In this document: in pieces, positions 1 to 64,000 of the stretch
Numbering within the stretch: the first letter of the stretch is position 1
Layout of the letters: each line of letters starts with the position of its first letter
Source: Panopea generosa
Lineage: Eukaryota > Mollusca > Bivalvia > Adapedonta > Hiatellidae
Reading direction: 5' to 3'
Assembly: GCA_029582155.1 (NCBI GenBank)
Contig: CM055897.1
Span: 18,563,035-18,627,034, forward strand
DNA length: 64,000 nucleotides
Position numbers and translations under genes: made by a program
Notes under the pieces: generated by a model
Told to the model about the DNA's origin: nothing
The model's database searches: none
Seen by the model: only the letters and a program-made list of their open reading frames with translations

Positions 1-175
1 TGGCACACCCAATATCCGTGCAAGTAACAGACAACTTTCCCACTTGAATCAGTGATTAAAGATAAATGAACAAGAGACACAATGCTGGAATTTGCATATA
101 TTTAAATCATCACAGAGACGGGCCAAGCAGGGATTTGAGCTTGCAACCCCTTGACTGCTTGTTACATAACAGTTT
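1..175 (-). mobile_element. tRNA-derived SINE copy, family A (5' head degraded)
   Basis: This segment aligns by eye with 55205-55425 and 52470-52625: the shared blocks are the 'actttcccacttgaatcag' region, a 'gagacacaatg...tatat' block, and then a degraded reverse tRNA B-box ('ggatttgagcttgcaacccc'). In the best copy, at 55.3 kb, the same place reads as a clear reverse-complement tRNA head with A and B boxes. The family is therefore a minus-strand Pol III SINE here. The copy may continue left of the window. Confidence 0.6.
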
Positions 176-1015
176 CATTCAGTAAAAAATTGTCCACATA
201 CATGCAAGTTTATAACCATAAGATTTTATACAATGGTTTTAACATAGATATCATAACAGGAATTGCTGCTCAGTTATAGCCCTTGAGTTGTCAAACTATA
301 CCCATATATTGTGCTGTTTTATTAAAGTACATTGTCGTCTTTTAGCCAGACCGATGAGCTCAGTCAGTAGAGCACGATATTTCTAGCTCAGGGTTGAGAG
401 TTTGATACCTGAGGTTGGCTAACTTACAGTGCTAACAGTCATTCAGATGGGACTTTAAACTGAGGACCTTTATGATGGTGCTATACACAATGCAAAAGAA
501 ACAGGTGAAACATATGATTAGGTTTCTATGATATTTTTCCTGCACTATCCACCACAAACCTAAAAAGACTAAACTGTTCACTCTTCTGGGTGCATCACCC
601 AAATGCGAAACTGGTGCTGATGTAAATTAACTTACATACAAACAAACATTGTCATTTCTTTCTTTATCTCATATAAGCTTCCTTTAATTTTCAGTGATGA
701 AGTCAGGCAAGTAGTACACCAGAACCAGGCCAATTTATTACAATATGTGTTGCCAGAAGCATGGATTGTGACAGTAAATCAGATATTGGGACCATGTTAG
801 GAAAAAGAATTCGAAAAACATATGTTTTTTTCAAAATACTAGGAAATGCACATATCATGAAAAATTAAGAACAATCACTACCAGTTCACCAGGCAGTGTT
901 CTAAAATTTGAATGACAATTCAATGATTAATGTTGGAAGTAGCCCAGTACAGGAATAGAAATTTCAAGTTATATAATAATAATTGATGGCGGTGCGATTA
1001 CTATAGTCAACATAA
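175..1015 (+). pseudogene. Decayed MULE-type transposase remnant, split by a SINE
   Basis: I recognise this by homology to the better copy at 56310-56880. Matching blocks include 'cataacaggaattgctgctcagttatagccc' against 'cataacagaagctgctgctgggttatagcc', the stretch 'accatgttaggaaa' against 'accatgttaggcaa', and 'gtgttctaaaatttg...gatgttggaagtag' against the part of the better copy that encodes CSRNWYGSSKAMEPDVESS. At 930-1015 the block corresponding to the acidic DDDAT motif is also visible. No open frame survives. A SINE (344-645) sits inside it relative to the 56-kb copy. It is a non-coding remnant of a Mutator-like transposase exon plus flanking intron. Confidence 0.55.
344..645 (+). mobile_element. 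tRNA-derived SINE, family B, with target-site duplication
   Basis: The 5' head resembles a tRNA: an A-box-like 'gagctcagtcagtagagc' near 356 and a B-box-like 'agtttgatacct' near 400. A body follows with 'gggactttaaactgaggacc', a motif common in molluscan SINE bodies. The element is bracketed by a near-perfect direct repeat, 'acattgtcgtctttt' (329-343) and 'acattgtcatttctt' (646-660). It is absent from the homologous MULE copy at about 56465, so the insertion boundaries are well supported. Confidence 0.65.
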
Positions 1016-1059
1016 ATACCAGAAAAAAATTATTTGAATGTACTCCTAGATAAAACTCT

Positions 1060-1135
1060 AAAAATATTATGTTGAGTAGCAGGTCACTGGTGATCCAACC
1101 TTGATTGACAGTACATGGTTTTACCACTAGGCCTC
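1060..1135 (-). other. tRNA-like head at the end of the tandem-core element
   Basis: Read on the reverse strand, the sequence contains 'ggcctagtggtaaaacc' (A-box-like) followed by 'ggttggatcac' (weak B-box-like). A diverged counterpart lies at 61500-61560 beside the other copy of the tandem-core element. It is probably a decayed Pol III promoter of a composite repeat rather than a functional tRNA, since no cloverleaf could be drawn. Confidence 0.4.
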
Positions 1136-2245
1136 TAACATTTCAAACTATTACAAATATTGGTGTTCATCAATTACATGGTATATATGAAATGTATAAG
1201 AGCAACATAACAGTAATTACATTATAAATTACAAATATTATAATTGTTATTTAGTGCATCATTTACAAATATGAAAGTTACCTCTGCAATGAAATTTATA
1301 AAAATTACAACAGATAATTTTCACCATTTTGACAATTGTAGGCCATTTTATAAAAAGGGGAGGTAACATTTAGCACTGTAACTTTGTAACAAGCATGGTG
1401 ACCTGTATTTTTTATTTTATTTTCTGATATAGTTTGTTATAGTGCCTCTTTGTAGAAAGAATGAAAAAATTCTCCGCGTAACAACTTTTTTTAATTATTG
1501 AATTATAATGTAGTGTCAAAATGCATCGTTTACGGCCATTTTATGAAAAGGAAGGTAACATTTAGCTGTGTAACTTAGTAACAAGCATGGTGACATCTAT
1601 TTTTTATTTTATTTTCTGATAAAGTTTGTTATAGTGCCTCTTTGTAGAAAGAATGAAACAATTCTCTGCATTATAACTTTTTTTATTATTGAATTAGTGT
1701 CAAAATGCATCGTTTACGGCCATTTTATGAAAAGGGAGGTAACATATAGCACTGTAATTTAGTAACAAGCATGGGGACATATATATTTTTTTATTTTATT
1801 TTCTGATATAGTTTGTTATGGTGACTCTTTGTAGAAAGAATGAAACAATTCTCTGCGTTAGATCTTTTTTTATTTTTAAATTAGTGTAAAAATACATCGT
1901 TAACGGCCAATTCTATAATCGTAGAAATTTATGAAAATCACTGTATGAAATATGTGAAACTCACAATAGCATCATGACTTTTTCTGTTTTAGATACTTTA
2001 TCTTTTGTTACATGAGTGACAACAATATTTTGTTGAAATATATCACTTTGGTAATAAATCAAACAAGATTTATAACTTACACCCATTTGCTGTTTTTTCT
2101 TTAAAAAATGTAAAACGGTGTAGTTTAAAAATAGTCATAGCAAAAAAAAAAACAAGCTCGGTGACCTTTATTTTTTTTAGTGTTTTAAACTTGTCTTACT
2201 TCAAAGTACTTGTGTGCAAAATTTAAAAAAAATCTCCGCGCTAGA
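1136..2245 (+). repeat. Interspersed element with ~190-bp tandem core (3 copies plus a decayed fourth)
   Basis: The core unit reads roughly: 'cattttatgaaaagggaggtaac', 'ttagtaacaagcatggtgac', a T-rich run, 'gatatagtttgttatagtgcctc', 'gtagaaagaatgaaac', 'ttctctgcgttagaac'. Its landmark 'gtttgttatagtgcctc' recurs at about 1432, 1627 and 1815, giving a period of about 190 bp. A diverged fourth unit is visible at 2145-2245. The upstream flank (1136-1330) is also shared with 61560-61735, so this is one interspersed family with variable core copy number, not just a local satellite. It has no protein-coding capacity. Confidence 0.7.
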
Positions 2246-2270
2246 ACTTACTCGAAGAAACGTCTTTATG

Positions 2271-3270
2271 ATTAAAAAGTAAATCTCAATCGAGTTTCAC
2301 TCCTAGTACTACGAGCAGAGAGAGTATCCCTTCTCTCCTGCAAATGTGAGTAGGTGTCGTGTATATGGCAGTGGCATAGCTTGGTTAAAGTAAACACGCA
2401 TACCTAGAAATTTGAATGGGGCTCAGTGGTAGTCCGCCATATATTTTAATTAAGTGTAAATAATCAATGGTGCATTATCAGGGGTTTTGTGGGTTTTTTT
2501 CTGTGTAAAACATATTTATACTTGTGTCAATCACTTAGGGATATTTATTTTCATGGTAAAAGTACAGACCCTTGCCTGCAGTGCCTACGTGTAGCTACGC
2601 CAGTGTGTCACTGTCATATAACACGCTCTGGGTTGGCTACCGCCAGGAATAATAAGTGTGCCATGTACAGTGTTTAAGTGTCATACAGCTATACCGTTAA
2701 GTTTTATGTTAAATAGACTAGTCCGCTTATCTTTCGTAGTCTTGATTACCTGCGGCACTTGTATTTCTATAAGATAAACGTCCTCCCCCGACCGTTCAAC
2801 TGATATCGCTGTTATGTTTAAAGAAAGTACAATGGACTATTTATAAAAACAAGTTTAATAATTTGATAAATTGTCACAAACAGACCTTTAAGAAAAGAAA
2901 GTATTGAAGATGGTCAAAACTATACCGTAATGTAAAATAAAGCGTAGAATACAGAATGTATCCAATTTTGATGGTACCCAGCGCCATATTGACTTATATC
3001 ATTTTGAACAGAGTACCTTACAGGAAATCGAAACCTATTTTAATACTTAGGCTAGCCTCCTTAATGGCAATGTAGCCGTTTTAATACAAGAGATGTAACT
3101 CTTCAAACGATGTTTACGTACGGTAACGTGGACAATACTTGTTGTAAACTATACGTCTCACACCACTATTACATTGAAGTGTTGCTGTAGACCCTTCATC
3201 AGTTTGTCCGTAGTATTCAATAGAGATAATGTTGGTGTGAGACCTACACTGCTCATGTTATAATATTTTC
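2271..3270 (+). repeat. ~1-kb interspersed repeat, family R1 (inverted copy at 41657-42652)
   Basis: The segment matches the reverse complement of 41657-42652 along nearly its whole length, from 'attaaaaagtaaatctcaatcgagtttcactcc' at the left edge to 'actgctcatgttataat' at the right edge. A partial third copy in the same orientation lies at 45110-45300. Sharp homology ends at both sides indicate a mobile unit of about 1000 bp. No terminal inverted repeats or credible ORF were found, so the class is unknown. The small reading frames here have no recognisable domain. Confidence 0.65.
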
Positions 3271-4200
3271 CGTCTAAATCGTTCTCTTGAAACTTGATGT
3301 ACAAAAGTTTACCAGTTAGTTGCAGACAGATAATTATTTTGAGGTCTTTCTTTACTACTGTTGTATTGTGTTTCCTCATGGCTCCCTGGAACTACACAGA
3401 GGTTGATAATATAACCATAATAGTGAACATGACAAAAAAAATGACAAAATGAACATGACACCAATTCGGAGGATTCCTACCCCTCTGCAGAGATTGACAG
3501 TGATTCTATTCTTAGCCGGAACAACACGGGTTTAAGATTTGAAAATCCCAGAATTCCTTAGTTACCGAGTTAAGATATTTTAAAGATAAAAATTTTCTTA
3601 AACTTATTTTTGTCTTAATGGTTTCATGTATCCCACTTAAATTAAGAAATTGCTACATCTAAGCTCAGAGAATATTACTGAGTTTAGATAATTTCTAAGC
3701 GAATATTTAAGAAGCTTTATGAAATCGGGCCCAGGTCTTACACATACGTGCATATTTAATGTACATGTATGACTACCGTGTGTATTGTGGGTAGACGATT
3801 ATCTGAATAGCGATAACGAGCTACACAAGGCAGCATATATAATGGCGGAGCAAACAGCAACACACGTGACAAGATGGTGGAAACACATAAATTTTTTTTT
3901 TCTCGCAACAAAATATATTGTCATAATGATTTAATCAGTTCTTAATAAGGCTGTAGAAATTTGGAGGTGATTCAAGTATGTTTGGAACTCTCGTTCAGTG
4001 ATTTATGCCAAAATTTGGGTTCTCTCGACGTTTTTCTAGCCGTTTTCTTCAATTACTTCGTTTGTTTACACAGTGATAGCCTCTTCTCGCTTTGATTTTA
4101 TATGAACATAGCCTTTTATTCCACTGACTTTGTAAAAGCTATAATTAGCTCGACATAACATCATATAAACTTTTACCTTGACAGTTTTTCCTTGATACTT
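3271..4200. other. No recognisable gene
   Basis: AT-rich sequence without a domain-bearing ORF, splice-consistent exon or clear repeat. Short poly-T runs are present. Nothing can be supported here. Confidence 0.5.
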
Positions 4201-4660
4201 GATCACTAACTATATACGGCTTCAACGGTCAAATTGATTGTTTCACCAGGGTGCATTTATGTTGTTGCTGATTTTTTTTTTTTGCGTTTGCCACACCTAA
4301 ATATGCATTTTTTAAGGATTTATATTTATCATACATAATTGTGTACCTTAAAAGCTTTGCGTTGAAATTTTGATTACCAACTATATACGGTTTACACGGT
4401 CAATTAATTATATGACCAGAGTGTACTTATGTTGTTGATTTTTTTTTGTTTGCCTAGCCTAAATATGTATTTTTTAAGGATTTAAATATATCATCACATA
4501 AACATGTATCTTGAAAGTTTGCCTGGAAAAATTGACCACTAACAACTATATACGGTCTATACGGTCAGTTGATTGTGTGACCAGCGTGTATTTTTTTATT
4601 GCGTTTGCACAACCTGAATATTTAGTGTTTAAGGATTTATATATAACATGGTGATGTTTT
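4201..4660 (+). repeat. ~165-bp tandem repeat, three copies
   Basis: Three head-to-tail units start near 4201, 4370 and 4531. Each holds 'aactatatacgg', a 'cacggtcaa' block, 'gtgaccagngtgta', a T-run, 'gtttgc...cctaaatat' and 'ttaaggattta'. The units differ by scattered substitutions and small indels, and the third is shortened. The array lies about 700 bp upstream of the LINE reading frame at 5377, so it could be part of that element's 5' region or an unrelated satellite. Confidence 0.65.
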
Positions 4661-5376
4661 TTTGTTTGTTTTATTTTTGTTCTATTGTTTTTATGTTCAG
4701 AGTGACACCGTCACATATTTAAATGACCATTGTATTAACGTTGGCTCTGTCATACGTCATGTTATCTGACACATATATCTAAATTCTACAATAAGATTGT
4801 ATGAAGTTGTTTTGGAACCAATTATTCTATGTTTATTACAGTGTCAAAAGAACATATCATTTATGTTGCTAATGTTTTTAAATCCCTAAGCTTAAATTAG
4901 TTGTTCTATTTGTTCTATTTATCACTACAATGTGACATCAAGTGCCTACAATCATTGAGGTATAAACTTTTCTTGAAAACATTGAAAATACCTTTAATAA
5001 CTGACATTGTGCAAATAACTTTATGTTGATGTTCAGTTATTGTTTTTTATCAAAGTGTTGTTAATCAAAGTACTGTATAACTTACTTGTTTTGTCGATAT
5101 CGATCCTTACATACACAAAATGCATTATGTATATTATAGCTAACCTCCTGTCCTTTTTTACATGCCGAACATTTTCATGTTTTTCATTACATCAGTTTTT
5201 GCTTTCTTTACCAATTTTTCCTTTAGACGTTCTGAACTCATGTATGGACTACTTGTGCGACGGTTTGATCTTAACACCTATGTTTGTATTTCTAGAAATC
5301 TTTATGTTTTATTGCCTTTGAAGATCGACTTTGTGCTGATGTCAGATCTGTTTCTAATTTACCTCTCTTCAATTAC
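4661..5376. other. AT-rich stretch upstream of the LINE; possible LINE 5' UTR
   Basis: Contains short hydrophobic ORFs (5040-5321 and 5162-5380) with no recognised domain. It may be the 5' untranslated region of the LINE that starts its recognisable coding sequence at 5377, but the 5' boundary of that element could not be fixed from one copy. Confidence 0.3.
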
Positions 5377-6716
5377 ATGATTTGTTTGAAAACATATTCT
5401 GGCACAGGCACACCGTTGATAAATGTTAGAGTCAAGTTTTCAGCCTTACTGCAGTTTATTGTTTTACTGTTTATCTACCACTCTTTAGTCTATACCATTT
5501 CGTTCTTTATATACATTAAAAGCGCTTCGCAGTGTCACTCTGAGATTGTATATCCCAATAAACGTATATTATTAGGCAAACATTTTAAAGATAATTTGTT
5601 TTTTACAAAGTGCTTCATACGCTCCGTTTGTTTAACAACACTGCTAAAATGGATCTTCATTTTGTTGCTGACTTGTGGAGATATTCACCCAAACCCAGGT
5701 CCTGTAGGCTCAACTGCAAATAACATCTCAGTTTCATCTTCCTCGTTCCTATCAGATAGTTTGGAAGCCTTCGACTTTTCACATAATCTTTCTCTTGTTC
5801 ATTATAATGTTCAAAGTATCAAATACAAATTAGATACAATCTACTCTGAACTGTATGGGTTTGATATATTAACATTCTCCGAAACTTTGCTTAATGATAC
5901 TGTTGCGTCAGCTGAATTTCCATCATTTCATAAATCAATAAGAAAAGATCGCATTGGGGATAGCCACGGTGGTGTTATTATGTATATAAAAGAGACAATT
6001 CATTTTTCTCGTAGAAATGACTTAGAAATCAATCGTCTAGAATGCGTATGGGTTGAAACTACTATAAAGCACAGACATATACTCTTAGGAGTTTTTTTTA
6101 CAGACCTCCAAATTCTGATGCTGCTTATAATAACTTAATTGAAAATTCTTTAAATCTTGCTGTCGATACTGGTATCAAAGATATAATTGTTACTGGTGAT
6201 TTAAACTATAATATGCTGAATGATGTTTCATCGCGAAGTCTTAACAATATATGTCAACAGTTTGGTCTATTTCAATCTATTAAAGATCCCATCCACTTTA
6301 CTGATAATTCATCGTCTCTAATTGATATCTTACTTTTAAGTAATAAAAACAGCCTTATTAAAAGTCGTGTCGCAGATCCGTTTCTAAATAATGATATCCG
6401 ATTCCATTGTCCGATATACGGTATATTTAAATTCAAGAAAAACAAACAATTAGCTTTTGAGAGACATATTTGGAAATATGAATTTGGTGACTACGCTCTT
6501 TTAAAAAATAAAATTATTCAAACTAACTGGAACGAACTATCTAGCGATGATGTAGACGTGTATGCTACCAATGTTGCTAATAAAATTAATGAACTTTCAA
6601 ATATATGTATTCCAAATAAAATCATTAAAATTAAACTGCATGAACCTCCGTTGATATCCACTGAGTTAAAAAAGAATATTAGGGCCCGTAAAAGACTATT
6701 TAAGAAAGCAAAGTGA
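5377..6716 (+). pseudogene. LINE ORF, N-terminal 2A motif and APE-type endonuclease (frameshifted)
   Basis: The first 253 codons (5377-6138) hold two hydrophobic stretches, then the 2A-like motif at residues 101-109, then the start of an exonuclease-endonuclease-phosphatase domain: HYNVQS (catalytic Asn, residue 144), FSETLL (catalytic Glu, residue 169), GGVIMYIK and ECVWVE. At 6092-6099 a run of eight T shifts the frame. Reading resumes from about 6102 with RPPN, a TGDLN segment (catalytic Asp/Asn) and SLIDILL, up to a TGA at 6714. This domain nicks target DNA in APE-type LINEs. The T-run expansion is a typical slippage lesion. As read, no full endonuclease would be made. Confidence 0.8.
5677..5703 (+). 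other. 2A-like translational recoding motif (GDIHPNPGP)
   Basis: The nine codons read GDIHPNPGP, preceded by a Leu-rich stretch (FILLLTC), and sit between a hydrophobic N-terminal region and the endonuclease. The 2A consensus is D(V/I)ExNPG|P, where the ribosome skips the Gly-Pro bond. Here Glu is replaced by His. 2A-like sequences at this place are known in APE-type non-LTR retrotransposons of several invertebrates. Whether the His variant is active cannot be told from the sequence. Confidence 0.75.
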
Positions 6717-6887
6717 TCTAACGAAATATACCACTGGAACAGATTAAAAAAAAAACGTAATGAGGTCGTCCAACTTATACGCCAAGCAAAGCGGTCATAC
6801 TATGATAATTTAGCAAGTAAACTTAATTCTGTATCTCTCTCTCCCAAACACTGGTGGAAAATATTCATTCATCTCTTAAAATGACAA

Positions 6888-7893
6888 GCCAGCAATTCCT
6901 CCACTGAATGACAATGGAACTATTATTTCCAATTTTGAGCTAAAAGCCAACTTACTAAATTCATTTTTCCAATCTCAGTCAATCTTAAATGACGATAACA
7001 TTGAATCACCTATTTTGATACCTAGACAAAACATCCCAGTTTTACTAGATCTTGCTTTACTACCCATCGATGTGTGCAGTATTCTTAAGTCGTTACCAGT
7101 TGGAAAAGCCCTAGGTCCCGATGAAATTAATAATTATGTGCTCCGTGAACTAAGTAATGAATTATCGACCCCACTGTGTGATTTGTTTAACACTTGTTTA
7201 ACAAACGGTTTTTATCCTAAAGTTTGGAAGGAAGCGTTCGTATGTGCTACTTACAAGACAGGAGACCCGTCTTTGGCTAATAATTACAGACCAATTTCAC
7301 TTCTTAGTGTATTGAATAAAGTATTTGAAAGGCTCATATTTAAGCACATGTTCAATTATTTTCGAGATAGTAACTTTCTCTCTTCATTTCAATCTGGTTT
7401 TGTGCCTGGTGATTCAACTGTCAACCAGCTATCTTTTCTTTATAATACCTTCTGCAAAGCGATTGACGATGGCAAAGAGATCAGAGTTGTATTTTTTTAT
7501 ATAAGTAAAGCCTTTGATAGAGTTTGGCATAAAGGGTTGTTGGCTAAATTGAAAGCAGCTGGTATATCTTGTCAACTTTTGAATATTTTAACTGACTATC
7601 TTAAAGACAGGCGCCAATGTGTTGTCATTCCAGGCGCGAGGTCTAACTGGAGACCAATTAAAGCCGGTGTTTCCCAGGGATCTATATTAGGTCCTCTTCT
7701 GTTTTTAGTTTATATAAATGACATAGTATCTGATATTCACTCCAACATACGACTTTTTGGCGATGATACAAGCCTTTACTTTATAATTAATCATAATAAT
7801 GATATTGTTCATGCTGCACAGACATTAAATACTGACATAAATAAAATACCTGAATGGTCAAATAAATGGCTGGTTACTTTTAATCCATCCTAA
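6888..7893 (+). pseudogene. LINE reverse transcriptase domain, motif A aspartate lost
   Basis: The open frame includes KALGPDEI and NYRPISLLSVLNKVFERLI (fingers), motif A as FFYISKAFDRVWH, motif B AGVSQGSILGPLLFLVYIND, and motif C FGDDTSLY (7756-7767). In functional relatives motif A begins F-D-x-S-K-A-F-D; here the first, metal-binding Asp is Tyr (TAT at 7498-7500). Motif C has Gly in place of the usual Ala. The frame ends with TAA at 7891 followed by another stop at 7900. The upstream linker (6717-6887) is in other frames. An intact copy would copy its own RNA at a nicked target; this one is very unlikely to be active. Confidence 0.85.
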
Positions 7894-7902
7894 ACAGACT
7901 AA

Positions 7903-8286
7903 ATGCATGTAACTCGCAAACGCACTCAACCCATTCACCCCCCACTTTTTATGCAGAACCAACAAATTATAGATGTGTCATCTCACAAACATCTAGGAGT
8001 ATACTTATCAAATAACTGCAGCTGGCACACTCATATTGACTATATTAAGAATAAAGCTTGGTCTAGAATAAATATTATGAGAAAATTTCAGTTAGATAGA
8101 AAATCAGTAGAAACAATCTACATGTCATTTATAAGACCTTTATTGGAATATGCCAATGTTATTTGGGATAATTGTACAAATTATGAGAAATATGAACTTT
8201 ATAAAATACAGTATGAAGCTGCAAGGATGACAGCTGGAGTTACAAAACTTATATCTATCAATAACCTGAATTCTGAAGCAGGATAG
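7903..8286 (+). pseudogene. LINE post-RT region, first copy
   Basis: Encodes the thumb-like region with PPLFMQNQQI, HLGVYLSNNCSWHTHI, RPLLEYANVIWDNCTNYEKYELYKIQ and EAARMTAGVTKL, all typical of CR1-like elements downstream of RT. It ends with TAG at 8284 where relatives usually have Trp (TGG), and reading then continues for about 40 codons. From 8058 on, this sequence is repeated at 8479. Confidence 0.75.
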
Positions 8287-8478
8287 GAAAGTCTTGAAAC
8301 GCGTCGAACTAAACACAAACTTACTTTATTTTATAAAATGATCCACGGAATGGTTCCACCATATCTATGTTCATTGGTTCCTTCTCTTACAAATGCAAGT
8401 TCCACATCTGTCAGTGAGTTATGTACAGTTTCTGTAAATATACTTCTTTTTGGTGAACCACAACTCTCTAATGACAAT
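8058..8478 (+). repeat. Left copy of an internal LINE duplication, with deletion
   Basis: 8058-8405 matches 8479-8832 at an offset of 421-427 bp, the second copy having a 6-base insertion. Positions 8406-8478 match 9208-9280, so the left copy lacks the 375 bp equivalent to 8833-9207. The junction shares only the bases 'ac'. This is a tandem duplication of the LINE 3' part followed by a deletion in one copy, or the same result in one complex repair event. Confidence 0.8.
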
Positions 8479-9340
8479 TTGGTCTAGAATAAATATTATG
8501 AGAAAACTAAAATTTCAGTTAGATAGAAAATCACTAGAAACAATCTACATGTCATTTATAAGAGTCTTATTGGAATATGCCAATGTTATTTGGGATAATT
8601 GTACAAATTATGAGAAATATGAACTTTATAAAATACAGTATGAAGCTGCACGAATGACAGTTGGAGTTACAAAACTTATATCTATCAATAACCTGAATTC
8701 TGAAGCAGGATAGGAAAGTCTTGAAACGCGTCAAACTAAACACAAACTTACTTTATTTTATAAAATGATCCACGGAATGGTTCCACCATATCTATGTTCA
8801 ATGGTTCCTTCTCTTACAAATGCAAGTTCCACGTACAACCTCAGAAATAATAATAATATTCAAATTCCTTCTTCAAGAACAGCTCTGTTCTCAAATTCCT
8901 TTATTCCTTCCGTTGTCCGTGACTGGAACACTCTCCCACTTGAAACAAGACAAGCCTCTTCTCTGAATGCTTTTAAACATAAACTCGAAAGTAACGAACC
9001 AAAAGTATCTTAATTCTTTTACATAGGTACAAGAAAATGCCAATTATTGCATGCCCGCCTCCGAACGAGTTGTAGTGCACTTAAACAGCATCTATATCTT
9101 AAACACATCGAAGACTCCCCCCTGTGTACATGGTGACAAATAGAAAGCACAGCTCACTTCTTTCTTAATTGTAACCTTTACCAGCATCAACGCATACCAC
9201 TCCTGACATCTGTCAGTGAGTTATGTACAGTTTCTTTAAATATACTTCTTTTTGGTGAACCACAACTCTCTTATCACAATAATGTTAAAATATTTGAAGC
9301 AGTTCACAAATACATTTTATCCACTAATCGTTTCTCCTGA
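8479..9340 (+). pseudogene. LINE post-RT region and C-terminal Cys/His segment, second copy
   Basis: Starts inside the duplicated region (LVWSRINIMRK), runs through the TAG at 8711 and the open stretch 8765-9013 with MIHGMVPPYLC, NLRNNNNIQIP, SFIPSVVRDWNTLP and SSLNAFKHKL. After 9013, in shifted frames, it encodes RLRTSCSALKQHLYLKHIEDSPLC, a CTC-x-HFFLNC type Cys/His cluster (about 9120-9175) and SELCTVSLNILLFGE, ending at a TGA near 9340. This C-terminal cluster is a usual feature of this LINE group and probably helps bind RNA. Confidence 0.7.
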
Positions 9341-9462
9341 ACATGTAAGTAAGTCTGAAGAAATAAAAAGGCTATTTCTATTTACGTTGTGAGGTCAGCC
9401 CGTCTCCCAAATTCGTCCATGCCGTTCAGAACTTGTCCAAAAATATTAAACGTTATTATTAT

Positions 9463-9778
9463 GTGAATTCACATAATTATCCATTACTTTAATCATTTTA
9501 ATCACCTTTCTTTTTATTCTAATTGCTCACTTCATTTTCTAAGTTTCTAAAATATATCAGAAACAATATTCCTAAAAGTATGTTAAGCATTTTTATTAAA
9601 TATATTTTGAACTATGTTATATTTGTAATGGTAAGAGCATAAATCAAATTGTTGATAATCTGCCAAATTTGTTCACAATTGATAAATGTCATGGAAAAGA
9701 ACTTTATAAGATTTTATCTTCCGTTCTAATCCATATTTATACCTAAAATTATGTGTATATATGTACATTTGAATATAA
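9463..9778. other. No recognisable gene
   Basis: AT-rich spacer between the LINE tail and the first recognised exon of the dehydrogenase gene. Its promoter and any 5' non-coding exon should lie here or further upstream, but no core promoter element is convincing. Confidence 0.4.
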
Positions 9779-9868
9779 ATATGTTTAAACCAATCAGCAA
9801 CACATCGAAAACAACACAACGTCGTTTATGTAGGATATGAATATTTTCGCTTATCATTCGTAGTTGTT

Positions 9869-10022
9869 TTGTTAGCATCGCTTTATGTTTTCAGAAAACA
9901 TGTGTTTGCTACACTACTAATATTTATTGTGTATAAACTGTTTGTGCTAATCAGGGATAAAGTCATTGCTACCGAGTTTGATTGTGCCGACCTCGGAGTT
10001 TTTGTCACAGGATGTGACTCAG
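9869..10022 (+). CDS. SDR9C/BDH1-like dehydrogenase, exon 1 (start unresolved)
   Basis: First recognised exon of a short-chain dehydrogenase/reductase. It encodes a hydrophobic N-terminal anchor (VVVLLASLYVF, TLLIFIVYKLFVLI) and the beta-strand and glycine-rich start of the NAD(P)-binding fold, DLGVFVTGCDSG, ending in phase 1 at a GTAAAG donor. The frame is open from 9779 but contains no ATG before 10022; 9869 is a TTG. The true start is therefore in an undetected upstream exon, or the initiator has been lost. The family oxidises or reduces hydroxysteroids, retinoids or 3-hydroxybutyrate, usually membrane-bound in ER or mitochondria. The substrate here is unknown. Confidence 0.7.
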
Positions 10023-11656
10023 GTAAAGTTATAATTTATTGCAATGAATTTATGGCACGAATACAAACTAAATAATCATATCACGGTAGATCTACGACAT
10101 TAGTTTATTTCAATTTCACAGTGTGAATGATTTGTAATTCAATTTAAGTCACCTGTTATAGACATTTGCCAATGTTTATTTACGTGTTTAAATTAGCACA
10201 TTAAGGGGGCGCAGCACAAAATGTGAACAGAAACTCATGTTAACAGTTGATTTTGATAAAATACGAGGTAACGGATGAGGGCTGTTTGTGTGTGCGTGTT
10301 TGTGTGCGTGTTGGGGGAGGAGCTTTTTTTAATAGTGAATCCACAGATTAAAGTAAAGCGAACAAATGTTGTATAAGTTTTCACGTTAAAAACAAGCAAC
10401 CGACAAAATGTTCCACATGACTCTCAAGACGTTGAGGTGCTGGTAATCCGAATAGCTGCCACTAAATCTTCCTTCGTCTTTCGCTTTGAACGTTTTCATA
10501 CAATAGTTCAATGACACGATTTATACGCTTGCAATTACAACATTTCAATGTTACGACTCAAAGTCATCTTTGTTTCTTTCGATGTCAAATCAAGTACAAT
10601 GTTATCGCATTATGGCGTTTATAATTCAATTTTCCATTACTGAATTTTTAACAATTTGATGACTATCGTCGTAAAAACTCATTTAATCGAAATCCAAATT
10701 GGCATCGTATCTTTATAATTTTATTATCGAATTTTACTTCGGCGACCTCAGCATGTTCAACCTAATGATTCAAATTCATAGTGGTCGAATTTCGATGTTT
10801 TTATCCATTTATGGCCCCGTTATTGAAGTCCAATAATAATGAAGCAGTTTCAAATAATATTGATATTCGTTTTTAGTTCTTTGTGAATGAGTGAGTGAGT
10901 GAGTGTGTGAGTGAGTGAGTGATGGAATGAGTGAGTGAGTGAGTAAAATAAGAGGAATTAAGAAATATAGATATGAATTATACAATACCGGATGGACAAA
11001 TAAGTAATTATTATACAATTTATTAATAAAACATGTATATAATTATAGCAAAACTACGGTGATGAAACACAGTGAAAATATATAGGTGATATGTTTTTTA
11101 CGTCTCTCACTACTATTATATATCCCAGGTATAGCGCTCCATTGTAACATTTATGCCAGAAACAAAGTGAATACAAAAGAAATCTGCAGCATGTTTTTTG
11201 GCTCAAGTCTTTATTGGTTCAAGATCTGCATTTATAAAGCAAAATCATACCTTGACCAGGTTTCTATTTTTAAATTCAACGCTTTTGTGATGCATATAAA
11301 TTTTCAAAGTATTCGTCCACAATGCGGTTCGAACAATCAATTTTAAAATGACACAGAATTGTCTAGAAATCTGCTATTAGCATCAAACTTTCAGTGGTGA
11401 TTTCTAGAATATTGACCATTTCATACAAGGTAGGCATAAACAAATCACTGTAATATGAAGCCATGAAAAAAAGAAGAAAAAAAATACTAAAGTTTTACTT
11501 CTGCTACCTTCGTCGGTAGATCCGGAGCATTAAAGGGTGATACTAGTAGTGTGAGCCCTTCAGCTGCATTTGTTACGGCAATTAATTACAATCGACTTTA
11601 ACATTCACTTCATAGTATTACAAAATAGTACGCTACTTTAATTAATAATTATACAG
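10023..11656 (+). other. SDR intron 1, with a (TGAG)n-type microsatellite
   Basis: GT at 10023 and AG at 11655-11656. The intron holds a (TGAG)n-like run at about 10887-10944 and short ORFs with no domain. Nothing else is recognised. Confidence 0.6.
10887..10944 (+). repeat. (TGAG)n microsatellite, imperfect
   Basis: Repeated 'gagt/tgag' tetramers, interrupted by 'tgtg' and 'gatggaa'. The much longer array at 39053-39216 uses the same tetramer. Confidence 0.85.
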
Positions 11657-11846
11657 GATTCGGACGCAAGACAGCTATACATCTGGACACACTTGTTTGC
11701 TGGATGTTTAAACGAAGACGGCTTTGGAGCTGGTTTGTTAAAAGAACAGTGTTCTAAAAATCTCCATATAGTCCCACTTGACGTCACGTCCGAGGTCAGT
11801 GTCGGTAGCGCTCTAGAGTATGTCACGGCAAACGTACCGCCCAGGG
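11657..11846 (+). CDS. SDR exon 2, with a frame-breaking ~11-base deletion
   Basis: Exon between 'atacag' and 'gtaagt', phase 1 in and out. It starts GFGRKTAIHLDTL, completing the TGxxxGxG cofactor motif, and later reads FAGCLNEDGFGAGLL, EQCSKNLHIVPLDVTSEV and ALEYVTANVPPRG, the expected SDR9C order. The two parts are in different frames: at 11695 only one base stands where relatives have about four codons (between TL and FAGC). This fits an 11-base deletion. Read through, the frame ends at TAA 11755-11757. Either this is a disabling mutation or an assembly or allelic error; flanking splice sites are intact. Confidence 0.7.
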
Positions 11847-12159
11847 GTAAGTAGAAACGGTATTTCGCCTAAAATATAATATAATGCTTTACTATTGCGA
11901 CATAACAAGTAATTAAAGATGTGTGACAAACTGACAAAGTTTTGACAACTCACCAGGGTAGAATAAAAATCTAAAAAACATAAATAACATTACAAAAGTA
12001 CATTTATACATAATATATACAAATTAAAGATTTTCACTCAATATTAAAACAAATACTGGTTTAAGAATGTCCTAACACAACATTAATTTAAGAGTAACTT
12101 AATTTCAGTACTGTTTTTATGATATACCTATTCGCTTATAAATTCGTTATAGTACAGTA

Positions 12160-14060
12160 AATCTACGGTTATTTTAGGCCAACTCGGACAAAATTGCAAC
12201 AGAATGTTTCTAAACTGTTTTTGTATCTATATATATTACTGCAAAACTTATCAAAAATTTACCGCCATCAGACAATGGGAAAGCTTATTTTTATACGTTC
12301 AAACACACCACCTAACTGAAAATGTTTAAGCTTTGAAAAGGTCAGCACAGACACTAGTTGTGTTTAATTGAATGTTTTGCCTCTAATAATGTTATATGTG
12401 CGATACAGATTTACAACTATAAGATTTGTTATCAGAACAATAACATATTTTAGATTATTTGGTACCTTAATGTATTGAAAGTGTGTTTCACCATCGCACA
12501 TCATTAACACATAACACACGATTTTCTATATACATTTATTTCTTACATTGTTCCAACTGTCATTTTAAACTTTAATGAGTTCTATTTTAACACATGTGCA
12601 GTTTCTAAAATATAGTTCAAAATACGGTTCGAAGTACGCTCCCATTTTTAGTTTGAGTTCCTACTTAATCACAAACAACTATCTCTAAAGTAATGATTTA
12701 TCAATGTATGTCCTGCATAGATGTCGCTAAATGCCCATAAAATATGTTAACAATTCTATTTTTAGCCTGCTGTATGCGAATCTTTGACAGTGTCAGCTGT
12801 CAAAAGTTCAAACTAATTAGTATCTTCAATATTAATCTAAATGCTTGCACTTATAGCGTGCCTTACACATCCGTGTTATTTTGGGTTAAAGTTTTACATT
12901 ATCAAACAAAATAGAATACAATAATTAATAATTGAAGTGACTGACAATAACACAAGTGTGCTTTTTGAGCAGGTGAAATTACCCCACTCACCTATTTTAA
13001 CGAGTCAGTCTATAAATATTTAAGTTTAAGTTAGATAAACATGATAAACATAACGTTTCTAAGCTACTCTGTTTATTTCAATATATTGCAGGAAAATGAT
13101 ATCAAAAGTTTACTGCAATCGAACAAGAGGAAAGCTTATTTTCATTAGCTCAAACATACCACCTAACTGATAAATGTCAATATATAACTAGTTTGGTCAA
13201 ATTAAATATATTGAAACATAATGTTCTTAAAATGTTCTTTGTAGTAATATATTGCAGGAAAACATATCAAAAGTTTGCCGCAATCGAAAAATAGGAAAAT
13301 ATTTTTTTTATTAGTTCAAACATGCCACCTAACTGAAAAAAGTTAAGCTTTGAAAAGGGCATCACCCTAATTGTGTAAAGTTCTCTGTTAGTTCTAATAC
13401 TGTTTTTATAATACATATGTTGTAAAAAAATATTTTTTTACGCAAATAATCTATTTTAGATTATTTGGAGCCTTAATGTATTGTAAATGTGCAGTTTGAG
13501 TATGTGAATTACCCCACCCAACTACTTTATTGAGTAAATCTGTGATTATTTTAGATTAAAGCAGACACAATTGCAACTTAGTGCTTCTATGCTAATTTTC
13601 AATTTACATAATTATTTCTGCAAAATAAAAATACAGCAATAACACAAAGGGAAAGCTTTGTTTTAGTTTTAACCCATTACCTATTTGAAAAATGTTTATT
13701 ATCTAAGTATGGATATCACCGATTTAAGTGTACAATTTATTATTATTTACACTTGTATGTGCTTCCTGAAATAATTTATGCTCTGTACTAATAATTTGTT
13801 CATCAATAAAATAACTAGTTGATGTTATTAGGAACCAGTGTATACTTAAACTGTGTAATTGGGGCATGTGAAATTAACCCCTCCCAATACTAACAATCAG
13901 ATCTATGATTATTTTATGTAAACCGAGACGAAAATACAACACATGTTTCTAAGTTGTTTTCATAACATTTCTTCATAATTTATTAAAAGTTTTCTGTAAT
14001 CAACCAAAGAAAAATATCCAAGTTTTAACTTAATTAGCATCGAACTGTTAAATAATTATT
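12160..14060 (+). repeat. Old, diverged tandem repeat in SDR intron 2
   Basis: A block containing 'attgcagnaaaa...atcaaaagtttaccgcaatc', 'aggaaagctta', 'gttcaaacataccacctaactga' and 'aagctttgaaaagg' occurs around 12235, 13080, 13250, 13600 and 13960, with companions 'ttttagattatttggtacctta' and 'gtgaaattaccccacccaac'. Spacing is irregular and the copies are well diverged, so this is an ancient array or multiple insertions of one repeat family. Confidence 0.55.
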
Positions 14061-14594
14061 CTTTCACAAAGTCATCACTGATTATAGTTGTACATGAATA
14101 TAAATCAAAGTTTTACATCATACAACCCTCTTATCCGCGTCAGGATTTGTAGATTTTAGTATCCAATGCAAATCGTACCGTATGACAATGGCTGCATCAA
14201 CAGGGTTGAATCGAATGTAATTTTGAAATAATTGGTGGTGAAAACAGTACTGACAGTAAAATTCATGAAAACACAGCATAATATCATAGAACATGTTCAA
14301 AAGTAGGTGCCAATTAGTGAATATAGATTTCGGTACTTGGTAACACACTAGGTTTTATCGTATTGCGTCTTTTGTGGTGATAGCTGCAAGGTAGGAATGA
14401 ACTACCGATGGGAAACAATATATTTAGTTACATCTTGGGAGTATGCATTAAGAAAAATAGTGAGTATAAAATAAATTCCCGTGTTTTTCTGTGCCTTGAC
14501 GTAACTTTTACAAACAAAAATTCGCCATTTGACGCGTCCGCTCAAGAACGAATACGCTCAAAATACGTCCCCCCCCCGCCATAGTATATAAGTC

Positions 14595-15119
14595 ATGGTC
14601 GACACCAAATTGATTTTGTTTGGCAAAGGCCTTGATATTATATCTATGGTTTGCATTGTAGCTAGGCGCACTCGCCGTAGTCTGGTCTGTACATTTATGT
14701 CTTGGTTATTCACAAATAATTATCCCAATATATATATATCCACATATCAACTTTTAGTATTTGTCGACCCGACGAACACATACAATAGTATTATAGTATT
14801 TTCGACATTTTCTGCTTTCATGTTCACTTTAATGCTGCAAATACCGATTTTACATGCTATTTCTAACGCAATAAAGACGTTTAAAATGTTAAAGTTAATA
14901 TTTCTAAACGAAATGTTAAAATTAATATTCTCAAAAGAAAAATATATAAGTGCATTAAGAGCTAGTTGGCGATCAAAGACGTTAGTGCTCACAATTTCGC
15001 ACATGGCACAATATACTTATAATGCTGATATTAACAGTGAATATAAAATGTCTGTAGTTCTTGAAACTATTGATCGAAGATATTGTTTTTGTATACATTT
15101 CACTAGAAGGAATAAATAG
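14595..15119 (+). other. 174-codon ORF inside SDR intron 2, doubtful
   Basis: An ATG-started open frame of 174 codons, hydrophobic in the middle (VFSTFSAFMFTLMLQIPIL) and with a short internal duplication (MLKLIFLNE/MLKLIFSKE). A TATA-like 'tagtatataag' lies just upstream. It shows no recognised domain, sits inside an intron on the same strand, and has AT-rich composition like its surroundings. It is probably a chance ORF; I found nothing that supports a function. Confidence 0.15.
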
Positions 15120-15313
15120 TGATTTCATATAATGCCATACTACTGTTAAATATCAAGTCACAATTAAGTATATGAGAAATTTCGATTTTGTTGAACAAAA
15201 GAGTATTGTGGTGAAATTTACAAAACATTTACTCCCTGTATTTTGTACTCGTCGCGTAGATGTAGGCACAAATTTTGTTTAAAGTTACATTTTTCATGAT
15301 TTATATTTTGCAG

Positions 15314-15466
15314 GTATGTGGGGTATTGTAAACAATGCCGGGATACATATAAGTGGGGAAATCGAGCTGATGCTTCCAACCATGTTACAGGAAGTTATCA
15401 ACGTAAACTTGTTTGGACCAATTCGTGTTATCAAAACGTTCTTACCTCTCATAAGGAAATCTAAAG
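15314..15466 (+). CDS. SDR exon 3 (NNAG motif)
   Basis: Exon between 'ttttgcag' and a 'gtactc' donor, phase 1 at both ends, 51 codons. It encodes MWGIVNNAGIHISGEIELM and VINVNLFGPIRVIKTFLPL, ending IRKSKG. NNAG is the conserved SDR motif that stabilises the central sheet, and the Asn in VNVNLFG matches the active-site Asn region. The GMWG(I/L)VNNAGI and FLPLIRxxKGR wording resembles BDH1 and retinol dehydrogenases closely. No lesion is visible. Confidence 0.85.
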
Positions 15467-17736
15467 GTACTCCGAACATGAATTTGTTATTAAGAATTGT
15501 TTTGTTTAATATAATATTTTTTCGATTTGTTTGTTTTTAACTCTACTGGCCAAAGGCCAGAAGTGCTTATGCGATGGCTCGTTGTCTGTCGTCTGTCGTC
15601 TCCAAAGTGTGTTACCAGCACTTGCTCTGAAACCACTAGGCCAATTAAATCGAAACTTCAAATGGATGTTTCTATTGCTTAGGAGTCTATACAGAAGATT
15701 TGTTTTTCGATTTGAATTCAAGATGGCCGTCGTTACTCAAAATAGTCTAAAAATCTTCTTTTCATGAACGGCCCAACAGTTTTTCAAAATGTTTATATTG
15801 TAATGATAACCAACTTTAATTTTGTTAGATTTGTTCAACTGGTGTACCTAGTGTAACCCCGCCCTGAGGGTTGAATTAGGGGACACATGTCATTATAAAA
15901 AAATTTTTTTTTTTAGATGGAAATAATTTTGCTTATATCTTCACAGAAGCATTGTTTGAGGAAGGAAGTGCAGATTTGTAAAAAATGACTGGGTACCACT
16001 GTCTTAACGGGTTAGGAGGGGCCCCCTACAGTGTAAAGTTTGGGAATTACAAAAATCGATTTCTTAAGAACCAGTGTGTCAGATTTGTTCATATTTGGCA
16101 TAAATTATCCCTATGTGTAGGTGTTTCACTGCAGATAAGAATTCAGGGACTAAAATTTATAGGGGCCCTGTAAGAGGAATTGGAATTGTACATAGAAATA
16201 CTATGGGAAAACAGAAAATTCTCTTTTTCTTCCTTCATCTATTTAGGCAAATTAATTGTTCAGTTGGTTTTCTGAAGTATCATTTAGTCACAGGATATAG
16301 GATTCGGCTCAATAAGGAGATAACTTTCCATAAGGTGCCAGGGTGGGTCACAAAAGGGTTTAAATAGAATTTTTTCAAAAAACTTCTTTTCAACAACCGG
16401 TCAGTCAAATTTGTTCATATTGATATGGATTGTCCCAATGAGAATGGGTTTTAGGTTTGTACAAATCAAGGGTCTTGTATTTATAGGGTCCGGTAAGAGG
16501 ACTTATATAGGAATGGTATTCTCTTTTTTTATAATTCATTTATGACTATTTTTATTCCGTTTGAGTTTGAAAGCAACTTCTATGATTTTGTTCAATATGA
16601 GGGATTGACTTTCTATAAGGGCCAGGTGGGGCCAGGTGGGGTCACAAAATGATTAAAATTGGACATTGTCATGAATCTTATTTTCAACAACCGGTCAGTC
16701 AAATTTGTTCATATTTGAGATAAATTATTCCTATGATTAATAAATCTAAGTTTGTACAAATCAAGGGACACTAGGATGTATAGAGGCCCTGTAATGTTCT
16801 TTGAGTTTTACATAGGAATACTATGGGAAATGAAAATCCTCATTTTTTTTGTCCATTTGGGTAAATACGTTGTTTAATTTGAGATCTAAACCATTTTCTG
16901 GTAGCAATACATTTGATTTTGTTCAATAATGAGGATTGAATTTCCATAAGCGGCCAAGGGGCTGATGGGGCAATAAGGTTAACATTTGGAATTTTCACAA
17001 ATTTCCTCTCAATAACCTTTCAGTCAAAATAGTTCATTTTTGATATAAATTATCCTGACATCAGCAAGGATTGAAGATTCTGCGTATCAAGTGGCTGGGA
17101 TATATTGGGGCACTGTAATGTGACTTTTACATAGGAATATTATAGGGAAAAAATAGGGACTATATTTTTTACAGATGAATGGTATGGGAATTTAAAGTAT
17201 TTCCTTTTCATAGCAATTAAGTTTTTGTTCAGTATGGGTGTGGTGGGGGTATTTATCCATGAGTTGTTAAGACGACCCCACCCCCCCAAAGAGGGTAAAT
17301 ATTGCAGAATTTCAAAAAGTGCTATGGCCACTATAAGTCAGTAGAGCGTCCTCAGGCCCCCTTGGGCCTCTTGTTTAATGTAACGTTAGTAAGACGTATG
17401 CTCTTCATCCGCCTTAAAGTGTTAAAATCCTGAAATCAGGTAGTAGCCGTTTTAATATTTTTATTACAATTATTCTCGAATGTTTATTTTGCAATGTTTT
17501 ATATTAAACATGTGTGTTACTTCTTAAGACCGTGTTGACCTTTAAGATGACAATAGTTTCTAATATCTCAGTCGTCTAAATGGTCTTAAAACTGCAACTT
17601 GAAGATTTACACATCCACAATACGTCAAGAAAATGTGTAGAACAAAGAGCCTATTAAAGAATATAAATATAATTTATTATTCACATCTTCATATTGTATC
17701 ATTATCAACACTTTGAGTTTTCTGTGTTACTTGTAG
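15467..17736 (+). other. SDR intron 3, mostly one interspersed repeat
   Basis: Donor 'gtactc' and acceptor 'cttgtag'. Nearly all of it (about 15536-17376) is an interspersed repeat described separately; the rest (17377-17736) shows nothing recognisable. Confidence 0.6.
15536..17376 (-). mobile_element. Interspersed repeat with ~310-bp internal tandem units
   Basis: The right end, read in reverse, is 'aacaagaggcccaagggggcc', the signature of a very common molluscan repeat that usually starts 'aacaagaggccc'. The left end is 'ctactggccaaaggccag'. Between them, units with 'gtcagtcaaatttgttcatatt', 'aaattatcc', 'acaaatcaaggg', 'ataggggccctgtaa' and 'cataggaatactatgggaaa' recur from about 16078, 16399, 16695 and 17022, giving a period near 300-325 bp. 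It has no coding capacity. The family name is not assigned. Confidence 0.55.
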
Positions 17737-17930
17737 GTAGAATAATAACACTGACCAGCGTGTATGGACGGTATTCATCATCACAAATTGCTGCGTATGC
17801 AACATCGAAACATGGACTTGAAACTTTGATGGATTCTCTCAGATTTGAAATGAATAAGTTTGGTGTGAAATGTTCACTGGTCGAACCAGGAAACTTCGAC
17901 TATGCCACAGCCATTGTCAGTAAAGAAAAC
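17737..17930 (+). CDS. SDR exon 4 (catalytic Ser-Tyr-Lys)
   Basis: Exon between 'cttgtag' and 'gtaagt'; enters in phase 1 and leaves in phase 0. It encodes RIITLTSVYGRYSS (catalytic Ser), AAYATSKHGLETLMDSLRFE (YxxxK: catalytic Tyr and Lys) and MNKFGVKCSLVEPGNF, the substrate-side loop typical of SDR9C enzymes. All three catalytic residues are present, so the active site itself is not damaged. Confidence 0.88.
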
Positions 17931-20055
17931 GTAAGTATAATAAATCAGAGCATAATACGAAATAGGATGTTTACACGTGTCCGTCAATTGCTTGTTAATT
18001 AATTGGCATGCAAAATTGATTTGTATCGGTTACCACACAGTTAAAAATGTTTAAATTTTATCAACATAAGGTTGAATATCTGCTTGATTCGACATTCGTC
18101 ACACATGCATAAAATCCAGTAAACATAAATTTAATCCGTATAATTCCAATCCTGATGATTATATTTAAATTGAGACTCCTCAAGTGAATGACAAAAAATA
18201 AAACAAAAATAACTAAACGCTGCAAAGTAAACGCGTAAGAATACATCACTCTGTCCCAGTTGACATTTACTTCTCGAGATCTAATATACAATAATATCGT
18301 AACAGCTATTGTTTCCATTATCAGATGAACACCCGCCTTTTATCTCTCGATTTAGACGAATAAAAAATTAATAATTCCAAGAAATACCCACACAATGTAG
18401 ACGCTGACGTCATTGTTTAGTTTTTGTTTACACGCTTGTTTTTAAAAAAATGTGTCAATACTTTCGAAGGTCATATAAATCCACGCTCATTGATTGAGAA
18501 TCCGAATTTGGAACGTTTTACATTGTCTCACGATCGTCTGCTTCTGAACTTCAACTACATGTACATGTTTTTATTTCATTTTTCCTGTAGAATAAATTAG
18601 AGTGTGAAATTTTTTGTCAACGACTAGTATTCACGTTCGGTGAACCAGGGTTGTGTTCAATGGTATACTATACATCTCAGATGTGAACAATTTATGACCT
18701 ACTTCATTGTTTCTCAAAACAACTTATGGTCTGATTGTGACGCCCGGTTAAATTGCTGAACCAAAGAAATCTATAAAACAATAAACCGATGAAAACAGCT
18801 AGGACTAGATGTAACGTTTGTTTTTGTTGTATTTTATTATTAATATAAGCTTGGAACCGTAGTGAACGTCATTTAAGTTTGTATATTGTTAAACCGACCA
18901 TCAAAATGTCGATGCTTCTTTGTTTACGCGAGAAACGTAAAAGTTGTCCGGTTCCAGGGTTTTATCGAAAAATAAAAGTCTTTAAAAAATTGACGTTATC
19001 CAATGAAAATGCTTTAAATACATATATGGTAATGAAATTGGAATTATTAAGATATTAAGAAAAAAAATTGTCCAATTTTTCTTTATTCTCTTTTTCAGTA
19101 TTATAAGACATAATAAAATGTTATATACTTGTTACCATCTTTAATTGTTTATATGTAATTATGTGCACATAAAGGAGAATAATAAACAATATGCCTCGTC
19201 TGGAATGTCTGTCTGTTATATATTTGACTAAATATACAGAATTAAACAACGACATACTCCTGTAAATCTCCAACTGCGATATAAAACTCGCAAGATAGCT
19301 CTGGGACAATAATTCTATACATGGTTCAAATCAGAGAACCCTTTTTCAAAAAGTCACCACAGCATTGATTTCGTTATAGTTTTGTATACTACGGGATTAT
19401 TGTGTATATATAGATACAGATGCATTATTATACATGCAAATATATTCCAAATTTCAAAAAGAGTGTGTTTTTGTGGTTTGAAAACAAAATTCAAACTCAT
19501 ACTGTAAATTACTTGAAAGTCTAGGGAGGAGCTTATAAGGTCATGCGCTCAAGTTGTAAACCAATACATCTGTATTTGTGTTGATACACATTTTAACAGC
19601 CGGGTAATGGTGCATTTTTAGAACAGTGTATCATAGCTGATAGGTAAAGAAAACAGTTGTTTAACATTAGTCAATCCGACATAACTGTCTGCCCCGACAG
19701 AAAATGTTTGATCTGTAAAAGTTAAAGGATATTTTCTTTAATAAGGAAACCCAATGGGATTCATAATAGTTAGCAAAACCTTGAAGTTTACACGTTTTAT
19801 AAATCTATAGGAGTTGTGTCGCTATTTGTTACATAAGATGTTCCCTTTAAAATGCTATGTTTGTATAACAAACCAAAATTGACGTTACCACAATATAATT
19901 AAAATACAAAGTAACAAACATGATCATAACGCAACATAAAGCATATTTGTTTTATTTTCAACAGCGATCATCGTAAATGCCTCATAAACACCTAGTTTTA
20001 CTTTAAGCCATGCTGTTAATGGTCAACATACGTTGAAAACATATTATTTTCTGCT
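17931..20055 (+). other. SDR intron 4, first part: nothing recognised
   Basis: AT-rich intron sequence following the GTAAGT donor at 17931. Short ORFs on both strands lack domains. No repeat family was recognised. Confidence 0.5.
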
Positions 20056-20665
20056 TCAAAGACTATCAAATGTATATATCATACGTGCACCCAATTCTAA
20101 AGTATTCCTCATTGATCTTGGATGGTTGCACAATGCACCTCACAGACTCTATCAAATGTATACATCATACCCAATTCTAAAGTATTCCTCATTGATCTTG
20201 GATGGAGTATTCCTTATTGATATTGGATGGTTGCACAGTGCACCTAACAGACTCTATCAAATGAATATATCGTACGTGCGCCCAATTCTAGAGTATTCCT
20301 CATTGATCTTGGATGGTTATACAGTACACCTCACAGAATCTATCAAATATATATATCGTACATGTACGTGCGCCAAACTCTAGAGTTTTCCTCATTGATC
20401 TTGGATGGTTGCACAATGCACCTCACAGACTCTATCAAATGAATATATCGTACGTGCGCCCAATTCTAGAGTATTCCTCATTGATCTTGGATGGGTATAC
20501 AATGCACCTCACAGAATCTATTAAATGTATATATCGTACGTGCGCCCAATTCTAGAGTATTCCTCATTGATCTTGGATGGTTGCACAGTCCACCTCACAG
20601 ACCCAATAGAAACACTACAAAACGAAGCAACACGAATTGTTATCGTACTTCGGATAAGTATATAT
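20056..20665 (+). repeat. Tandem array of a ~90-bp LINE-derived unit (about 6-7 copies)
   Basis: Units read 'gactctatcaaatg', 'tatatcgtacgtgcgcccaattct', 'agagtattcctcattgatct', 'tggatggttgcaca' and 'tgcacctcaca'. Translated, a unit gives LYQMNISYVRPILEYSSLILDG, and the last unit runs on into GCTVHLTDPIETLQNEATRIV. That is the post-RT signature of CR1-like LINEs (RPxLEYxxxxWDG...E..Q..AARI). A piece of LINE coding sequence has therefore been amplified in tandem inside SDR intron 4. Unit lengths vary and one unit is truncated at about 20190. Confidence 0.75.
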
Positions 20666-21545
20666 TCATTAATTGTATAATGAATGTGGATGCGAACCTG
20701 TTCATAAAAATACACATAGATTTTGATATAGTAATAAATGATAATAATAAATAATAATAGTTAAAATTTGGTTTATCAAGCTGAATAAACTATGTAAAGG
20801 TTTTATCCATAATTTGATGCGTGCTTTGCTTAAATGGTAATAAAATAAATGGTAATAAAATATCTCTTTACGCCTACTCAAATAGATTATTTATACTGCC
20901 AAATCAATTTATTTATATGAACATTTGCCTTTAAATATATTATATATTAAGTTGATAATATGCACCCATTTGTGTGCTAGGCTGCCCTGTCCAAATACAA
21001 AGTCGAACTATTTGAGCATGCCTGTCATAAGTGGAGACAAGAAAAAGTTAATCATATACTGCATCTTATAAAATGTCTCTCTCTCTCACTCTTTCTCCCT
21101 CTCCCCTCTCTCTCTATCTCTCATTCATTTCTCATTTGAAGAACTTGTGATCCAACTACATTTCAAAATATTTGAAACAAAATATATTTATACTAAACTT
21201 GAATGATATTATATTAATTATACCAGTATTTGATAGATAAGAGTGTACTTTGTGTAAAGGAATTTTACACTTACATTTTCTTCAGCTTAACAGTAAATGA
21301 AGTAAAAACAAACGATAGAGTAAATATCATTCTAAAATAATTTTTAAATGCCTACATAAACCAGACACTTTGGTCGTTTAACATATTGTTCTTTCATATA
21401 CGTACACGATTAAGAGACCATCCGAATCAATTTATAGTAAAAGTGTGTTTATTCTAGGTTTTATTTTCATTTCAGCTGTTCAGTAATATTCTTTAAAATG
21501 TTAAATACGATCAATGAAAGCATATGTTTTATTATATAAAATCAG
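20666..21545 (+). other. SDR intron 4, last part, with a (CT)n tract
   Basis: AT-rich, with an imperfect CT-rich microsatellite at about 21076-21131. Nothing else recognised before the exon 5 acceptor. Confidence 0.5.
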
Positions 21546-21779
21546 GTAAAGAAACACGAAGAGGCAACTGAAATAAAGTGGAACACCGCAACACCAGAAG
21601 TAAAGCAGACATACGGAAAACAACATGTACTGTCCTGGATTCCGGAGCCAGTAGGGAGTCAAACAGCAACGGGCGATGCAAGTCCTATTTTCAAAGCTAA
21701 TTCACATGCACTTACAAGTGATGCACCCAATTCTAGGTATTTGGTTGACTGTACAGATAGGTTTTCTGACGAATATGCA
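21546..21779 (+). CDS. SDR exon 5
   Basis: Exon between 'aaatcag' and a 'gtaagc' donor, phase 0 at both ends, 78 codons. It encodes VKKHEEATEIKWNTATPEVK, QTYGKQHV, and then HALTSDAPNSRYLVD and DRFSDEYA. Relatives have the same order of an E-x-KQTYG segment and (S/A)HALTSxxPxxRYLV near the C-terminus. Reading past the donor meets TGA at 21798, but the GTAAGC donor at 21780 joined to exon 6 gives a proper family C-terminus, so splicing at 21779 is preferred. Confidence 0.8.
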
Positions 21780-21896
21780 GTAAGCTATCTGTCTTATTGA
21801 ATCGATTATACTCCTCTCTCATATTGTATGCATGCCATAGATTCCATAATCAGAACGAGGCCGGGTGACCAGGATCATGGCTACTGGTAAAAGTAC

Positions 21897-23230
21897 TGCT
21901 TGAGTGTTGCGTTTAATTATGTGTATCTGATGGCAGATATTCAGATACAAACAGTTTTCACAAATTTCCAAAGGATGAACGTTTAAGAAAACAATGGATT
22001 GTAAAATGTAAAAATCAGAAAAGATGAGACCCCTTTTCAAGGTAATTATTCTTTGTATTCCTTCAGGTTTATTCTATTATATCTTTATACTAGTATTTAC
22101 TATTATTTCTTGTTTACCAATTTACACGGTACTGCAAATCAAATATCAACTGTCATTTTTCATCATACACAGTTTTTGTAAACTGTCACAGCTTTATATA
22201 TCAATGTATATATATTAAAATAAACATATCCCTTTGCTTATCTTCGCATTCTGAAAAAATCTCTCTTACCGTATTAATGTACAAAAAATCCTTCAGATTA
22301 CTGGTTGTGTGTCAAAACTTCAAGACTGGTGATTTTAAATGGATTTGTCAAGCAGACATTAAAATGCGTATTGTCCCATCAGTCTTTAATTGGACTGTTA
22401 ACAAAACATCAAGGAAAGTAATCATTGAGAGGAACAGCTTGCCCCGGATCTGGGAAATAGTATGAAAGTATCAGAAAGGTAACAGAGTTAAAAATTGTGA
22501 GATAGATATGTTTGTGATACATATATTTTGAAAATAAATGAGAAACAATAAACAAAGTAGCAGTAATTATTTATTTAAAGAGTACTATCATTAGTACTGT
22601 CATTTATCATGCAAACTTTTTTTTTAAAATAAACAAATAATAATGACTTTAGCTTACAGTTTGTTATTATAATATCCTTTCAGTGATATATCCACAACAA
22701 TTAATACAGATACGGACACAAGTATGGACAGAATGTCTTTTGAATCCATGGCTACAGATGAAAAGAATTTGCTGGAGGAAATGAGGTTACAGACAACTGA
22801 ATTGAAGTTAAAAACATATGAATATGAAAATATGCAAAAAACAAGTAGACATCGAACATTTTGGTGTAAATAGATTTTCTAATGATAAATACCTGATTAT
22901 ATTTCACACTTGTCTTATTTCGTATATGTCAGTTAGTCTTGCTGGACGAAGACGACCAATGTTTTATTCAAAAATTGTAAATGATTTTATGTAGGTTGAG
23001 GGCTGGCCTGTTATGTGCAGAACATGATTTATCAGTGCTATTTAACTGTCCATTGTCTACTGTTAATAGGAAAATTGCTACACGAGTAAATCTATATATT
23101 CTATTAGTTTTGATCCCTCTGTGGCTATCAAAAACAAAAAATTCAAAACACTTTATCCAAGTATACGTGTTGTAATTGATTGTTCTGAGTTTCAAACTTT
23201 CCTATTTCGGCTTTTGTCAATGTTAATGAT
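21897..23230 (+). pseudogene. Decayed THAP + DDE_Tnp_4 (Harbinger/ISL2EU-like) transposase gene
   Basis: Three exon-like blocks on the + strand. Block 1 (to 22041, then GTAATT) reads ...LCVSDGRYSDTNSFHKFPKDE and RLRKQWIVKC, the first half of a THAP zinc finger. Block 2 (22297-22478) reads VVCQNFKTGDFKW and RIVPSVFNWT, the second half with the AVPSVF-like motif; the zinc-binding His is Asn. Block 3 (from 22684) has a coiled-coil-like DEKNLLEEMRLQTTELKLK, then FGVNRFSND, LAGRRRPMFYS, LRAGLLCAEHDLSVLFNC, PLSTVNRKI and PSIRVVIDCSEF, the first part of a Harbinger-type DDE domain with its first Asp. Stops and frameshifts are frequent and the rest of the catalytic domain is missing. It lies in SDR intron 5. 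Confidence 0.7.
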
Positions 23231-23391
23231 TCCAGAACACCTGTTTGTCACCGTCTAATAGTGTGTTGTGATTGTTGCACATACAGTTCTGTTTTAATAA
23301 TTCAGAAAATGATGTTTTGTCAAACAAACTAAATGCACAATTTTGTTCAAGTAACTGTTACTATGACTAAACAGTTCATCTATGTACTTGT

Positions 23392-23436
23392 ATTGGGAGC
23401 ATTCCCTATACGTTTTGTATAAGGAATGCTCCCAAT
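23392..23436. other. Near-perfect hairpin, 19-bp arms
   Basis: Arm 'attgggagcattccctata' (23392-23410) pairs with 'tataaggaatgctcccaat' (23418-23436), with one mismatch and a 7-base loop. It lies 160 bp beyond the THAP/Harbinger remnant. It could be joined transposon ends, a palindromic MITE core or an RNA hairpin. Confidence 0.7.
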
Positions 23437-25294
23437 CTTCTCAAGCTATATTGCTGGTATGATCAGCATGACTGCAACTCATCAACATGGCATTTCCAGT
23501 TGACAACATCTCTACGTACACATTGGATTGTAAAGAGTAGATTTTAAAATCTCGTGGTGTTGATGATGTCAAAATCTTCGATGACTACAACTTTCCCTTC
23601 TATTCGTACTCCTCTTGGCTCATGGTATGACTTTGACAAACATATTTTGACACATCTTCAAACAGGACCCTTGATGTCAACATTTTATACTTAGCATGCT
23701 GGTAACGTAGGCTACCCACAATGTGTCTACAGGCACTCGACTTGTATATATGTTGCTTTATCTACGTTTTGAATTCAAGCTGAAGAAAATGTTACCTGAA
23801 AATATAAAGCAAAATTATTTGTTTGGTATTTGTATGTATATAGATGCCAATGCTATGTCAAAAATGTTGCAATTTACTTGATACAACAAATACAATGTTT
23901 AACATACCAGCATCTTGTTTGGTGTTTCACTCTTTCACTGGGAATGATAGTATTTCCCATGAACGTCCAACTTGCAATTATGCAATTGATTTAAAACCAA
24001 AAACAAGAAGTTAGAGTAAATACGGTAATAGCTACAAATCCCTGCAAAATCCAACAAGCACAATCTAAATAGCTTATTAATTTATGATCCTTTCACCATC
24101 AGGTCAATTCTCAGTTCTCATGGAAATGATATAGATCTGCAAACAAACATAACTAATTGCTTCTCAGAAAAAGTTTTATATACAATAAGATAGACTATGT
24201 TTGTCAGCAAAGGAAACAATTCACATTAAGCAAATGGAAATATGTTTGGCCTTAAGATTAAGAAAAGTGCATTGGTAATGGGATAGATACTACAGATCAA
24301 GATGTTGAATAGAAATGTATGCAGAGATTTCTGTTTACATGAAATAATAGGGTTTATAGTTTGTACGTAATCAGTAAAAATTAACTCACCTATATATTTT
24401 TTACTGAAATGGTTGAATCCTCTTCCTATTGATTTGTTCCAGATGACATTTTTGTTTCGTTAATATGATCTTCAACATAAGAGAACACGATATGTGGAAA
24501 TAGTGATAAACCTTTAGCACTGTAAGTAGCCATGCTTGGTAGATGTAAACAAGAAGCTTGCTCATCCGGCCTCGCTCTCTGGAGAATCTCTTAATATTCA
24601 TGAGATAATATTAAGAGTGGTCTATTGAATTTACTAACTTAACAAGTATTTATTATTAAATTTGACAGTAACTATCGCAAAATTTTAATAACACTTCTTA
24701 ATATTTTGACGACGATATTTAAAATACAAAAGCGGTGGGTTAGCTGTTCCGTTTAGTATATAAACATATATTACTGTCCCAGTTACATGTATTAGTTGTT
24801 TGTCAAAAACATTGATGGAAACAATGACTCCATGGAGTATATATATGTACATGCATGTTATTATAAAAGTCATGATGCGGGTATGGTCATAACAATTTGA
24901 TATTTGCAATAAATAAGTAGACGTGGATAAATAAAGTTACTGCAAAGGACGATGGTTTGCTTATATTTGTTGATTGCTTTTATATAAACATTTCACTTTT
25001 GGCGATATACAGAAATGTATTCGATTTATAGACACGAAATGTAATATAAGAAAGATTGGGGTTATTAAAACAAGCAGAAGCACTCTGCTGTTCAAATTAC
25101 GTGTGAAAATTGCACATTCAACCATTTCAGATCATTCAGGAAAGCTTAATTCTTATCTGATTTTAAATTTTACAATACTATGTTTGTAAAGTAAACTTGT
25201 TAATTATATATTGATCAAAATATTAGGATTGATTAAAATACATTGTATGGCAAATGAGTGTTCTATAGTAAACCCTTTTCTTTGTTTGTTTCAG

Positions 25295-25381
25295 ATAATG
25301 GCAAGAATATACAATTTCCTTCCCACGTGGTTATCGGATGCCATCATAATGAAATGGACCGGTTGTGGTATCTTAATTTGA
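25295..25381 (+). CDS. SDR exon 6 (C-terminus and stop)
   Basis: Exon after 'gtttgtttcag', entered in phase 0 from exon 5. It encodes IMARIYNFLPTWLSDAIIM and ends ...CGILI at TGA 25379-25381. The RIYxFLPTxLxD motif is the usual membrane-proximal C-terminus of SDR9C enzymes, so this short exon is well supported although only 28 codons long. The whole protein would be about 335 residues without the exon 2 deletion, as expected. Confidence 0.78.
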   Translation: MMARIYNFLPTWLSDAIIMKWTGCGILI

Positions 25382-25512
25382 TGAATGTTTGTATGAAATG
25401 ATTTGCTGGTGTTGCGAGACATTCGAAAGGCTAGATCTTTTAAACGTGTTCTAAATAATATCCTCTCACAAAGTATATACTGTCAACAGCAAATATAAAC
25501 ATACAACTGTAT

Positions 25513-25518
25513 AATAAA
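25513..25518 (+). terminator. Candidate polyadenylation signal of the SDR gene
   Basis: AATAAA about 130 bases after the SDR stop codon. It is the first canonical hexamer downstream, but such hexamers are frequent in AT-rich DNA. Confidence 0.35.
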
Positions 25519-27429
25519 CAGACAAATCGGACATATTTTACAGCACTGATACTCTTTTTATAGTAGTGCACTGGCAGAAAATTTCAAAGAAATACTGTGT
25601 CAAATGAATGCAATCGAATAGGAACTATGTTTATGAAACCACAACAACAATACCAAGGTCTGTATTTGCTCTTTATAACCAACAAGCCCATCTTAATATT
25701 GTGCTGGTAGCTAAACACTGGTACTAATTAGATAATATATATTCCTTCCAATGTTTTCTTAAGTAATTTCACTGTATATACATGTAAAATTATGTTTTAA
25801 AAATATATGATGAAATATATATTCATTTATATATAAAAAAGGTGGAGAATTTATTGATTATCTTTATGAAATGGGAGAGAGCGAGGATTTTGAAATGAGG
25901 GAAGGCAAATGTGAGAGATTTTTGGTCAGTTCTTGTTTGATTTGGATCACGTAGACATATCTATAAAGTAAATTTCGTGTAAAGCATTGATCATGGTGTC
26001 GACTTATATCTCTTTTTTTTTATTTGTAACTGTTACATACTTTAACACAGGCAACATATATTAAATATTACGGATACATCGGTGGCTATTTTACGTTGAT
26101 TATATTTACATTATTAATGAAATAAAGATTCATGTGTATTATCCCTTTATAATGCGTTCACTGTTATAATCATTAATGTTCAATTTGAAAACAGGAGACG
26201 GGCCTTTGAACACATTTCCGCAACAATAATCCTGTACGCAATGAAATAATGGCATTTTTCAACTTCGTCCATATAGTTGTATAAACTTATATGTTGTTTA
26301 ATAAAAAAGAGATGCTTAAAACTTAAATACAAAACGTTTTAAAAGAAAAACGATACCCTAATAAGACAACACTAATGTCACTGTCCATTTAAATGTTTTT
26401 AACTCGGAAAACTATGGGATGGGATACGCGGGCCTTTTCGCGGGTCGCGAATGAACATGACCAGTAGGACATAATTAAATATTTCTTTTTTTTGTATTTA
26501 TTTTATGAAACATTTTAAATTAAATCTAAAATAAATCATTTACATTTTGTAATGAGGTTGATTATAAAACAACTATAAATGAACAAAAAAGTTGTATCCT
26601 GTAATCATAATACGAGTATGTCAGAGTACGAGATTGTTATATAATTGTATGGACAGAAAACAATCACTCGCATACCATTGACGTGAAAAAAAGGAACTTG
26701 TCTGGAGTATTTATAAATTTAATTATAAACATATTATTAAATTATATAATAATAAAGTCCGTATTGTTTTTTTTTATTTAAAAAGGTAAGATAAAAAAAA
26801 TGAAATAGACTGATCACCGTAACACCCATTATCTTGTGTGTCAAATACCGAATTCCCAATGACTTACATCAATGACCTATCCATTAAGTATTATTAAGTC
26901 ACTGCTTAGGCTATATAGATTGCAAATTTCTTACAAAAAGACATGGTAACATTTTTTATTTATTTATTCATAAGCAATTCATAATATTTAAATTGTAACA
27001 ACAAAGAATGATAACTATGCACCAACTTTCAAGAAAATAAAATTGTTTGTGTGCATTTTGCTTCAACCGTGTGTACATCAAATCTTCTCAGTTATATGTT
27101 GTTCACGGTGGACAATTATCCATTTCCGTAACAGGTGCGCGACTATGATTTTGATGTTCACACAGTAATTTACTAATACTTACTTTCATTGTTACTCAAT
27201 AAAATGATGTATTTAATTAATACCGTTTGATAAATAATGTTTCATTGATGGATTTCAACCGCTTGTGTATGCTGTCAAGCCGTATAACAGCGTTAGATGG
27301 CATGCACAGCGATACGGGGTCGATGTTTTTTTTTCCAGTACATCAATTGCTCTAGAGCAATAAGGCGTTATGGATAGCAGATCAGACATCAAAATAATAA
27401 AAAAGCTGTTCATTCACGCCTTATTTTAT
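25519..27429. other. Intergenic, no recognisable gene
   Basis: AT-rich, with one short GC-rich island near 26425-26452 ('acgcgggccttttcgcgggtcgcg', a partly self-complementary segment). No domain-bearing ORF or known repeat was seen. Confidence 0.45.
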
Positions 27430-28914
27430 GAGGCTAGGGTGGTGTGTTCAGATTCAGTGATGGTGTTGTATGTAGGGGTGGTGAGGTGATATTCAGTGAT
27501 GGTGATGAATGCAGGGCAGTGTAGTGAAGCGATATCAAGTGATAATGATGTATGGAGGAGTAGTGAGGTGATATTTAGTGACAGTGTTGTATGCAGAGCA
27601 GTGTAGTGAGGCGATATAAGGTGATGATGTATGCAGTAGTAGTGAGGCGATATTCAGTGATGAAGATGTATGCAGGAGTAGTCAGGCGATATTCAGTGAT
27701 AAAGATGTATGCAGGAGTAGTGAGGCGATATTCAGTGATGAAGATGTAGGCTGGAGTAGTGAGGCGATATTAAATAACAGTGATGTATGCAGAGCAGTGT
27801 AGTGAGGCGAGAAAAGGTGATGATGTAAGCAGGAGTAGTGAGGCGATATTCAGTGATGAAGATGTATGCAGGAGTAGTGAGGCGATATTCAGTGATAAAG
27901 ATGTATGCAGGAGTAGTGAGGTGATATTCAGTGATGAAGATGTAGGCTTGAGTAGTGAGGCGATATTAAATAACAGTGATGTATGCAGAGCAGTGCAGTG
28001 AGGCGATATAAGGTGATGATGTATGCAGGAGTAGTGAGGCGATATTCAGTGATGGTGATGTATGCAGGAGTAGTGAGGTGATCTTCAATGATAGTGTTGT
28101 ATGCAGAGCAGTGTAGTGAGGCGATATAAGGTGATGATGTATGCAGGAGTAGTGAGGCGATATTCAGTGATGAAGATGTAGGCTGGAGTAGTGAGGTGAT
28201 CTTCAATGATAGTGATGTATGCAGAGCAGTGTAGTGAGACGATATAAGGTAATGATGTATGTAGGATTAGTGAGGCGATATTCAGTGATGAAGATGTATG
28301 CAGGAGTAGTGAGGCGATATTCAGTGATAAAGATGTATGTAGTAATGATGATGCATGCAGGAGTAGTGAGGCAATATTAGGTGATGATGATGTAGGCAGG
28401 AGTAGAGAGGTGATATTCAGTGATGGTGTTGTAGGCTGGAGTAGTGAGGTGATATTCAGTGTTAAAAATGTATGTAGTATTGTTGATGTATGTAGGAATA
28501 GTGAAGCGATATTAGGTGATGATGATGTATGCAGGAGTAGTGAGGCAATATTCAGTTATAAAGATATATGTAGTAATGATGATGTATGCAGGAGTAGTTA
28601 GGCGATATTAGGTGATGATGATGTAGGCTGGAGTAGTGAGATGATATTCAATGACAGTGTTGTATGCAGAGCAGTGAAGTGAGGCGATATAAGGTGATGA
28701 TGTATGCAGGAGTAGTAAGGCGATATTCAGTGATGAAGATGTAGGCTGGAGTAGTGAGTTGATCTTCAAAGATAGTGATGTATGCAGAGCAGTGTAGTAA
28801 GGAGATATAAGGTGATGATGTATGTAGGAGTAGTGAGGCGATATTCAGTGATGAAGATGTATGCAGGAGTAGTGAGGCGATATTCAATGATAAAGATGTA
28901 TGTTGTAATGATGA

Positions 28915-30690
28915 TGTATGCAGGAGTAGTGAGGCGATATTAGGTGATGATGATGTAGGCACGAGTAGAGATGTGAAATTCAGTGATGGTGTTGTAGGCT
29001 GGAGTAGTGAGGTGATATTCAATGATAGTGATGTATGCAGAGCAGTGTAGTGAGGCGATATAAGATGATTATGATGTATGCAGGAGTAGTGAGGCGATAT
29101 TCAATGATGGTGAAGAATGCAGGAGTAGTGAAGCGATATTTAATGATGGTGCGGAATGCAGGGCAGTGTAATGAGGCGATATAAGATGATTATGTTGTAT
29201 GCAGGAGTAGTGAGGCGATATTCAGTGATGGTGATGTGTGAAGGTGTAGTGAGGCGATATTCAGTGATGAAGATGTATGCCGAGCAGTGTAGTGAGGCGA
29301 TATTTAGTGATGATGTATGCAGGAGTAGTGAGGCGATATTCAGTGATGAAGATGTATGCAGGAGTAGTGAGGCGAATTTCAGTGATGGTGATGTATGCAG
29401 GAGTAGTGAGGCGATATTCAGTGATGGTGATGTATGCAGGAGTAGTGAGGAGATATAAGGTGATGATGACGTAGGCAGGGGTGATGAGGTGAGATTCAGT
29501 GATGGTGTTGCATGCAGGAGTAGTGAGGAGATATAACGTGATGATGATGTAGGCAGGAGTAGTGAGGCGATATTCAGTGATGAAGATTTGTGCAGGGTAA
29601 TGTAGTGAGGTGATATTCTGTGATGATGATGTATGCAGGGGAGGTGTGGTGAGATTCAGTGAAAGTGACGTAAACAGGGATTGTTAGGTGAGATTCAGTG
29701 ATGTTGATGTATGCAGGATAGTGTAGTGAGGCGCGATTCAGGGATGGTGATGTATACAAGAGTAGTGAAGTGATATTCAGTGGTGGTGATGTATGCAGTG
29801 TATAATAGTGAGGTGATATTTGGGGACGATGATTAATGTAGGGGTGGTGAGGCGATATTCAATGATGGTGATGTATGCGTGAGTAGTGAGGTGATATTCA
29901 GTGATGGTGATGTATGCAGGTCAGTTTGATGAGGCGATATAATGTGATGATGATGTAGGCAGGGGGTGAGGTGAGATTTAGTGGTGTTATTGTATGCACG
30001 AGTAGTGAGGTAATATTCAGTGATGGTGATGTATGCAGGATAGTGCAGTGAGGTGATTGAATGTAATGATGATGTAGGCAGGGTGATGAGGTGAGATTCA
30101 GTGATGGTGTTGTATGCGGGAGTAGTGATGAGATATAATGAGATGATGTAGGCAGGGGTGATGAGGTGAGATTCAGTGATGGTGTTGTATGCAGGAGTAG
30201 TGATGAGATATAGGGTGAATGTGATGTTGGCAGGGGTGATGATGTGAGATTCAGTGATGGTGTTGTATGCAGGAGTAGTGATAAGATATAAGGTGATGAT
30301 GATGTAGGCAGGAGTAGTGTGGCGATATTCAGTAATGATGATTAGTGCAGAGTAATGTAGTGAGGTGATATAAGGTAATGATGATGTATGCATGGGTGGT
30401 GAGGTGAGGTTCAGTGATTGTGATGTAGGCAGAAATATTGAGGTGATATTCAGTGATGGTGATGTATGCAGGGTAATGTAATAAGGTGATATTACGTGAT
30501 GATAATGTAAGCAGGGTTTGTGATGATGATGTATGTAGGGGTGGTGAGGTTAGATTCAGTGATGGTGATGTAGGCAGGAGAAGTGATGTGATATTCAGTG
30601 ATGGTGATGTATGAAGGGCAGTGTAACGGATTGATAAAAGGTAATGATGATGTTGGCACGTGTGGTGAGGTGAGATACAGTGATGGTGAT
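28915..30690 (+). repeat. Higher-order repeat, copy 1 (1775 bp)
   Basis: Landmarks repeat with exactly the same spacing of 1775: 'gaggcgatatta' at 28931 and 30706, 'agcagtgtagtg' at 29041 and 30816, and 'taatattcagtgatgg' at 30011 and 31786. The second copy (from about 30690) is cut by the transposon at 31841 and continues after 37494. Variant units are shared between the copies in order, so the duplication is much younger than the units. Confidence 0.8.
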
Positions 30691-31838
30691 GTATGCAGTA
30701 GTAGTGAGGCGATATTAGATGATGATGATGTAGGCAGGAGTAGAGATGTGATATTCAGTGATGGTGTTGTAGGCTGGAGTAGTGAGGTGATATTCAATGA
30801 TAGTGATGTATGCTGAGCAGTGTAGTGAGGCGATATAAGATGATTATGATGTATGCAGGAGTAGTGAGGCGATATTCAATGATGGTGATGAATGCAGGAG
30901 TAGTGAGGCGATATTCAATGATGGTGAGGAATGCATGGCAGTGTAATGAGGCGATATAAGATGATTATGTTGTATGCAGGAGTAGTGAGGCGATATTCAG
31001 TGAAAGTGATGTGTGAAGGAGTAGTGAGGCGATATTCAGTGATGAAGATGTATGCCGAGCAGTGTAGTGAGGCGATATTCAGTGATAATGTATGCAGGAG
31101 TAGTGAGGCGATATTCAGTGATGAAGATGTATGCAGGAGTAGTGAGGCGATATTCAGTGATGTCGATGTGTGCAGGAGTAGTGAGGCGATATTCAGTGAT
31201 GGTGATGTATGCAGGAGTAGTGAGGAGATATAAGGTGAGGATGATGTAGGCAGGGGTGATGAGGTGAGATTCGGTGATGATGTTGTATGCAGGAGTAGTG
31301 AGGAGATATAACGTGATGATGATGTAGGCAGGAGTAGTGAGGCGATATTCAGTGATGAAGATTTGTGCAGGGTAATGTAGTGAGGTGCTATTCTGTGATG
31401 GTGATGTATGCAGGGGAGGTGTGGTGAGATTCAGTGAAAGTGACGTATACTGGGATTGTTAGGTGAGATTCAGTGATGTTGATGTATGCAGGTTAGTGTA
31501 GTGAGGCACGATTCAGTAATGATGATGTATACAGGAGTAGTGAAGTGATATTCAGTGGTGGTGGTGTATGCAGTGTATAATAGTGAGTTGATATTTGGTG
31601 ACGATGATGAATGTAGGGGTGGTGAGGCGATATTCAATGATGGTGATATATGCAGGAGTAGTAAGATGATATTCAGTGATGGTGATGTATGCAGTTCAGT
31701 TTAATGAGGCGATATAAGGTGATGATGATGTAGGCAGGGGGTGAGGTGAGATTTAGTGGTGTTATTGTATGCACGAGTAGTGAGGTAATATTCAGTGATG
31801 GTGATGTATGCAGGATAGTGCAGTGAGGTGATATAATG

Positions 31839-31841
31839 TAA
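31839..31841. other. Target-site duplication TAA, left copy
   Basis: Left flank ...ATAATG-TAA then the TIR. The empty-site paralog at about 30058-30072 has a single TAA at this place. Confidence 0.65.
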
Positions 31842-32236
31842 TAGTCCGGGAGCTAGAAGGGTCCACCGTGCACCCCCCCCCCCCCCACAAACCTCCGAAC
31901 CAATATTTTTCTGAAGCCCCATGACGCCTTGATCACGAAAATAAATGTTAACATTGCGTAAGTTGGGACAAACTTCCGTTTATGACGTTATCAAGATGGC
32001 CGCCATAGTGAAATTTACCCAAAATGTGAAAAATATCGTAAAATCGTTATTTTCTGATCAAATTTAACAAATGAGGTATCAAAATGACCTCAATAGAATA
32101 GCAAACTCATCAATTAACAAAACAAACTACTATAAAAAGATTTATTTCTAAACAAATGAATTTATATCGATTTTGAGGTCAAAATTGAACATTTTCACAA
32201 AATAATTGTCACTTTATTTTGGTCAAATTTCTTCCA
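31842..32236 (+). repeat. Left terminal inverted repeat of the Academ-like element
   Basis: From TAGTCCGGGAGCTAGAAGGG through a poly-C run, 'aacattgcgtaagttgggac', 'atggccgccatagtgaaatt' and 'ggtcaaatttcttcca'. Each block is found in reverse complement and reverse order in 37101-37491. Identity appears high, with small indels, for example in the poly-C run (31876-31889). Confidence 0.9.
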
Positions 32237-32387
32237 TGCCTGAGAGTAGTTTTTCGAACCCCATTCAATCAACATCAAACACAGATTCATGTCAATTTTC
32301 AGGAGCGGTCAATCACAATTTCATGAAGCATTTTTTGTATATTACAGATCAAGCATATAGTGATTGGTTCTAATACAAACAACGACA

Positions 32388-35300
32388 ATGAGGCAAGGTT
32401 CCTCTGATACCCAGGATCCCCCAAAAGATGATGGCCCGCCGTCAAAGAGAAGACGTGGTGAAAGTTGTAAAGCATCAACGTTCGATATGAAACCAAGATG
32501 TGTTAACCATATTCAGGGATTAAAATGAAAGATCGCAAAAAAACACTGGACAAAATAAAATCCCGAAGACTTTGCCAACCAGTCGGTTCTATACATAGAA
32601 TGTAACAGGTGTGTGACCTCATTCCCGAAACATATACAGACTCTGATGGGTATCATCGTGAATGTTATCAGAGGTTCACCATGAATCTTAAGCGCCTTGA
32701 GGTTCCTCCAGATACGCCGGAAGCAACATGTTCATCCAGAACAAGTCGGCGATCTTCAAATGACAGTGATACCACTATCTTCAAGCCCAATTGTATATTT
32801 TGTAACTCCGAAGGGCGCAAGAAAATCAAGGTAAAGGGTAACTGGACAAGTGAAGGAACCTCTAAGTTTGAGTTTGATGGGTGGAAAAGAGTTCTAGAAG
32901 TAGCAGAGCAGAAATCCGATGAACAACTCTTGACTAGAATAAGAGGACATGATTTGTTTGCATGCGAGGCGCAATTTCACAAGAGCTGTAGAGCCAAGTA
33001 CATTACAGACCCAAAGCAGTGGAGAAGTACTGATGACGAAAAGAGGACACAGCATGAAAAGCTTGAACTGACACACAGGACAGCCTATCAGAATGTATGT
33101 GAGAAGATTGACAAAGATGTGATATGTGACAAAAACATTGTCACAATGTGTACGATTGTTCAGGTCTATATTTCGAGCCTGCAAGATACGGAGTTCGCCA
33201 ATCCTAACTATCGCAGTGAGAAACTGAAGGTCAAGCTGGCGAAGGATATCAATTATTGTGGGAAATTATCATTCTGCCGACTTGATAAGCAGACAAACTT
33301 TACACCATGCATTGTATACAGCTCGGACATTGATGTAAACCGTGCTGTCAAGAGTGCATATGCACTAGGTTCCACTGACATAATTAAGGATGCCGCCACT
33401 CACTTACACCAATTGATTCTGCCGCTACCAATGGAGAATGAAAATTACCAAAGCATGTGCTTATGTGTATGACAATGCGACATCTGTTCAGAAGCAAACA
33501 ACTGATCACCTTATTGAACAGAATGGTACACTCAGAGAGTTACTCCTTCTCTCTTGAACTTGAGACAGCTATTGCTCAGGCTGTAGAAGAAACATCAAGT
33601 TTTCCGTCCACCCAAATTGTTCGTGATCCTGATGCTCCATCGGTGTTTCATTCCGAATTTGACAACTTTGATCAGCTCTTGAACGATCTGACAGGCATGG
33701 GGACTATTCACACTGCTCATGGTATTATGATGCAGGACATCGAAGGAACCCCAGAGCAACAGGGGGGTACTCGTCCTGAAATCCCGGCCGTCAGCAGAAG
33801 TGGAGCGCGTTCTCTGAAAATAGATCAAGTCGGGAATCTTCCTGAATGCCATGTAACACAACGAAAGAGTCCGTCCCTCACAATCCAACAGTTGACATGC
33901 CCTGGAGGCGAAGAAGCCCTAAAACGCGGCATGAGACGCAATTTTGTCTGGGTTCTCATTCGCATGATGAGCCTCACAGGACGTACCTGGTTGGACAGGC
34001 TTCACATCCTTAACTGGTATGCCACCAACAAATCTCACCACCATTGACTATTACCCAGTTATCACCTAACCCATCACCGATTATAAGACCGTGCAAAAAT
34101 GTCTGAGATATGCTGAAGAGGCCACACATGAAGTAAACCAGCAGTATGTCATAACAACCTTCGACTTGGGAGTCTGCATGAAGGCATATCCATTGCTTTG
34201 GAACAACCCTAAACGGTATGAGAAGCACATTGTTTTGATTGGTACCTTCCACCTCGTGTGTGCTTATCTGAAGATGGTGGGAGAAGAAGATGGATGGCTC
34301 TGGTTTGTCTGACATCCTACTTGAAGCAGGGCTGATTGCCTCTGGTTCATTGCAAGGGGTGATATCCGGAAAGCAATATGACAGGGCGATGCACTGCCAT
34401 AAGACCATGCTGGAGTGCTTGGAAAGGTTGTTATTGGAACAATACATGGCTCACCAAAATGAGCAGGAACTGTTCTCTTCCATCCCAGCAGACTCGATGA
34501 AGAAGTTGGATGATTTATTACAATCGCTCACAGAAACCAAATTGGACGTAGCATTAGATGACGTTGCATTCAGTAACTACATCCAGGGTTACCTGCAGTA
34601 TAGAGTGGAGGTCAGTGAAGGCAGTCACGGAAAAACTGCCAAACTTTGGGCTTCCTACATGAGTCATATAGGGCTAGTACTCTCTCTCGTACAGGCAGTG
34701 AAGCACAATGACTTCCTTGCATATGCACACTGTTTGCATCCCATGACAGACATATTTTTTGCATTTGGTGGTCAGAACTACGCCCGATATCTCACATACG
34801 GCTCCATCTTCCTCCTGGCTAACATTGAGGTATCTCATCCCGGAGCAACTGATTTGATCAAGAGGGGAGCAATGAGTGTGGCTCGTTCCTTCATACCCGG
34901 AAACAGCTGTGCCGTCGACAAAACTATGGAGGAAACCTTTATGAGACATGCCAAGTCTCATGGTGGCACTGGTGGGGGTGGTTTTTGGTGTTTCAGGGGT
35001 TCTCAGCAACCATGATGCATACCAAAGATGGGTGCGAACAACACACGCGAGATCCCAGTATGTCAACACGACACTGAACATGGCTGACATGCTGACAGAC
35101 AGCCAAACTGGAACAATGCATCGTGATGTACAAACTGCATAGATTCTGAAAAGTGAGAAATGCGTACGAAAGGCAAAGGAGGCAGCTGAAAGCTTCATCA
35201 ATCCATTTATAGTTGACGACCAAGACAAACTTATCAGTCTTTCATCTGGAGCTGCAGGCACTGAGATTATAGCAACTGATGTTTTCGGCGCAGAAAAGTC

Positions 35301-36880
35301 AGGAAAAGAGGCACAGAAAGCTTTCATAAAAGACAGGCTGGAGAAGAATGAAAACTTCTTTGAACCAGTAAAGCGGATGAATCTGAGAACGCTTGGTGAC
35401 ATGAACAAGAAGATGAAAGTAACAACGGCAAACAACAAAGTGGTCCAGTATAAGCAACAAGGCAATATTGCCTTCCAACTATTTGTGAAATCCCAAAGCC
35501 AGGGCTTGCAGTTGGACATGAAGGAGCTGATGACGTACTCGCTGACCCCTGTCCCATACAGCATTGGAACAGCAGATGGATTTCTGGCAAAGACAGACAA
35601 ATCTAAATCTTTCCAGTATCTGACCAAAGAGTGTGAGGATGCACCGGTTCCATCGGCTGAGTCAACACTTGTGGTCTATGATGGTAATGCCTACTTCTAC
35701 TACCTCAAGGAGATACCGGCCAATTTCAGCTTGATCTGCAACAAGATTTTTGGCATGATGTCAACGACAACAGATGCGGTGTTCAGCAAAGATAGGTATA
35801 CTCCCAATTCTGTCAAATGCATGGAACGTGAGAGAAGGGGCTGTAGTGAGAAGCTCATTGTAAAGGGGGCAAGCACAAAGAAACCTCCTGATTGGACGCA
35901 GTTCCTGACACATGATGACAACAAGACACAATTCATCAATCTCCTCTGCAAGACGTGGAGTAATCATTCATATGCCAATAAGCTCCTTGGAAGAAAAGTC
36001 ATCATCATATGTGAAGGAGCTGCATACCAGCTGACGTCTGAAGATGGGCAAGCACAGCGAAGATGAAGATCGAAACTTTACGCTCATCTCAAGAGGAAAC
36101 TGATTCCAGAGTAGTTCTGTACTGCATGTATGGAAAGGACAAGGGATACGAGTACATCCGGATCAAAAGTCCAGACAGCGATGTATTCTTCATCCTACTG
36201 CACTACGCCCTCACATTGCCAAATGTAGTGATTCTATTTGACACTGGCACTGGAAATAAGCAGCGACTGATCAACATCACCGAACTGGCAGAGGGCTATA
36301 CACAGAACCACTGCACAGCACTCATGTGTCTCCATGCATACACTAGATGTGACACTACCAGCGCATTCAAAGGAATAGGAAAGATCAAGCCACTGAAAAC
36401 TCTCCAGAAAACTCCAAAGTTTGCTGCTGTACTGTGCATGTTGGGGTAAACTTGGGACATAACCGAAGACCTCCTTGATGAACTGGAGGAATTCACGTGT
36501 ATATTCACATCCGCATACAGGAGCTGTGTGCCAAGGAAGACCAACCCCACCCTTCAAAGAATGTGGACCTGGGATCACTTCCACCATGCAGCAGAAGTCT
36601 GGAGCAGCACGTAAGACGTGTCAACTATCAGGTTGGAATCTGGAAGAGGGCCCACATTGCTGAACCAGATATTCCAAATGTTAAGGTTGACCATGGATGG
36701 GAGGTCAAGGGTGGAAAGCTGGAGCCACTGTGGTACACAGGAGATGTTTTGCCACAGGAGCTCATCGACATCGCTGGCGAACCACTGCAGTCTGACGACG
36801 ATGTGGATTCAGATGTCTCGGAAACTGTATACCAGCTGACAGATGTGCTAGATCAGTTTAGTGTACAAAGCAGTGATTAA
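32388..36880 (+). pseudogene. Academ-like transposon protein with XPG/FEN-like nuclease region (broken)
   Basis: The first ATG (32388) gives MRQGSSDTQDPPKDDGPPSK then an NLS-like KRRRGE. Later blocks, in varying frames: CDLIPETYTDSDGYHRECY and CIFCN (Cys/His clusters), GHDLFACEAQFHKSC, VEETSSFPSTQIV, NFVWVLIRM, TFDLGVCMKAYPLLW, HIVLIGTFHLVCAYLK, RSFIPGNSCAVDKTMEETFM, LVVYDGNAYFYYL (Asp, 35680), SQEETDSRV (36090-36110), SPDSDVFFIL (Asp pair, 36174-36182), HAYTRCDTTSAF (36333-36368), and VNYQVGIWKRAH near the end. The last acidic motifs match the order of FEN/XPG-type nucleases. The stop is TAA 36878. Lesions include TAA 32603, TAA 34067, TAG 35140, TAA 36447 and frameshifts near 32526, 33450, 33550, 33980, 34285, 34960, 36050 and 36495. 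Confidence 0.75.
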
Positions 36881-37100
36881 AGCACAGACAGTGATCTGGA
36901 TTGACAATATGTACCCTCGAATGACATAAACTCTGTGTTTGTTAGATATTTAGACACACAGAAACGGCAATTATTGTTGATATGACTGTTGATATTTGAA
37001 CAGTTGTGATACACAGGATATGAACAAAATAGCGTTTGGTTATTCAGCTCAATAGTGTGAATAAAACATTTCTGAATCATGACTAAGGTTGTTTGCTTTC

Positions 37101-37491
37101 TGGAAAAGATTTGACCAAAAATAATAACAATTATTTTGTGAAAAATTGAAATTTTGACCTCAAAATCGACATAAATTAATTTTGTTCGAAATAAATCTAT
37201 TCATAGTAGTTTGTTTTGTTAACAGATCTGTTTGTTAATCTATTGCGGTCATTTTGATACCTCATTTGTTACATTTGATCGAAAAATAACGATTTTATGA
37301 TTTTTTTCACATTTTGGGTAAATTTCACTATGGCGGCCATTTTGATGACGTCATAACCGGAAGTTCGTCCCAACTTACGCAATGTTAACATTTATTTTCG
37401 TGATCAGGGCGTCATGGTGCTTCAGAAAAAAATTGGTTCGGAGGTTTGTGGGGAGGGGGGTGCACGGTGGACCCTTCTAGCTCCCGGCCTA
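37101..37491 (-). repeat. Right terminal inverted repeat of the Academ-like element
   Basis: Inverted partner of 31842-32236: starts 'tggaaaagatttgacc', contains 'tggcggccattttgatgacg' and 'gtgcacggtggacccttcta', and ends CTCCCGGCCTA. The interval 36881-37100, between the coding stop and the TIR, has an AATAAA ('gtgaataaaac') near 37060, a possible polyadenylation signal. Confidence 0.9.
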
Positions 37492-37494
37492 TAA
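37492..37494. other. Target-site duplication TAA, right copy
   Basis: The right TIR ends ...GGCCTA and is followed by TAA-TGATGATG, matching the other half of the empty site. A 4-bp reading (TAAT) is possible if the TIR starts at AG instead of TAG. Confidence 0.65.
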
Positions 37495-38265
37495 TGATGA
37501 TGTAGGCAGGGGTGATGAGGTGAGATTCAGTGATGGTGTTGTATGCAGTAGTAGTGAGGAGATATTCAGTGATGGTGATATATGCAGGGCACAGTAGTGA
37601 GGTGATAAACGGTAATGATGATGTTGGCAGGGGTGGTGAGTTGAGAAACAGTGATGGTGATATATGCAGGGTAGTGTAGTGAGGTGATATTCAGTGATGA
37701 TGATGTAGGCAATGGAGGTTTTGTGAAATTCAGTGATGGTGATGTGACATTCAGTAATGGTGATGTATGCAGGAGTAGTAAGAATATATTCAGTGATGGT
37801 GATATGCAGGGCAGTGTAGAGGAGCGATATAAGTTGAAAATGATGTAGACTGGTTAGGTGTTGTGAGATACAGTGATTGTGATGTATGTAGGGTGGTGAG
37901 GTGAGATTCAGTGATGGTGATGTATACAGGAGTAGTGACCTGATATTCTGTGATGATGATGTTGGTGATAAGGTGAAAATGATGTATGCTGGGCAGGTAT
38001 TGTGAGATTCAGTGATGGTGATGTATGCAGGAGTAGTGACCTGATATTCTGTGATGATGATGTAGATGATAAGGTTAAAATGATATATGCTGGGCAGGTG
38101 TTGTGAGATTCAGTGATGGTGATGTATGTACGGGTGGTGAGGTTAGATACAGTGATGGTGATGTATGCAAGAGTAGTGAGGCGAGATTCAGTGATGATTA
38201 TGTATGTAGGGGTGATGAGGTGAGATTCAGTGATGGTGATGTAAGTAGGGGTGGTGAGATGAGAT
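37495..38265 (+). repeat. 39-bp minisatellite, right block
   Basis: Continues the array left of the transposon with the same unit ('gatgatgtaggcaggggtgatgaggtgag', 'attcagtgatggtgatgtatg'). Compared with the higher-order copy 1, part of it (about 30110-30590) is missing. It ends abruptly in the MULE fragment at about 38265. Confidence 0.88.
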
Positions 38266-38857
38266 TCAGTGATTGTGGACGTAAAATCAAGATGCAGTTT
38301 GATTGTGAAGAAAGTGCTGGAGTTATACTGTGGTGACTTACCTTCCATGCTCAAAGCTGTGAAGAAAGCGTTGAAATCCACAATACAGTGCTATGATGGT
38401 GACTGCACAACGTATCGAAGAAACTCTTTCGTATGTGGGGGAGGCCAAAAGTCGTGCTGGTTTGAACACTCTGCATTCTTGGCTCCACACAAGATCGCCA
38501 CATTGAGAATGGCTGAAAGTGATAAAGAACTGTTAGAAGAAATACTCAAAATACGCTTATGTGAAAAAGCAATAAATAGTACACAGTTTAATTATAATAC
38601 ACAATCAGTGGAGTCATTTAATGCTACACTATCAAAAAGTACTCCTAAGAATGTGAACTTCTCCCGTAACTGTGGAGTACATGGGTATTTATCTGTCAAA
38701 GAGAACAGACCATGCAGTTTCAAAAATTGGTACGGACATGAGAAGTCATCGAAAGTACAGGAAAGACAAGCAGTACAACAGACGTATAATTTTGCGTCGT
38801 GGTGAAATGGAGTCTCGCCATCGGTGGTATAAACGTCTCAAAAACCATAGATAATCT
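38262..38857 (+). pseudogene. MULE-type transposase, C-terminal fragment
   Basis: One frame (38269-38805) reads LPSMLKAVKKALKSTIQCYD, DCTTYRRNSFVCGGGQKSCW, FEHSAFLAPHKIATLRM, FNYNTQSVESFNATLSKSTPKNV and NFSRNCG. After a frameshift near 38665 a second frame gives MRSHRKYRKDKQYNRRIILRRG and ends at TAG 38852-38854. The CPGG-x-KxWF, NTQKxExxN and SxPKNxxxSRN arrangement is that of the Mutator-like transposase domain family common in cnidarians and molluscs. The 5' part is missing: the minisatellite joins directly. It differs in sequence from the MULE at 56.5 kb, so it is a separate family member. Confidence 0.7.
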
Positions 38858-38963
38858 GATTACTTAAAAAAAAAGGAGTGACCATAACCAGACACCTGAA
38901 TAAAATGCTGGAACTGTGATAAATAGGGACAGAAAATAATAAATTCTAATGATAAAATGTATA

Positions 38964-39030
38964 TAGAATAGAATAGAATAGAATAGAACAGAACAGAACA
39001 GAACAGAACAGAATAGAATAGAATAGAATA
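38964..39030 (+). repeat. (GAATA/GAACA)n microsatellite
   Basis: Pentamers 'tagaa'/'cagaa' repeat about 13 times, with a central GAACA block flanked by GAATA blocks, immediately before the TGAG array. Confidence 0.9.
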
Positions 39031-39052
39031 TGTTTATATATATATATGTGTG

Positions 39053-39218
39053 TGAGTGAATGAGTGAGTGAGTGAGTGAGTGAGTGAGTGAGTGAGTGAG
39101 TGAGTGAGTGAGTGAGTGAGTGAGTGAGTGAGTGAGTGAGTGAGTGAGTGAGTGAGTGAGTGAGTGAGTGAGTGAGTGAGTGAGTGAGTGAGTGAGTGAG
39201 TGAGTGAGTGAGTGAGAG
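39053..39218 (+). repeat. (TGAG)n microsatellite, about 40 copies
   Basis: An almost perfect run of 'tgag' tetramers, preceded by (TA)n and (TG)n. The reverse strand reads as a Leu-Thr-His-Ser repeat, which is an artefact. Confidence 0.97.
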
Positions 39219-41164
39219 TGACCATTGTATTATATTATATTGTTTTGATAATTATGCTGTGCAATGCATAAAAGAAAACATGAACAAATTAAAAATTAAA
39301 CTTTACCTACCTGTGTTCTTCTCATTAAATCTTCCAGAAACAGTAGCTAAATAGACTTCACCTGAATTAAGTTAAATCACACTAAGCATGTTCCACTATG
39401 TGGACACTAATGTAAAAATAATTGCAACAAACCATTTAAACTTGAGCTCCACAAGACACGCCTTGTACTGCCAATGTCCTCAAAACTGCATTCATGGCCC
39501 GGGAAAACCAAAACTTACCTCTTATTTGCAACTGCAACATTTAATAATCGTTATTAACTGCCAATAGACACATGTATATGTGACATATTTAAAAATAATA
39601 ATTATATCAACCTATCTGCAGAAAATATTACCAAAAATTCCAATACACCGTTCACAACAGCCATCGCCATGCAGAAGCTTGACCAATATAAATTTCACAT
39701 AGACCGTAATATTAGCACAATAGACTGTTACACTTACAGTTTTACTCCAAACTCATTGAGAATTTCCAGAATTCATATTCAATTCAAGCAGAACACAAAA
39801 AACAATTAAAAATATCGGCATTAACTGCTTCCAATTTCACAATTTTGCTCAAAGCGAAAGTAAGTGTCCCTATTTCACATACAGAGGTCAAATCAGCCAA
39901 ATTATGCAAAATTCTTACCGTCTAAGAAATAGTCCCATATGTGTGTTATAGCTACCAGTCCACTCAATTTTTCACCATTCTCTGGGAAAATATATTCCCT
40001 TCACAAATTCAGATTGCAATAGTACCTGTCAAGTGCAATTTCACACTCAATCCATCTTGAATGACCACTGTCAATTTTCTATGGAACTACTTTCGCGTAC
40101 TACCATTTTGACCCCCTGGTTCCTGGTCTAAGTCCAATTGCGTATGTGTGAAACCTGATAAGACCTGTGCGGTCCAAGAGTGTCTAGATTAGTAACTAAG
40201 ATAAAGGATCTCCACTTGCCCAGTTTAATTGACGAGCTAAACGGTGATGCTTCCAACAGAGCTTGTGTATGTGCGGTGAGGCTTGCGATAAAAACTGAGT
40301 ATACAATACACGCTGCCCTAAGCTCGAGTTATAAAACGCGCTATGATTTTCATAGCTATTATATATATATATATATATATATATTATGTTTTTAATTTTG
40401 TATTATGTTTTGTTTTGCGGTTTTGTAGAATTTTTAGTTTGGTTTGGTTGTTGGTGTGTCTTTGCTAATAAAGCACATAGCATGCCATAAAGAATACATA
40501 GTATGATCAAGATAATAACAATGGATGTAATATGAAATACATACTATAAGGAATGTGTTTATTTTGCATGTACCAAGACTTGAATATAGGATTTAAAAAA
40601 AAACATAAACATGTTCATTTATGAATATACATGTATGTTGTATGTATAACTATAGAGCGGGGGAAATGTTTTACCATAACGTATACTAAAATACTAAACT
40701 AGGATAAGGTTATCGACATATAATGATTAGTTGGCAACCCATTTACACACTTGAATTCCATATGCCATTCCTAACAAACAAACCTTAAACAATCCAGATA
40801 AATTCTTGCCAGGAAATGTCACTGTTGTATTGAAAAAACTCTCACCTGTCATTCAAAATACGATGACGATCTGTACCAAAGTTGGAATTTCAGTCATCAG
40901 ACCAATGCCATAGAAATAAACACATTGGATGTGAGTCAATCTTGTAATAAAAACGGATAAACAGTTTGCATAAAAGTTATAAACGAACGCACATATTTGC
41001 TTTTAGACAAACATTCGTAAACACTAAATGCTTGGACACTTCATATATAGTCTAATAAACTTTCACAATTATTCTATCTGTCATGGAAAACTAGATATCT
41101 AAGAATGCAATTGAGATTGATATGCTCAAATTTAATACTATTTTCTAGGATTCAACGATATTAT
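39219..41164. other. No recognisable gene; short (AT)n tract
   Basis: Mostly AT-rich unique sequence. An (AT)n run lies at about 40361-40384. An ORF at 40180-40395 has no recognised domain. Nothing can be assigned. Confidence 0.45.
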
Positions 41165-41600
41165 TGACATATTTAATGGCCCTTCTGGTATTCAAAAACC
41201 GACCCCAATATACATCATCAGCTTCAACGTTTTTGGTATTTATTTGGGTTTAACGCCATTTTCAGCACATGATGGATTATATTCATTTATATGACAACTC
41301 TAGTTTATTTAGTAAAGGTAAACGAACCACAGCGGTTGGTCTAGTGGTAGAGTGTCCGCCTCACATGAGGAAAGAAGGTCGTTGGATCCCTGGCCGGTCC
41401 ATACTGAATACTTAAAAAATGAACTAGTAGCTTCCTTGCTTGCTGCTCAGTATTTAAAGGATAGCTCTCGGTCTTGTTAACCCGGTTTCCGACTAATGTG
41501 ACTGGAATGTGTCTGCGGTATGCTATTCCAGTGTGGCCTCGCTCTGAATACTGTCTCAAGTAGACACCGTCGCGATTTAATTATAAGAATTGTTAAAAGC
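41165..41600 (+). mobile_element. tRNA-derived SINE, family C (inverted copy at 45715-46140)
   Basis: Contains a tRNA-like segment with an A-box 'tggtctagtggtagag' (about 41338-41353) and a B-box-like 'gtcgttggatccc' (about 41381). It is followed by 'agtagcttccttgc', 'gcggtatgctattccagtgt' and the 3' end 'gttaaaagcgacttaaaacacc'. The stretch upstream of the tRNA-like part (from 41165, 'tggcccttctggtattc') is also shared with the inverted copy, so the repeat is longer than a minimal SINE. Confidence 0.7.
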
Positions 41601-41656
41601 GACTTAAAACACCATACAACAGCAGTAAAAAAGACCTCAAAGTAAGTCTGAGTAGA

Positions 41657-42652
41657 GAATATAAAATCATGAGCAGTGTAGGTATCACACCAATATTATC
41701 TATTTTGAATACTCCGAACATACTGATGAAGGACCTACAGCAAAACTTCAATGTTATAGTGGTGTGAGACGTATAGCTTATAGCAAGTATTGTCCACGTT
41801 ACCATACGTAAACATCGTTTGAAGAGTTACAACTCTTGTATTAAAGCAGCTACCTTGCCTCTACGGAGGCCAGCCTAAGTATTAAATAGGTTTTTATATC
41901 CTGTTAGGTTCTCTGTTCAAAATGAAACAAGTCAATACAACGCAATATGGTGCAGGGTACCATCAAAATTGGAAAGATTTTTCCAGATTGGGTACGCTTT
42001 ATTTTACAATAAGGTATAGTTTTGACCATCTTCTATGATTTCTTTTCTTAAAGGTCTGTTTGTGACAATTTATCAAATTATTAAACTTGTTTTTATAAAT
42101 AGTCCCTTGTACTTTCTCTAAACATTACAGCGATATCAGTTGAACGGTCGAGAGAGGACGTTTGTCTTATAGAAATGCAAGTGCCGGAGATAATCAAGAC
42201 TACGAAAGATAAGCAGACTAGTTTATTTAACATAAAACTTAACGGTATAGCTGTATGACACTTAAACACTGTACATGGCACACTTATTATTCCTGGCGGC
42301 AGCGAACCCAGTGCTTGTTATATGACAGAGACACACTGGCGTAGCTACACGTAGACACTACAGACCAGGGCTTGCACTTTTCCTATAAAAATAAAAGTCC
42401 CTAAGTAATTGATACATGTATAATTATGTTTTACACAGAAAAAAACACAAAACCCCTGATAATGCACTATATGGCTGACTAATTCAAAGTCTCCTAAAAA
42501 TTTCTAGACCTACGTGTTTACTTTGACCAAGCTAGGCGCCTGCTATAAACACGACATCTATTGATATTTGCAGGAGGGTAGGGCTACACTCTCTACGGCT
42601 TTTTGGTTCGTATTACTGGGAGTGAAACTCGATTGAGGTTTACTTTTTAATA
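41657..42652 (-). repeat. ~1-kb interspersed repeat R1, inverted relative to 2271-3270
   Basis: Reverse complement of 2271-3270 end to end; for example 'ggtatagctgtatgacactt' and 'tgtacatggcacacttatta' have exact counterparts in the left copy. The two are separated by about 38 kb. No coding sequence. Confidence 0.65.
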
Positions 42653-42678
42653 CATTATATGGTTTAATCTTAAGTTTC

Positions 42679-42679
<1 letters not shown>

Positions 42680-42729
<50 letters not shown>
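42680..42729 (+). repeat. (GT)n microsatellite
   Basis: Twenty-five uninterrupted GT dinucleotides, just outside the R1 repeat. Confidence 0.97.
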
Positions 42730-43734
42730 CTTTAATAAAAGCGTTTAAAGTCACAAACTATTGGAGTAAATAATAAGCATACACCCCCAACCTAACCCCG
42801 TAAAACTCACTAGAATGCATGATTCGATCTCCTACGTTTTGACTCGCAGTGCATGATGTACTGGGTTTGATACTCCTTGAAGATTCGCTTTTAAAAGCAT
42901 CTAAGAATGCGCGAGCGCACGCGCGCGCGCGCGTGTGTGTGTGTGTATGTGTGTGTGTGTTTAAATATTAACACATAAAAGTAACAAAAAATATTGATGT
43001 AAATATCAACCATATTTTCTAAAAAAAAATGAGTAGAATTCAGCAGTTAGTGTTTAAGATATCAACCGTTTTTCGAAGCGGTTCCCCATATCGGGAGTAG
43101 AGTAGAATTACCGCAACCAGCGGGACAGGGACACCTCTGCAACACACTAACCCCAGGTTGCCTTTCCCAAATAATTTAGTGTTCTTACGTCCATTAAAGT
43201 ATCGTTTACCTACAAAGTACTTTTAATTACGCCAAGTTACTCAAAAACTGTTAGAGACATAATAACATATACCGTCGGCAGGTATCATTTCTAATAAAAA
43301 TGAGACAAAAATAAAGAACGGCTTGAGTTTTTAAGTAATTTTACGAAACGGTGAGAGTTCTGTATATGTTACGTATATAGGCACAAGAGCGCTACGATTA
43401 TTGAGGACGGGCAACCTTTTTTGGAGTTTGGGAAGGCGTGCCATTCCTTCGTTGGTTCGGGTTTTTGGGGGACCACTTCCGGAAAAGTTTAATATCTTTA
43501 ACACTCTAATTCTACATTTTACTAGATTTTCAGGATAAAATTTTGTTATTATTTAAACAAATATACGTCATAACACAACACACACACACACGCGCGCGCA
43601 CAAAAAATGAAACACGTAAGAAGTTTTTGTGAGTTTTCAAGAGAAACTTATGGTTGTTACTTACTTACACTTATTTTACTTTGATTGCGAAACAAGTTTT
43701 TACAACTTATACAAATTACGTCCAAAGTCTTCCT
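42730..43734. other. No recognisable gene; dinucleotide tracts
   Basis: Contains (CG/GT)n at about 42912-42962, a potential Z-DNA tract, and (AC/CG)n at about 43577-43601. No credible exon. Confidence 0.5.
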
Positions 43735-43865
43735 GGGTTGAACCAGTACTAAGCATATGCGTAACAATGGTCAATTGCTCAAGGTTACCACACATGGCCG
43801 TGTTGGATGATCAAACCGACCATGGGTTTGGTGCTCTACCACTGAACTGCGCGGTCAACAAATGA
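43735..43865 (-). mobile_element. tRNA-like SINE head, reverse strand
   Basis: Read in reverse: 'gttgaccgcgcagttcagtggtagagcacc' (A-box region), then 'atggtcggtttgatcatcc' (weak B-box). No family mate was recognised in the window and the 3' body is unclear. Confidence 0.4.
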
Positions 43866-45109
43866 TTTGTATATGTCCCAACAATGACTTCTTCAAATGT
43901 AAATGAGTCCTTAAAAAAAGTGTTCACAAATAAAGGTGACCAGCCTTAAGATCGACAGCTCAGCTATAGCGCACCAAACGAAGAGCTTATCAAGTCTTTT
44001 CCTATCATAATTCAAAGCCCAAAAAAACAGATTGGAAACAAATTGGAACCAATCTGGTCGTCTCTTTACATGCTGACAAATGGTATTTCAAAAGATGTAA
44101 ACGTACCAAGGCTAAAATAGTGTGTACATCATAGTAATATACCAGTAGCTGTTGGATATTTCTAAAATGTAATCTTTAATTTGTTTTAGCATTGACAAAT
44201 GCTGATACATACTGCCATAATGATTCACCCCATCTACTTTAAGTTGCATATAAATACAAACCTTTCCTGTGCATTATTTTAGCAATTTTGTACCTTACGT
44301 GTCCCAGTATGTAAAATTCGATGAAAACATCGTACGAAAGTATCAAATAATATCTAAATAATAGTAATGATTGTTAATTTTGACGATCTTAGCCATTTGT
44401 TTGCTTTTTTTCTCTTTTAGAATAATTTTTCGCAATAAAACCATTATAATTATTAAATATAAGTATAGTTTGATAATATTAGTCATAAAGAGTTATAAGA
44501 TGTCATAAAATACTGCAAATATAAGGACAAACGTGAAATTTGTAAAAGTTGGCGGCCATTTTGGCGGCCATCTTGGACTTTCCGCCATTTTGAAAGTGGG
44601 TCTCTTGTTAAAACAATCAGTTAACCTTGTACTATGTTTGTGCCAAGTTTGGTTTTTTCCTCAAAAACTGCAATATTCTTTCAATATATTACATCATATT
44701 GCCTTACTAGATGGAATACGTCACAGTGTGTATGTGTGTACCTTCTAGGTGTAAGCAGTCCGGTTATCTCAGTAAGCCAGCGAAAGGATTCCGGTTGGAG
44801 TCTGCATATTTTCCTCGCCCTGTTACATGAGGAGTTAAATGAACACACGAACAAAACACAAGAAACTAGATGCAATTAGTCGTTAAATGACAGCGCCTGA
44901 GACCAGTCGACCTGGGAAAACCATAACATATTTGATTCAACATTAAAACGGAACGAATGATCCGTGAAATGTTGTGTCTATGGAACACCTACACATTTCG
45001 TACAGTTACGCATTTTACTCAACGACGCAATCCGTTCTTTTAAAGGGAAACTTTTATTAGAAATGAAAACTGCCGAGTTATAATGTCTCTAACAGAAAAC
45101 AGAAATGAT
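43866..45109. other. No recognisable gene
   Basis: AT-rich with a small 'ggcggccattttggcggccatcttgg' motif near 44553 of a kind often seen in molluscan repeats. Short ORFs without domains. Confidence 0.4.
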
Positions 45110-45300
45110 CTAAAGATGAAGCCAGTCAAGTGCAGGAGAGATAACTCTTCCAGCGATGTTTACGTATGGTAACGTGGACAATACATGTTGTAAACTATAA
45201 CATTGAAGTTTAAAATTTAGTCCTCCATCAGTTGGGCCGGAGTGTTCAAGAGAGATAAAAGTGGTGTGAGACATATACTGCTCATGTTTTTATATACTGT
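45110..45300 (+). repeat. R1 repeat, partial third copy
   Basis: Matches 3085-3270 in the same orientation: 'gatgtttacgtatggtaacgtggacaatac', 'gttgtaaacta', 'ggtgtgagacatatactgctcatgtt'. It lacks about 16 bases ('cgtctcacaccactat') present in the left copy. Confidence 0.6.
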
Positions 45301-45314
45301 AGAAGGGTTCTCCA

Positions 45315-45600
45315 TGTAGTGGATTAGTGTTCCAGTGGATAACGCCTTGGACTGCGAACCAAGGGTCGCAGGTTCGATTCCCCGCTCCTCCAACTAAAAA
45401 GAATACTAATGAGTCTTTTTTGGTGAGACTTCAATAAAAGTCAAATTTCAATGTATCGGTGCATGTAAAAGAGCCAGGGACGCTACGAAATGGTATTCTG
45501 TATCTCAGCACTATTCTCCAGAGATCTAAAAGTACTAATACTATTCTGGAGGAGTTGCCCATATGGGAAACCGGTGGCGACGATAAATAAAATTATCATC
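45315..45600 (+). mobile_element. tRNA-derived SINE, family D
   Basis: The head at about 45328-45392 has 'gtgttccagtggataacgcc' (A-box-like), an anticodon-arm-like 'ccttggactgcgaaccaagg' and a perfect B-box 'ggttcgattcc'. The T-stem does not pair well, so it is not a functional tRNA. The body includes 'aaaagagccagggacgctac', and it ends in 'gacgataaataaaattatcatcatca', a typical SINE tail. Confidence 0.6.
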
Positions 45601-45714
45601 ATCAGCCGTGTAGCAAAATGGTCTAAATCGTCATCGTTTATTGACCACTTACTTTTCTCTTCTGAGGTGGTGGGTTCGAGCAAAGCTATGCCAGAAACAA
45701 AAAGGTAAACAAGC
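45601..45714 (+). mobile_element. Second tRNA-like head adjoining SINE D
   Basis: 'gtgtagcaaaatggtctaaatcg' and 'gaggtggtgggttcgagc' resemble a tRNA A-box and B-box, about 70 bases apart. It sits between SINE D and the inverted SINE C, and could be a further SINE truncated by that insertion. Confidence 0.35.
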
Positions 45715-46140
45715 TACTTGCGGATGATCGCGACGGTGTCTATTTAAGACAGTATTCTTAGCGTTACCACACAGGAGTATTATGCCGCAGACACTTAGTA
45801 TGATACCCACCAAGTCACATTAGTCTGACATCTGACCTAAACCTATCCTCTTACTACTGAGCGCCAAGCGAGGAAGCTACTAGTACATTTGTTAAGTCTT
45901 TGGTATGACGTGGCCAGGAATCAATCCCACCACTTCCTCTCCTCATATGAGGCGGACCTTAACGCTAGATCACCGCTGCGGTTCGTTGTCCTTTACTGAA
46001 TAAACTAGAGATGTCATATACATGTTTATTACCTGCCATGTGCTGAAAATGGTGTTAAATCCCAATAAATACCGAAAACGTGGTAGTTGATGATGTAAAT
46101 TGAGGTCGGATTTTGAATACGAGAAGGGCCATTAAAATTG
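45715..46140 (-). mobile_element. tRNA-derived SINE, family C, inverted copy
   Basis: Reverse complement of 41165-41600: 'gaggaagctactagt', 'cctcatatgaggcggac', 'gctagatcaccgctgcggttcg' and 'atgtgctgaaaatggtgttaaatcc' all have counterparts. The two copies are 4.1 kb apart in opposite orientation. Confidence 0.7.
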
Positions 46141-47675
46141 TTTATATATTAAAGCCTCATTAAACTTCCGAAATGATTCTGCTATAGAGCATATGTTCAC
46201 ACACCAGTGATCATAAAACAAAAAAATAGTTATCGTTTATTTCCTTTTAAAGAACTAGATTATGTTCACGCACCTTGGACATTTTTTTGAAAATAGCGAT
46301 GAAGCGAATGATACATTGGATATAAGGATAATAATTTTACAGAAATAGTAAATAAACATGTTTCATTAACGATCTTTCATACTAAGAAACAAAATTAACT
46401 AGAAAGGTTCACACATGAAATCTTGACTATATCAATGTAAGAAATAAGTGGAAATATAACGTTACGTTTAATCTATATAGCTGTCTTAGATTGAAATATA
46501 GTTTTTGCAATGATAAAATCTGCAAACAAACAGAGAAACATAAATATAAAATTGAAGTGGGAAAATGTAATTCTCGAACACTTTAATCACTTTTTTAAAG
46601 ACGCTGGTGCTTCCAATTAAGGAAAAAAAAGAAAATTCAACATTATAGTATATTATTTTGTATTTGGGTTAATATGGCAAAAACGTTTAAAAACTATTTT
46701 GAATTAATAGCATTACATTTGAAAGAAGATATTGAAGTTTCTGCGTTTGATGGCTTTTATAATTTTATTAATTTAAAAGTATAGATTGAAACTGAGCTTA
46801 ATATTCCTGAAATTTATGACGATTATGTTATAAATTATATGTGTTTCTCGATATTTCAATTTCAATTGTATAATTGATATAACAATTTTCCCTTTATATA
46901 GCATGTTATTTCTCAGCTTGGATTTGTTTAACAACATACATTGTATACTAACTATGAAACATTTTGTGCATTGTGATGTATTTTGTAATATAATGTATAT
47001 GTTTCAAACTTTAAGGTTGTATATCAGAAAAAAAACAGGAAATAAATATCTTAAAAATAAAATAATTTTTAAAATGAAATCCCCATTCTAAAAAAAGGCA
47101 ACGTTTAAATACTGTTTCGCGTCATAATTCGGACTGTTTCTGAGATGAAACAAACTGTGTAATATATTAACCAGTATCACAAATCAAATCGAAATTAAAA
47201 TGAAATTAAGTGATGCATTTGATATGTCACAAACAATGTTGAAATTTTAGATTATTCTAACCTGGCTAACCTGGACAATAGGAATATATTAAAATGACAT
47301 GTTCAAACAGATATCCTTATGGCTATATGGCGGTCATGATTTGTTTGAAAAAAAACAACAACATTTAAGCCAATTCCAAAAAAAATGATAAATCCTGATA
47401 TATATCCGTTATGAGGGTCTCAAGGAAAACTGACTTTGTCAATTGAGTAAAGTAAATTGAGTCAACCTCAATCAATAAATAATGTTCCTCCTTACTTCCT
47501 TATTGATTTATTTACATGTATTACAGCTTTCTCCGATTATCTATTATTAAATAAAATCAAGAATAGAAATGAAATTGAATTGTTTTTCTTATTGTAAAGT
47601 ATATTGTGTTAAACATTTGTTTACACAATAATATAGAAAGATAATATATATACAGTGCAGAATATACATGAAATG

Positions 47676-47735
<60 letters not shown>

Positions 47736-48480
47736 AAAAAACAACGTAGGACATCACTTTTAGAATAACCAGTTATGTGTATTAAAGCATGGCCTAAAAG
47801 GGATTTGTGTGACGACTTTCACGACATACCGACAGTTTTGAAAAATAAAAAGGAACAACTGAAATGAAGTAAATTGAAATATTAAGCAATGTGATACTTT
47901 GGTGTTTATGATTGTTTATGTTAAAGATTACCAAACTATGCGAATGTTGTAAAACTGTGAAACATTGAATTAATATTGCTATTTTACCAATTAAACACAT
48001 AGTTTAATTTAGTCTCTGAAAGGCAAAGGAAAAGAAAGAAAACTCGCACTAAAATATCTAAAAAATTATAGTTTTCAAATAATTTAAACCATGTAATTAT
48101 TATATAGAACTACACTGTTATAATTCGAATATCAAACTATATTAGTTAGTTAACATGTTATATGCGTATATATATTGAATTTATTTTACTGGGTAGATCC
48201 AGCGTCGATGAATGACACGTGCCGCATTTAACAGTTTAACGACCTTCAGCCCAACATTCTGACTCGCAATATACACTGAGGGACTTTAAAACGCTAAAGT
48301 CGGACCTTTATAAAATAAAAAAAGCCTTTTGTCTATCAATTTTAATCACACATGGCAACAATAAACATCCACATAAGCCTGGCAACTACCTTTTGCAGCG
48401 ATTAAGCAACACATCTCCGAATATTTAAAGCATGATATTGAACAAGGCCGCGGGAAAAGTCATTTCTGTTTCTCGGAAAG
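46141..48480. other. No recognisable gene; (CA)n tract
   Basis: AT-rich sequence with a (CA)n microsatellite at 47681-47731. Small ORFs without domains. Confidence 0.5.
47681..47731 (+). repeat. (CA)n microsatellite
   Basis: About 25 uninterrupted CA dinucleotides. Confidence 0.97.
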
Positions 48481-48492
48481 GCTGACGAGCGT

Positions 48493-48681
48493 TTATGCGT
48501 CTTCACAAATCATCTCAGACATATTAAGTTCCACAACAATGAGCTTGTTATCATTCATGGCAATATGACAGTTGGGTCTTACATTGACGACGTTGGTACG
48601 TCCTGTCGCACTAGCGTTTTTTTTCGACGTAATCATTGTGGAGGTCATTTTTTCTTTCAACATGGTTATTCTCCGATACAT
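48493..48681 (-). other. Short reverse-strand ORF, unrecognised
   Basis: An ATG-started frame of 62 codons: MYRRITMLKEKMTSTMIT, ASATGRTNVVNVRPNCHIAM, NDNKLIVVELNMSEMICEDA. Composition is less AT-biased than the surroundings and the C-terminal half looks protein-like, but no family is recognised. It may be a decayed exon or chance. Confidence 0.2.
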
Positions 48682-48799
48682 ACGGCACGCTTTACAACAG
48701 TTTGTTTTTCAAGTCAATGCCATTAGGATTGTAGTATTGCCATCTTCGTCCCCAGACACGTTTCCAATTGAGAATGCCTGAAACGAGTTAACGCATTAA

Positions 48800-51218
48800 C
48801 GCTCATGGGCCACCTACGAATTTCCTAAGCCATGGTTTAGGAATGGACAAAACATTCCCAAGCAATGTATTAAAAATGTGCTTTTAAAGAAAAGAGATCC
48901 ATGCATTGTTACAAATGGCAGTTATCTCCGCTTTTTATTGCAAAGTTTAAGATGTTGCTTTCTAAAACTTTTATTCACAGAAAATTGTTAATATTTTTAA
49001 ATATAATTCACACAATTTGTTAATCTTATGTGGATGTTTATTGTTGCCAATGTTTATTGCAATTGCTAAACAATTTTGCGTTTTTGAAGTCTCTCATTGT
49101 AAACCAAAAGTCAGCAATATATAACAAATAGACAGATCAGATGGTTATCAAATTTATGTCAATTCAAATATAATGCAATCTAAAGCGGGAATATAATTAA
49201 TTATCATAAAATTTTGCGCATCAACGCTAGGAAACTCATTCTAACAATATTTTGACAAGCTTTGATAGTTAAACCAATCGCTGAGGAAATTAATAAATAC
49301 ATTAAATCATACTATTTGATTATTGAGTGACAATTCTAAAATTTTAAAAATAAAATGACATTACAATACTTTCAAAGCCACTAGAATTGTAACCGATTGA
49401 ACTGTATGAGGACATCTTCCAATGAATTTATGTAACTATATCTAACCAATCAAAATAAACTTTCAAGTCGACTTAAACCGAAGAAGTAATTTCACTTTTA
49501 AACAAAAACATTCACTCTTGTCTATCGTAAATCTGTATGAACATATCATTAACATGTGTCAATATGGAAAGGAAACTAACAGATCGATGGTAAGTCTTTG
49601 TTTCATACAAATGACAATGATGTTTGATTATTATTTTAAGCATTTTAGAACCTGGTGCAATTACTTAATAAATAATTCTTGTTGTCAATACGTTTTGACC
49701 AAATTGTTCTTTTCATGGGGTATGCTTTTTATATACTTTAAAATACAAAAGCATGGTTAAGTATGAATATTTCAATTCATTTACAGTCCGATTGATCCAG
49801 TTATTTTAAAAGTATTGTTATGTCATTTTATTTTCTAAGTGGCTTGTATTTGGAGTTTGTCGCGTGTCATATTACAGGGGTTATGGCAACTAAACATACA
49901 CAAACTTATTATACTCGTATGTATATGCAAATAATATATTGTCAAAATGATTAAACATTCGCTCAATAATTCAAGCATTACCTGAATAATTCCAAAATGG
50001 TATAAAAGATTATTTATCACTAAACTTTGCATGGGATTAATTTGAACAATCCACTGTTGTTTTACTCGAGTGTCTTGTTTTATATCATTGGGAGTTGGTA
50101 GAAAATAAACTTTATGTTTTTTAAACATATTTTGATGAAATTATGTGTATAGATATTTAACCTGAAATCAGACACAGGTGATTGGTTTAAAGGTTATTCA
50201 AATCCAGTTTACGGTTACTAAAATGAGAAAAAGGTTTCCGCTTAATAACTTAAATTGCTTTCCTTTAATTATACTAATATATTATAAAACGATTACGAAG
50301 AAAGTTCAGATCTGATCATTTGCTCTCGCGTCTTTTTCCTTGCTAGAACAATATCTGAATGTTGATTGTGAGAGGCCACCAAAGTCGAGTGTTGGACATG
50401 CGACATCTGCCGTGAGCAGCTTGAATACTTTCAACTGCACTACTTATCTGCTTTGTTTCCACTAAAATATTTCTCTGAACTTGGCTGTAAAGTTTCTACC
50501 ACAAAATGAAAGCTTTGGGTGTATAAGTCAATCCGGCCAAGGTCACTGTTTCTTTAAACGAAAAAAAAAACAAAACAGTTTCTGCTTAATAAGTTTAGAT
50601 TTTTTGCAATATGCTTTGATGAGCTTGTGTATGCAGGTTTCTAGTGTGCTAAATGAAGTTACTTTGTTTCATACTGTTTTACATAAAGTTAACAAGTATT
50701 GTTTAAAATGCTTTTGGCTAAATTGCCGTTCGCTTAAGATCTTGAACACATATTCTTTTCAAATATTCAATTACATGTACTCTTATGTTTGAGTGCTTTA
50801 ATTTTATGTCCAAAAGTATATTTTCCTTGCGTTTCGTTTCAGTTTTGGACATAGCAGAATGTGATGTGATTAAAGAAAACTGAAAGATCTACAACGTCTA
50901 TTAGATGAAATAAGATGAACCAAACGTATGAAAATAGACAATTTGAAAGTAAAATGTTTTGCTATTTGATGCGAATTAAGTACAATTTCATCATTAACAT
51001 GCCAATAACCTCCACTTTGTGGTAAACTTTCATTATAGTAATAAAATGCATAACTAAAGACGTTTCTGCAGATTGTTACTGCACATCGGTATGCGCATAT
51101 TTCCTTTCTGTTTCTTTTATTTTTGAGTTTTAATTTCTCCGTTTGGTTCATTTAGATACGAGTCATTCGGATATCATCAAAATATATTTCGCATCGAGTA
51201 TTTTTTCACATTTTCAAG
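48800..51218. other. No recognisable gene
   Basis: AT-rich. ORFs at 49518-49760, 49835-50128, 50481-50792 and 50870-51151 are ATG- or near-ATG-started but have no domain or splice context. 50340-50440 holds a weak tRNA-like segment in reverse ('ccgtgagcagcttgaatac'). Confidence 0.4.
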
Positions 51219-51780
51219 ATGTCATCCATAAATAAATCTGAGAAGGATAAGTTTTTGTCAAAGAAACGATCTAAAAGCATGGATGAGTACAGGTTCTTTC
51301 GTCCTCAACCTCCAGAAACGTACCAACCCGTACACAGCGAAACAACGGACGGAAATATCGCCATAGCTCGTAGTGATACTATTCCGGACAGTACATTTTC
51401 GGATATGGATAATTTGTCTCAAAATGCTAATGACAGTGTGACTGAAACAACATTCATACCTGGATGGCGACAAAGAAGGACAACTGTAGAAGTTGATCAT
51501 TTAGCTGACCAAGTGGAATGCAACAGTTGTGACGAAACACTTCGATTAAAAGATATTGCGGAATAACCTAGGCATGGCTATGGTTCATTATTATATATAA
51601 ACTGTACCTTTTGAGTTTGAAGTTTGAGAAAAATTGGTAACGAACAAGATGCACCGAGTTAGCCGGAAAGATCCAAAAGTATTTGACATCAACAAAAATG
51701 CAGCATTAGATAAATGCTTTATCAATATTTTTTCCATGCATCACATAGACATTATGATTAGAAATTTACTATATTGAGAT
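51219..51780 (+). pseudogene. MULE-type transposon protein, N-terminal exon
   Basis: Starts at a good ATG (51219): MSSINKSEKDKFLSKKRSKS (basic, NLS-like). It then has FIPGWRQRRTTVEVDHLADQ and CNSCDETLRLKDIAE. The W+xGRRxVE...LA...CxxC...L.L pattern is the N-terminal zinc-binding start of MULE-like proteins. A TAA at 51564 ends the open frame, but reading resumes as RHGYGSLLYI and, in another frame, HRVSRKDPKVFDINKNAAL (to about 51700), the expected next segment. Only about 65 residues are then missing before the transposase core at 56500, so the two are probably one gene. Confidence 0.6.
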
Positions 51781-52014
51781 AAAACACCGTAAAACAATAA
51801 TGAAATGTGTTGGGACCTGAAACCTATGATTATTAGTCAGGGGCTCTGTCAAGCTCCAATTAGTGAATGTAAGTCATCAGATCAAAGTCATCTTAGTATT
51901 AAACAATGAAAGTTACCTAGGATTTCTGCTGCAAATTATTATCAAATACTGCTTTTTTAGTTTGAATTTTACTGATAATTGATTGGTGCTGGAACTGACC
52001 TATATGCCTTGCTA

Positions 52015-52460
52015 AAACTAACCAATACAGACTTGTTTCATGAAACCAGAGATTTCTTTATGCTTCGTCTTTGATTTCAGTATTCCAGTTTGATGAAATG
52101 ATTTTAGTAGTCAAAGTTGACTTTTATTTAAATATGTTTTGAAAATTTAATAATGGAAACCTGTACAATACTAACCAATACAGACTAGCTTTATGTTACC
52201 ACAAATTTCGTTATGCTTTGTCTTTGTTTTCAATATTCCAGTTTGGTGAAATGATTTTAGTAGTCAAATTTGACTTTTATTCAAATATTTTTGAAAATTT
52301 AATAATGGAAAACAGTACAAAACTAACCAATATAGACTAGCTTTATGTAACCACGGCTTTCTTTATGTTTTATCTTAGCTTTCTGTATTCCAGTTTGTTG
52401 AAATGATTTTAGTAGCCTAAATTGATTTTTTCAAAAATTGTTTTCTGAAAAATTGATAAA
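52015..52460 (+). repeat. ~153-bp tandem repeat, three copies
   Basis: Units with 'aaactaaccaatacagact', 'ctttatg', 'tattccagtttgatgaaatg', 'attttagtagtcaaa' and 'gaaaatttaataatggaaa' start at about 52015, 52172 and 52318. The third is the most diverged. Confidence 0.75.
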
Positions 52461-52469
52461 TGAAGGTTA

Positions 52470-52625
52470 ACCAGTACTCGAGCACACCTATCTTTGCACG
52501 TAAAAAGCAACTTTCCCCGTTGAATCAATGGTGAGAAATGGACGCATACTTTCGTGTGAGAGTCATCATAGAGAATGTAACTTGGCAGGGATTTGAACTA
52601 GCAACATCTTCATTGATAGCTACTA
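52470..52625 (-). mobile_element. SINE family A copy
   Basis: Same family as 1-175 and 55205-55425: 'agcacacc', 'caactttccccgttgaatca', 'ggcagggatttgaactagcaac'. The tRNA-like head (reverse strand) is at its right end and is degraded. Confidence 0.6.
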
Positions 52626-52629
52626 TGAA

Positions 52630-54970
52630 TACTACTACTACTACTTTTAATACTACTATCAACAATAATAATAATAATAAGATAATAATTATAAAAATAA
52701 TAATAATATTATAAATAGTTTCAAGTTTATTCAGCAATCGGCAAATATTGCCTTTGGCCATTTACAAAGTTATACAAAGAAATATGGAAAAGACAATACA
52801 TATTGTAACAAACATATATAACGAACATTACACAAATAACAACACATCACATGTACATTAATCCTTCGAAGCAATGATACTTTCAAGGGTATTTTTTTCT
52901 TATTACAAGAGCTTCTTGAATAAATTTTGAAATTTTGAACAACATCTTTTATTCTTAGACGACATGAAATCTGTAATTTATTGAGTGTAGGCCAAGCCTT
53001 GCGGTATTTCGTACGAACTTTGTTGTTTTTAGTACAACATAGTAAGAAATGCTATTCTGACTCAATAAACATTATGGTTGCAAAGTTTGCATAATCTATC
53101 AGCACGATCAATACCATTATAGTGTCCGGTCTCAATTTCAAGAGAATGTGAGCTTAAGCTTAAGCACTTATATTACTTTAGTAGAGAATCATTTTTAAGT
53201 TTGTCAAAATAGTCTTCATAGCAAAATATGCTTTTAATAATCAAGTTTAGGGGAGTTGTGTATACTCATACTCCATTATGAACAAACTGGTCTTGCAATC
53301 GCCTTTAAAATAAAGAGAAATAATTGGCATTGGTCCGAAAGTCGTTAGTTAAATTCGAATAACCAAGATTGTCAATAATAGTTCTAATCCGATTAGCCTA
53401 TCAACTCCCATTTATGTTATTACATTGATCAATATAAATGCTGTATATAGGTGAGTTAATATCACTCATGACCTTTAACCAAAACTTTAACGACCTTTCC
53501 TAGTTATTACAGTTAATGGAAATCGCCCTAATTCCCCATAAACAGCATTATTTGACACATGTTAACGTACTCCCAAAATATACATGTACTTGCAAAATTT
53601 GATATGCAATTTATCCATTTCTTTATAAATATACACGCCCCAAGCTTCAGCTCCATACAATAAAATTGGTACAACCATGAAATCGAATAATGACAGTTTT
53701 GTTTTAATATCTAACGGTACTCTATCAAACACCGAATGCCCTTAAGGCTTGATCAAATAAAGTTTTAACAGTGTTTGGCAGGTTACCGGTGTGGGTTAAG
53801 TTAATACCTAAATATGTTAAGTTATCTACCATTTCATTTTTTCTCTCCATTTTTCAACAATTCCACATTACGAATTGTTTTCCTTTTTATTTACATTTAT
53901 TTTCAAACCCTATTTATGCAAGTATTGGTAAATACTATTAATCTGAGCCTGTAGGCGAAAAGGATAAGATATCTTGTCAACATAATCAGTAAGTGCCTCA
54001 AAATTGATTTTAGCGACAATATCATTTATAAACAAAATGAACAATATGAGCGACAGTGGCTCTCCTAGCTTCAAGCCCAACGTGACGTTGAAGAACTCTG
54101 ACAAATCCATATTCGATGAAAGTTAATCACATAATTTAACATTGTTATATATAGAATTTATCATATGTACTATTTTACAGCTAATACCAGATTGAAGGAA
54201 TTTCACGAGGAGAGCATCCCTTATAACAGTGTCAAATGCTTTTTCATAGTCAATGAATACACACCATAATTTAGAGTTAGCGGATAATACATTTTGTAAA
54301 ATAGAATGTAAAATAAATACTGCATCTGTGGTAAAGCGTTTATCACGAAAATTGTGCATCATTAAAAACATTTTCGGTTTCACACCAATTATTTATTCGG
54401 TTTCTTAAGGTTAAGGAAAAAATCTTACCGATTGTATTTACTTACGTTATCCCGCGATAATTTGAAAGATTACCAATATTTCCTTTTTTATGAATGGGGA
54501 CAATTACACAGTTACACCAAGCCTAGGGATAAATACCCGAGTTATAGATAATATTAAACATCGTACATAAGTAAGGACTTATAAAATCACTCGCTTCAAT
54601 AAAGAAATAAGCTACATTGTTATAATAAACGGCGCTTTTGTTTCTATTCAATGAAGAAGTTGTTTTTCGTATTTCTTCGATACTGAACGAAGCATCTAAC
54701 ATTTCAATGCGTATCGTCTCATCACGAGTTCGGCTATAATCTTCCATGTTTTCATGGACATGAGGTGTATTAGAAATTGACGTAAAATGATCAACAAAGT
54801 CGCTCATACTCATATCGTTTTGGTTATTGTTTTTTCTTATAAGTTAACTTATATATATATTTCCAGAACTTTTTGGGTGATTTTTCACTTAAATTAATAA
54901 TAGTAGTAATTTTATTATATAGTATATTTTCTTTATACTTTCTGTTTGTATCAAACAATGACATCATGGA
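52630..54970 (-). mobile_element. 5'-truncated LINE, reverse strand, inserted in the MULE locus
   Basis: On the reverse strand, reading from 54970 down: EKSPKKFWKYI (linker), MSMSDFVDHFTSI, SFSIEEIRKTTSSLNRNKSA, IVPIHKKGNIGNLSNYRGI, WCVFIDYEKAFDTV (RT motif A), GLKLGEPLSLILFILFINDI (motif B), then YGAEAWGVY, KFCKY, NNAVYGELGRFPL, HSLEIETGHYNG, and a 3' UTR with AATAAA and an (ATT)n tail at about 52655-52705. Many frameshifts and stops break it and no intact YxDD motif C was found. The tail style and the GELGR motif are typical of molluscan LINEs. It differs from the 5377 LINE. Confidence 0.75.
53910..54813 (-). pseudogene. LINE reverse transcriptase remnant
   Basis: Three open pieces make up the RT domain: 54523-54813 (palm entry; the GP.GI-like motif is degraded to NRNKSAVYYNNV), 54123-54383 (motif A FIDYEKAFD, both Asp present) and 53910-54110 (motif B, where Q of KQGxPLSP is L). 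Pieces are in shifted frames and the active-site DD segment is replaced by TDYVDK. No function remains. Confidence 0.7.
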
Positions 54971-55204
54971 ATATGGACATTTTTAACAAAATAGTAAAAT
55001 AATAAATATTGCTTTTCTATTTTTGGTGTTTTTTCTAACATATTGCTCTGTACGGTTAAACAAAAACGTGTCACAGTAGCAAAATATGCATAACAAAGAA
55101 ACTGACCTTAATATATGATTGATTGATTGAATATTTATCGTCTTTTTATGCCATCGAAGACTAACAAACGATCAGTTAAACTAACCACAGTCCTGGGATC
55201 CTGA
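54971..55204. other. No recognisable gene
   Basis: AT-rich spacer between the LINE and the SINE; nothing seen. Confidence 0.4.
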
Positions 55205-55425
55205 AAGGTTAATTAGTACTCTAGCACACACCATCTCTGCATGTTACTGATTATTACTTTCCCATTTGAATCAGCTGTGAGAGATGAATGATAATTAGAC
55301 ACAATGTTGTATATCTGTTATCACGGAGACTGTTGCCGGGTTGGAATTCGAACTCACGACCCCTGAATTGATAGTCAGACGTGTTACCCACTGAGCTAAT
55401 CGAGCCTGGCTACCTTGATATATAG
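55205..55425 (-). mobile_element. SINE family A, best-preserved copy
   Basis: The reverse strand begins at about 55411 with 'aggctcgattagctcagtgg' (A-box), continues 'gtaacacgtctgactatc' and has a clear B-box 'gagttcgaattcc', then the body down to about 55205. This identifies the family as tRNA-derived and fixes the orientation of the other two copies. Confidence 0.8.
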
Positions 55426-55934
55426 ATATACCCTTGACGCCAAATTTCACAAAGCCAGAAGGTCAGTTTTAGATCTCATCTCGACAAGGTGAATACTGTA
55501 CCAAGTTTTCCAAAGGGATAAGAAGATATGGAACAGACTTGAAACGTCATATGGATGGACAATATTTCTATATTTCCCGTCGGCAATGTGACAGGGGATA
55601 ACATGAGTATATGGTTTAAAAAAATCAAATTTGTATTGAGTTTATTACATGAATCTTGAAAATGAGAGCCTGTTCAACCCATTACAGGAATGCTTCACAT
55701 TGGCTCAGGTCACAGACAGATTGAGAGTCTCATGTCAGTACTTGAAATTTCAGTTTTTAATTCATACACTATGAAGAGACGTGAAATTGAAGTAGCCGGG
55801 CCAATCTTATTCATTACACAAATAACTTGTACGGAAGCACTGAATGAAGAAGTGACAATGATTTAAAAAGGCCAATGGTAATTTGTAATGTATTATAATT
55901 TTCAGTTTATTTCACCATGATAAACATGTGTTAT

Positions 55935-56000
55935 GACTGAGAATTTGAGCGGGATCGAACCCGTGACCACTTGATTGGTTCTCTGGTCTGACATGAAGTG
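55935..56000 (-). other. tRNA-like segment, reverse strand
   Basis: Reverse reading gives 'cacgggttcgatcccgctc', a perfect B-box with a paired T-stem, preceded by 'accaatcaagtggt'. The A-box side ('gtcagaccagagaacc') is poor. It is likely a SINE head within the MULE intron. Confidence 0.45.
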
Positions 56001-56204
56001 TACTATATTTTATGTTGTTTATATTCATATCAGTGCACTGATGTGACAAGTCATCTAACAATGATTGAAATATATAATCTTTAGCTACTGGTTAGAGGTT
56101 GATAGAGATTATCTCATGGGTCTTTGTCTGTCACCATCTAGTCGTAAAAAATATATGTTTTACATTGATTCTATACTAGAAACGCATAGTTTATATGTAT
56201 AATG

Positions 56205-56290
56205 ATAAAGCCTGGGGATCGAATCTGCAGCATCTGATGTGAGCAGCCAACACGCTATCCACTGCACAACCACTCCGCTTGAATCGGTGT
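56205..56290 (-). other. tRNA-like segment, reverse strand
   Basis: Reverse reading gives 'gcggagtggttgtgcagtgg', 'atagcgtgttggctgctcac' and 'cagattcgatccccaggc'. A- and B-box-like blocks are the right distance apart. It is probably another SINE head. Confidence 0.45.
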
Positions 56291-56489
56291 ACAGAGACGA
56301 ATGTCATTCAGTTTTTACCAGATGTGTATGTTTATAACGTTTATAACGTAAAGATCCTGGTCAGTGTTTTGACCTTAATCATAACAGAAGCTGCTGCTGG
56401 GTTATAGCCTTTGGATTGTTCAGCTATACCTGCTTTGTACTGCTTTATTAATGTACATCGCCATTTATTTCCTTATTTAAAATAATGTT

Positions 56490-57540
56490 TCCTGATGAAA
56501 GTCAGTCAAGTTCTAGTACACCAATATCGGGTCAATTCAAATATGATACGGGCTGGCAAAAGCTTGGTTCAGGACGATGCTACGATAGTTAATCAGGTGT
56601 TAACACCATGTTAGGCAATAGTACAGGTAAAATTGTTGCATATAATGTCCGATCAAAAGACTGCAGAAAATGTACACATTATGAAAACAAAATACAAACA
56701 CCGCCAGTACATAAGTGTTCTAGAAATTGGTATGGGAGCTCAAAGGCTATGGAGCCTGATGTTGAAAGTAGCTTAGAAATAGAATAAAAAAATATACAAG
56801 TTGATGAAATGATAATGGACGATGATGCAACCATTATGGTTAAGATAAATAAGGTAGTAGCTCATCCAATGGCTTAATGGTCAGATGCCAGTAACACTAA
56901 AAAACATCTTGGTAACAGTCTGTATTGTTTGCAGAAGAAACATAAGTATTTAACAACCAAGGTTATACAGTGGTTTCAGAAATGTTTCAGTTATTCTGTA
57001 ATACAGAATAAGGAGAATCCTGATGGACCGACAAAAGCTATCAATCAAATTGTTCCGCATTTATTTGCAGATTCCTGTGACAATTGGTGTGGTTACCATA
57101 GATATACGGATAACTACAAGCACAGTTCAACACCATATGGTAAAGACCTTGTTGGTGCAGAACTACGAAAAGACTTGGACCATGTGTTTAAAAGACTCGT
57201 ATTAAATGTTGATAAGATTGCTCCTGCAGCGTCTACTAAGGATGTAGAATCCTTTAATAACATGATAGCCTTAAAAGCCCCCAAAGCGATGCCACTATTC
57301 TGCATCCAATAGTTAAAAAATAGACTAATTTATGCGGTAGCCAAAACAAATGCTGGGCATTCATATGTTAACCGTGTTAATGTAGAAACTGAAATTTCTC
57401 CTGGAAAATTCTATGCTAAATTGGTAAAGAAAAGTGACTATACAAGGGTGAAAAGATCATAGTTTGAAAGTACAAGAACATTCAAGAAAAGGAAACTTGA
57501 AAAGAAACTTAAAAACAAAAATGTTATTTCTCGGAATTAG
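56490..57540 (+). pseudogene. MULE-type transposase core (single frame with stops)
   Basis: One frame, with no frameshift, encodes PISGQFKYDTGWQKLGSG, MLGNSTGKIVAYNVRSKDC, CSRNWYGSSKAMEPDVESS, MIMDDDATIMV, WSDASNTKKHLGNSLY, AINQIVPHLFADSCDNWCGY, YKHSSTPYGKDLVGAELRK and LNVDKIAPAASTKDVESFN, then KNRLIYAVAKTNAGHSYVN. This order, with the Asp of DTGWQK (56545) and the acidic DDDAT motif, is that of Mutator-like transposases. In-frame stops lie near 56590, 56785 and 56878 and at 57310, 57460 and 57538. An acceptor-like 'tgtttgcag' occurs at 56933 but the frame reads straight through it. The protein would cut and join the element's ends if intact. Confidence 0.72.
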
Positions 57541-58471
57541 CTTAGAGAAGGCATCTCTTACATGTCGGTTGTGGCTACCAGTCATATTTGTGATGTAACA
57601 GAAATACCAATCCCTGTAATCATACCACCATCCCAAAAGGTTGTTTGTGATGAAGCGCAACAAAACGCTCACTGTGATATTGAGACAATATCTCTTCACA
57701 AAAGTTGTGATATTACTCAGTTGGCTGGTGTATGTTGCAATGAACATTTTTATAAATATATTATGCCATCTCAGCCTTTTTCCACTGCTGCGTCAGACAT
57801 TACAGGGTTAATAGTGCAACGCGGCAAAAAGTTTCAAAAAGGTCAAATAGTCAGAAGTGAAAGCTTACAGTGTGCCCTTCAGTTGTTTTTGGCTTGGTTA
57901 CAGAGTATAGGAAAGTGCATTCTCATTGGCCCTAAGTTTTGGAAATTTGATTTACCAAGATTAATCAAAGCTTTTGAAATTTGTAAACTCCTAAATGCTT
58001 TTCAGGAAATAGTGATTGGATCTATTGATATACATTTATTACTTTATTTAAAACCCTGCATTCACAACTTGAAAGTTACAAACAGTCTGCATTGGCAGAT
58101 GTTCAAAGTTTCCAATTATTGGTTCAACATTCTAGTATAACTGACGATATCTTACTCACCCAAAGTAAACTGACAACTTACTCTATAAGTTTTTACAAGC
58201 ATAACAAAGATGGTGACTATAATATTTCTACAATGGACTGCTTCCTAAACGACAAAGTTATATCCAGTGATATGGTTAAAACATTGCAAGTAGTGGGCTC
58301 TGCTTACAGCACCTGGATTTGGCAATAATGCGCTATGGTATGGAAGTGTTTTCTCATATATTTAAGGAGAAACTAGCAAATGAGAAGCCTAGAGTTACAA
58401 ACATGAAACGTATTATTGATAGTGTAGTCAGTTATCTCCGAAAGGATAAACCACATTTATTCTGTGAGTAA
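57541..58471 (+). pseudogene. DEDD 3'-5' exonuclease-like domain fused to the MULE transposase
   Basis: Same frame as the transposase: REGISYMSV, then HCDIETISLHKSCDITQLAG (exonuclease motif I, D-x-E retained), YIMPSQPFSTAASDITGL, LFLAWLQSIGKCILIGPKF, WKFDLPRLIKAFEIC (motif II Asp) and SIDIHLLLYLKP. After a frameshift near 58050: SALADVQSFQLLVQHSSITD (motif III Asp; the usual upstream His appears as Gln). After another near 58310: YGMEVFSHIFKEKLANEKPR and IIDSVVSYLRKDKPHLFCE, ending TAA 58469-58471. The DnaQ-type fold could trim DNA ends; that role is inferred. Fusion of this domain to MULE-like proteins is recalled from other molluscan predicted proteins, not tested here. Confidence 0.65.
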
Positions 58472-60589
58472 AAATGACTGGAAAGGACTGGTTAATTGAT
58501 TTAAATATGTAAAAGTTTAATTAAATGAAGTAAACGTTAAACATTATAAAAGTAAAAGTTTATTATGGTAAAAAAAAAATGAAAATTACTGCGCCAACAT
58601 GCAATCCTTACACTGTCGCTTCACCTACCATCAAAATATAGTGCGATATTTATGTGATTAATTTAGCTAAAATCAAAGTATTTTTGTTCTCAAAACACTA
58701 TATCTAAATTCAAAAAGGTGTATTAAATAATTCTATAATTAAGAATTTAAAATACACTGTTGGATTAACGAATTTAGTTATTCGCGTAGTAATACATCGA
58801 ATCATAATGAAGCTACTGCTGTCTGTCTGCGCCATTTTAGAAGTTACTGTCAAGGGTGTCAGATGAATTTTAGATAATTTAATAAATAAGTAAGCCGAAA
58901 AATGCACTTTGTTGGGAAGCTTTTACATTTCATAAAAAAAAATCTGTACACATATTTTCTATCGGACGTATAAATTACCATTATCATGTTTTACTATAAG
59001 CTGTGAAATACGTCTATCGGCAATAACATTCGATTAAGAAATTTTCATGCGTTGTGCGAAAGGAGGTCAATATTGACTAAGCCATTATTGATTGTAATGG
59101 AGTTTTTCGGAAGAGTCTGTCGCTACGTAACATGCCTTCGATGTCTGATCAGCGACCCGTATCGGTTCATCAAACCAGTTTTGCTCCGGTTATTTCTTTG
59201 ATATACCGCTTGCCGCAATGTATTAACTTATTTTTTTCCCAAGTGGTCAAAGCTGGGACTTTTGGACCGAAAATTGCTTGCGTCATTAAAATATTTAATA
59301 AAAACGCGCATTTTTACGTGTTTGCTTCAGTTTTTTAACAATGACTTTAATTATATAATTAATGACATGAATTAAGGAAAGTTATCAAACCAGGACCGAT
59401 TTTATTTTGATGTCGGACCGGAATTGTTTGCGTTAGTCATAACGTTTGGAAAAATATTTGTCGACAGAGTACAGATCTGTGCATCATCAGCGTAACTTGA
59501 ACTAAATAATTAAATATAAAATTTCCATACCGTTTATATATCTTATCCATTAATTTAATATATTTCCTCCATATTACTAATTTCGCAATCCAAAAACATG
59601 CTTCGATTTTCAAAAAGAAACGACATAAAAATGCCACTTACAAGAACTTGAAATTATGTACGTTTCACTCTTACAATATCCTTTTGATGTAAGCCGACGC
59701 ACGGTGCCGTAACAGTCATCAAAGAGACGACAGCAAACATGTTGTTTCGTTCAATACATGCAATGAAATTGTGCAGTTCGTTTCCATATAAACTCTCTCT
59801 TTAGGATGTCCTATAATAATTGAACCTACGCTCATGTGTATATGTCTGTTTTGGTAAATTTCATACCGGTCCTATTTAGCTTTCGAATACATTTAATGAT
59901 TTCCTAAATTGCACGAATACTGCACATGCATTTAGTCCGTATGTTTTATGTATGTACAGAAAAGGAATATAAATACTGACATACAGATAGTCATACTACC
60001 AAGGTCTTAATTATTTTACGCTGAGTTTTCGTTTCATTTAAGTGATATTAGAATCACCGATTTTGATAACTTAATATTTAATTAATTGAAAGTATTTACA
60101 ATATTTTAAAATGATTCGCTTAAATGTTTTACAGTTTTCATTATTTCTTTTCTATTAAATTACATGCCGCAGGTTCATTCATCTGACACATGTTACAATC
60201 AAATATACATATAATTTTCCAAAAGTACTTTCAGGGCACTAAGTAATTTTTTGTACCCATGCGATAAGCGTATTACATAATGATATCGCATCAGAAAGAT
60301 TTATGAAGCGACATTCGAACCCCATTTGAGAAAAAAAAACAGATTAAAATTTTAAAGCATTAGGTTCACTTCAAGTGTGTTTTTCAAAATATTTTTTGCA
60401 TCTGTGTAAAACAAGTATAACATAACAAGAAAGTGTAAAACAAGTATAACATAACAAGAAAGGGAAAAAAATAATGTCAGAAGTCAACTTCTAAGTTCCA
60501 GCTTATATATCATTATATAACTGTACGAATCCATGCATTGCGCATTGAATACAAAATCAATTTTATTTGAAAATTTACTTTATTTGAAA
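58472..60589. other. No recognisable gene; small direct repeat
   Basis: AT-rich. A 29-bp direct repeat ('tgtaaaacaagtataacataacaagaaag') lies in two copies at about 60403-60461. ORFs such as 59132-59338 have no domain. Confidence 0.45.
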
Positions 60590-60950
60590 GTCGAAACTGC
60601 GATAGTGAAAGTCGAAAGTCGAAAGTCGAAAGTCAAAACTACGATGGTGAAAGTCGAAAGTCGAAACTACGATGATGAAAGTCGAAACCACGATGGTGAG
60701 AGTCGAAACTACGATGATGAAAGTCGAAAGCACGATGTTGAAAGTCGAAACCACGACGGTGAAAGTCGAAACTTCGATGATGAAAGTCGAAGGTCAAAAC
60801 TACGATGGTGAAAGTCGGAAACGCAAAATTCCATCGTATTTTCACCATCGTGATTTCGACTTTCACCGTCTTGGTTTCGACTTTCGACTTTTACCATCGT
60901 AGTTTCGCGTTTTCATAATCGTAGTTTCGATTTCATCATCGTGGTTTTGG
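60590..60950. repeat. 21-bp minisatellite in inverted arrangement (large hairpin)
   Basis: 60590-60830 is a tandem array with unit 'gatgatgaaagtcgaaaccac' (21 bp; variants gatggtg, gacggtg, aactac, aagcac). 60833-60950 carries the reverse complement ('ccatcgtgatttcgactttc', 'accatcgtagtttcg'). The two parts can fold into a long imperfect hairpin. The 21-bp period keeps frames open on both strands (repeats of ESRNYDD and FHHRGFD), which explains four overlapping ORFs here; I do not regard them as genes. Confidence 0.85.
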
Positions 60951-61489
60951 GAAAAATAAAAAATACGATGGTCCAAACGGAACACTGTATAAACGCGTGT
61001 AAGTACTGTTATGTACGGTATTCAATAAGGTCATCAGACTTCACATTAGATATAAATATAGATCAACTATGGCTTTGTAGTAACGGTATTAATAAACAGG
61101 ACAAACTGATGAACACATCGGCATCCGAGACGATGTATATGTATTTACATGTAATTACAGACCTGAGCCATATATATTTATTAAATATTACAGATGCTTG
61201 TCGGTATTTTCTTTACTGATCAGACTGCAGTTTCGAATCTGAAAAAAATCAACTGCTTCAAATGATTTTATTGTCGCAAAACATTTACCGCTATTACATA
61301 ACATATTGTGCATATTATTACGAACTGATTACACACGAAACCCTCAACAAACGCAAACGTCAAGGTCATTCGTTATCGGAATATGGGTATTTATCGTCTT
61401 CAACTGATGTACCGGTAAAGTAGTCCTGCCGAAAAAAGTAGCACCGAGTTTCATGAAAGTGATCACGTGACAGTTTATTTAAACGCTCA
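60951..61489. other. No recognisable gene
   Basis: AT-rich; an ORF at 60941-61219 has no recognised domain. Confidence 0.4.
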
Positions 61490-62870
61490 AGGGTAGGAAC
61501 ACGTAATGCTATCAAACGTTTATTTACAGTCCTGTGTTTTACCATTAGACCTCTGACTTGCATAGATTTTGTGACTATTACTTACAAATATTGTTGTTCA
61601 TTAGTTTCAATATCAGATATATAAACAGAAATTGTTTGCATTGGAGTACGTCATTCACAAATGTGAAAGTAATCTCTGCAACAGAACTTAATCTATAAAA
61701 CAATAACAAATTAGGTCTCCCGTTTGAAAATCTATAAACCATTTTATGAAAAGGGGGAAATAACATATAACACTAATTTAGTAATGAGAAAAGTGACAGG
61801 TATTCTTTATTTTATTTTCTGATATGATTTGAAATGGTTCCTACATGTAGAAAGAATGAAACAATTCTCTGCGTTACATGTTTTAAAATTACTGAATTGG
61901 TGTAAACATTCATTGTTTTGTGGCAATTTAACGAAAAGGGGAGAAAATATTTAGCAATGCAACTTAGTAACAAGCAAAGTGACATGTATATTTTTTTTTT
62001 ATTTTCTGATAAAGTTTGTTATAGCGCCTCTTTGTAGGAAGAAAGAAACAATTCCGCACGTTAGAACTTTTAATATGACTGAGTTAGTGTAAAAAGTTAT
62101 TGTTTTGCGGCCATTTTACGAAAAGGGGAGGTAACATTAAGCGTAACTTAGTTACAAGCAAGGTGACATGTTTTTTTTTTTAATTTATTTTCTGATATGG
62201 TTTATAATTGTGCCTATTTGTAGAAAGAATGAAACAATTCTCCGCATTAGAACTTTTATTATTATTGAGTTAGTGTAAAAAGGCATTGTTTGCGGCAATT
62301 TTATGAAAAGGGGAGGTAACAGTTAGAAATATAACTTAGTAACAAGTAAGGCCACATACGACTTTTATTTTATTTTTTGATACGGTTTGTTATAGTGCCT
62401 CTTTGTAGAAAGAATGGAACAATTCTCTGCGTTAGAACCTTTTTTTATTATTGAATTAGTGTAGAAATGCATCGTTTGCGGCCATTTTATGTAAAAGGGG
62501 AGGTAACAGTTAGCACTGTAACTTAGTAACAAGCATGGGTACATATATGTTTTGTTTTATCTTTTGATATAGTTTGGTATAGTGCCTCTTTATAGAAATA
62601 GTGAAACAATTCTTCGCGTTAGAACTTTTTTTATTATTGAATTAGACCAAGTGTCAAAATGCATCGTTTGCGGGCATTTTATGAAAAAAGGGAGATAACA
62701 ATTAGCAATGTAACTTAGTAACAAGTATGGTGACATATGTTTTTTATTTTATTTTCTGATATGGTTTGTTATAGTGCCTCTCTGTAGAAATAATGAAACA
62801 ATTCTCCGCGTTAAAACTTTTTTTTATTATTGAATGAGTGTAAAAATGCATCGTTTACTAATTAAGCAAA
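61490..62870 (+). repeat. Tandem-core element, right copy (about six ~190-bp units)
   Basis: Same family as 1136-2245, including the flank ('ttaccattagacctctgac', 'caaatgtgaaagtaatctctgcaac') and the core. The landmark 'tgtagaaagaatgaaac' or its variants recurs at about 61850, 62036, 62220, 62406, 62592 and 62783. It has twice the core copies of the left element. Its reverse-strand tRNA-like end lies at about 61500-61560. Confidence 0.72.
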
Positions 62871-63329
62871 CAATCAATCCAGTACCAATTTTATTTATTT
62901 AAATTGATTCTTGATGTTGAAAAAAACGAAGCGCGTTCAGTATCGTAACATATATTTTGAATCATGAACATGTCAATCGTGAAATTGCATAGGATTTCAT
63001 AAGATTTGAAAAAAGGTTTTCAACATGATAAATGTTTTTCTAAATCCACTTTAAACAACGTTTGTACATATACAGACTGAAGTTTTATAATGGCTAATGA
63101 CCAGACGATACATTTGACGAAACAAACCGAAAAACAGACAAGTGAGGCTCTAGAGAGAGGACCAATGAGAGAGATATAAAGTAACACAATACACTTTATT
63201 TATATAATCAGGGAAACTAAGTTAAATACAACGCCTCGATCGTTATTTGTTATCTTCGTTGAACTAAATTTATTTCGCTTAATTTTAATCGCCATCTTGA
63301 ATTTTGAACTGTACAACATGAAATATGTT
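62871..63329. other. No recognisable gene
   Basis: AT-rich spacer between the tandem-core element and the LINE fragment. A 'gaggctctagagagaggacc' segment at 63144 has no known meaning. Confidence 0.4.
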
Positions 63330-64000
63330 ATTTAAATTCACCAGAGTCTAATATTTTATTGAATAATATGTGCAGTATGGACACTATGAAATCGCAAGTG
63401 TGTTTGTAAAACTGTGTTCCTATCCCATCATTTCCGAAGGATTTCCCTGTTTTAAGTTAAGCTATGCTTCCGTTTATTTCCTCGTTTAAAATTGGTGCAT
63501 TCAATAAAATATCCATATCATCATTATTTTGAAAATCATGCAAGTTTATATCTGAAGAGACGGCTGACCTTCTTTAAATAAAAGGCTTTTAAAGTACGTT
63601 AACCAATCTTCTACATGTATCCGCCCAGTTCCCGTTATTGCCGTATTATTCAAGTTTTGTAATTTAATTAATTTCCAGAAAGTTTTCGGATCGTTTCGTG
63701 CATTAACGAGGCTTTGCCGCCGATCAAATTGTAGCTTTACCTTTTTCGTCGTACAAATATACTTAAATGTATTACGAGCAGCTTTATAGTTGTTAAAATC
63801 CGTTGCACTATTTGTCCAGCGAAATCGTCTTAACAATGAATATTTATAATGTTTTGCATCGTTGCACTCGCTATCCCACCATAAAGGTTGTATATTTGTA
63901 GCAGACGATACTTTCGGTAACGAACGCCTAGTTTTGGTCGACTGTTTATAGAGGTCAAGTATGATTGATACCGTATCGTTTACATTCACACCGATTAAAG
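63330..64000 (-). mobile_element. LINE fragment, reverse strand, running off the window
   Basis: The open frame 63546-63989 encodes SATNIQPLWWDSECNDAKHY, RFRWTNSATDFNNYKAARN, TKKVKLQFDRRQSLV and ARNDPKTFWKLIK: the endonuclease-to-RT linker of a non-LTR element. After a frameshift it goes on with NDDMDILLNAPILNEEIN and LKTGKSFGNDGI, the start of the RT domain, fading out near 63330. The motor part of RT is missing at the 3' side. The PKxFWK motif is shared with the LINE at 52.6-55 kb, so they may be relatives. The 5' end lies beyond the window. Confidence 0.75.

Follow-up and report, generated by a model that had tools for sequence, protein, structure and literature searches.

We identified a DNA transposon at positions 31842-37491 of the window (the whole 64,000-nucleotide stretch of Panopea generosa DNA that was analysed), bounded by terminal inverted repeats (TIRs) of ~395 bp that are 90% identical and flanked by a TAA target site duplication (TSD). 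We consider it likely, with a probability of about 0.8, that the element is a cut-and-paste DNA transposon of AcademX type, now dead, and it probably represents a new family within the known AcademX lineage rather than a new kind of transposon. Analysis of further copies from the same genome provided exact ends, the length of the duplication and a whole protein for this family of large transposons.

Ends, target duplication and insertion site

The two TIRs of the window copy align over 395 columns with 89.6% identity and have TAA on both sides, in agreement with the inverted repeats of ~390 bp and TAA duplication given in a preliminary description of the region. The element splits an array of 39-bp minisatellite repeats. 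The features of the ends and of the insertion site, with the evidence for each, are:

27452..38277, no strand: 39-bp minisatellite array, outside the element and split by the transposon (best empty-site unit 30007-30117)
31839..31841, no strand: left TSD, TAA (duplication and empty-site comparison)
31842..32236, plus strand: left TIR, starting TAGTCCGGGAGC (TIR alignment; genome-wide matches to the left-TIR query)
37101..37491, minus strand: right TIR, starting TAGGCCGGGAGC on the minus strand (TIR alignment)
37492..37494, no strand: right TSD, TAA (duplication and empty-site comparison)

When joined through a single TAA the flanks of the element match the unit at 30007-30117 with 97.3% identity over 112 bp, and this unit is a paralogous empty site within the same minisatellite array. 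The empty-site search was made in repetitive sequence, where the junction was spanned by 109 of 114 matches; the junction 24-mer had no exact occurrence and one occurrence with a single mismatch.

Copies in the same genome

A search of the genome with the left TIR gave at least 41 matches, each TIR of a copy being counted apart, a lower bound since 40 of the 51 candidates were scored. We fetched 24 genomic stretches and could read both ends in 18, which together with the window copy gave 19 copies for comparison; the six stretches in which one end only was read (L045, L046, L049, L050, L053 and L054) were left out of the count. The aligned ends of all 19 copies read TAG(T/G)CC... and ...GG(C/A)CTA or are variants of these by one or two bases. 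A perfect 3-bp TSD of variable sequence flanks 16 of the 19, the window copy included, while the other three carry one mismatch each (L031, TAT/TAC; L048, ATA/AAA; L052, CTA/ATA). Perfect duplications of differing sequence in so many copies establish that the ends of the element are fixed. The family has the characters of a DNA transposon, namely TIRs, copies scattered through the genome that share the same ends, target duplications and an empty site. The precise boundaries first proposed for the element are confirmed by its relatives, in which the duplication is 3 bp long and variable in sequence.

Eighteen copies differ by 1.26-1.95% from their own majority sequence, and some copies have internal deletions in common. 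Loss of consensus positions 406-2179 is common to L042, L047, L048 and L052, with the same break in L051, loss of positions 456-2575 is common to L037 and L038, with the same break in L041, and L035 and L043 have in common the paired deletions 856-1833 and 2893-3410. The flanks differ between copies that have a deletion in common, and such shared deletions at different sites suggest that shortened copies were moved in trans by the proteins of full-length copies.

Coding region

The majority consensus of 18 copies contains one unbroken open frame of 1591 residues, encoding N-terminal Cys/His motifs, a DUF6589 domain and a C-terminal acidic series resembling that of FEN/XPG nucleases. A single coding region of ~1500 residues had been ascribed to the window copy; this holds for the consensus, whereas the frame of the window copy is in at least seven pieces through two internal deletions (consensus positions 502-608 and 1741-1922), frameshifts and stops. 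The window copy is a dead copy of the transposon. Its parts, all on the plus strand, are:

32328..32329, plus strand: deletion point, ~107 bp of the majority consensus (502-608) missing (consensus alignment)
32606..33472, plus strand: protein N-terminus, which carries the Cys/His motifs YHxxCY, CxxC and FHxxC (open frame; Cys/His positions of the consensus)
33421..33422, plus strand: deletion point that breaks the frame, ~182 bp of the coding consensus (1741-1922) missing (consensus alignment)
33442..34047, plus strand: coding region continued, with no domain recognised in Pfam (open frame)
34070..34312, plus strand: coding region continued, with no domain recognised in Pfam (open frame)
34272..35015, plus strand: DUF6589 region, candidate transposase core (Pfam PF20231, E=7.2e-4)
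35143..36066, plus strand: FEN/XPG-like domain, first half, with YDGN, D-x-Y, K and R motifs, together with the preceding stretch (open frame; motif mapping)
36042..36449, plus strand: FEN/XPG-like domain, second half, with EETDSR, PDSD and RCDTTSAFKGIGK, the frame being shifted (open frame; motif mapping)
36482..36880, plus strand: C-terminal tail of the protein (open frame; consensus)

The N-terminal part had no Pfam match over the cut-off; its Cys and His residues may bind zinc. The DUF6589 piece of the window scored 18.8 bits against PF20231, below the curated Pfam cut-off of 27 bits, and the 1591-residue consensus reached 26.3 bits, just below it. Four genomic copies exceeded the cut-off with 27.8-30.0 bits (C12:55240632, C1:61605765, C2:13607606 and C3:24223436), as compared with none in 14 control genomes. 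We infer that this region is the candidate transposase core of the element. Neither the DUF6589 domain nor the broken state of the window copy was noticed in the preliminary description.

The C-terminal domain as a putative FEN/XPG nuclease

In motif mapping the acidic positions of the C-terminal domain can be aligned in order with the FEN/XPG series, and its D to K spacing (+8), D to R spacing (+14) and CD..S.F.G.GK motif can be superimposed on FEN-1, the residue roles used being those generally assigned to FEN-1. These motifs are kept in other families of the same genome at 27-38% identity. Like FEN-1, EXO1 and XPG the domain has ordered acidic motifs and a glycine-rich motif after the last Asp, although the similarity is near noise level and the domain is, in contrast to those enzymes, fused to a transposase-like protein.

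Profile comparisons gave conflicting indications. EXO1 was the top match of one PDB profile search (E=0.019), in which the part with the early motifs contributed an insignificant 1.9 bits when taken separately. An hhalign comparison of four rows with a six-sequence FEN-1 profile scored 29.9 against 20.35 for the best of 100 column shuffles, with a probability of only 9.6%. A trimmed profile matched nothing in the PDB at E up to 10 and scored 24.17, barely higher than the best of 60 shuffles (23.94). Pfam searches returned neither an XPG nor a PIN match. Comparisons with single sequences scored FEN-1 (17.3) and Xni (17.2) about equal to the unrelated SdaB (17.2) and FucO (18.4). NCBIfam listed the flap endonuclease Xni at E=0.029 in one of four members, but a direct comparison with E. 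coli Xni did not bear this out. Single-sequence PDB searches gave no useful match, a single-sequence AlphaFold model of the 135-residue window piece was unusable (pLDDT 37.7), PHROGs returned three families of unknown function (E 0.041-0.32) and scans of viral contigs for relatives found nothing useful.

The XPG/FEN-type assignment is therefore plausible but unproven, resting on the motifs and on profile scores that are marginal and inconsistent between alignments; motif order, the EXO1 match and the hhalign score speak for it, and the trimmed profile, Pfam, the single-sequence PDB searches and the single FEN sequences do not. The same scores, together with the failure to identify a catalytic (DDE) triad in the DUF6589 region, would also suit a domain that is some other metal-dependent nuclease of the PIN-like group or that forms part of the transposase active site. 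We regard this alternative as somewhat unlikely given the order of the acidic motifs, their FEN-1-like spacing and the leading place of EXO1.

Placement within Academ

For the AcademX lineage of the Academ superfamily (Kojima 2020, Mob DNA 11:15), PMC10045372 gives TSDs of 3 or 4 bp, as against 9 or 10 bp for AcademH, a difference related there to the encoded helicase and nuclease. Academ is listed by Repbase among the superfamilies with a DDD/E transposase, as summarised in PMC9587614, and one curated library of mollusc repeats gives Academ an average of 5565 bp (PMC10294476). An Academ-like assignment, as had been suggested from the window sequence, is made likely by the 3-bp TSD and by a second domain that appears nuclease-like beside the candidate transposase, in keeping with the published description of AcademX (PMC10045372); the element and AcademX may differ in transposase or nuclease subfamily. 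An element of AcademH type would share the proposed superfamily and the DNA-transposon character but has, according to PMC10045372, duplications of 9-10 bp and a helicase. We rejected it on the 3-bp TSD and on the Pfam search of the 1591-residue consensus, which listed no helicase at E up to 10. KolobokP and KolobokD also combine a DDD/E transposase with a second nuclease, both of which are candidates only in our element; as described in PMC9587614, they differ in their 4-bp TTAA duplications and His-Me finger or DEDDh nuclease, whereas the duplications of the element are of 3 bp and vary in sequence, and its motifs are FEN-like.

The resemblance might instead be superficial, the element belonging to another or unnamed superfamily that has the same TSD length and a nuclease-like domain, while its transposase core is unrelated to Academ. 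The likeness to AcademX was drawn from its published description, literature searches pairing Academ with XPG or nuclease were unproductive, no paper in the literature searched mentions DUF6589 or ties it to Academ, and 3-bp duplications are also made by other superfamilies such as Harbinger, which duplicates TAA. Harbinger itself was rejected, as the TSD varies beyond TWA across the copies and no Harbinger transposase was listed for the consensus in Pfam. A 3-bp TSD combined with a length close to 6 kb and a second domain of nuclease-like character fits the AcademX description (PMC10045372), and the length fits the Academ mean (PMC10294476), making an unrelated superfamily quite unlikely.

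Significance and proposed mechanism

According to the preliminary description, proteins with the motifs of this family are frequently recorded as uncharacterised genes of the host, yet a host gene family lying between repeats by chance is vanishingly improbable here and is ruled out for the element family by the fixed ends, the perfect duplications at different sites in 16 of 19 copies and the empty site. Here a protein of this kind is part of a mobile element. The claim to have tied it to precise transposon ends stands for this genome, although a nuclease had already been described for AcademX.

In the AcademX reading, the DUF6589 region would act as an RNase-H-like transposase. This enzyme would cut the element at the ends of its TIRs and insert it at staggered target cuts 3 bp apart, the host filling the 3-bp gaps to leave the target duplication. 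The C-terminal domain might act as a metal-dependent FEN/XPG-like nuclease making a second cut or trimming a flap at excision or integration, and proteins of full-length copies may move shortened copies in trans. A more specific and rather doubtful version gives the protein two distinct active sites, that of an RNase-H-like transposase in DUF6589 and that of a flap nuclease resembling FEN/XPG, both of them needed for transposition, with the transposase performing one strand transfer and the nuclease cutting or trimming the other strand and so setting the 3-bp duplication. The role of the second enzyme would become directly testable in a large and diverse set of such elements, of which some may still be active.

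Relatives in the genome

We found 94 more distant nuclease matches in the same genome with 25-49% identity. Among these is a set of 21, and seven of its members fall within open frames of 1492 residues. These matches, and the 1492-residue set, are leads that outrank the window copy; the set represents a relative that has several frames open over the full protein length, where the function of the additional nuclease might be tested.

Ends, target site duplication and genomic copies

The best explanation of the element, to which we assign a probability of about 0.8, is an inactive copy of an AcademX-type cut-and-paste transposon; we place it no higher because the profile match of its nuclease-like domain to FEN-1 covers the last motif region only. 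Two window features are relevant to its insertion:

31842-37491: transposon copy, 5650 bp, bounded by inverted repeats
27452-38277, in pieces: 39-bp minisatellite array, interrupted by the element

The terminal inverted repeats (TIRs) are ~395 bp in length, share 89.6 % identity and begin with TAGTCCGGGAGC at the left end and TAGGCCGGGAGC at the right end. TAA immediately flanks the element on either side, and the flanks fused with a single TAA match the array unit at 30007-30117 with 97.3 % identity over 112 bp. Within this repetitive array 109 of 114 fused-flank matches cross the junction, and the junction 24-mer has no exact occurrence and one with a single mismatch. The best-matching unit carries the site with one TAA and therefore the duplication at the window element is TAA, as the preliminary description had proposed.

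Searching the 1.47 Gb genome assembly with the left TIR gave at least 41 matches, the two TIRs of each copy being counted separately. Of 24 stretches fetched around these matches (L031-L054) both ends were readable in 18, making 19 copies with the window, while one end only was read in the remaining six. The aligned ends agree in all 19 copies save one or two bases, confirming together with the TIRs and duplications that the ends claimed for the window element are true transposon ends. The three bases flanking the element are identical at both ends in 16 of the 19 (TAA, CTA, TTA, AAA, AAT, ATA, GTT, AAG, TAT, CTG) and match at two of three bases in L031, L048 and L052. As these duplications vary among copies, the family's target duplication is 3 bp and leans A/T-rich with no fixed TAA target; the predicted copies with shared ends and short duplications were found, but not TAA at every one.

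The T/G at TIR base 4 is swapped between ends in L032, L039 and L040 (both ends) relative to other copies, and in L050 and L053 as seen at one end, as if TIR ends had been exchanged or converted. In L049 (C4:36698498-36708497) the left part of the element occurs in three head-to-tail units of ~2.95 kb, 99.8-99.9 % identical to each other. At the unit junctions, internal sequence meets a position 20-31 bases into the left TIR. The three-unit repeat is a very recent local amplification.

Consensus and internal deletions

A majority consensus was built from 18 copies (the window, L031-L040, L042-L044, L047, L048, L052 and L054), dropping columns present in fewer than three copies and counting gaps of at least 15 as missing. 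It is 6043 bp in length, is spanned entirely by L031, L032 and L033 (~6.0 kb each) and contains a single unbroken frame of 1591 residues counted from the first Met. The single coding region reported previously is thus intact in the consensus but not in the window copy, which lacks consensus positions 502-608 and 1741-1922, the latter being 182 bp of coding sequence, and whose reading frame falls into seven or more open pieces. Copies diverge from the consensus by only 1.26-1.95 %, the window copy being the most diverged, which suggests a recent burst of the family.

Internal deletions are shared between copies. These include a deletion of consensus 406-2179 in L042, L047, L048 and L052 (and, by its breakpoints, L051), a deletion of 456-2575 in L037 and L038 (likewise L041) and a double deletion in L035 and L043. 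Copies with shared deletions have different flanks, suggesting that shortened copies may have been moved by proteins made elsewhere; L048 and L052 are among the copies with an imperfect duplication.

Coding potential of the consensus protein

The N-terminus contains several Cys/His motifs, which may bind zinc. Residues 684-922 match DUF6589 (PF20231) with E=3.7e-6 and 26.3 bits, slightly below the cut-off of 27. The assembly holds at least 71 DUF6589 matches, four of those listed being copies of the window element's family above cut-off at 27.8-30.0 bits (C12:55240632, C1:61605765, C2:13607606, C3:24223436); the model gave no matches in 14 control genomes. Sited in an element with TIRs, this region is the best candidate for the family's transposase core. 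Other DUF6589 loci match in two pieces ~2-3 kb apart (for example C10:55686306 with C10:55689290, C1:91483383 with C1:91481009) as if split by an intron, and among the matches listed only the family's four copies were seen by eye near nuclease matches. The two-piece loci would be another, differently built DUF6589 family, the lists compared being lower bounds.

The C-terminal stretch (residues ~1168-1410) is common to many other loci, with at least 135 matches in the assembly (564 candidates, 132 scored). Counted by hand, 41 of the 135 listed are pieces of the window element's family at 77-99 % identity and 94 show 25-49 % identity. Four of the distant stretches (L055-L058) were aligned with the consensus, in which the motifs and the distances between them can be matched to FEN-1 by the roles of its residues:

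D1171 (YDGN)
D1208, then K1216 and R1222
E1310/D1312 (EETD)
D1336/D1338 (PDSD)
D1395 (RCDTTSAFKGIGK)

YDGN was compared in the consensus, L055 and L056 only, since L057 and L058 were cut short of the first motif. The internally frameshifted L056 was kept in the five-row alignment and left out of the four-row and FEN-1 profile comparisons. A PDB profile search with five rows returned Exonuclease 1 as the first four of six matches (best E=0.019); in this match the later motifs line up in register, whereas the early motifs align at only 1.9 bits. Using hhalign a six-sequence FEN-1 profile scored 29.9, against 20.35 for the best of 100 column shuffles and 12.2 for the reversed profile, with a probability of 9.6 %. 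A PDB search with the trimmed four-row profile came back empty at E up to 10, and the profile scored only 24.17 against 23.94 for the best of 60 shuffles. The Pfam check proposed earlier matched no XPG or PIN family. Single-sequence searches gave nothing or irrelevant matches. Single FEN-1 (17.3) and Xni (17.2) sequences scored like the unrelated SdaB (17.2) and FucO (18.4), and the predicted structure of the window's nuclease piece was unusable. On its motif series the domain is likely to be a FEN/XPG nuclease, as previously proposed; we word this no more firmly because the profile and single-sequence scores are marginal, and the Pfam, trimmed-profile and single-sequence comparisons did not bear it out.

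Probable assignment to AcademX

AcademX elements carry an XPG-type nuclease; our literature search found no statement to this effect. The window element resembles AcademX in its 3-bp duplication and apparent second nuclease, and its transposase may be related. The most apt description is a new family of an established type, one that fits AcademX. Academ appears as a superfamily in the Repbase listing (PMC4455052) and is placed in one account among the DDD/E-transposase superfamilies (PMC9587614). Duplications are given as 9 or 10 bp for AcademH and 3 or 4 bp for AcademX, a length tied there to the helicase and nuclease that they encode (PMC10045372). Bivalve-specific amplification of Academ elements has been described, and those in the curated library of that study average 5565 bp (PMC10294476).

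Related loci and other features of the window

Most useful around the window element are the diversity of nuclease-bearing loci in the genome and a distant set of 21 listed matches, at 28-29 % identity over the same query span, which would represent one family. For seven of the 21 the surrounding open frame is exactly 1492 residues long (C5:80871762, C15:44096158, C19:16582948, C13:32867608, C16:1523873, C14:42434580, C14:42428421), and for this reason the set probably represents a young, intact family that may still be mobile; one copy was read over 951 bases (L058).

Elsewhere in the window a Mutator-like transposase end (56878-57309; PF20700, 32 bits, above cut-off) is followed by an open frame (57541-58137). 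The latter matches Exuperantia RNase-H-like at 25.7 bits (E=1.9e-5, below the cut-off of 27). Together these may form a further transposon that carries a second nuclease; inverted repeats within 53500-60300 are only short and imperfect (25-27 nt, 70-81 %). A reverse transcriptase (6880-7890; RVT_1, E=7.5e-25) marks a LINE-like element, and near each end of the window (1341-1909 and 61739-62856) there are arrays built from a similar unit of ~190 bp (CCATTTTATGAAAAGGG...).
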